The notes under the pieces were generated by a model that was not told where the DNA came from, made no database searches, and saw nothing but the letters and a program-made list of their open reading frames with translations. From a virus: 32,044 bases of DNA. The translations under genes and the position numbers were made by a program. Position 1 is the first letter of the stretch. Every line of letters starts with the position of its first letter. Of this stretch, positions 1 through 32,044 are shown one piece after another. The DNA lies in the IMG/VR virus record IMGVR_UViG_3300015263_000553, positions 1 through 32,044 of that record. One strand, given 5' to 3'.

Positions 1-21
1 AGCGTACCAGCCGCAAAAAAT

Positions 22-95
22 CGCTAGTGTCTAGCGGACGTAAAGCCTTGACGCATAGCGGTTTATTGACTGTCGCATCAGTCAAATGCCTTGAC
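22..95. repeat. Short repeats upstream of the small terminase gene
   Basis: The leader before the first gene contains a perfect inverted repeat, CGCTAG-TGT-CTAGCG (22-36). TAGCGG occurs at 32-37 and again at 56-61. TTGACT (66-71) and AGTCAA (80-85) form a second inverted repeat, and TTGAC recurs at 48, 66 and 91. In lambda, the terminase-binding part of cos (cosB) lies just ahead of and inside the small terminase gene and is built of short repeats. A cosB-like or operator role is therefore possible here, but it is only an inference from position. I see no convincing sigma70 promoter. Confidence 0.35.
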
Positions 96-107
96 CCCGG
101 AGGCCGG

Positions 108-752
108 ATGAGCGAAACGGCGCGCGTCACGCAGGCCGAATATGCGCGTTTGCGGCAACTGAGCCGACAGCGCGTTCACCAGCTCGTCAAGGATGGCCGG
201 ATTCCGCTCGATCCGCAGGGCCTGGTGATCGTCGACCAGGCCGACGCGAACCTCGCTCAAATGCTCGACCAGCGCCGGGCGAATCGGGAGCGGCAGATTG
301 CATTTGCAGAAACGGGGCCCACAAACCCCGCCAGTGTGCCGCCAGAGGGGGTGCTCCCGGAGAAGGCGGCATCGGTCGAGACGTCTGGACGGCCGGCGCA
401 GGGCGACGCCAACCAACCGCCCCAACAGGCCAACGCCGCGACCGACTATTGGGAGCACAAGGCCCGCCGCGAGCGGGTCGAGGCGGACCGCGCGGAGCTC
501 CTCTATCGCAAGACCGTCGGCGAGCTCGTCGACGCCGACGAGGTCGCGAGAAGTCGCCGCGAGACGGGCTACAAAGTCGCGAGCTCGCTCCTGCAGATCC
601 CTGCGAAGGTCGCCCCGGCAATCTCGCCGCAGGATCCGCAGCGCGCCGTGCGCCTCCTGACCGAGGAGATACATCGGGTGCTTAATGAACTTGCGGGAGA
701 CCTGGATCAATCCGCCGGCGCTGCCGAGCGGGACGACGCTCGAGCGGCGTAG
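108..752 (+). CDS. Terminase small subunit, Nu1-like
   Basis: DNA-recognition subunit of the packaging motor; it should bind the packaging site and recruit the large subunit. The ATG at 108 is chosen because GGAGG lies at 99-103; an upstream in-frame GTG at 27 would add 27 residues of unlikely sequence. The product has 214 residues. The N-terminal part (about 1-55) looks like a small winged helix-turn-helix of the Nu1/MerR type. A linker rich in Gln, Pro and Ala follows. The C-terminal half is a charged helix followed by a segment resembling the Nu1 oligomerisation and TerL-binding part. The gene overlaps the large subunit by 68 bases. The assignment rests on fold pattern, size and position rather than close sequence identity. 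Confidence 0.75.
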   Translation: MSETARVTQAEYARLRQLSRQRVHQLVKDGRIPLDPQGLVIVDQADANLAQMLDQRRANRERQIAFAETGPTNPASVPPEGVLPEKAASVETSGRPAQGDANQPPQQANAATDYWEHKARRERVEADRAELLYRKTVGELVDADEVARSRRETGYKVASSLLQIPAKVAPAISPQDPQRAVRLLTEEIHRVLNELAGDLDQSAGAAERDDARAA

Positions 753-2799
753 CTTCGCCGGGGGCCTGCGCTCGGCCATCGCGCCGACGCTCCGGGTCAG
801 CGAGTGGGCGGACAAATACCGGGTGCTATCGCGGGTGAGCTCGCGCGAGCATGGCAAGTGGACGACCGCCCGCACGCCATACCTGCGCGAGATCATGGAT
901 TGTCTCTCACCGGACGATCCGACGACCGAGGTGGTGTTCCAGAAGGCGACGCAGATCGGCGGCACCGAGTGCGGCAATAATTGGGTGGGCGCGCATATCC
1001 ACCAGGGCGTCGGCACGATGATGATCGTGCTCCCGACGTCGGCCGGCGCGAAGAAATCCTCGAAGACGCGCATTTCGCCGATGATCCAGGACACGCCCGC
1101 GCTGCGCGGGCGCGTCCGCGAGGCGAAATCGCGCGGCAGCGGCAACACGACGCTGATGAAGGAATTCGGCGACGGCGCCGGGGTGCTGATTTTTGCGGGC
1201 GCGAACAGCGCGAATGATCTGAAATCGACGCCTGCAGGGCTGCTATTCGAGGACGAAATCGAGGAATATCCCGAGGACGTCGACGGCCAGGGCGATCCCG
1301 AGGAGCTCGCCGAGAAGCGCGCCGACACGTTCTCGCGCCGCAAGATCTTCAAGGTGTCGACGCCGACGATCACCGGCGGCCGGATCGATCGGGCCTACCG
1401 GGCGAGCGACCAGCGCCGCTATTATGTTCCCTGCCCGCATTGCGGCCACGAGCAGGAGCTCGTTTTCGATCGACTGCGCTGGGAGACGCGGCACGTCTGG
1501 GAGCGCACCGACCCGGACACCGGCGAGCTGCAGGTCGCCGAGCCCGACGCGCTCGGCGCCGTCGAGCGTGACACCGGCGAGCTGCTCGACGTCTGGTATG
1601 AGTGCGCGTCCTGCGATGCCCAGATCCGCGAACACGACAAGCCGGGCATGCTCGAGGCGGGCCGCTGGATCGCGCACAATCCAGGTCCGGACCGCGCGGC
1701 GGGGTTCAAGCTCAGTGCGCTTTACTCGCCCATTGGGTGGTTCAGCTGGCGCCAGGCGGTGCTCGCGTGGCTCAAGGCGCAGCGAGACCCGGCCGCCGGC
1801 GGCGCGAAGGGGTTCACGAATACGGTACTCGGCGAGGCCTACGACGAGCCCGGCGAGACGATCGACGAGCACTATCTCAAGCGGCGCATCGAGGACTGGC
1901 GCATCGGCGAGCGCGTGCCCGCCGGCGCGCTTCTGCTCACCGGCGGCTGCGACGTCCAGGGAGATCGGCTCGAGCTGCGCGTCTGGGGCTATGGCAAGAA
2001 CGACGAGAGCTGGCTGGTCGACCGCCATGTGATCTACGGGCCGCCGGCGCTCGAGGACACCTGGGCCGCGCTCGAGCGGCTGCTCGACAAGGCCTGGCCG
2101 CACGAGCTCGGCGGCAAGCTCCGCATGTCGGCGATGGCGATCGACGCGAGCGACGGCAATACGACGCACTTCGTGCGGGCTTTTGTGCGCAAGTGGACCC
2201 CGACGCGGCGCGTGATCGCGGTGAAGGGGCAGGCGGTGCAGGGCAAGCCGCTACTCGGCAAGCCGACCGACCAGGACGTGAGCTGGCGCGGCAGGACCTT
2301 GAAGCGCGGCGTAAAGCTCTGGCCGATGGGCAGCGACACCGGCAAGGCGACTTTTTATGCGCGGCTGCGCATCGAGGAGCCGGGCCCCGGGTTCGTCCAC
2401 CTGCCGAGCGGGCTGCCTGACGATGCGTTCGCGCAAATGACCGCAGAGCGGCTGCGCACGCGCTACATTCGCGGGCATCCGAAACGCGAATGGCATTTGC
2501 CGCCGGGCAAGCGCAACGAGGACCTCGACTGTCGAGTGATGGCCGATGCCGCGGCGGAATATTGCGGCGTGCGTCGCGTCAACTGGGCGCAGCTCGAGCA
2601 GGCCGTCACGGTGACGACGCAGGACCTTTTCGCAGGATCGACGGATACCACCCAGCCGAGCAGCATGCGGGGTCCGGGGGAAGTGGAACATACACCCGAC
2701 AAGGAGAGCGATGCGCCGGCCCCGGCGGCTGCATCGCCAGCACCGCCCCGAGCTCCTGCATGTCGCCCGGCGCGAAATTGGATTACTGGCTTTCGCTGA
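685..2799 (+). CDS. Terminase large subunit, GpA family
   Basis: ATPase and nuclease that cuts concatemeric DNA and pumps it into the prohead. The 704 residues are normal for the lambda gpA family. Near residues 39-50 is the family's conserved VSEWADKYRVLS stretch. A deviant Walker A (QKATQIGGTE, 86-95) follows, as is usual in this family, and Walker B is LLFEDEIEE (186-194). Two CxxC pairs (C250/C253 and C307/C310) suggest a zinc-binding insertion. The nuclease-domain motif GGCDVQGDRLE is at 420-430. The C-terminus, after a Pro/Ala-rich linker, ends in NWITGFR, typical of intact members, so the gene does not look truncated by the AT-richer DNA that begins right after it. The ATG at 685 is the only good start but has no clear ribosome-binding site. 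Confidence 0.93.
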   Translation: MNLRETWINPPALPSGTTLERRSFAGGLRSAIAPTLRVSEWADKYRVLSRVSSREHGKWTTARTPYLREIMDCLSPDDPTTEVVFQKATQIGGTECGNNWVGAHIHQGVGTMMIVLPTSAGAKKSSKTRISPMIQDTPALRGRVREAKSRGSGNTTLMKEFGDGAGVLIFAGANSANDLKSTPAGLLFEDEIEEYPEDVDGQGDPEELAEKRADTFSRRKIFKVSTPTITGGRIDRAYRASDQRRYYVPCPHCGHEQELVFDRLRWETRHVWERTDPDTGELQVAEPDALGAVERDTGELLDVWYECASCDAQIREHDKPGMLEAGRWIAHNPGPDRAAGFKLSALYSPIGWFSWRQAVLAWLKAQRDPAAGGAKGFTNTVLGEAYDEPGETIDEHYLKRRIEDWRIGERVPAGALLLTGGCDVQGDRLELRVWGYGKNDESWLVDRHVIYGPPALEDTWAALERLLDKAWPHELGGKLRMSAMAIDASDGNTTHFVRAFVRKWTPTRRVIAVKGQAVQGKPLLGKPTDQDVSWRGRTLKRGVKLWPMGSDTGKATFYARLRIEEPGPGFVHLPSGLPDDAFAQMTAERLRTRYIRGHPKREWHLPPGKRNEDLDCRVMADAAAEYCGVRRVNWAQLEQAVTVTTQDLFAGSTDTTQPSSMRGPGEVEHTPDKESDAPAPAAASPAPPRAPACRPARNWITGFR

Positions 2800-2819
2800 T
2801 CGCCAGCGCAAGGACGCGC

Positions 2820-4904
2820 ATGACATACTTTGTGCCGCTCACGCCGGGCTCAGGCGAGCATGGTTCGTACACGCGGAACGACCCTTTATTCGTGTTCCGC
2901 GCGACGCCTATAACGTGGGATTGGAGATTCCAGACCAACTACGCCCCTTCAGTGTGGCCGCTTGCGAGAATGACTGTCGATTTCGTCCCGGTCACGGATT
3001 GGGTGGCCCCGGTTAACGGCGTTTATCAATTCGTTTTCGAGTGCGGAAACGGCAGTCATTTGGCAAAGCCGGAGATCGAAGCCTCCGCAGGCCCGATAGA
3101 CGTATGCGCGAAGTCGTTCATTTGCAACACGACCGGACAAAGGCTGGACATCACAGACGTCTGGACAGCGGCGAACCGTTTCGAGAATGAGTTCGGCCAG
3201 TGCGTCATGACTCCCGTCAAGGTTCATTATCCTGGAAGTCTCCCGACTCCCAAGATCTATCCGTTCAAGCCGAGGGAATTCGAGCCCTGGACCGAGAACC
3301 TGACAGGCTCGAATATGTGGGTCAGGAGGATTCAAGCTCACTGTGCCCACGGGAATGTAAGACGGTGGGTTGACACTCCTGACGGGATCACCATCGAGGC
3401 GGAGCAAAAATACTACTACAGCGACGTAACTGATAATTCGCTCGAACCGCCGACCAAGACGCTCCGCGACGGGCCGCGTGGGGTTGGAACGCTGGGGTAT
3501 CTCTACAAATTCATAATGAACCCGTCCGATCTTGGCGGGTATTTCATGGATACGAACGGGAGACTCGGGTTCCTGTGGAACGATGGGCGGGTCTCGACGC
3601 TGGCAGGTTGGAGACTTAAAGAAGGCGAACTCAAGGCGCACCGCATCCTGCGAGCAGAAAATAAAGCCTTCTACGATTCCAAGTGGGAGTTTGTAGGAGA
3701 CTGGTCGCTCATTCAGGAACCGAAGCGGTTCAGGGAGCCTTGGGGGTTCGCTGCATTCGGCGGGCATCACGAATTCTGGATCTGTGACACGCTGAATCAC
3801 AGAATTCTCTATGCGAACCACTGGACGGCACACTCCCCCGCTAGTTACCAGCAGCCGACCCATCCCCCGATGGGTTACACCGCGCCCGCAGCGCCATTGG
3901 GCGCGACGCAAATGGCTCATTTCCCGGTTGATCCGCAGTTCACAAACGAAACGTGGGACTGCGTTATCAATGAGGCCGAAGGGAAACTCTACTGGACGAA
4001 CTTCGCGGGGAACTCGATCTGTCGTGCAAACCTCGACGGATCAAACCCGGAGGTTGTTATCAAGTGCTCGAAGGATCCGACCGACTCTCAGCTTGGAATC
4101 ACCACGAGACTTTCATACGGTGCCCCCACCGCAACGATCCGCCCGCTCTATCACATCGACGGGCCAATCGGAACCGCTACGTGCGTAAGGCCACAGGGGA
4201 TTGCGTTCGATTCACTGGGAAGGCTGACATGGGTGGAGCGTTACACCTACTTGATCCGCCGCCTCGAAAATGGCGTCGTGTCCACGCTCTACACGTTCAA
4301 CACTTCCGGGAACGCCTTCGGGATCTTCGACATCTCGCTGGCGATTGACGTCAATGGCACTGTCGGGCCGAAGGACGATATTTTCGTCAACCTGTTTAAT
4401 AACTCGATGCTTCGCTTTGACACCAACGGTGTGAAGCGTGGCTCGATCATCCCCGCGCCGCAACAGTGGCTACAGAACGGCAGGGCCGACACGCTTCGTT
4501 ATCCGACTTACGGCTGGGCTATAGGAATCGGGAACGGCAGAATATGGGTCGAAGGCAGCGCGGGCGCGTGGCAATTCGCGGAGATCAGCAAGCGCAAGAC
4601 GACTGATGTTCAGACCGGATCCACGGATCTTTATAACGGCGATCTCGCTTGGCAGCGAAGTTTGCTACGAATCACCCACGGGCCGCACGGACAAGGCGAA
4701 CTGGGATTCCCGTATATAGACGAACTCGGCACATGGTCAGATGAAACCCTCACGCAGCTTGCCAGGGACAGCGAAGTGCCTGAAGCGGACATCCCTAATC
4801 TTATTGCGTGGATCAGGTTTCAGAACATCGAACAAGATTATTCCGCTTCGGGCGTGACGCTAGAGACTCCGTCGAGTTTGTCGGTGAGCGTCGTCAACGC
4901 ATAA
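2820..4904 (+). CDS. YWTD/NHL-type beta-propeller protein, probably a virion fibre or surface protein
   Basis: A 694-residue protein of unknown exact role. The ATG at 2820 is preceded by AAGGA (2810-2814). The C-terminal two thirds contain propeller-like blades. The clearest is a segment reading KLYWTNFAGNSICRANLDGS, which matches the YWTD repeat of LDL-receptor class B propellers; others have the NHL-like pattern of a Trp/Tyr strand followed by a turn (ICDTLNHRILYANHW). There is no signal peptide or membrane segment. The coding DNA is visibly AT-richer than the terminase and portal genes, and codon choice differs, which suggests recent acquisition. It starts 20 bases after the terminase stop. 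Such propellers commonly bind carbohydrate or protein, so a receptor-binding or decorating function is a reasonable inference but not shown. Confidence 0.65.
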   Translation: MTYFVPLTPGSGEHGSYTRNDPLFVFRATPITWDWRFQTNYAPSVWPLARMTVDFVPVTDWVAPVNGVYQFVFECGNGSHLAKPEIEASAGPIDVCAKSFICNTTGQRLDITDVWTAANRFENEFGQCVMTPVKVHYPGSLPTPKIYPFKPREFEPWTENLTGSNMWVRRIQAHCAHGNVRRWVDTPDGITIEAEQKYYYSDVTDNSLEPPTKTLRDGPRGVGTLGYLYKFIMNPSDLGGYFMDTNGRLGFLWNDGRVSTLAGWRLKEGELKAHRILRAENKAFYDSKWEFVGDWSLIQEPKRFREPWGFAAFGGHHEFWICDTLNHRILYANHWTAHSPASYQQPTHPPMGYTAPAAPLGATQMAHFPVDPQFTNETWDCVINEAEGKLYWTNFAGNSICRANLDGSNPEVVIKCSKDPTDSQLGITTRLSYGAPTATIRPLYHIDGPIGTATCVRPQGIAFDSLGRLTWVERYTYLIRRLENGVVSTLYTFNTSGNAFGIFDISLAIDVNGTVGPKDDIFVNLFNNSMLRFDTNGVKRGSIIPAPQQWLQNGRADTLRYPTYGWAIGIGNGRIWVEGSAGAWQFAEISKRKTTDVQTGSTDLYNGDLAWQRSLLRITHGPHGQGELGFPYIDELGTWSDETLTQLARDSEVPEADIPNLIAWIRFQNIEQDYSASGVTLETPSSLSVSVVNA

Positions 4905-4913
4905 GGGGATCTC

Positions 4914-5225
4914 GTGAAGAACATCATCGCTACGATCTCGGTCTCGCCTCAAACATTTCCGCCGGCGACGATCGTCGGACCTTACAGGTTGGCAATCGCT
5001 GGACCGAGGACCGAATCGCAGGACGTCGCCTATACTGGCTCAGCGGTCTCGGCGACGTTCGCGGATGTGCCGGACGGCATTTATACAGTTACGGCCGAGC
5101 TTCTGGATTCCGCCGGGGTTTTGTTAGGAAATCAGCTCTCGACGCAGGTCACAGTACAGGCGCAACCGACTGACATCATTTTACAGGTTCCAGCCGGGCT
5201 AACGGTGCAGGTTATCACGGCCTAA
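4914..5225 (+). CDS. Small beta-sandwich protein (Ig-like), unknown function
   Basis: A 103-residue protein starting at GTG 4914 with AAGGGGA about five bases upstream. The alternating hydrophobic pattern, a GIYTVTAELLDSAG stretch typical of Ig-like/fibronectin-like sandwiches, and the lack of helices, cysteines and signal peptide all suggest a single beta-sandwich domain. Its stop directly abuts the start of the next gene. It shares the AT-richer composition of the propeller gene. It could be an accessory domain for fibre attachment or virion decoration. I do not recognise a named family. Confidence 0.6.
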   Translation: MKNIIATISVSPQTFPPATIVGPYRLAIAGPRTESQDVAYTGSAVSATFADVPDGIYTVTAELLDSAGVLLGNQLSTQVTVQAQPTDIILQVPAGLTVQVITA

Positions 5226-5900
5226 ATGGCTGTTTCGTTCGTATCTGCTGACGCGAAGGATCAAGGCAGCAACTCTGCTACTTGCACGCTTTCATTCGCG
5301 GTCAGCACGGGGTCAAATCGCCTACTCTTAGTCTTTGCCAGCCAGGCCAGCGCGGAGGTCGCCATATCTGGCGCGACCTACAATGGCGTCTCAATGACCG
5401 CGCACACCGAAGGTGTGACTATCAGCGCCCTGCGCAGATATAGGCTGTTTTATCTGGTCGCGCCGGCAACTGGTGCGAATGATGTCGTTGTTACTTACGC
5501 GTCGGCCTCAAGCCGACCGATTATTCTGGTGGCGGAATTCACCGGAGTCGATCAAACAACGCCGCTAGATACCATAACAAACCACACCAACGGCAGCGTG
5601 CAAAACTGGGATACGGGGAGTTTCAGCAGTTCCGCATCCAAATATCCCGCTGCGCTGCACATGACTGGCGGCACGACGAACATCTCTGGCTATACGGCCG
5701 GAAGTGAATTGTTCAATGAACTGGCTTTGACCGGGTGTGCGGTTTCAAGTGGGACGCCAGGAGCAACTTCGCAAATTGCCGTAACGATCACGCAGTCAGC
5801 GGACCATAGGGGCACGTATTTTAACGTGATTCCGGCCGTCGATTTGCCGCTGCCAGGCCTGATCCATTCATTCGCAATCCGCAGAGCCGCGGACTATTAG
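5226..5900 (+). CDS. Beta-rich phage surface protein, unknown function
   Basis: A 224-residue protein whose ATG follows the preceding stop with no gap. It is rich in Ser, Thr, Gly and Ala. It carries the pattern SGATYNGVSMT ... YLVAPATGANDVVVTY ... EFTGVDQTTPL, found in beta-sandwich domains of phage fibres and bacterial surface proteins, at residues of about 45-125. No catalytic motif, signal peptide or membrane segment is visible. Base composition is still lower in GC than the head and tail genes. By context it belongs to the same fibre-like module as the propeller. The function is an inference from composition and context. Confidence 0.6.
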   Translation: MAVSFVSADAKDQGSNSATCTLSFAVSTGSNRLLLVFASQASAEVAISGATYNGVSMTAHTEGVTISALRRYRLFYLVAPATGANDVVVTYASASSRPIILVAEFTGVDQTTPLDTITNHTNGSVQNWDTGSFSSSASKYPAALHMTGGTTNISGYTAGSELFNELALTGCAVSSGTPGATSQIAVTITQSADHRGTYFNVIPAVDLPLPGLIHSFAIRRAADY

Positions 5901-5909
5901 GACGCTCAC

Positions 5910-6416
5910 ATGGCGCTTTACAAGATTTTTAATGGGCCTTTTCCGACGACTGCATCGCAGCTGGCGGTGACGACCGGCACGTCGATCAAGACGATGCTGC
6001 AGGTCAAGGGTGTGACTGCGGTGCGGATGAAGATCAAGGCGTGGGGCTGCTCGATGGACGGTGCCGCTGCCGCCGCCGGCGTCCAATGGAGCTTGCTAGA
6101 AACGGGGACGGTGTTCGCCACTGTCACGGCCTCCGCCGCCGCCGATATTCTCGCCTGGGATTCATTGGCCCTCGCGCAGGCGTCCACGACTTATTTTAGC
6201 GTCGGCACGGCCGCGACCGGGTACACCGCCACGGCGGAAGGATCGATCACGGCGACGCGTGTATTTGATTCGCAGTTCGTGCAGCCTGCGGGTGCGTATG
6301 CGTGGGAATTCTCGCTGGGAAATGAGCCGCACGTCGATGCGGTGAGCGCTTTGCGCATACGGGTCAAAGCGCAGGCGGCCGTAAATGCGCTCTGCTGGGT
6401 GCTGCTCGAAGTTTAG
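5910..6416 (+). CDS. Hypothetical virion-type protein, beta-rich
   Basis: A 168-residue protein rich in Ala, Thr and Val. Alternating strand-like segments run throughout (KTMLQVKGVTAVRMKIKAW, GYTATAEGSITATRVF), and the protein ends in a strand (ALCWVLLEV). There are no recognised catalytic motifs. It sits nine bases after the previous gene and four bases before the repeat-protein gene, so the genes are probably co-translated. GC content climbs back towards the phage average here, which puts one edge of the AT-richer segment close to 5900. It resembles small beta-structured head or fibre accessory proteins in general, but I cannot name a family. Confidence 0.55.
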   Translation: MALYKIFNGPFPTTASQLAVTTGTSIKTMLQVKGVTAVRMKIKAWGCSMDGAAAAAGVQWSLLETGTVFATVTASAAADILAWDSLALAQASTTYFSVGTAATGYTATAEGSITATRVFDSQFVQPAGAYAWEFSLGNEPHVDAVSALRIRVKAQAAVNALCWVLLEV

Positions 6417-6419
6417 ACG

Positions 6420-7085
6420 GTGGCGCGCCTCGGGAGGGCCCGCCCTCACAGACCATTACTAACGACGCGGCCAGTCTCGGCCGCACCAGCTGCGAGGAGC
6501 GAGACTGCATCGATCGATGCCGCCATCCGCGCGGCCCAATCTGCGACGGCGGGCATCGAGGCGGCGATCGAGGCGGCGCTAAGCGCATCGGCGTCGGCCG
6601 ATGGAGTAGTGCAGGCGCCGGGGACCATCACGGCGAGCATCGACGCGGCGATCCGCGCGGCGCTAACCGCGCAGGCCTCGCTCGACGCCGCGATCGTCGA
6701 GGCGACCGAGGTCACGGCATCGATCGACGCTTATGTGCAGGGCAGCGCAGCGGTCACGGCGAGCATCGACGCCGCGCTGCAGGCGGCGCAGGCGGCATCC
6801 GCAACGGTCGACGCGGCGATCCGGATCGCGCAGAGCGCGACCGCATCCATCGATGCAGCGATAGCGGTCGGGGGCTCGGCGACCGCCTCGCTCGACGCCT
6901 ACGTGCAGGCGGCCTCAATGCTGACGGCGAGCGTCGATGCAGCGATCCGAGTCGCGGCGGCTGCCGCGGCGAGCCTGGACGCATATATCAGCGATCCGTC
7001 GGTCGTCTCGGCGCGGCGGCAATTCACCGTCCGCGCGCGGCCAGGGTTCAGCGTGCCGGCGCGCGGCGATTTCACCGTCCAATGA
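6420..7085 (+). CDS. Alanine-rich protein with twelve 14-residue repeats
   Basis: A 221-residue protein (GTG start) in three parts: a basic N-terminus (1-28), twelve uninterrupted 14-residue repeats (29-196), and a C-terminal tail (197-221) with the echo FTVRARPGFSVPARGDFTV. The repeat consensus is TASIDAAIRAAQSA, with Ile/Leu/Val at repeat position 4 and mostly Ile/Val at position 8. Fourteen residues make two heptads, with Thr, Ile, Ile and Ala on the a/d positions. A long alanine-rich helical coiled coil is therefore the simplest structural reading, and a repetitive beta fibre is the alternative. No signal peptide is seen. It lies among other fibre-like genes, so a rod or spacer in a virion appendage is inferred. 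Confidence 0.6.
   Translation: MARLGRARPHRPLLTTRPVSAAPAARSETASIDAAIRAAQSATAGIEAAIEAALSASASADGVVQAPGTITASIDAAIRAALTAQASLDAAIVEATEVTASIDAYVQGSAAVTASIDAALQAAQAASATVDAAIRIAQSATASIDAAIAVGGSATASLDAYVQAASMLTASVDAAIRVAAAAAASLDAYISDPSVVSARRQFTVRARPGFSVPARGDFTVQ
6504..7007 (+). repeat. Twelve tandem 42-bp coding repeats
   Basis: The central part of the repeat protein is encoded by twelve 42-bp units with no insertion or deletion between them. The units are diverged at the DNA level but keep the motif encoding A-S-I/L-D-A and the unit length. Constant length with diverged sequence suggests selection on periodicity rather than very recent expansion. Confidence 0.8.
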
Positions 7086-7130
7086 TTCAACGCTCCGCGA
7101 TTTACGTGCGGGTGAACCGTAGAGGTAGCC

Positions 7131-7619
7131 ATGGCAGCGACAGTCCAGATCCTCGAAAAGAACGGCGCGGGACCGACCACGACGGATAAGACGAGCGGCA
7201 CCGTCCGGCACAAGAATGCCGACGATGCCACCGTCGACCTCAATAACCCGATGGTAAAGCCGGGCGCCGGCTCAGATTGGAGTTTCGAGAAGTGGCTGCG
7301 CTTCAATGTCAGCGGCGGGACGTATTCGCAGATTACCAACATCAAGGCCTACACCGACGGCGCGAACGGCTGGACCGGCGTCAATCTTTGGTGGAAGGCG
7401 GTCACGAGCTACGCGACGCCGGCCGAGGGCAGCTCGAGCGCCGGCTACGCGGACGCTTTCACGTACACCAGCGGCTCGCCGCTCACCCTCGGGGCGGGGC
7501 CCTACACCAGCACCGGCGAAAAAGCCGATCACCTGGTCTCCCTGATGGAGGTGACGAGCTCGGCCGTCGGCGGCGTGCTCGCGGCGGAGACGCTCACGAT
7601 CGCATGGGATGAGATCTGA
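7131..7619 (+). CDS. Phage structural protein, unknown function
   Basis: A 162-residue protein starting at ATG 7131, with AGAGG upstream in the 45-base gap after the repeat protein. It is Thr-, Gly- and Ser-rich and predicted to be mostly beta, with several aromatic residues (GWTGVNLWWKAV). No signal peptide or catalytic motif is apparent. Its stop overlaps the next start (TGATG). It heads a run of four tightly overlapping genes (7131-8735) that ends in the gpW-like protein, which suggests a joint neck or fibre-attachment role. The composition matches the main phage genome, unlike the 2820-5900 segment. Confidence 0.55.
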   Translation: MAATVQILEKNGAGPTTTDKTSGTVRHKNADDATVDLNNPMVKPGAGSDWSFEKWLRFNVSGGTYSQITNIKAYTDGANGWTGVNLWWKAVTSYATPAEGSSSAGYADAFTYTSGSPLTLGAGPYTSTGEKADHLVSLMEVTSSAVGGVLAAETLTIAWDEI

Positions 7620-7885
7620 TGAGCGCACCCGAGCCGATGAACATCCCGCCAAGCGCGCTGCAGATCGAGACCCATGAGGACGGCGCGCGCATAGGCACGA
7701 ACGGAAAAGGCGTCACCATCAGACTCGAGCCGGCGAACGGTCGCATTTTCAAGCGCCGCGCGATCAAGGGCGCGGGCTCGGCGGCGGCCCGGATGGTCGA
7801 GTGGCTCGTGGTGGAGCTCGATGCGGTCAAGGTCTACGTCGACGGCACCAATGTGGTCGTCACGTATGAGGACCGCAACCCGTGA
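7619..7885 (+). CDS. Small hypothetical protein
   Basis: An 88-residue protein overlapping its neighbours at both ends (TGATG at 7617-7621 and GTGA at 7882). It has an N-terminal region of short strands, a central basic helix (GRIFKRRAIKGAGSAAARMVEW) and C-terminal strands (AVKVYVDGTNVVVTYE). No known motif is visible. Conservation of the overlap arrangement supports it as a real gene of the late operon. The function is unknown. Confidence 0.55.
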   Translation: MSAPEPMNIPPSALQIETHEDGARIGTNGKGVTIRLEPANGRIFKRRAIKGAGSAAARMVEWLVVELDAVKVYVDGTNVVVTYEDRNP

Positions 7886-8178
7886 CCGTCGAGATCATCG
7901 GCGGCGCGCCGCACGGCGAGGTGCTCAAGTCGCCCGGTTCGACGGTCGACTACGTCTCGGACTGGTCGACCTACCTCGGCGCCGACACGATCAGCTCGGT
8001 GGCGTGGACCGTCCCGACCGGGCTGACCAAGGTCACGCAGAGCAACGACACCACCACCACGACGGTGCGCGTCTCGGGCGGGGCGATGGGCGCCGACTAC
8101 GACCTCACACAGGCCATCACCACGGCCGCGGGCGTCATCGAGCTCGCGACGATAAAGGTAAAGGTGCGCGACCTATGA
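7882..8178 (+). CDS. Small virion protein, possibly a fibre-tail adaptor
   Basis: A 98-residue protein with a GTG start overlapping the previous stop, and whose own stop overlaps the next ATG. It contains the pattern DWSTYLGADTISSVAWTVP followed by a Thr-rich strand and DYDLTQAITTAAG. I associate this layout with small Ig-like phage proteins often annotated as fibre-tail adaptors. If correct, it would link the neighbouring fibre-like proteins to the neck or tail. No membrane or signal segment is present. The family call is from memory of the pattern, so only moderately sure. Confidence 0.5.
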   Translation: MTVEIIGGAPHGEVLKSPGSTVDYVSDWSTYLGADTISSVAWTVPTGLTKVTQSNDTTTTTVRVSGGAMGADYDLTQAITTAAGVIELATIKVKVRDL

Positions 8179-8735
8179 CCGCAGCCATCCCGTCACGCGA
8201 GCCCGCGCGCCTGGTCGTCGGCGATACCTGGCGCTGGCAGCGCACGCTCGACGGCTACCCGGCCTCGGCCTGGACGCTGACATACTACGTCCGCGGCCCG
8301 AATGGCGAATTCACCATCGTCGCCGGCGCCGATGGCGACATTCACGATGTCACCGTCGCAAAGACCACTACCAGCGCCTATAACGCCGGCGCCTACAGCT
8401 GGACCGCGGTCGTCGACGACGGCGCAACGCAGCGCTTCACGGTCGAGACCGGCCGCCTCATCGAGCTGCAGCTCGACCCGACCAAGATTGGCAAGGGCTA
8501 CGACGGGCGCAGCCATGCGCGCCGCGTGCTGGATGCCATCGAGGCGGTGATCGAAGGGCGCGCCAGCAAAGATCAGGAGGAATACTCGATCGAGGGAAGG
8601 AGCCTAAAACGAACGCCTCTCGCCGAGCTCGTGAAGTTCCGCAACCGATACGTCGACCTGGTGCGGGATGAGGATGCGGCAGCGCGCATCAATAGCGGGC
8701 TGGATGGCGGCGGGCGCATCCAAGTGCGATTTTGA
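8175..8735 (+). CDS. gpW-like head-tail joining protein with extra N-terminal domain
   Basis: A 186-residue protein. The C-terminal 60 or so residues follow the gpW pattern: a helix, a short hairpin with the GRS/GR turn (EEYSIEGRSLKRT), a second helix and a basic, aromatic end. Lambda gpW (68 residues) plugs the portal so that the tail can attach, and its gene sits between the large terminase and portal genes, as here relative to the portal. The first 110 or so residues form a separate beta-rich domain (WTLTYYVRGPNG, GAYSWTAVVDDG) not present in lambda gpW. Start and stop overlap the adjacent genes (ATGA at 8175, TTGA at 8732). Confidence 0.65.
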   Translation: MTAAIPSREPARLVVGDTWRWQRTLDGYPASAWTLTYYVRGPNGEFTIVAGADGDIHDVTVAKTTTSAYNAGAYSWTAVVDDGATQRFTVETGRLIELQLDPTKIGKGYDGRSHARRVLDAIEAVIEGRASKDQEEYSIEGRSLKRTPLAELVKFRNRYVDLVRDEDAAARINSGLDGGGRIQVRF

Positions 8736-10381
8736 GCGCCATGGCTGGGGCCTTCAAGTTCGACGAGCCCGGCTCGCGCGTTCTGCGCGAGTGGAACGAG
8801 AAACGGGCGATCGAGCGAGCCATCCAGGCGCGCGCCAAGGCCGGCATGCGCCGCGAATGGTGGGACGGTGTCGTCGGCGTGGGGAATGGCGCGGGGTTCG
8901 CCGGCGGCGGCGTGGATCGATTGAGTGCGAGCCTGGCGCAATGGAGCGGCGGAATAAACGCCGATCTCGACAACGCGCTCCCGATCATGCGCGCAAGGGC
9001 CCGGCAGCTCGCCCAGAATACCGAATTCGGGCGGCGGTTTCTCAGCCTGGTCGGCACGAACGTGATCGGGCCGTCTGGACCGACCCTGCAGGTCCGGGCG
9101 ATGAAGGATTCCGGCCAGGGGCTGGATAAGATCGCGAATGATCTGATCGAAATCAATTGGGCCGAATGGTCCGCGCGTGCGGACGTGCGCGGTGTGATGG
9201 ATTTCGCGCAAATGCAGCGCGTCGCGGTGATGGGCGCGGCGCGCGATGGCGACGCGCTGCTGCGCATCGTGCGCCAGCGCAGTTTGCCAAACGGGATTGC
9301 GCTGCAGCTCCTCGAGGCCGATCGGCTCGACGAAACGCTCAATGGGCAGCTATCGAATGGCAACGCAGTCCGCCAGGGCGTCGAGATCAACAGCTTCGCG
9401 CAGCCGGTCGCCTATCACATCAAGACGTGGCACCCGGGCGAGCGCTACGAATCGCGCCCCGCGAAGGTCGAGCGCGTGCCGGCCGAGGAAATGATTCATT
9501 GTTTTCTGCCAATGCGGGCAGAGCAGGTACGCGGGTACACCTGGTTCCATGCCGTGTTGCTGCGCATGCAAATGCTGCACGCCTACGAGGAAGCGGCCGT
9601 TATTGCGGCGCGGGTCGGCGCTGCGAAAATGGGCGTTTTCAAGCGCAGCGAGGAAGCGAGCGGAGATTTGACGCAGCTCAGCAGCGGCACCGATGCGAAG
9701 GGCATCCCGCAAATGAGCGCGGCCCCGGGCGAGTTTCTCGAGCTCCCGATGGGCTACGAGCTGCAGAGCTGGAACCCGGAATACCCGCATGGAAATTTCG
9801 AGTCATTCCTGAAGGCTTGTTTCCGGGGAGTCGCGACCGGGCTGGACGTCGCGGCGCACAACCTCACCGGCGACATGACCGATGTCAACTATTCGAGCGC
9901 GCGGATCGCCGAGCTCAGCGAGCGCGAACAATGGGAGGTCCTGCAGAGCTGGTGGCTGCGCACCGTGACAATGCGCGTGTATTCGGCCTGGCTCGATAGC
10001 GCCCTGCTGCGCGGCGACATCACCTTCCCGATCGGCGGCAAGGCGCTGCCGTGGGAGAAGCTCACCAAGTTCGCGCGGGCCTCGCGATTCCAGGGTCGGC
10101 GTTGGCACTGGGTGGACCCGGCGAAGGAAATCGAGGCCGCCGAGCGCGCCGTGGCGCTGGGGCTCGCCTCGCGCACCGAGATCGCCGCCAGCCAGGGCCG
10201 CGAATTCGAGGACGTGGTCGACGAGCTCGCCCAGGAGAAGGCGCTCCTCGAGGCCGCAGGTCTCGGCTCGGACGTCAAAAAACCGCAGTCGTCGCCGGCC
10301 GCCGCCGAGCCGAGTGATGATCCAGGAGAGGAACCGACCACGCCGCCTAAAGCGGGCAACGGAAAAGGGAAAAAGCGATGA
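8732..10381 (+). CDS. Portal protein, lambda family
   Basis: Forms the dodecameric ring at one head vertex through which DNA enters and leaves and to which the tail connects. The 549 residues match the lambda gpB family in length. Family features are visible: the N-terminal helix with RARQLAQNTEFGRRFL, the NVIGPSGPTLQ turn, DGDALLRIV, LLEADRLDE, and the conserved VRGYTWFHAVLLRMQ segment before the long helices. The C-terminus is Pro/Lys-rich. The TTG at 8732 overlaps the previous stop; the ATG at 8741 (residue 4) is an alternative start. The stop overlaps the ATG of the capsid gene. Confidence 0.93.
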   Translation: MSAMAGAFKFDEPGSRVLREWNEKRAIERAIQARAKAGMRREWWDGVVGVGNGAGFAGGGVDRLSASLAQWSGGINADLDNALPIMRARARQLAQNTEFGRRFLSLVGTNVIGPSGPTLQVRAMKDSGQGLDKIANDLIEINWAEWSARADVRGVMDFAQMQRVAVMGAARDGDALLRIVRQRSLPNGIALQLLEADRLDETLNGQLSNGNAVRQGVEINSFAQPVAYHIKTWHPGERYESRPAKVERVPAEEMIHCFLPMRAEQVRGYTWFHAVLLRMQMLHAYEEAAVIAARVGAAKMGVFKRSEEASGDLTQLSSGTDAKGIPQMSAAPGEFLELPMGYELQSWNPEYPHGNFESFLKACFRGVATGLDVAAHNLTGDMTDVNYSSARIAELSEREQWEVLQSWWLRTVTMRVYSAWLDSALLRGDITFPIGGKALPWEKLTKFARASRFQGRRWHWVDPAKEIEAAERAVALGLASRTEIAASQGREFEDVVDELAQEKALLEAAGLGSDVKKPQSSPAAAEPSDDPGEEPTTPPKAGNGKGKKR

Positions 10382-12327
10382 GCAAAATCACCTTCGAGCG
10401 CACCCAGGACATCGAGGCGCGGGCCGGTGCGGACGATGCGGGCGTCGAAATGGCGATTTCGAGCGAGGCGCCCTATGAGCGCTGGTTCGGCATCGAGATC
10501 CTGCGCCACAGCCCCGATGCGGTGGACCTCTCGCGCCTGAACGACGGGCGGCATCCGCTGCTCGTCAATCACGACCGCGAGCTGCAGGCCGGCGTCATCA
10601 AAAAGGCCTGGCTCGACGACGACAAGAAGCTGCGCGGGCTGGCGAAGTTCTCGCGCAGCTCGTTCGGCAAGGAAATCGCCCAGGACGTCGAGGACGGCAT
10701 TCGCACTCTCGTCTCCGTGGGTTACGAAATCCTCGAAATCGAAGAAGTCGAGCCCGGCGAGCACGCGGGCGAGTTCGTGACAAAGCGCAAGCTCACGGGC
10801 GAGGACTTCGCGGCGCAAATGCGCCAGGAGCACGGAGAGCAATTCAATCGAGCCGGCCTGTCGGCCGCGCGCGCGAAGGGCTCGCCACCGCCGACCTTCG
10901 TGGTTACGCGGTGGAAACCGTACGAGGCATCGCTCGTCGCGATCCCTGCGGACGTGGAAGTGGGTGTCGGTCGTGCGGCTGTCGCCGCGGAAGCCGCACC
11001 GAAAGCAGTCGCTGCACCAGCAGTCGAATTTCCGAAACCTACTCCAAGGGCAATCATCATGAGCGAAGATCCAAAACCGAAGGACACCGGCCAGCTCGAG
11101 GCCGAGCGCCGCGACGCGATCCTGTCGCTGGGCGAAACATACGCCAAGTATATCCAGCAGAAGGACATCGCCGACGCGCTCCGCAACGGCAGATCGGTCG
11201 AGCAGTTCAAAGACTTCATCTTGCAGAAGATGGAGACGGCCCACACCGACGCGCGCGCGCTGCAAATCGGCATGACCGCGAAGGAAGTACAGCGCTATTC
11301 CCTGGGGCGCGCGCTGGTCGCTTCCGTGACGGGCGATTGGAGCAAGGCCGGCCTCGAGCGCGAATGCTCCGAGGCGCTCGCGAAGCTCGTCGGGCGCAGT
11401 CCCGAGGGGTTCTTCCTGCCGTTCGAGACCTTCAGCCGCGATTTTAACGTGGGCACCGGCACGGAAGCGGGCAACCTGGTTGCGACCGACTTGCGTGGTG
11501 ACTTGTATGTCGATGCGCTGCGGAATGCGATCGTGCTCGGCGGAATGGGCGTGCGGATCCTCACCGGCTTGACGGGTAACGTCGACATGCCGCGCAAGTC
11601 GTCGCCGACCAGCCTGGGCAGGCTGACGGAGATCGGCTCGGCCAGCGAGACCAGCCCGCTCACCGCTAAGGTGACGCTAAGCCCGAAGCGGGTCGGCGGG
11701 TACGTCGAGGTCTCAAAGCAGGCGCTGATCCAGTCGGCGATTCCGCTCGAGGGCATGATCCGCGACGATCTGCTCATGTCCGCAGCGGTCGAGCTCGAGG
11801 ACCAGGTCATTAACGGGAACGGCACGGCGCCGAATATCCTCGGCATCCGGAATTACACGACGATTGGCAGCACCACCGCGGGAGCGAACGGTGCGGCGCC
11901 AACGTGGGCCCACTTCGTCGACCTGGAAAGCGCCTGCGCCAACAGCAACGCCGAGCCCGACCGCCTGGCCGGGTACGTCACCAACACCAAGGTGCGCGGC
12001 AAGCTAAAGCAAACGCAAATGGGCACGAATCTGCCGTTCATCTGGATGAACGGCGCCCAGCCGGTCAACGGCTACCGCGTCGGCATCACCAACAACGTTC
12101 CGTCGAACCTTACGAAAGGCACGAGCACGACGGTGTGCTCCGCGGCCGTCTTCTCCTCCGATTGGTCGATGGCGGTGATCGGCCTTTTCGGCGCGCCGGA
12201 CGTGATCGTGGATCCCTACACCAAGGCCGACACCGGCCAGGTGAAAATCACGCTGAACCAGTTCAGCGACATGGGCATCCGGCAGCCGGCGGCGTTCGCG
12301 AAGATCGTCGACCTGCTCGCCAACTAA
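10378..12327 (+). CDS. Prohead protease fused to HK97-fold major capsid protein
   Basis: A 649-residue fusion of two normally separate head genes. Residues 1 to about 210 look like an HK97-type (S78) prohead serine protease, with NHD at 64-66 (His65) and VSVGY with Ser113 as likely catalytic residues. After an Ala/Pro-rich linker, a Lys/Glu-rich helical stretch (about 228-300) resembles the delta/scaffold region. The remainder is the major capsid protein, with typical HK97-fold segments such as TDLRGDLYVDALRNAIVL and EDQVINGNGTAPNILGI. An in-frame ATG at 11059 (Met228), with AAGGG about eight bases upstream, could start a separate 422-residue capsid product. A strong terminator follows, as expected for the most abundant virion protein. 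Confidence 0.88.
   Translation: MSKITFERTQDIEARAGADDAGVEMAISSEAPYERWFGIEILRHSPDAVDLSRLNDGRHPLLVNHDRELQAGVIKKAWLDDDKKLRGLAKFSRSSFGKEIAQDVEDGIRTLVSVGYEILEIEEVEPGEHAGEFVTKRKLTGEDFAAQMRQEHGEQFNRAGLSAARAKGSPPPTFVVTRWKPYEASLVAIPADVEVGVGRAAVAAEAAPKAVAAPAVEFPKPTPRAIIMSEDPKPKDTGQLEAERRDAILSLGETYAKYIQQKDIADALRNGRSVEQFKDFILQKMETAHTDARALQIGMTAKEVQRYSLGRALVASVTGDWSKAGLERECSEALAKLVGRSPEGFFLPFETFSRDFNVGTGTEAGNLVATDLRGDLYVDALRNAIVLGGMGVRILTGLTGNVDMPRKSSPTSLGRLTEIGSASETSPLTAKVTLSPKRVGGYVEVSKQALIQSAIPLEGMIRDDLLMSAAVELEDQVINGNGTAPNILGIRNYTTIGSTTAGANGAAPTWAHFVDLESACANSNAEPDRLAGYVTNTKVRGKLKQTQMGTNLPFIWMNGAQPVNGYRVGITNNVPSNLTKGTSTTVCSAAVFSSDWSMAVIGLFGAPDVIVDPYTKADTGQVKITLNQFSDMGIRQPAAFAKIVDLLAN
11059..12327 (+). 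other. Possible internally initiated major capsid protein
   Basis: An in-frame ATG at 11059 lies at the protease-capsid boundary, with AAGGG at 11046-11050 giving a workable ribosome-binding site. Initiation here would produce 422 residues, a normal size for an HK97-type capsid precursor including its scaffold-like N-terminus. This would supply excess capsid subunits over the protease fusion. It is inferred from the start context only; proteolysis of the fusion at the linker is the alternative. Confidence 0.45.
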
Positions 12328-12353
12328 GCGGCGCAAGACCGCTGCAGCACAAG

Positions 12354-12385
12354 GGGCGCCCCCGGGCGGGGGCGCCCTTTTCTTT
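12354..12385 (+). terminator. Intrinsic terminator after the capsid gene
   Basis: A perfect 10-bp GC-only stem (12354-12363 pairing with 12368-12377) with a four-base loop, followed by TTTTCTTT. It lies 27 bases after the capsid stop and 22 bases before the methyltransferase gene. It should limit transcription into the modification genes. Confidence 0.9.
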
Positions 12386-12406
12386 ACTACCCGGGAAAGG
12401 ACATGA

Positions 12407-13177
12407 ATGAACCTCGAAGCGCTACGCGCGCTCGGCCTGGTCGAGACGCGCGCGTGCCGGCACGGGAAAATGAGTTTCCTGCGCACGGACCAATGGATCG
12501 CCCAGGCACTGGGCTATTACGGAGAATTCTCGCAGGCGGAGATCGACGTCTGGGACACCCTGCTGCGCGAGGGCGACAACGTCGTCACGGCGGGCGCCAA
12601 CATCGGCGCCCATGTCGTCTGGTTCGCCAAGCGGGTCGGCGGCGGGCGTGTCATCACGGCCGAGCCGCAAGGGGTGCTCTATGAAATCCTCCAGGAGAAC
12701 ATCGCGCAGAACGAGCTCGCGAACGTCGAAGCGCACCGCGCCGCTCTTGGACGCGATCGCGCCCGAGCCGCTCTCCCGGCCGTCGACTACCGATACAGCT
12801 TCAGCTTCGGCAGTCTCGGCGCCGCCGATGTCGACCAACTCGGCACCGCCGCGGTGGTGGTGGACGTGGTGACGATCGACGAGCTCCTCGACGGGCGCCC
12901 GGCGCGTCTCATCCACCTCGACGTCGAGGGCGGCGAGGTCGAGGCTCTGCAGGGCGCCTCGGGCACGATCACGCGGCACCGGCCGTATCTGTACCTGGAG
13001 TGCGACCGGCCGGGGCAGTCCGAGACGCTTTTTCGCGCGCTGGGCGCGATCGGCTACGAGGCGCTGATGCACCGGGCGCCGCTCTACAACCGGAGGAACT
13101 TCGCGGAGAACGGGCTGAACATCTTCGGCGATACGGTGTCGATCTCCCTGCTCGGGATTCCGAAGGGGGCCGCGTAA
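12407..13177 (+). CDS. FkbM-family methyltransferase
   Basis: A SAM-dependent O-methyltransferase of the FkbM type, 256 residues, probably methylating a sugar or a glycosylated product. The ATG at 12407 has AAAGGA five bases upstream. The SAM-binding motif is modified: the usual DVGANIG reads VTAGANIGAHVVWFAK (about residues 63-78). The acidic loop AEPQ follows. The family's second signature, IHLDVEGGEVEALQGA, is at about residues 168-183. The product ends with a C-terminal extension containing YNRRNFAENGLNIFGD. It overlaps the next gene by one base. Enzymes of this family often accompany glycosyltransferases, as here. Lying between the capsid and connector genes, it may modify a virion component, but the substrate is unknown. 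Confidence 0.85.
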   Translation: MNLEALRALGLVETRACRHGKMSFLRTDQWIAQALGYYGEFSQAEIDVWDTLLREGDNVVTAGANIGAHVVWFAKRVGGGRVITAEPQGVLYEILQENIAQNELANVEAHRAALGRDRARAALPAVDYRYSFSFGSLGAADVDQLGTAAVVVDVVTIDELLDGRPARLIHLDVEGGEVEALQGASGTITRHRPYLYLECDRPGQSETLFRALGAIGYEALMHRAPLYNRRNFAENGLNIFGDTVSISLLGIPKGAA

Positions 13178-14709
13178 TGGTTTGGCGACCGACGGACCCG
13201 GAGGGCAACGAGGCGGCAAAGATCGCCTGGGACGTGCTGCCCTATATCGGTCAGAGCGGATTCGACATCGGGTGCGGGCCGAGCAAGGTCTTCCCGCACC
13301 TGATCGGCGTCGACAATCTGCGCGATCAGCAGCTGTTCGGCGTGGCGATGAAGCCCGATTTTGTTGTCAAGGACTGCGCCCGCATGGCAATGTTCTCGGC
13401 GGGGTGCATGGACACGGTCTTCTCGAGCCACACGCTCGAGCACCTCGAGGACCCGGGCGCGGCCCTGGCGGAATGGTGGCGGCTGCTCGCCGAGGGCGGG
13501 CACCTGGTCCTGTACCTGCCGCACAAGCGCTTCTATCCGAACATCGGCGAGCCGGGCGCCAATCCGGACCACCGGCATGACTTCCTGCCGGAGGACATCG
13601 TCGCGCTGATGCGCGAGCGGGCGCCGGACTGGACGCTGCGCGTCAATCAGGAGCGGAACGGCGGGCGGGAGTACAGTTTCCTGCAGGTTTACCGGAAGGA
13701 GGCGGACGGCGCGGGGCAGCAGATCGCGAAGCCTATCAAGGGCAAGCGCGCCGGCGTCGTGCGCGTGGGCGGGCATGGCGACGCGCTCTGGGCGGGCTCG
13801 GCCTGCTGGCACCTGAAGCGCGAGGGCTACCACGTCACGGTGTACGCCTCGAAGCACGGCGCCGAGGTGCTGCGGCACGACCCGAGCATCGACGAGATCT
13901 TCGGGCTCCCGGACGGCGCGCTTTCGGAGGGGGATTTCCTGGCCTGGCGCTGCCACCAGGCGGTCAAGTTCGACCGCTGGGTCGATCTCCTCGGGAGCGT
14001 CGAAAACCGGCTGCTCTTCCACGAGACGAGCAACGAGTTTTTCCAGCCGCATCGGGTGCGGCACATGCTCGCGAGTCGCAACTACCTGGAGGCCGTGCAC
14101 GACTACGCCGGCGTCCCGCACGAGTGGCACCAACGCTTCTATCCGACCGAGGCGGAACGCGAATGGGCGCGCAAGATGCGCGCGATGCTCGACGGTCCGG
14201 TGGTAGTCATCAACCCGAGCGGATCCGGCCCGGTGAAATACTGGCCGCACTCGCAGCGGCTGATGGAGCTCCTCGCCGAGCAAAGGATCTACAGCATCGT
14301 GCTCGGTGACGTGCGCGACGACTCGGTCGTCGGCTGTGAGCCCTACGGCATCTTCGTCGGCATGGAGTGGCCGGTGCGCGCGGCGCTCGCCTACACGCAG
14401 CTCGCCGATGCGGTGGTGGCGACCGAGAGCCTGGTGGCGAACGCGGTGGCCTTCGAGGCGATGCCCAAGGTGGTGATCCTGAGCCACAGCAGCAACGAGA
14501 ACCTGACCAAGCACTGGACGAACACGGCGGCGGTCGAGGCGCCCGGCCTGGCCTGTCACCCGTGCCATCGCATCCATCCGCCCGTGTTCAACTTCTGCGC
14601 GCAGGACCAGACGACCAAGGCGGCCGCCTGCCTCGCGATGGCGCGGCCGGAGCGAATCGCGATGCTCATCACCGAGCTGGTGAAGTCGCGCGCGGCCCGG
14701 GCCGCGTAG
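13177..14709 (+). CDS. Methyltransferase-glycosyltransferase (GT9-like) fusion
   Basis: A 510-residue two-domain enzyme. Residues 1 to about 175 form a class I SAM methyltransferase of the Methyltransf_11 type: DIGCGPSK (30-37), GVDN (44-47) and SSHTLEHLED (83-92). From about residue 190 the sequence follows the GT-B glycosyltransferase pattern of family 9 (heptosyltransferase-like): an N-terminal strand with VRVGGHGDALWA, and a second Rossmann half starting VVVINPSGSGPVKYWP with the Lys found in that family. A late cysteine-rich stretch (CHPCHRIHPPVFNFC) is unusual. The ATG at 13177 overlaps the FkbM stop, with AAGGGGG upstream. It probably transfers and methylates a sugar together with the FkbM enzyme; target unknown. 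Confidence 0.8.
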   Translation: MVWRPTDPEGNEAAKIAWDVLPYIGQSGFDIGCGPSKVFPHLIGVDNLRDQQLFGVAMKPDFVVKDCARMAMFSAGCMDTVFSSHTLEHLEDPGAALAEWWRLLAEGGHLVLYLPHKRFYPNIGEPGANPDHRHDFLPEDIVALMRERAPDWTLRVNQERNGGREYSFLQVYRKEADGAGQQIAKPIKGKRAGVVRVGGHGDALWAGSACWHLKREGYHVTVYASKHGAEVLRHDPSIDEIFGLPDGALSEGDFLAWRCHQAVKFDRWVDLLGSVENRLLFHETSNEFFQPHRVRHMLASRNYLEAVHDYAGVPHEWHQRFYPTEAEREWARKMRAMLDGPVVVINPSGSGPVKYWPHSQRLMELLAEQRIYSIVLGDVRDDSVVGCEPYGIFVGMEWPVRAALAYTQLADAVVATESLVANAVAFEAMPKVVILSHSSNENLTKHWTNTAAVEAPGLACHPCHRIHPPVFNFCAQDQTTKAAACLAMARPERIAMLITELVKSRAARAA

Positions 14710-14744
14710 GGCCGGGTGGCTTGTTGTCCTTCCCGGGGCAACTT

Positions 14745-14784
14745 CCTGCACCCTTCACTAGTTTGAGGGTGCAGGTTTTTTATT
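14745..14784 (+). terminator. Intrinsic terminator after the modification genes
   Basis: A perfect 10-bp stem (14745-14754 pairing with 14766-14775) with an 11-base loop, followed by TTTTTTATT. It lies 35 bases after the glycosyltransferase stop and 11 bases before the next start codon, so tail genes downstream need readthrough, antitermination or another promoter. Confidence 0.9.
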
Positions 14785-14794
14785 CGAGACGCCT

Positions 14795-15082
14795 ATGACC
14801 GTCGAATCGGCAGCCGATCGCGCTGGAATGCTCGCAGACTGGGAAAGCGCCGGCTACGGCGGGACGAAAACCGTCTCGGGCGTTTTTCTGAACGGCTACG
14901 CGGAGGCGGCGGTCGGCCTGGTCGGCGTCGGCGGCACCGAGCCGCGCTTCGTCTGCGCGGCGGCGGACGTTGATGCCGACCCGACCGGCAAGTCGCTCGT
15001 GATCGACGGCACGACCTGGACAATCATTCGAGGCGAGCCGGATGGCACGGGATTGATGCGATTGGTCCTCGCGGCGACCTGA
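14795..15082 (+). CDS. Head-tail connector, FII-like
   Basis: A 95-residue protein matching the layout of lambda gpFII and related head completion proteins that form the attachment surface for the tail. The visible pattern is a helical N-terminus, a first strand ending in VSGVFLNGY, a GVGGTEPRFVCAAADV segment, then GKSLVIDGTTWTII and a final PDGTGLMRLVL. The ATG at 14795 comes 11 bases after the terminator T-run. The stop overlaps the next ATG (TGATG), which is typical of the connector pair. Size and gene order support the call; sequence similarity to lambda itself is weak. Confidence 0.7.
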   Translation: MTVESAADRAGMLADWESAGYGGTKTVSGVFLNGYAEAAVGLVGVGGTEPRFVCAAADVDADPTGKSLVIDGTTWTIIRGEPDGTGLMRLVLAAT

Positions 15083-15537
15083 TGGCAAATCACGTCCACA
15101 AGCAATTGCGCGACGCGGCGGTCACCGCGCTGACGGGCCTCACGACCACCGGGGCGAACTGCTTCGGCTCGCGGGTGTATCCGCTGCCGGCGGCGACGAC
15201 GGCGGCGCTCAAGGTCTACGTGCAGAGCTCGGAGGCCGAGGTGATCGAGGTCAGCGATCCCGCGGTGTACCAGGACACCGTCGAGCTGCGCGTCGAGGCT
15301 GTCGCGAAGGCGGCGTCGGGGTTCGACGACACGGTCGACCAGATCAAAAAGGAAGTCACGATCGCGCTTTCGGGCGGGCTCACGGTCGGCAGCGCGACGG
15401 TGGAGATCGACTATCTCGGCAGCGACGTGGAATTCGACGCGGAGACCGAGAAGCCGGTCGCGTCGTGCGTGATGCGTTTCGAGGCGGTGTTGTTCTGGTC
15501 GGCGGATGCGCCCGACGTTTTGCAGTCTTCCACATAG
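15082..15537 (+). CDS. Tail terminator/completion protein, U-like
   Basis: A 151-residue protein that would cap the tail tube at its head end and stop tail growth. It follows the gpU/DUF3168-like pattern. A first helix (HKQLRDAAVTAL) is followed by the SRVYPLP loop, a strand with LKVYVQSSEAE, and then a long acidic helix-strand region with YQDTVELRVEAVA. The protein ends in a beta strand (CVMRFEAVLFW). It is placed between the FII-like connector and the tail tube gene, the usual order. No unusual features are seen. Confidence 0.72.
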   Translation: MANHVHKQLRDAAVTALTGLTTTGANCFGSRVYPLPAATTAALKVYVQSSEAEVIEVSDPAVYQDTVELRVEAVAKAASGFDDTVDQIKKEVTIALSGGLTVGSATVEIDYLGSDVEFDAETEKPVASCVMRFEAVLFWSADAPDVLQSST

Positions 15538-15548
15538 GAGTCTAGGCA

Positions 15549-16202
15549 ATGGCAAAGGTAAAAGTGCAAGGCATGACCCTTGCGATCGCCACCGCGTTCG
15601 CCGCCACCAAGAACATGACGGCGGTGACGAACGCGAGCCCCGGCGTCGCGACGCTCGAGGCGAGCCACGGCATCGTCAACGGCGACATCTTCGAGATCCT
15701 GACGTCGGGATGGCCGCGGCTGGCGAATCGCGTCGTGCGGGCCGCGAACCTCTCGACGAACGACGTCGATCTCGAGGGCGTCGTCACCACCGACACCGAT
15801 CTCTACCCCGCCGGCGAGGGCGCGGGCACGATCCGCGAGATCTCGACCTGGACGGCGATCACCCAGCTCCGGCCGGACTTCACGGTGTCGGGCGGCGGCA
15901 CCCGAAAAACGGAGGTCACCGAGGTGACCGACGTGCGCGCGATCAATCTGCCGATCCTGATCGAGGCGGTCGCGCTCGAGTTCAATGGCAACTGGGATCC
16001 GAGCCTGCCCTGGTGGTCGGCGGTGCAGTCCGCGAGCGATTCCAGCGCGCAAACGCCGTTCCGCTGGACGCTGCCTGGCGGCCTGACGATCTACGGAAAC
16101 GGCTATTGGTCTTTCAACGACGAGCCGAACAACGACGGCGGCGTCGCGACTTACCGGCTCTCGCTCGACCTCACGGCGAAGTCGATCACCTACACGACCT
16201 GA
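15549..16202 (+). CDS. Major tail tube protein
   Basis: A 217-residue structural protein likely forming the stacked hexameric rings of the tail tube (lambda gpV role). AGGAG at 15536-15540 precedes the ATG. The first part contains an insertion with ASPGVATLEASHGIVNGDIFEI, a ring-surface-like beta domain. The second part has the strand arrangement of tube proteins, ending in YRLSLDLTAKSITYTT. It lies between the tail terminator and the assembly chaperones, which is diagnostic by position. The family match is by pattern and synteny. Confidence 0.8.
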   Translation: MAKVKVQGMTLAIATAFAATKNMTAVTNASPGVATLEASHGIVNGDIFEILTSGWPRLANRVVRAANLSTNDVDLEGVVTTDTDLYPAGEGAGTIREISTWTAITQLRPDFTVSGGGTRKTEVTEVTDVRAINLPILIEAVALEFNGNWDPSLPWWSAVQSASDSSAQTPFRWTLPGGLTIYGNGYWSFNDEPNNDGGVATYRLSLDLTAKSITYTT

Positions 16203-16203
16203 C

Positions 16204-16668
16204 ATGGAACCGGAAACCCTCGACGCCTTCGAGCGCAAGCTCCGGGCCGCGCGCGAGTTCGAGCACCGCATCGAGCACGAGCGCGGCACTGCGATATTCC
16301 GGGTGCGGCTACCGACGCCTGGCGAGCAGCGGCTCATCGCGGGGCCGTTCTTCAGGGGCAACACCATCCCCGACGGCAACCTCGCGGCATTCAACCGCAA
16401 GCTCGCCGAGACGGTGGTCGTCGGCTGGTCCGGCGTCACGAGCCGCGACCTGTCGGGCGAGAGCGATTCGCCGGTCGGATTCAGCGACCGTGCGCTGCGG
16501 ATCCTGCTCGACGAGCGCCCCGACTGGCAGGACGAGATTCTCGAGCACGCGATCGTCGAGAAGCGCCGCCGCGAGGAAGCGCTCGAGGCCGACCGAAAAA
16601 ACTCATCGAGCGGGTCACCTGGGAGCTCAACTCCCGCGAGGCGGCCCGCCTCAAAGCGATCGGCATAG
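16204..16668 (+). CDS. Tail assembly chaperone, gpG-like
   Basis: A 154-residue protein, the unshifted product of the G/GT pair that coats the tape measure protein during tail assembly and is absent from the finished tail. The body is helical and charged. The last 21 or so residues (a Ser/Arg/Pro-rich tail) lie after the slippery site and look like non-selected readthrough. It starts two bases after the tail tube stop. A fraction of ribosomes should shift at 16596-16602 to make the longer GT form. Confidence 0.82.
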   Translation: MEPETLDAFERKLRAAREFEHRIEHERGTAIFRVRLPTPGEQRLIAGPFFRGNTIPDGNLAAFNRKLAETVVVGWSGVTSRDLSGESDSPVGFSDRALRILLDERPDWQDEILEHAIVEKRRREEALEADRKNSSSGSPGSSTPARRPASKRSA

Positions 16669-16856
16669 ACATTTTCGGGCCGGCCCCGGAGCTCAGCCCC
16701 ACGGCCGCCGAGGCGCGCACGCTCTACGCGGCAATGGGCGGCTGGCGGCCCGAAGCGCTGGCGGCGACCGTCGTGGCGCTCGAGATCCCGGTGCGCTTCG
16801 GCCTGGTCGAGCGGCTGCGCACCATCCACCAGGCCATCCAGGAGCTCGCCGAATGA
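16204..16856 (+). CDS. Tail assembly chaperone GT, made by -1 frameshift
   Basis: The frameshifted product joins residues 1-133 of the G-like protein to 84 residues read in the -1 frame (16602-16853, stop at 16854-16856), 217 residues in total. The -1 frame has good coding character with no start of its own. It begins LIERVTWELNSREAARLK and ends in LRTIHQAIQELAE. In lambda, the T domain recruits tail tube subunits to the tape measure complex. Its stop overlaps the start of the gpZ-like gene. The call rests on the slippery heptamer, its exact frame, and synteny before the tape measure gene. Confidence 0.82.
16596..16602 (+). promoter_or_regulatory. Programmed -1 ribosomal frameshift site
   Basis: The heptamer A AAA AAC is in the correct phase (zero-frame codons CGA AAA AAC), a classical X-XXY-YYZ slippery site. 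Seven bases downstream, GCGGG (16610-16614) can pair with CCCGC (16633-16637); an alternative stem, GGGAG (16621-16625) with CTCCC (16631-16635), is also possible. Either might stimulate slippage. Confidence 0.85.
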
Positions 16857-17428
16857 GGGTCGACGTGACCTCGAATCTGCGCGCGGTGGTCGCCGAGGTG
16901 AAGGGCGAGTATCCGAAGATCGTCGCCCGCGCCGCCTCGAGCGCACTGAATCGCGCGGCGACGACGGTGCGCAAGGAAGCGAGCCAGGAAATCCGCAAGG
17001 TCTACGCGGTGAGCTCGTCGGGCATCAAGTCGCGCCTGCGCATCCGCAAGGCGAGCCCGAGCAAGCTCGAGGCCGTCGTCAGCGCCGAGGGCCGGCCGCT
17101 CAGCCTGGCGCGGTTCAAGCCCCGCCAGCGCAAAACCGGAGTCTCGGTGGAGATCAAGCGCGGGCAGCGCAAACTCATCAAGCATGCCTTTCAGATCCCG
17201 GGGCGACCCGGCGTGTGGCTCCGCGTCGAGGACCAGCGCACCCGCAAGCCCCGGCACAAGCGGGTGCGGCAGACCGGCTCGGATCTGCCGATCGCCTTTC
17301 TGACGACGGTCAGCATTCCCTCGGCGTTCTCGAGCGACGCGGTGTTCCGGGCGCTCGAGCGCGTGGCCTTCGCCGCCTTCGACAAGAACTTCCGGAGCGA
17401 GCTCGCGTTCCGACTCGGGAAACGATAG
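16853..17428 (+). CDS. Minor tail protein Z-like
   Basis: A 191-residue, strongly basic protein of the lambda gpZ family, which is needed for correct joining of tails to heads. The gpZ pattern is clear: an N-terminal helical repeat (ASSALNRAATTVRKEASQEI), VSSSGIKSRLRIRKA, a PLSLARFKPRQ segment, VSVEIKRGQRKLIKHAFQ and a C-terminal helix. The ATG at 16853 overlaps the GT stop. In lambda, Z lies before U and V. Here it lies between the chaperones and the tape measure gene, a rearranged order. Confidence 0.8.
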   Translation: MRVDVTSNLRAVVAEVKGEYPKIVARAASSALNRAATTVRKEASQEIRKVYAVSSSGIKSRLRIRKASPSKLEAVVSAEGRPLSLARFKPRQRKTGVSVEIKRGQRKLIKHAFQIPGRPGVWLRVEDQRTRKPRHKRVRQTGSDLPIAFLTTVSIPSAFSSDAVFRALERVAFAAFDKNFRSELAFRLGKR

Positions 17429-19519
17429 ATGGCGACACGCGACCCTAACTTCCGGATCCGGGCCACCGACGACACGCGGGCCGCGTTCGCCTCGGTATCC
17501 TCGGGCCTGGGCGGCTTGCAGGGCAAGGCCGCTGCGGTCGGCAACGCCTTCGGCGGGCTGCGCACCGTCGTCACCGGCCTGGTCGCGACGCTTGGCGCCG
17601 GCGCCGCGTTCCAGGGGCTGCGCAACATCACCCAGGGATTCGACGAGCTCTCGAAGAGCGGCCAGAAGATCGGCTATTCGACCGAGCAGCTCTCGCTCCT
17701 GCGCTACAACGCCGAGCGCGCCGGGGTCGATTTCGAGCGCCTGGTGACCGGCCTCGGCAAGTTCAACACCACGCTCGTGGAAGCGCAGGACCAGACGAGC
17801 GAGCAGGGCAAGCTCCTCAAGGCGCTCGGCGTCGACATCAACCATGGCCCGCAGAAAGCGCTGCGGGACCTGGCGGACGCCTTCGCCGACCTCGAGGACG
17901 GCGAGGTCAAGACCGCGGCGGCGGCGAAGATCTTCGGCGAGCGGGTCGGGCGGGACATGATCCCGCTGCTGAACCAGGGCGCCGCCGGGTTCGACAAGAT
18001 GGAGGAAAAGGCCCGGCGGTTCGGCCAGGTGCTGGACGAGGAGACGGGCAAGGCGGCCGAGGCGTTCAACGACAACCTCGAGGACATTGGGCTGCTGACG
18101 ACCGGCATCGCCCGCAATATCGTCGTGGGCATGGTGCCGGCGCTCGAGGATCTCACCGCGGCATTTGCCGACTCCGCGGTCGAGACGGAAAGATGGCAGC
18201 AGTTCGGGCGCGACCTGGGCGATCTGCTGCGCGAGACGGCAGTCCTTGGCACCAGGGTCGCCGGCGTATTCCAGGTCGTCGGCACGAGCCTCGGCGGCCT
18301 GGCCGCGGCGGCGGCTGCCGCGGTGCGGGGCGAGTTCGGCCAGATCCCGGGGATTTTCCAGGAGATCGTCGCCCAGCGCGATCGCATCGTCTCGGACACC
18401 GAGGAGCGCGTCGCGCGCCTGCGCGGCCTGGTGAAGGCGGAGGACTTCGGCGAGGATTTCGCCCCCACCGGCCGGGGCGGCGCGAACCGCCAGGCGGCGA
18501 TCTTGAATGCGCTCGCCGGCAATGCGAAGAAAGCGAAGAAAGAAACCGACGATTTCAAGCGTGCGCTCGAGTCGCTCAATGCCGAGCTGAACCGCGAGCA
18601 GGCCGAGGGCTCCAAGGTCCTCGAGATCATCGGGCAATACGAGCTCGGCACGCTCAAGGTCACCGAAGCCCAGAAAGACCAGCTCGTCGCCGTCGCCGCG
18701 AAAATCGACCTCTACAAGGAAGATCAGCGGGTCCAGGAGGAAGCGGCCAAGGCGGCCGAGGAATTCGCCAAGCGCACCATCGCGGCGGCGCAGGAACGGG
18801 CTCGCGCGATCGAGCAGCTCCTCGGTGCCACCAAAACCGGCCGCATCGAGGAGAACCGCCGGCAGTTCGCCCTGGTGGCGGCCGAGCTCGAGCGGGGCGG
18901 CGAGAACGCCTCGAAGGCCCGCGAGGCGATGCGGCTCCTCGACGAGGAGCTCGCCTCGATCGCGGGCAAGACCGACAACGTGACCCAGGCCTGGCAGGAG
19001 CTCGGGCCGGTGTTCGTCAGCGCCTTCGAGGATGCGATCGTCGAGGGCGAGGACTTCCGCGACGTGCTGAACGCCCTCGAGAAGGATCTCCTGCGCATCG
19101 GCACGCGGGCCTTTGTCACCGAGCCGCTCGGCGGGATCTCCTCGGAGTTCTTCAAGGGGCTGCAGAAGAACGGGCCCGGCGGATTCCTGAACCTGCTCGG
19201 GCTGGGCGGCGGCGGCGCCGCGGCGGCCGGCGCAGCCAGCGGCGCGCTCAGCGCCGCGGATCTTGCGACGGCGTTCGTCGGGTTCCAGCACGGCGGCTCG
19301 TTCTCGGTCGGCGGCTCGGGCGGCGCCGACTCGCAGCTCGTGGCGTTCCGCGCCACCCCGGGCGAAAAGGTCACCGTCAACCCGCCGGGCGGCGGCGGGT
19401 CGGGCAACACCGTCAACATCGTGGTGAACGTGCCGCAAAACACCAGCGGCGCATCCGCCTCGCAGATCGCCACCGAGGTCGGCCGCGCCACGACTCGCGC
19501 ATTGAGGCGCAACGGATGA
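17429..19519 (+). CDS. Tail tape measure protein
   Basis: A 696-residue protein that sets tail length and is probably ejected ahead of DNA. It begins immediately after the previous stop. The N-terminal part (about 1-230) has the family's conserved segments, including a hydrophobic stretch at about 40-62 and QKIGYSTEQLSLLRYNAERAG-like helices. A long charged coiled-coil region covers about 350-540. The C-terminus is Gly-rich with the family's FQHGGSFSVGGSGGADSQ and a final NIVVNVP segment. At about 0.15 nm per residue the tail would be roughly 100 nm long, a short siphovirus tail. This size is an inference from the usual scaling. Confidence 0.92.
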   Translation: MATRDPNFRIRATDDTRAAFASVSSGLGGLQGKAAAVGNAFGGLRTVVTGLVATLGAGAAFQGLRNITQGFDELSKSGQKIGYSTEQLSLLRYNAERAGVDFERLVTGLGKFNTTLVEAQDQTSEQGKLLKALGVDINHGPQKALRDLADAFADLEDGEVKTAAAAKIFGERVGRDMIPLLNQGAAGFDKMEEKARRFGQVLDEETGKAAEAFNDNLEDIGLLTTGIARNIVVGMVPALEDLTAAFADSAVETERWQQFGRDLGDLLRETAVLGTRVAGVFQVVGTSLGGLAAAAAAAVRGEFGQIPGIFQEIVAQRDRIVSDTEERVARLRGLVKAEDFGEDFAPTGRGGANRQAAILNALAGNAKKAKKETDDFKRALESLNAELNREQAEGSKVLEIIGQYELGTLKVTEAQKDQLVAVAAKIDLYKEDQRVQEEAAKAAEEFAKRTIAAAQERARAIEQLLGATKTGRIEENRRQFALVAAELERGGENASKAREAMRLLDEELASIAGKTDNVTQAWQELGPVFVSAFEDAIVEGEDFRDVLNALEKDLLRIGTRAFVTEPLGGISSEFFKGLQKNGPGGFLNLLGLGGGGAAAAGAASGALSAADLATAFVGFQHGGSFSVGGSGGADSQLVAFRATPGEKVTVNPPGGGGSGNTVNIVVNVPQNTSGASASQIATEVGRATTRALRRNG

Positions 19520-20373
19520 GCTTCATCGAAACGCCGGCCTTCCCCGACCGGATCGCGGCCAACATGGAAGGTGGGCCCACCTGGGCGACCCGCGTCGTCG
19601 TGCTGCAGAGCGGGCACGAGCAGCGCAACATCGAATGGAGCGCGGCGCGCATGCGCTACAACCTCGGCACCGCGATCAAGTCGGCCGCCGAGCTCGTCGA
19701 GGTGCTCGCCTGGATGCGCTGCCTCCGCGGCCGGGCGCACGGGTTCCGGATCCGCGACCCGATCGATCACTCGGCGACCGTCGCCAATGGCTACGTCGGA
19801 ACCGTGGGCGTCGGGGACGGCACGCCGACCGGGCAGCTGCACAAGTATTACTCGGTCGGCGCGCTGAACGAGGCGCGCCAGATCAACAAGCCACGCACCG
19901 GCACGGTATCCTTTCTGTACGACGGCAGTCCGATCACACCCTCGGCGCTGGACACGACGACGGGGGTCGTCACCTGGTCGGCATTCGCCTCGCAGTCGGT
20001 CGTGACGGTCACGCCCGGCGCCACCACCGACGTCGAGCTCGCCGCCAATCTCTCCGGGCTCCTCGTCGGCGACAAACTCTATCTCTCCGGGCTCACCGGC
20101 ACCATCGGCGCGGCGCTCAATGGCCTCGCGCATACCGTATTGACGATTAGCGGCGGCTCGAGCGAGATCTACGAGCTCGACATCGACACCACCGGGCTCG
20201 CCTACACCTCCGGCGGCACCGGCGCTTTTTATCCGCAGGCCTCGAAGAGCCTGCGCTGGGCGGGGCAGTTCGACGTGCCGGTGCGTTTCATGAACGACGC
20301 CATGGCGCTGATGATCCAGACGACCAGATTCCAGCAGTGGAATGACATCCCGCTCGTGGAGATCCGGGTTTGA
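19516..20373 (+). CDS. Distal tail protein, DUF2460 family
   Basis: A 285-residue tail-tip protein of the type found as the first baseplate gene in the Rhodobacter gene transfer agent and many lambda-like phages of proteobacteria. The start MSFIETPAFPDRIA overlaps the tape measure stop. Family features include GHEQRNIEWSAARMRYNLG near residue 35 and CLRGRAHGFRIRDPIDHS near residue 75. Near the end are KSLRWAGQFDVPVRFMND and a terminal strand, IPLVEIRV. An insertion of about 100 residues in the second half (PGATTDVELAANLSGLLVGD) is beta-rich. It probably forms the ring at the tail tip. Confidence 0.82.
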   Translation: MSFIETPAFPDRIAANMEGGPTWATRVVVLQSGHEQRNIEWSAARMRYNLGTAIKSAAELVEVLAWMRCLRGRAHGFRIRDPIDHSATVANGYVGTVGVGDGTPTGQLHKYYSVGALNEARQINKPRTGTVSFLYDGSPITPSALDTTTGVVTWSAFASQSVVTVTPGATTDVELAANLSGLLVGDKLYLSGLTGTIGAALNGLAHTVLTISGGSSEIYELDIDTTGLAYTSGGTGAFYPQASKSLRWAGQFDVPVRFMNDAMALMIQTTRFQQWNDIPLVEIRV

Positions 20374-21224
20374 GCAAGAACGTCGGCGCCGCGCTGAAGA
20401 CCCACCTCGCCGGCGAGGTCGCGACCAAGGCGAAATTGATCCGCATCGCCCGGCTCGATGGCGAGGTGTTCACCTTCACCAGCCACGACCGGGACATCGT
20501 TTACGGCGGCGTGACGTACCTCGCGGCGAATGCGCTCGACGCGAGCTCGATCGAGAGCAGCGCCGGGCTCGCGGTGGCGAACGTGGATTTTCTGGCGCTG
20601 ATCGACTCGGCGATCATCACCACCGAGGACCTGCGCACCGGCCTGTATGATTTCGCAGCGGTCGAGATCCGGGAGGTGAACTACGCCGACCTGACGCAGG
20701 GCCACTATGCGCTGCGCTTCGGGACGCTCGGCGAGGTGAGCATCCAGGGCGATCTCTTCAAGGGCGAGCTGCGCGGCCTGGCACAGTACCTGCAGCAGGT
20801 GGTCGGCCGGATCCATCAGCGGCGCTGCGACGCGGACCTGGGCGACGCGCGCTGCGGCGTGAACCTCGCACCGCTGACCGAGACCGGCACCGTGACTGCG
20901 GTCACCAACCGGCAGAGCTTCGAGTTTTCCGGGATCTCGCAGGCCGACGATTACTTCAACTTCGGCCTCGTGACCTGGACGGCCGGCGACAACGTCAAAT
21001 TTCCGATGGAGGTCAAGCGCTCGATCTCCTCGCCGGCGTCGATGGATCTCTTCCTGCCGGTGCCGCACGACATCGGCATTGGCGACACCTTCACGGTCTA
21101 CCCGGGCTGCGACAAGAATCTGTCCACCTGCCGGGACAAGTTCAACAACGTGGTGAATTTCCGGGGGTTCCCGGCGATGCCTGGGAGAGATCAGATTGTC
21201 GCTTACCCTGACAATCCCTATTAA
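20370..21224 (+). CDS. Tail-tip protein, DUF2163 family, gpL-like with four cysteines
   Basis: A 284-residue protein with a TTG start overlapping the preceding stop. It matches the DUF2163/GTA tail-tip pattern, including FTSHDRDIVYGGVTYLA, and its C-terminal half holds RRCDADLGDARCGV and YPGCDKNLSTCRDKFNNVVNFRGFP. The four cysteines (153, 162, 247, 254) are arranged as in lambda gpL, where four C-terminal cysteines bind an iron-sulfur cluster; the same is likely here. It is the second of four consecutive tail-tip genes and probably links the distal ring to the hub. Confidence 0.82.
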   Translation: MSKNVGAALKTHLAGEVATKAKLIRIARLDGEVFTFTSHDRDIVYGGVTYLAANALDASSIESSAGLAVANVDFLALIDSAIITTEDLRTGLYDFAAVEIREVNYADLTQGHYALRFGTLGEVSIQGDLFKGELRGLAQYLQQVVGRIHQRRCDADLGDARCGVNLAPLTETGTVTAVTNRQSFEFSGISQADDYFNFGLVTWTAGDNVKFPMEVKRSISSPASMDLFLPVPHDIGIGDTFTVYPGCDKNLSTCRDKFNNVVNFRGFPAMPGRDQIVAYPDNPY

Positions 21225-21657
21225 CGGCGCCGAGCGCGCCGCGCCGCTGCCGCAGCCGCTCCGCGTGCTCGAGCTCGCCCGGGAGTGCCTCGGGACGCCG
21301 TTTCGCCACCAGGGCCGCTGGCCGGGCATCGGGCTCGATTGCGTCGGGGTGGTGCTTCACGTCTGGCATGGCCTGGGCCTGCCGCGCTACGAGCGGGCCG
21401 ATTACGGGCGCTCGCCGAACCCGCGCCGCATGATCGCCGAGCTCGACGCGCACCTCGAGTGCATTGCGCCCGGCCAGGCCGGCGTCGGCGACGTGTATCA
21501 CATGGCCTGGCGCGAGCAGCCGCAGCACCTGGCGATCCTGACGCCAGTCGGCCTGCTGCACGCCTACGCGGGCGCCGGCCAGGTGATCGAGCACACCATC
21601 GACGACGCCTGGCGCGCCCGTGTCCGCGGCGCCTATCGTTTCCCGGAAGCGGACTAG
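21196..21657 (+). CDS. NlpC/P60-type tail-tip peptidase
   Basis: A 153-residue cysteine peptidase-like protein, probably cutting cell-wall peptides during DNA entry or acting in tail-tip assembly (gpK/GTA gp14 role). The TTG at 21196 has GGGAG at 21183-21187 and overlaps the previous gene by 29 bases. Cys49 in GIGLDCVGVV and His111 in QHLAIL are the likely catalytic pair. The segment GVGDVYHMAWREQPQHLAI matches the family's core. It has only the peptidase domain, lacking the metalloprotease half of lambda gpK. No separate gpI-like gene follows. Confidence 0.85.
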   Translation: MSLTLTIPINGAERAAPLPQPLRVLELARECLGTPFRHQGRWPGIGLDCVGVVLHVWHGLGLPRYERADYGRSPNPRRMIAELDAHLECIAPGQAGVGDVYHMAWREQPQHLAILTPVGLLHAYAGAGQVIEHTIDDAWRARVRGAYRFPEAD

Positions 21658-24600
21658 ATGCGCCGGTACGCGATCGCGCTGGCCCTTTTCGTCGGGCTGC
21701 TGAGCTACGCCGCGCCGGCGATCTCGGCGGTGCTGGCGGTCGCCGCTGCGGGCGCGGCGATCGGCTACGGGGTCGGCGCCGCGGTCGGTTACGCCTCGAT
21801 CGGGCTCTCGATCGGCTGGGCGGTCGGCTCGTACATCGGGCAAATGCTCTTCGCGCCCGAGCAGCGCTTCGAGGGGCCGCGGCTCTCCGACCTTCAGGTG
21901 CAGTCCTCCACCGACGGGTCGCCGGTGCCGCTCGCCTACGGGACCATCCGCCTGCCGGGCAAGATCTTCTGGGCGGCGCCGATCAAGGAAACCCAGCACG
22001 AGGAGGACGTCGGCGGCAAGGGCGCGCTCGGCGGCTCGAGCCAGACGAGCGTCACCTACACCTACTCGGTGGACATGGCGCTCTCGTTCTGCGAGGGCCC
22101 GATCGTCGGGATCCGCAGGATCTGGATGGACGGCAAGCTCGTCTATTCCATCGCGGCCGGTGCGAATCCTGCGACCTTCGCCGCGAACACCGACCGCGGC
22201 GCGATCGCGTTCTACCTGGGCACCGAGACGCAGACCGCCGACCCGACGATCTCGGCCGTCGAGGGGGCGGCCAACACGCCGGGCTATCGCGGCACGGCAT
22301 ACATGGTGTTCACCAACTGGCAGCTCAAGGACTTCGCGAACCACATCCCTTTTGTCGAGGCCGAGGTCGTCGTCACCGGGACCGACAGTTTTCCGTATTA
22401 CATCAAGCAGGCGAACAGCCCGGCCGAGACGCTCAAGCACCTCACGCTCGACACCCGGCGGCTCTCCGCGTTCTACGTCTCGGATCACCCCTCGGTCGGC
22501 GAATCGATCTGGCGCTGGGGATTCAACAACTCCGACCCGACGGTCTTCGCGACCTTCGACGCGGCACTCATCACACTCTTCACGCCGAGCCTCAATGCCG
22601 ACGTCTACGGGCTGGGCATCCAGGCGGACCGCGACGAGCTCCTGGTGCACGGCGGCGGGCCCGGCGAGGGCATTCCGTTCGCGATCTTCGATCTCTCGAC
22701 CGGCGCATTGAGGAAGACCGCCCAGCCGATGATCTCCGGCGTTTCGGTCGCCGGCGCCTCGGAGAGCGTCTCGCTGCGCACGCGCCTGTATTACGACGCC
22801 GAGGGCAAGAAATTCTGGGGCCTCGGCGACGGCGTCTCGAGCGGCGACCTGTACGTGATCAGCCTGATCGTGCAGACCGAGCAGGCGCTCGCGTTCGTGG
22901 TCGACGAGAGCTCGAACACCATCAATCCGGATCATCAGCCGCTGGTCGACGCAAATGGCCGGCTCTGGCTGCTGACCGGCGACCGGATCGTGCGCGCCGG
23001 CACCGATCCGCTGGCCTACACGCTGCCGGTCGCGGGCAGTCCGCAGACTGCATTCATGTGGGCTGCCCGCCAGGAGATCTGGGTCGCGCGCGCCTCGGGG
23101 CACGCGACAAGCGGCTGGATGGTCTTCGACATGGCCTCGGAGACCTTCGACGACTCGATCAACCTCTTCGGCGGCAACACCTTCACCCGCGATTACGTGC
23201 TCGCCGTGGGCAACCGCAACGGGCATGCCTGGTTTATCGGTGACACCGCGGGCCTGGCGGACGCGACGCTGCGCGATACGAACGGCGTGGAGGTCGATGC
23301 CACCTCCGGCGAGATCGACTTCGTCACGAGCAACTGGAACAGCATCGAATACGTGACCGGCGTGGTGGTCGCCAACATCGACGACTATACCGCCTGTTGG
23401 TACGAGCAGGCGCTCGAGCCGGGCAGCGCGCCGCTTGACGACGTCGTCACCGATCTCTGCGCGCGGGTGGGGCTCACGGACATCGACGTCTCGCAGCTCG
23501 TCTCCGACTCGGTGCGCGGGTTCGTCGTCGCCCGGCCGATGGCGGCCCGCAACGCGATCGAGCCGCTGCAAATGGCCTTTTCGTTCGATGGCGTCGAGAG
23601 CGATTCGCTGATCCGTTTCGTGAAGCGCGGCGCGGCGAGCGTGGTGACGATCCCGCAGGCCGACATGGCAGCGCGCGAGGGCGAGCCGGGCAGCGAGCCG
23701 ATCGAGCCCTTCGTCCGCACCCGGGCGCTCGAGACCGAGCTCCCGGCGACCATCCACCTGCGTTACATCAACGTCTCGACCGACTACAACATCGCCGCGG
23801 AGACGGCGCGGCGGCTCACGACCCAGGCGAAGAACACCTTCGAGACCGAGCTCCCGCTGGTGCTCACCTCCCAGGAGGCGAACCGCCTGGCCGACACGAT
23901 CATGCGGCTCGCCTGGCTCGAGCGCGAGCGGCTCTCGTTCTTCCTCGGGCCGAAGTACAGCTATTTGGACCCGACCGACATCGTCACGCTCTACGACGGG
24001 ACGCGGGTTCGCCTGGTGCGGATCTCGCAGGACGTCAACGGCATCCTGTCCTGCGAGGGTGTGAACGACGACGACTCGGCGCTGACGTCCTATGCGACCG
24101 GCTCGGTGGACGAGTGGACCGGCGCGGTCACGCTCGGCTCGACCGGCGTCACGCTGCCCGCGATCATCGACGGCCCGTTGCTCCTCGATCGCCACGACGA
24201 CGTCGGCTGGATCATCGGCGCCTGCGGCGAGGACGCCGGCTGGCCGGGCGGGGCGATGTACCAGTCGAAGGACGGCGGGCTCAGCTACGGCGGCATCGCG
24301 GCGCTGGCGACCGCCGCCCGGATCGGCTCGATCGTCGACGGCGAGCTCGTGGCCCTGGCGATGGACGAGGCGAATCGCTGGGACCACGCGAGCGAGATCA
24401 CGGTGCGCCTCGCGCAGCCCGACCTGACGATCGCGACGCCGGCCTCGCTCGAGGCGTTCTACCAGGGCGACAACGCCTTCCTCGTCTCCGACGAGGGCGA
24501 GGACTGGGAGCTCGCCCAGGGCTACAACGTCACGGCGAACGCCGACGGCACCTATACGCTGCGCAATTTCCTGCGGGGGCGCAAGGGCACCGAGCATTTT

Positions 24601-25689
24601 GCCGGGCCGTGGAAAACCGGCGCGCGGGTGGTGTTCGCCGACGCGGCGCGCCTGGTGAACGTCGCGGCCTCGCTGAGCGACGTCGGGAGCGAGATCCTCT
24701 TCAAGGCGGTGGCGACCGGCGGCAGCATCATCGACGAGGTGACGCGCACGCGCACCTTCGACGCGATCGCCGCGAAGCCGCTCTCGCCGGTCGAGATCGG
24801 CGGGACGCTGAACGCCGCCGGCGACATCGTGATCGAGTGGGTGCGCCGGGCGCGGAAGGACGCCGACTGGCGCTCGGGCGGCGGCGCGCCGCTCGACGAG
24901 GACCTCGAGGCCTACGAGGTCGAGATCTGGGACGACGGATACGGGACGCTCTATCGGACCCTCGAGGTCACCGGGGCGACGACGACGACCTACACCGCGG
25001 CCATGAATACCGCCGATTTCGGCACGCCGGTCGCGTACGTCGCGGTGCGGATCTACCAGCTCTCCGACCGGGTCGGCCGGGGCTATCCCGGCGAGGGGCG
25101 GGTCGGCACGCTGCCCGTGCCGGTGGAGTTCAGCGCCTCGCTCACCACCGCCGGGCTCGCGATCCAGGCCGCACCCTACCGGCACCGGCGGGTGGTGCGC
25201 TCCGGGTCCTCCACCGAGTGGGCGCCGTGCTCGCGGACCTTTGCGACCGGCAAGTGGTACTGGGAGATCTCGGTCGACGCCTACGGCTCCGAGGATGAGC
25301 TCTACTTCGGCATCACGCAAAAGACCGCCTTTGCCTCGGGCGATGCGATCAATACGACCGACCAGCGCGTCTGGCGCGGAGACGGGGCGCTCTTCAGCAG
25401 CGGGGCGGGCTCGCCCAACACCGCCGGCTACTCGATCACCGGCACGAGCACCCTGGTGCGCTTCGCCTGGGACGCCGGCGCCGGGCTGCTCTGGATCGGC
25501 TACGGGCCGAATTGGCGGCTCGGGATCGATCCATCGACCGGGCTCGGCCACAACACCTCGCACACGCCGGGGGCGAACTGGCGCCCCGTCCTGGTCGCCG
25601 GCACGATCGGCTCGGCCTACACGGCCTCGGCGAGCTTCGAGCGCGGAAACCAGTACCGGCCGCCCGCCGGATTCAGACTGATCCAATAG
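21658..25689 (+). CDS. Tail-tip hub/host specificity protein (gpJ/GTA gp15-like) with SPRY-like C-terminus
   Basis: A 1343-residue protein forming the central tail-tip hub and probably the receptor contact. The N-terminus is hydrophobic, with repeated GAAIGYGVGAAVGYASIG (about 30-60), as in this family. The hub portion has VPLAYGTIRLPGKIFWA, YSVDMALSFCEGPIVGIRRIW and PGYRGTAYMVF. Residues of about 250-545 contain a beta-rich, propeller-like insertion (GKKFWGLGDG, NGRLWLLTGDR, RQEIWVARASG, NGHAWFIGD). The hub then resumes. The last 170 or so residues resemble a SPRY domain: GKWYWEISVD, LYFGITQK, and a Trp/Gly-rich end. The ATG follows the peptidase stop directly. This SPRY-like end is a good candidate for ligand binding. 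Confidence 0.88.
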   Translation: MRRYAIALALFVGLLSYAAPAISAVLAVAAAGAAIGYGVGAAVGYASIGLSIGWAVGSYIGQMLFAPEQRFEGPRLSDLQVQSSTDGSPVPLAYGTIRLPGKIFWAAPIKETQHEEDVGGKGALGGSSQTSVTYTYSVDMALSFCEGPIVGIRRIWMDGKLVYSIAAGANPATFAANTDRGAIAFYLGTETQTADPTISAVEGAANTPGYRGTAYMVFTNWQLKDFANHIPFVEAEVVVTGTDSFPYYIKQANSPAETLKHLTLDTRRLSAFYVSDHPSVGESIWRWGFNNSDPTVFATFDAALITLFTPSLNADVYGLGIQADRDELLVHGGGPGEGIPFAIFDLSTGALRKTAQPMISGVSVAGASESVSLRTRLYYDAEGKKFWGLGDGVSSGDLYVISLIVQTEQALAFVVDESSNTINPDHQPLVDANGRLWLLTGDRIVRAGTDPLAYTLPVAGSPQTAFMWAARQEIWVARASGHATSGWMVFDMASETFDDSINLFGGNTFTRDYVLAVGNRNGHAWFIGDTAGLADATLRDTNGVEVDATSGEIDFVTSNWNSIEYVTGVVVANIDDYTACWYEQALEPGSAPLDDVVTDLCARVGLTDIDVSQLVSDSVRGFVVARPMAARNAIEPLQMAFSFDGVESDSLIRFVKRGAASVVTIPQADMAAREGEPGSEPIEPFVRTRALETELPATIHLRYINVSTDYNIAAETARRLTTQAKNTFETELPLVLTSQEANRLADTIMRLAWLERERLSFFLGPKYSYLDPTDIVTLYDGTRVRLVRISQDVNGILSCEGVNDDDSALTSYATGSVDEWTGAVTLGSTGVTLPAIIDGPLLLDRHDDVGWIIGACGEDAGWPGGAMYQSKDGGLSYGGIAALATAARIGSIVDGELVALAMDEANRWDHASEITVRLAQPDLTIATPASLEAFYQGDNAFLVSDEGEDWELAQGYNVTANADGTYTLRNFLRGRKGTEHFAGPWKTGARVVFADAARLVNVAASLSDVGSEILFKAVATGGSIIDEVTRTRTFDAIAAKPLSPVEIGGTLNAAGDIVIEWVRRARKDADWRSGGGAPLDEDLEAYEVEIWDDGYGTLYRTLEVTGATTTTYTAAMNTADFGTPVAYVAVRIYQLSDRVGRGYPGEGRVGTLPVPVEFSASLTTAGLAIQAAPYRHRRVVRSGSSTEWAPCSRTFATGKWYWEISVDAYGSEDELYFGITQKTAFASGDAINTTDQRVWRGDGALFSSGAGSPNTAGYSITGTSTLVRFAWDAGAGLLWIGYGPNWRLGIDPSTGLGHNTSHTPGANWRPVLVAGTIGSAYTASASFERGNQYRPPAGFRLIQ

Positions 25690-25696
25690 GAAAACC

Positions 25697-26344
25697 ATGA
25701 CCGTCCTCGTTCAATTCGCCGTCAATCAATACCAGCCATCGGTGCTCGCGAACGAGAACTTCGCGGCGGTGTCGCCGGCCGCCTTGTTCGGCCGCAAGCA
25801 CACCACCACCACCGGCCTGACCTGGGGCTATTACGGCGGCGAGCTCCTCAAGCCGGACGGCACGATCACCACGATCGCCGACGGCACGGTGGCGCTCACG
25901 GCCTCGACGACGAACTACGTCGAGGCGACCTCGGCCGGCGTGGTGAGCAAGAATACGTCGGGCTTCACGGTCGGCAGCATTCCGCTCTACACGATCGTCA
26001 CCGGCAGCTCGACGATCACGAGCTACACGGATCACCGCGTGCTGGGCCGCGCAAGCTTCATCGGCGCGCTGCTCGCGAAGACCTGGCCGTCGGATGCGAA
26101 TTACACGCTGACCGCGGCGGAGGCCCGCGCGACGCGGATCGTGCTGAGCGGCGCCACGCTCACCACCACGCGCGACCTGGTCGTCCCGCTGAACTGGGAC
26201 GGGTTCGTCTACAACGGTACCGGCGGCGGGCAGAGCGTCCAGGTGATCGGCCCGTCCGGCACGGGCATCACGATCGCGACCGCGAAAGGCGCGTTCGTTT
26301 TCGGCGATGGCACGAACATCATCCGGGCGTCGGCGGACGTCTGA
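25697..26344 (+). CDS. Tail fibre-like protein
   Basis: A 215-residue protein right after the hub gene, with AGGAAAACC before the ATG. It is Thr-, Gly- and Ala-rich with many predicted strands. The first part (about 1-110) contains TTTTGLTWGYYGGEL and DGTVALTASTTNYVEA, patterns seen in phage fibre connectors. The last part (VVPLNWDGFVYNGTGGGQSVQVIGP-like) resembles a small tip domain repeated in fibres. Its position after the hub suggests a receptor-binding or side-fibre role. No chaperone gene of the usual type follows. Confidence 0.65.
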   Translation: MTVLVQFAVNQYQPSVLANENFAAVSPAALFGRKHTTTTGLTWGYYGGELLKPDGTITTIADGTVALTASTTNYVEATSAGVVSKNTSGFTVGSIPLYTIVTGSSTITSYTDHRVLGRASFIGALLAKTWPSDANYTLTAAEARATRIVLSGATLTTTRDLVVPLNWDGFVYNGTGGGQSVQVIGPSGTGITIATAKGAFVFGDGTNIIRASADV

Positions 26345-26362
26345 GGGGCGAGGCGAGCCTGG

Positions 26363-26683
26363 ATGGATACCAACGGTCACGGGCTCATCGGTTTTCTGCT
26401 GGTGGCCGCTCGCCCGGACACCTGGCCGACCTGGCTGCGCCAGGTGGTCGCGGGCGCAACGGTGGTGTTCATCACCTCTTTCGTCGGCACCAGCCTCGCG
26501 CTCTGGCGAGAGCATTCGGTCATCTTCGAGAGGATGAATTCGATTCTCCTGAAAACGCAGGTGAACGAGCGCGACATCGCCGAAAACCGGGCCAGGATCC
26601 AGCGGATCCACGAGCGGATCTCCGCTCACATCGGCACGGGTCACACCCCCGTTACCTGGCCGAACCAGCCACCGCAAAAATGA
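26363..26683 (+). CDS. Small membrane protein with coiled coil
   Basis: A 106-residue protein with one strong membrane segment (about residues 25-48, VVAGATVVFITSFVGTSLALW) followed by a charged helix likely to form a coiled coil (RMNSILLKTQVNERDIAENRARIQ) and a Pro-rich end. A GAGGCGAG sequence precedes the ATG, and the stop overlaps the next start. It lies at the head of the lysis region. A holin-regulator or antiholin-like role is possible, but no family is recognised. Confidence 0.6.
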   Translation: MDTNGHGLIGFLLVAARPDTWPTWLRQVVAGATVVFITSFVGTSLALWREHSVIFERMNSILLKTQVNERDIAENRARIQRIHERISAHIGTGHTPVTWPNQPPQK

Positions 26684-27123
26684 AACAGAAAATCCTCCTC
26701 TGCTCGATTCGCACCGTCGGCGCGGTGCTCATGCTCGCCGTGCTGATCTATGGCGCGAAGTGGCTCGACTTCAATTACACGGACGCGAAGACGATCCTCG
26801 GCTTCGTGAATGCCTACCTGCCCGAGACGCTGCTTCTCCTGGGCATCGGCGGCGGGGCGACCGTGTTCTACCGCATGGACCAGGACCCCGAGAGCGACTT
26901 CAGCTTCGACAAGCTCTTCAAGGCGGGGAACGAGTACGACATCTATCGCTTTGGCTACTTCTGGCTGTTGATCGTCGCGGGCTGGGTGGTCTTCCTCACC
27001 GCCTGGCGCGACAAGCCGCTCGAGGGCGTGCTGGCGCTCGTCTTCGGCGTGTTCGTCGGCAAGACGGCCGTCGATTCGATCGCCGCGGCGATGGGCAAAC
27101 CGAGAGAGAAGGACACGACATGA
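26680..27123 (+). CDS. Multi-spanning membrane protein, holin candidate
   Basis: A 147-residue protein with about four hydrophobic segments: residues 10-29, 41-64, 92-110 and 113-137. A charged loop with DQDPESDFSFDKLFKAGNEYDIYRF lies between the second and third. It overlaps both neighbours (ATGA at 26680 and at 27120). The size and position ahead of the endolysin fit a holin, but four segments and a large loop are not the classical class I or II pattern. It could instead be a membrane protein acting in superinfection exclusion. I do not recognise the family. Confidence 0.6.
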   Translation: MKQKILLCSIRTVGAVLMLAVLIYGAKWLDFNYTDAKTILGFVNAYLPETLLLLGIGGGATVFYRMDQDPESDFSFDKLFKAGNEYDIYRFGYFWLLIVAGWVVFLTAWRDKPLEGVLALVFGVFVGKTAVDSIAAAMGKPREKDTT

Positions 27124-27236
27124 GACTGATTCTCGCAATCATCGCGCTCGCATTCGCAACGGCCGCGCTGCCGGCCGGCCCGACCGACCAGGAATGCAAG
27201 CTCGATCCACGCAAGGAAGGCTGCCAGCGCAAATGA
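27120..27236 (+). CDS. Tiny exported peptide with two cysteines
   Basis: A 38-residue product whose start and stop both overlap neighbours (ATGA at 27120 and at 27233), the arrangement used throughout this operon. Residues 1-19 form a signal-peptide-like segment (MRLILAIIALAFATAALPA). The remaining 19 residues are polar and hold two cysteines in ECKLDPRKEGC, able to form one disulfide. No family is recognised. The tight overlaps and signal sequence argue that it is real. Confidence 0.5.
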   Translation: MRLILAIIALAFATAALPAGPTDQECKLDPRKEGCQRK

Positions 27237-27709
27237 AAAATCAATTCGTCTTGATCCTGGCCGCGGTCGCCCTCGGCCTCATGCCATGGCTCGCTCATGC
27301 GACCGGTGGGGCGCCGGTCGTTACGGGTGGCGGCGCGGTCGCGACCGCCACCGGCGGCTCGGTCACGAGCTCGCCCACCATCGAGGCCGCGGGAGGCGCG
27401 GGCGGGACCGTCCAGGCGACGATCGCCGGTTCCGGAGGCGCCAACGTCAGGACGCAAATGCTCTCGCTCGGCGCTCCGGGCTATGCCGGCGCCTCGCAAT
27501 GCCCGGTCGGCGTGATTCCTATCATCGGAGGGACCACCGGCGCCGAATTCTGCCGGGCGCTCTGGACGGCATTGATTACGGGCGACCGCGGCCCCGTCTG
27601 CGGGAATTCCTGGTTTCGCGATGGCCTCGACGATTGGTGCGCCGACTGGGATGCGCGCCACGCGAAGCGGCCCAGCCCGACGGGCGCAAAATGGACGCTC
27701 GAGCCCTGA
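27233..27709 (+). CDS. Exported Gly/Ala-rich protein with C-terminal cysteine-rich domain
   Basis: A 158-residue protein starting at ATG 27233, overlapping the previous stop. A clear signal peptide occupies residues 1-23 (hydrophobic core FVLILAAVALGLMPW, cleavage after AHA). Residues of about 24-85 are a Gly/Thr/Ala-rich low-complexity stretch. The C-terminal domain carries four cysteines (in SQCPVG, EFCRAL, PVCGNS and DWCADW), suggesting two disulfides in the periplasm. It overlaps the next gene by 19 bases. The function is unknown; it sits among the lysis genes. Confidence 0.6.
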   Translation: MKNQFVLILAAVALGLMPWLAHATGGAPVVTGGGAVATATGGSVTSSPTIEAAGGAGGTVQATIAGSGGANVRTQMLSLGAPGYAGASQCPVGVIPIIGGTTGAEFCRALWTALITGDRGPVCGNSWFRDGLDDWCADWDARHAKRPSPTGAKWTLEP

Positions 27710-27915
27710 CCGGCCGCCTGGTCGTCGGCCTGGCGCTCGTCATGCCGCCCGCAGGCGCCGCGCCGGTCGAGGGCGTGTGGAGCGAGATCGAGTGTGCCGC
27801 GCTCGGTGGCTGCTCGCTGGTGCCGACCGCCACAGTGCGCAAGCTCATCGGCCGGCATGAGGCATTGGCGCGCGAGCTCCGTGAGCTCAAGGCGCGCGCG
27901 GGGGCGTGCCTGTGA
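27691..27915 (+). CDS. Small exported protein with three cysteines
   Basis: A 74-residue protein from ATG 27691. Residues 1-24 resemble a signal peptide (LTGRLVVGLALVMPPAGAA, likely cleavage after GAA). The mature part has Cys residues in IECAALGGCS and a helical, basic/acidic C-terminal half (RKLIGRHEALARELRELKARAG) ending CL. The stop overlaps the endolysin start (GTGA). It is the third consecutive small exported product. It has no lipobox at the signal end, so it is not an Rz1-type lipoprotein. Its function is unknown. Confidence 0.5.
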   Translation: MDARALTGRLVVGLALVMPPAGAAPVEGVWSEIECAALGGCSLVPTATVRKLIGRHEALARELRELKARAGACL

Positions 27916-28472
27916 TCTCGCGCGCCCAGCTGCAGCGAATCATGCCGCGGCTATCGGATGCGCGGGCGCACGAGTTCTATGCACCGCTCTCCGATGCCAT
28001 GCACGAATTCGGGATCAACACGCCGGCGCGCGAGGCTGCCTTCCTCGCGCAGCTCGCCCACGAGTCGGGCGAGTTCCGCTACATGGAAGAGCTCGCCGAC
28101 GGGATCGCCTACAACGGCCGCGCCGACCTTGGCAACACCTCCATTGAAGCGCGCACCTACTCGAACGGAAATCCCGGCCCGTGGTTCAAGGGCCACGGGC
28201 CGATCCAGATTACGGGTTTCAACAACCACCGCGACTGCTCGCTCGCTTTGTTCGGCGACGACACGCTGCTGCACGCTCCGCTGATGCTCACCGAGCCGGT
28301 CACCGGCTGCCGTGGCGCGTGCTGGTTCTGGACCTCGCGCGATTTGAACGAGCTCGCCGACGCGGCGAAGTTCGGCAGCATTACCCGCCGCGTCAACGGC
28401 GGTTACAACGGGCTCGACGACCGCTGCAAATACTGGGCGCGCGGGCTCGTCGTCCTGAACGTCGACACCTAG
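27912..28472 (+). CDS. Endolysin, glycoside hydrolase family 19
   Basis: A 186-residue chitinase/lysozyme-like enzyme cleaving the glycan strands of peptidoglycan. The GTG at 27912 gives MISRAQLQRIMPRL, the usual beginning of phage GH19 endolysins, and overlaps the previous stop; GTG 27906 would add two residues. The first catalytic Glu is in AHESGEF (Glu51). The second catalytic acid is probably in MEELADGIAYNGR (Glu59 or Glu60). The conserved FKGHGPIQITG follows at about 92-102. There is no signal peptide, so it needs a holin for export to the periplasm. Confidence 0.92.
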   Translation: MISRAQLQRIMPRLSDARAHEFYAPLSDAMHEFGINTPAREAAFLAQLAHESGEFRYMEELADGIAYNGRADLGNTSIEARTYSNGNPGPWFKGHGPIQITGFNNHRDCSLALFGDDTLLHAPLMLTEPVTGCRGACWFWTSRDLNELADAAKFGSITRRVNGGYNGLDDRCKYWARGLVVLNVDT

Positions 28473-28480
28473 GGGGTCGC

Positions 28481-28624
28481 ATGCTAAATCTGCGGGAATG
28501 GTACGGCATGATCGTCGAGACCTTCGGCCAGCGCGCCGTCGACGTGCTCTCGGGCGTAGCCGGCACCCTCGGCGCGCTCATCGTCCTGAAAGTCGCAATC
28601 TGGCTCTTAACGCTAGGAGGTTAA
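28481..28624 (+). CDS. Very small membrane protein, holin-like candidate
   Basis: A 47-residue protein starting at ATG 28481, with AGGGGG at 28471-28476. The N-terminal half is amphipathic (LREWYGMIVETFGQRAVDVL). The C-terminal half is one membrane segment (GTLGALIVLKVAIWLLTL). Single-segment proteins of this size next to an endolysin can be pinholins or holin partners. No family is recognised. The next gene's ribosome-binding site lies within its last codons. Confidence 0.55.
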   Translation: MLNLREWYGMIVETFGQRAVDVLSGVAGTLGALIVLKVAIWLLTLGG

Positions 28625-28628
28625 CGCT

Positions 28629-28937
28629 ATGAATGAAGCGCAATTGTTGTCACAACCGGGCCCATCGCTCGGCGTGCTCATCCTCATCGTCGCCTGGGCC
28701 GCGAGCCTGGTCGTCGCCTGGTTCCTGGGCGGTGCGTATGCCCGCCGGCGCAAGGAAGGCATGACGCGCGAGCAGACGCTCGATGATCTCCGCAACACCG
28801 GCGCCTCGAAGCTCGCCACCCTGCGCGAGCAGGTGATGGCCGAGGCGAATACCCGGCTCCCGGCGCTACGCAAGGAAGCGGAGGAGCTCGCCGAAATGCT
28901 CAAGCGGGTCACGGGGAACCCTCCTCCGCCCCAGTGA
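28629..28937 (+). CDS. Membrane-anchored coiled-coil protein of the lysis region
   Basis: A 102-residue protein with a perfect AGGAGG (28615-28620) eight bases before ATG 28629. It has one membrane segment (about 15-34, LGVLILIVAWAASLVVAWFLGG) followed by a basic stop-transfer and a long charged helix. The C-terminus is Pro-rich. The layout (short periplasmic or cytoplasmic end, single segment, cytoplasmic helix) fits a type III holin or a regulator. The stop overlaps the Rz start. No named family is recognised. Confidence 0.6.
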   Translation: MNEAQLLSQPGPSLGVLILIVAWAASLVVAWFLGGAYARRRKEGMTREQTLDDLRNTGASKLATLREQVMAEANTRLPALRKEAEELAEMLKRVTGNPPPPQ

Positions 28938-29434
28938 GCGAATCCGGCTTTCTCTCGCTGGGGCTGACGGGCTACGCGATCGCCGGCCTCCTGGTCGCCG
29001 TCCTCGCCGCCGGGGGCGTGGCCTCCTGCGAGCACAAGGGCAAGATCCGGGCGCAGGAAAACGCCGCCCGGATTCAGGGTGAATTCGACGGGTTCGTCGC
29101 CCAGACCAAGCGGCTCGGCGACCAGGCCCTCGCCGAGAAGGCGGCCATCGAGACGAAATGGAAAGAGGTCCTCGCCAATGCTGCGAAACGCTATCAAACC
29201 GATCTCGCTGGCCGCGATGCTGCTCTTCGGCGGCTGCGCGAGCGCCCCGCCGCCCGTCCCGATGGCGGTGCCGTGCCCGTCATTGCCTGCCGTCCCGCAG
29301 GCCTTGATGGCCCCGGCGGCGAATTCATACCTCTTGAAGAATACCGGCAGCTCGAGGCCCGCGCCTACGACGACGCCTTACGCCTCACTCGGCTGCAGGA
29401 ATGGGTGAGGGACACCGGCCACCCGGTCCAGTGA
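28934..29434 (+). CDS. Rz: Inner-membrane spanin, Rz-like
   Basis: A 166-residue i-spanin. The GTG at 28934 overlaps the previous stop. An N-terminal membrane anchor (about 12-30, GYAIAGLLVAVLAAGGVA) is followed by a periplasmic coiled coil of roughly 80 residues (GKIRAQENAARIQGEFDGFV and on). A C-terminal region ends in helices (EEYRQLEARAYDDALRL). With Rz1 it would fuse the inner and outer membranes at the last step of lysis. The Rz1 gene is nested in another frame, which is strong support for the call. Confidence 0.85.
   Translation: MSESGFLSLGLTGYAIAGLLVAVLAAGGVASCEHKGKIRAQENAARIQGEFDGFVAQTKRLGDQALAEKAAIETKWKEVLANAAKRYQTDLAGRDAALRRLRERPAARPDGGAVPVIACRPAGLDGPGGEFIPLEEYRQLEARAYDDALRLTRLQEWVRDTGHPVQ
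29178..29408 (+). CDS. Rz1: Outer-membrane spanin lipoprotein, Rz1-like, nested in Rz
   Basis: A 76-residue lipoprotein read in another frame and lying wholly inside Rz. GAGG at 29165-29168 precedes ATG 29178. The signal sequence ends in MLLFGGC, a usable lipobox with Cys20 (Phe at -3 is unusual). The mature protein is Pro-rich (SAPPPVPMAVPCPSLPAVP), the hallmark of Rz1 proteins. It would sit in the outer membrane and bind the Rz periplasmic end. Confidence 0.82.
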   Translation: MLRNAIKPISLAAMLLFGGCASAPPPVPMAVPCPSLPAVPQALMAPAANSYLLKNTGSSRPAPTTTPYASLGCRNG

Positions 29435-29619
29435 ACAGGTCGCCGCGCCCGGCGGCGCCACGCATCAGCCATCGCCGTTACATGTCCTGGGGCGAGGACT
29501 GCCGCCATCCCGCCAACCGCGCGATCGCGCCTGGCGAGCTCATGGGCCGCCTCGGGCGCATCATGCGCTGGTGTAACGTCTGCAAGCGCCTCATCGACTG
29601 CGGGCCGGAATCATGGTGA
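29431..29619 (+). CDS. Small cysteine-containing hypothetical protein
   Basis: A 62-residue, basic protein with a GTG start overlapping the Rz stop (GTGA). It contains a cysteine in GEDCRHPANR and a C-terminal WCNVCKRLIDCG with a CxxC pair, which may bind a metal. No signal peptide or membrane segment is visible. It ends seven bases into the next gene. The function is unknown. Similar short, basic, cysteine-bearing proteins are common at the end of phage late operons. Confidence 0.5.
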   Translation: MNRSPRPAAPRISHRRYMSWGEDCRHPANRAIAPGELMGRLGRIMRWCNVCKRLIDCGPESW

Positions 29620-29816
29620 GCCCGAAAAAGCGCACGCGATGGAGCGGGTTCTACATCGTCCTCGACGAGCGCGGCGAGCCCATGCGTGACTGCCTGCGCG
29701 TGCTCCCGGAGGAGGCCCGCACCTCCGCGGCCGCGCAGCTCGGCTCAACCTGGGACGACCTTGATGCTCGAGGGTTCGTCCTGCAGCCGGTCGAGCTCTG
29801 GACGGACCCGCCCTGA
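29613..29816 (+). CDS. Small hypothetical protein at the end of the late operon
   Basis: A 67-residue protein from ATG 29613, overlapping the previous gene by seven bases. The sequence is soluble and mixed, with KRTRWSGFYIVLDERGEP near the start, a helical EEARTSAAAQLG and a final WDDLDARGFVLQPVELW. No motif or family is recognised. It is the last gene before the late-operon terminator, 27 bases downstream. Confidence 0.5.
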   Translation: MVSPKKRTRWSGFYIVLDERGEPMRDCLRVLPEEARTSAAAQLGSTWDDLDARGFVLQPVELWTDPP

Positions 29817-29843
29817 TCCATCCACCCGAACCCCCGCCACCAG

Positions 29844-29882
29844 GCCCGGCCTCCCGGAACATCGGGACGCCGGGCTTTTTTT
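29844..29882 (+). terminator. Intrinsic terminator of the late operon
   Basis: GCCCGGC (29844-29850) pairs with GCCGGGC (29869-29875); an inner TCCCG/CGGGA stem extends the hairpin, and seven T residues follow. It ends transcription from the lysis genes before the integrase region, whose genes point the opposite way. Confidence 0.9.
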
Positions 29883-30110
29883 GTTTCACCGGCTGGCGAG
29901 ACCGCCCCGCCCTTCGCGGGCCGACCCTCGCGCCGTGTCATCCCACGCGCGACGCCGCCAATCGAACAGCGTCCATCCTGGCGCGTCCTGCGCCCCTAGG
30001 CCCATCGAATCCCATATATGCCGGTTCAAGCGCGCGAATGGCCGCGCCGCTCCCATCTTCACCAGGAGAATACTCACCGCGCCAAAGGCTTGCCGGCGCG
30101 AGCCAGAAGT
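29883..30110. other. Intergenic stretch without a convincing gene
   Basis: Together with the terminator and att core, this forms a gap of about 350 bases (29817-30166) without a gene I can support. Short open frames exist on both strands (one of 63 codons on the minus strand from 30077), but none has a ribosome-binding site, known motif or operon overlap. A copy of GCTCCCATCT at 30049-30058 recurs at 30210-30219 on the other side of the att core. Confidence 0.4.
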
Positions 30111-30219
30111 TTCGTAATCAGTAGGTCGGGTGTTCGAGTCACCCCGCCAGCACCAAAATCAAAGGCTTAGCGCTTGCGCGGCGCGGCAGAATTGGGGCGC
30201 TCCCAATTTGCTCCCATCT
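30049..30219. repeat. Direct and inverted repeats flanking the attachment core
   Basis: GCTCCCATCT occurs exactly at 30049-30058 and 30210-30219, on either side of the tRNA-like core. AATTGGG (30190-30196) and CCCAATT (30202-30208) form an inverted repeat with a five-base spacer. The positions suit integrase arm-type or accessory protein sites, but the right-hand elements also lie inside a small minus-strand gene, so this is tentative. Confidence 0.35.
30111..30155 (+). other. Attachment site core: 3' half of a tRNA-Thr(CGT) gene
   Basis: The 45 bases read from a seven-base anticodon loop TTCGTAA (anticodon CGT) through a T arm (GGGTG-TTCGAGT-CACCC) to the acceptor strand CGCCAGC, discriminator A and CCA. 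The 5' half of the tRNA is missing: the bases before 30111 do not pair with the anticodon stem. This is the usual core of a phage integrating into the 3' end of a tRNA gene, and the integrase gene ends 263 bases away. The lysis genes lie to the left and the integrase to the right. The site is therefore read as attP, or as an att junction between tandem elements. Confidence 0.8.
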
Positions 30220-30421
30220 CGCGCCGACCGCCGAACGGATCGATCTTGACCAAGTGCCTGCACTCGGGGCGGACCATGTTGGCTAGGGTGTCCTCGGTAT
30301 GCTTGCAGCTCCCGTCCTTCCGGTAATGGCGCTTTCGGCCGATGCACACGAGGGCGTACCAGCGGCTTCGCGGTTTGCGAAGTAGCAGGATGAGCTCTCC
30401 ACGATCGCCGGACAAAATCAT
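30167..30421 (-). CDS. Small gene coupled downstream of the integrase
   Basis: An 84-residue protein whose ATG (30421-30419) overlaps the integrase stop. GGAG lies eight bases upstream (plus-strand 30430-30433), a good ribosome-binding site. It has a beta-like first half (GELILLLRKPRSRWYALVCIG), then HYRKDGSCKHTEDTLANMV and a PECRHLVKIDPFGG segment; three cysteines and several histidines could bind zinc. It is not a recognisable excisionase. It ends only 12 bases from the attachment core, so it would travel with the integrase. The function is unknown. Confidence 0.55.
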   Translation of the reverse strand: MILSGDRGELILLLRKPRSRWYALVCIGRKRHYRKDGSCKHTEDTLANMVRPECRHLVKIDPFGGRREMGANWERPNSAAPRKR

Positions 30422-31542
30422 TCCAGAGGCTCCACTTTCTGCACCCGCCGCAGGTAGTGCTTCCGCGTCACGCGCGGGTCGGCGTGGCCGGCGAAGCGCT
30501 GGCCGTCGCCGCGGAGCTCCTCGGCCTGGCCGATCGCGTCGGCCCGCAGGTCATGGAAATGCAGATCCCGGATCTGCGGGGCGCCGGGGCCGAGCTCGGC
30601 GAGCATCGCATTCGCCCGGGCGATCGTGCGCCGCCAGGCGGACTGAAAACCCCATTTTGTGAGCGGCGCGCCGGCGTTCCGAATCTTCCGTGCCGGAAAG
30701 ACACAAAGACTGTCCCGTGCGCCCGGCAGCGCCTTCGCCTCCTCGGCGATTGCCCGGAGCTCCGGCGTCCAGAGCCAGAGCTGCCGACGCCCGCGCTTGC
30801 CCTGTCTGAGCGTGACGCCGGCGGCCTCGAGCTGGCCCCGCGTGAGCGTGTAGACATCCGCCTCGCGCCACCCGGTGATGCGCTCCCAGCGCATCATGAG
30901 CGCGATGGCGGGCGTCGCGGCGGCCAGCAAGACCTCGAATTCCCACGGCGCCACCTGGCGCGATCGCGGCGCCTCCTCATTCCGCATGACGCCCTTGCAG
31001 GGGTTGTAGAACGTGCAGCCCCAGCGGCGTGCCCAGCCGAACACCGTCGAGAGCAGAGCGAGCTCGCGATTCGCCGAGATCCGCGCGTCCGCGCGATCGA
31101 CCCAGCGCTGCAGCTCGAGCGTGGTGAGACAACCGCCGCGCGCCGCCTCGACGTCCGTTCGGGCATAGCGCCAGGCGCCCCAGCGCGCGCGCAGCCGCTC
31201 CACCTGGCGGACGTACTCGCGCCGCGTCGCCGGCGCCAGGCCGACGCGATCGGATGGCACCACGTCCTCGAGGAAGCGATCGAGCAGCTCGGCGAGTTTC
31301 CCGTCAGGGTCCTCGCCGCTGCGCGGCCGGCGCCCCGTGAGCTCGGCCCAGCGCCGGCGCGCCCCGTCTGCGGTCGTTCCGAGCCGCACCGATTCCCGCT
31401 CGCCCCGGGCCCGACGCGCCTCGCGCTCCGCGATCGAGGTCGGCCGCCAGTAATACACGCCGCGGATCGCGCGGACGCCGGGCGGGAGCTCCTCGGGGGT
31501 CTTGCGGCGGCGGCCCATGACGGGCGGGAGTGTACGCCTCAT
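30418..31542 (-). CDS. int: Tyrosine-type integrase
   Basis: A 374-residue site-specific recombinase that would integrate the phage at the tRNA-Thr core nearby. The arm-binding or N-terminal region is highly basic (GRRRKTPEELPPGVR ... GVYYWRP). A core-binding helical domain spans about residues 80-190. The catalytic set is complete: Arg226 (TGWREADV), Lys249 (QGKRG), His330 and Arg333 (HDLR), His353 (AGHADPRVTRKHY) and Tyr363. The start at 31542 has GGAG twelve bases upstream within a 16-bp repeat; Met9 (31518) is an alternative. It is transcribed towards the late genes, convergent with them. Confidence 0.93.
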   Translation of the reverse strand: MRRTLPPVMGRRRKTPEELPPGVRAIRGVYYWRPTSIAEREARRARGERESVRLGTTADGARRRWAELTGRRPRSGEDPDGKLAELLDRFLEDVVPSDRVGLAPATRREYVRQVERLRARWGAWRYARTDVEAARGGCLTTLELQRWVDRADARISANRELALLSTVFGWARRWGCTFYNPCKGVMRNEEAPRSRQVAPWEFEVLLAAATPAIALMMRWERITGWREADVYTLTRGQLEAAGVTLRQGKRGRRQLWLWTPELRAIAEEAKALPGARDSLCVFPARKIRNAGAPLTKWGFQSAWRRTIARANAMLAELGPGAPQIRDLHFHDLRADAIGQAEELRGDGQRFAGHADPRVTRKHYLRRVQKVEPLE

Positions 31543-31546
31543 GCCG

Positions 31547-31759
31547 GATTAGCACTCCGGTTGTCCCTGTTCGTTATATCGACTATCACGCCATCCGCAT
31601 TGCCAAAAATGCTGGAGCGACCAATATGGATGGCGACACCATCCGCAAAGGAGCGAAGGCCGTAACTGCGCCATCCTTTCACTCTCTTTTTGTGTTGGGC
31701 CTGTGCAGCGGTTCATTTCGGTTATCCAGTTTTCTGACATGACGATTAGCACTCCGGTT
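31547..31759. repeat. 16-bp direct repeats bounding a small ORF
   Basis: GATTAGCACTCCGGTT occurs exactly at 31547-31562 and 31744-31759, 197 bases apart. On the minus strand, each copy (AACCGGAGTGCTAATC) contains a GGAG that serves as the ribosome-binding site of the gene just downstream. Loss or gain of the segment by recombination between copies would leave the neighbouring genes intact. Confidence 0.75.
31549..31740 (-). CDS. Small cysteine- and tryptophan-rich ORF between the repeats
   Basis: A 63-residue reading frame starting at ATG 31740-31738, with GGAG eleven bases upstream inside one repeat copy and ending in the other. It contains LLCGWCRHPYWSLQHFWQCGWRD, with five cysteines in total and five tryptophans. 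DNA composition is more AT-rich than the integrase gene. No family is recognised, and an excisionase-like fold is not evident. It may instead be a regulatory spacer upstream of the integrase; the coding call is therefore weak. Confidence 0.35.
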   Translation of the reverse strand: MSENWITEMNRCTGPTQKESERMAQLRPSLLCGWCRHPYWSLQHFWQCGWRDSRYNEQGQPEC

Positions 31760-32044
31760 ATTGCGGCGTGCGCGCACGCGCTTCAAGTTGCGAGTTGAAC
31801 AGTTCGACCTGCTTTTCGTCGAAGTGCTGGACGTATAGCTTGACTGGCGGGACTGGATGCCATGGGCGCTCGGGGATTTCGTGGCCTTCGCATCCAGTCC
31901 CGAGAAAGACTCTGCGCGTATCGGTCCGCGGCGGTTGGATGTACCGCTTATAGGATTTGTCCGTGACGTCGACCTCCCAGCCCTCGCCAAGCAGGCGCAG
32001 GATGTCGTCTGGATGCGCTCCACCGCAATAGGAGCACGTGCGCG
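31758..32044 (-). CDS. Hypothetical phage protein, 3' part, running off the window
   Basis: An open frame enters from the right edge (first full codon 32042-32040) and ends at TAA 31760-31758, giving 94 visible residues. It shows RTCSYCGGAHPDDILRLL, with a CxxC pair, then WEVDVTDKSYKRYIQPP, and a C-terminal LYVQHFDEKQVELFNSQL. I have the impression of a small phage protein often found among early genes, but cannot name a family. Its stop overlaps the repeat that precedes the small ORF, so it is probably co-transcribed with the integrase. Confidence 0.65.
   Translation of the reverse strand, partial: RTCSYCGGAHPDDILRLLGEGWEVDVTDKSYKRYIQPPRTDTRRVFLGTGCEGHEIPERPWHPVPPVKLYVQHFDEKQVELFNSQLEARARTPQ

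Follow-up and report, generated by a model that had tools for sequence, protein, structure and literature searches.

Gene content of the locus

The window analyzed here is an entire IMG/VR virus record of 32,044 bases, and Pfam and PHROG matches give it a lambda-type gene order (Table 1). A protease-major-capsid fusion gene lies immediately upstream of two overlapping genes, one for an FkbM-family methyltransferase (P0001) and one for a methyltransferase-glycosyltransferase fusion (MT-GT; P0002). The tail terminator gene is followed by the major tail protein and tape measure genes. A tRNA scan of the window found none. The 702-aa product of positions 2796-4904, between the terminase and portal genes, has weak matches to NHL/beta-propeller repeats and none to PHROGs; the place is unusual for such a gene.

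Table 1. Features of the window and of related loci (locus name before the colon where a feature lies outside the window)
Feature	Position	Strand	Basis
GpA terminase gene	685-2799		
Portal gene	8732-10381		
Major capsid gene, N-terminal protease-like domain fused to HK97-type capsid domain	10378-12327	+	PF05065 E 1e-27; phrog_617 E 1e-113
Ser/Thr-enriched patch, capsid residues 483-518, weak candidate acceptor	11824-11931	+	5 enriched columns within 40 residues
Intrinsic terminator 1, behind capsid gene	12354-12385	+	hairpin fold; hairpin counts in relatives
21-base gap before FkbM start codon	12386-12406	+	Shine-Dalgarno-like GGAAAGGA; too short for a usual promoter
FkbM-family methyltransferase P0001, 256 aa	12407-13177	+	PF05050 E 5e-14; TIGR01444 E 2e-26
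MT-GT fusion P0002, 510 aa	13177-14709	+	ORF from ATG 13177
SAM methyltransferase domain, N-terminal in P0002, residues about 1-175	13177-13700	+	PF08241 E 2e-10
GT-B glycosyltransferase domain, GT9 (heptosyltransferase) type, residues about 186-510	13732-14709	+	predicted structure; PDB matches
Four invariant cysteines, C460-x2-C463-x10-C474-x10-C485	14554-14631	+	74/74 non-redundant relatives
Intrinsic terminator 2, behind MT-GT gene	14745-14784	+	fold z = -4.0
Head closure protein Hc1, next structural gene after MT-GT	14795-15082	+	PF05354; phrog_82
Tail terminator protein	15082-15537	+	phrog_4204
Thr/Ser-rich beta protein of second phage type	L012:8244-8651		
Alternative cassette loci	L302:7202-9153, L327:8771-10701, L325:6787-8040, L330, L331, L328, L291, L294, L295, L304		

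P0001 is a clear member of the FkbM methyltransferases (phrog_8156, TIGR01444), scoring above the curated cut-offs of both PF05050 (53.2 bits against 22.7) and TIGR01444 (93 bits against 37.7). It differs from known members in the setting of its gene, which is flanked by a phage capsid gene and a glycosyltransferase gene, and it has no close match among FkbM proteins of cultured phages, as tblastn against 50,697 deposited phage genomes (INPHARED) returned no relatives. The FkbM stop codon shares one base with the MT-GT start ATG at 13177 (TAATG). The initial annotation had described an FkbM gene overlapping an MT-GT fusion between two hairpins, and the open reading frames bear this out.

Terminators and expression

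The stem of terminator 1 consists of 10 perfect base pairs (GGGCGCCCCC/GGGGGCGCCC, 12354-12377), or of 13 pairs when the flanking A-T and G-T pairs from 12351 are counted, and its tail is TTTTCTTT, reaching 12385. It is strong in absolute terms (score 34.5, attained by 0 of 40 shuffles), and its 66-nt fold (z = -1.3) is unexceptional for so GC-rich a sequence. The stem of terminator 2 (CCTGCACCCT/AGGGTGCAGG, 14745-14775) has TTTTTT directly 3' of it, and none of 200 shuffles was equally stable. Fold analysis thus agrees with the two strong terminator hairpins placed here at the outset. The suggestion that no room exists for a usual promoter before the first ATG also held, given the short gap and a consensus scan of positions 6000-20000 that found no sigma-70-like promoter, although host promoters may differ and other types are possible.

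That the two terminators enclose a cassette, as was also proposed, did not survive comparison with relatives. Among phages of the window's capsid type, a significant hairpin lies 3' of the capsid gene in 37 of 59 with MT-GT and in 49 of 66 without it; hairpins with a U-rich tail number 18 and 25, respectively. Since the capsid-gene hairpin is as common without MT-GT as with it, terminator 1 is a property of the capsid gene. A significant hairpin 3' of MT-GT was found in 23 of 129 relatives, and one with a U-rich tail is rare (6 of 129, the window and its relative L105 among them). On these counts we rejected a cassette bounded by two terminators as the defining feature of the locus. It is plausible that MT-GT is expressed at a low level, by readthrough past terminator 1.

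Short leader ORFs lie between the capsid-gene hairpin and MT-GT in L105 (3427-3461) and L106 (1477-1595). Their last bases, TGATG or TAATG, overlap the start of MT-GT, which suggests that translation may be coupled even where FkbM is absent.

The MT-GT fusion protein

The N-terminal domain of P0002 matches Methyltransf_11 (PF08241) at 41.4 bits against a cut-off of 21.2. Residue conservation was assessed in 74 MT-GT sequences, each less than 95% identical to the others, and the SAM-binding glycine motif is intact, with D30 and G32 present in 74/74 and G34 in 73/74. No Pfam glycosyltransferase model, GT9 (PF01075) included, matched the C-terminal half at E <= 0.01; a paralog in L015 matches PF01075 at only E 0.005, below the cut-off. 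The AlphaFold2 model has a pLDDT of 85.6, and its top PDB matches in Foldseek are 3tov (E 4e-13), 1psw (E. coli WaaF), WaaC and TibC. A sequence profile of the glycosyltransferase half also retrieves 3tov (E 5e-4), with the GD motifs aligned. Invariant in this half are D202 (of the GD motif), S350, K354, E417 and N422, together with the four cysteines. P0002 thus resembles the GT9 proteins WaaC, WaaF and 3tov in predicted fold and N-lobe motif, but is 12-14% identical to them, lacks a Pfam GT9 match, carries a fused methyltransferase and is encoded in a phage late operon.

TibC glycosylates protein serines; its candidate catalytic base is Asp-110, its Thr-226 and Lys-230 sit at the donor phosphate, and an iron finger is formed by four of its cysteines (PMC4358343). 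P0002 shares a predicted GT9-like GT-B fold with the TibC/AAH autotransporter heptosyltransferases, and its GD-motif aspartate, (S/T)xxxK motif and four cysteines in the C-terminal part may be the counterparts of theirs (PMC4358343). From motif and spacing, we infer that D202, S350 and K354 are equivalent to Asp-110, Thr-226 and Lys-230 of TibC. The cysteines are a possible metal-binding finger in a partly poorly modelled region (residues 464-472 are poorly modelled, and part of the cysteine region falls below pLDDT 50). Unlike TibC/AAH, whose N-terminus is a beta-barrel and whose partner gene is an autotransporter, P0002 begins with a SAM methyltransferase and is partnered with a phage capsid gene, and its cysteines are spaced CxxC-x10-C-x10-C rather than CxxC-x15-C-x11-C. 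On these three grounds we rejected its classification as a TibC-type BAHT.

For MT-GT, dN/dS was 0.07-0.21 in nine of eleven pairs and 0.29-0.40 in the pairs window/L105 and L105/L106. These values, well below 1, indicate that the gene is maintained by selection. In L031, a second, partial set of MT-GT-like ORFs (4899-5429 and 5858-6058), possibly a duplication, lies directly behind the full MT-GT.

Relatives and genome position of MT-GT

Searches with tblastn found no relatives of P0002 in 50,697 deposited phage genomes (INPHARED) or in 72,556 plasmids (PLSDB); the divergent MT-GT of L015 gave only two weak INPHARED matches, to a methyltransferase. Successive scans of IMG/VR yielded 15, then 517, then at least 575 confirmed stretches, some of which may match the methyltransferase part only. 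The best 80 of the 517 and the best 80 of the at least 575, ranked by similarity to the query, were kept. A further fifteen or so long matches came from GTDB genomes, most of them of Beta- or Gammaproteobacteria; Paraburkholderia rhynchosiae, Paraburkholderia sp. C35 and Aromatoleum anaerobium are among the bacteria hit, and the hosts found are Gram-negative.

Capsid genes were assigned by iterated profiles, and ORF calling in this GC-rich DNA was simple. A major capsid gene lies upstream of MT-GT in 122 of the 136 non-redundant (<95%) kept loci. In 59 loci it belongs to the window's capsid family and is separated from MT-GT by 0-1143 nt (median 127). In another 63 it belongs to an unrelated family, phrog_1357, found with portal phrog_1216, and the gap is 435-5761 nt (median 1.6 kb). 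This second phage type resembles, by its portal, Vibrio podoviruses such as 431E46.1. Eleven of the other 14 loci have less than 2.2 kb of upstream sequence; the remaining three (L259, L246 and L196) have 4-9 kb and no recognized capsid gene, and their downstream ORF sizes resemble those of other loci. The initial annotation had linked a sugar-plus-methyl modification to the capsid gene, and the position of MT-GT in relatives upholds this link.

FkbM homologues of the P0001 cluster occur beside MT-GT in four loci among the kept relatives (the window, L153, L015 and L182), in all four between the capsid gene and MT-GT. In L153, FkbM lies behind the same kind of hairpin and overlaps MT-GT, as in the window. 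L105, the closest relative among the matches listed, has the order capsid gene, terminator, MT-GT, terminator, and no FkbM. The distribution of FkbM on the MT-GT tree requires four changes, i.e. four separate placements. FkbM is therefore an optional accessory gene, and the constant part is MT-GT. The FkbM/MT-GT pair had been proposed as a unit and was rejected because FkbM is present in so few loci. A check for random placement in relatives, as the initial annotation had suggested, gave no such pattern for MT-GT.

Trees were built with FastTree and their deep branches are tentative. On the tree of the window's capsid type, the presence of MT-GT changes three times at a constant position, and in one clade of 38 capsids MT-GT is never absent.

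The slot behind the capsid gene

Ten loci of the window's capsid type that lack MT-GT carry a different sugar/methyl set at the same place. It begins with an MptE-like protein, a name that rests on weak Pfam matches in two loci, followed in some by glycosyltransferase phrog_1962 with or without FkbM and in others by a Methyltransf_11 gene; several of the contigs stop before the slot is complete. Phages of the second type can carry additional GT2, GT9-like or MptE/methyltransferase genes in this slot.

In three podovirus-type loci, the capsid gene itself carries an interruption at a shared site (profile position about 82-97; L032:7429-8441, L037:2857-3763 and L014:7086-8016). Rfam detects a group I intron in the capsid gene of L032 (8115-8399) and L037 (3435-3762).

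Candidate acceptors

We looked for a capsid insertion common to all MT-GT-bearing phages that could serve as acceptor, and none was clear; small indels and the weak Ser/Thr patch were all that emerged. The patch is present in all three independent capsid clades with MT-GT, is equaled by 3 of 264 control triples and was chosen post hoc; as an acceptor site it is a weak lead. Of the 63 loci of the second phage type, 48 have, as the first ORF after the capsid gene, one for an all-beta protein rich in Thr and Ser (24% S+T). The family of this protein comprises the L012 protein and 64 relatives and is sometimes duplicated. No solved-structure homologue was found at E <= 0.001, the matches being generic beta-sandwiches. 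This protein is possibly a head decoration protein and the sugar acceptor.

Proposed function of MT-GT

We think it reasonably likely that the MT-GT enzyme is expressed late and attaches a methylated sugar to a protein of the virion head. It would be made late from the head operon and would act on the capsid protein or on a protein of the capsid surface. The GT9-like domain would take its sugar from a nucleotide donor, for which ADP-heptose is our best guess, and attach it to Ser/Thr residues, and the N-terminal SAM methyltransferase domain would methylate the transferred sugar, with FkbM adding a further methyl group in the window phage and a few others. Readthrough of the late operon past the capsid-gene terminator would provide little enzyme for much substrate. 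The sugar is possibly heptose; sugar and target, like catalytic activity, acceptor and expression level, are what we infer.

The case for a head protein draws on gene order, domain architecture, predicted fold, invariant residues, purifying selection and co-localization, all read from sequence. MT-GT follows the capsid gene in nearly all kept loci and in two unrelated capsid families, its presence changes three times at one position and the 38-capsid clade is never without it, FkbM joined it four separate times in the same place, and other sugar/methyl sets fill the slot in the ten relatives that lack it. The GT9 fold matches, which include a protein heptosyltransferase, the invariant GD motif, S350/K354 and cysteines, and the low dN/dS point the same way, as do the place of the Thr/Ser-rich beta protein and, weakly, the capsid patch. 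Set against this are the sampling of relatives by similarity to the query and the missing shared acceptor insertion in the capsid protein.

Another consideration on that side is that the linkage within each phage type may reflect vertical inheritance with the head module, because a single branch of the MT-GT tree separates the two capsid types. This branch also favors an explanation that we regard as unlikely, in which the slot is a tolerant insertion site and the enzymes are unrelated to the capsid, carried along with the head module. Homing endonucleases occupy the capsid-adjacent slot too, and other gaps carry insertions, e.g. that between the portal and capsid genes in L004. However, three MT-GT changes at one position, four FkbM placements and an alternative cassette exceed a neutral expectation, and the alternative-cassette families had no match elsewhere in the loci searched.

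GT9 enzymes act classically on LPS, which also counts against a head protein as target. Slightly less probable again, in our judgment, is an action of the enzymes on the host cell surface, in which LPS or another glycan would be altered during infection or in a lysogen, with receptor masking or superinfection exclusion as the outcome. The LPS heptosyltransferases WaaC and WaaF both belong to GT9 and match the P0002 model, and the hosts are Gram-negative, but MT-GT lies in a late head operon with no recognized promoter, follows the capsid gene in two phage types that are unrelated, and is found neither at the edge of a prophage nor next to an immunity region. Modification of virion DNA (a hypermodified base protecting against restriction) is highly improbable: phage glycosyltransferases acting on DNA are known (cited in PMC12619734), but the late head-operon position, the GT9-type fold and the fused Methyltransf_11-type methyltransferase speak against it, and the window ORFs searched, a part of the total, include no nucleotide-hypermodification family.

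A bolder extension of the head-protein reading, tentative and in our view rather doubtful, is that the phages have, immediately after the capsid gene, a dedicated capsid-glycosylation slot in which unrelated transferase sets (the MT-GT9 fusion; MptE-like, glycosyltransferase and FkbM; added GT2, GT9-like or FkbM genes) are exchanged, changing the sugar coat of the head. MT-GT would then act both as a protein O-heptosyltransferase and as a sugar methylase, and would have a metal finger; such a combination has not been described before.

Relation to known systems

Most of what is known about virion glycosylation in tailed phages comes from mycobacteriophages. In Che8 and Rita, phage-encoded glycosyltransferases and sugars on capsid and tail-tube proteins have been reported (Freeman et al. 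2023, as cited in PMC12619734 and PMC11256854), and the related phage Maravista is reported to have its glycosyltransferase genes close to the genome's 3' end rather than next to the capsid gene (same sources). Such systems share with the window a phage-encoded glycosyltransferase, predicted in the window, which has a single MT-GT9 fusion locked to the capsid gene. No phage capsid heptosyltransferase was found in the literature searched, of which coverage was partial. Like morons and lysogenic conversion genes, the genes described here are accessory genes in a structural operon with flanking terminators; in contrast to morons, they showed no promoter of their own in the consensus scan (other types are possible), and MT-GT is a core gene kept across deep divergence rather than sporadic.

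It is probable that phages with MT-GT place a methylated sugar on their own virions. If so, a widespread and so far unnoticed enzyme family, present in hundreds of uncultivated phages and unmatched among the deposited phage genomes, serves to glycosylate and methylate the heads of phages of Betaproteobacteria and other hosts, and the capsid-adjacent position would be a simple marker for finding such phages. Copies of MT-GT are carried by the cultured strains Aromatoleum anaerobium LuFRes1 and Paraburkholderia rhynchosiae WSM 3937, so that the idea is directly testable.
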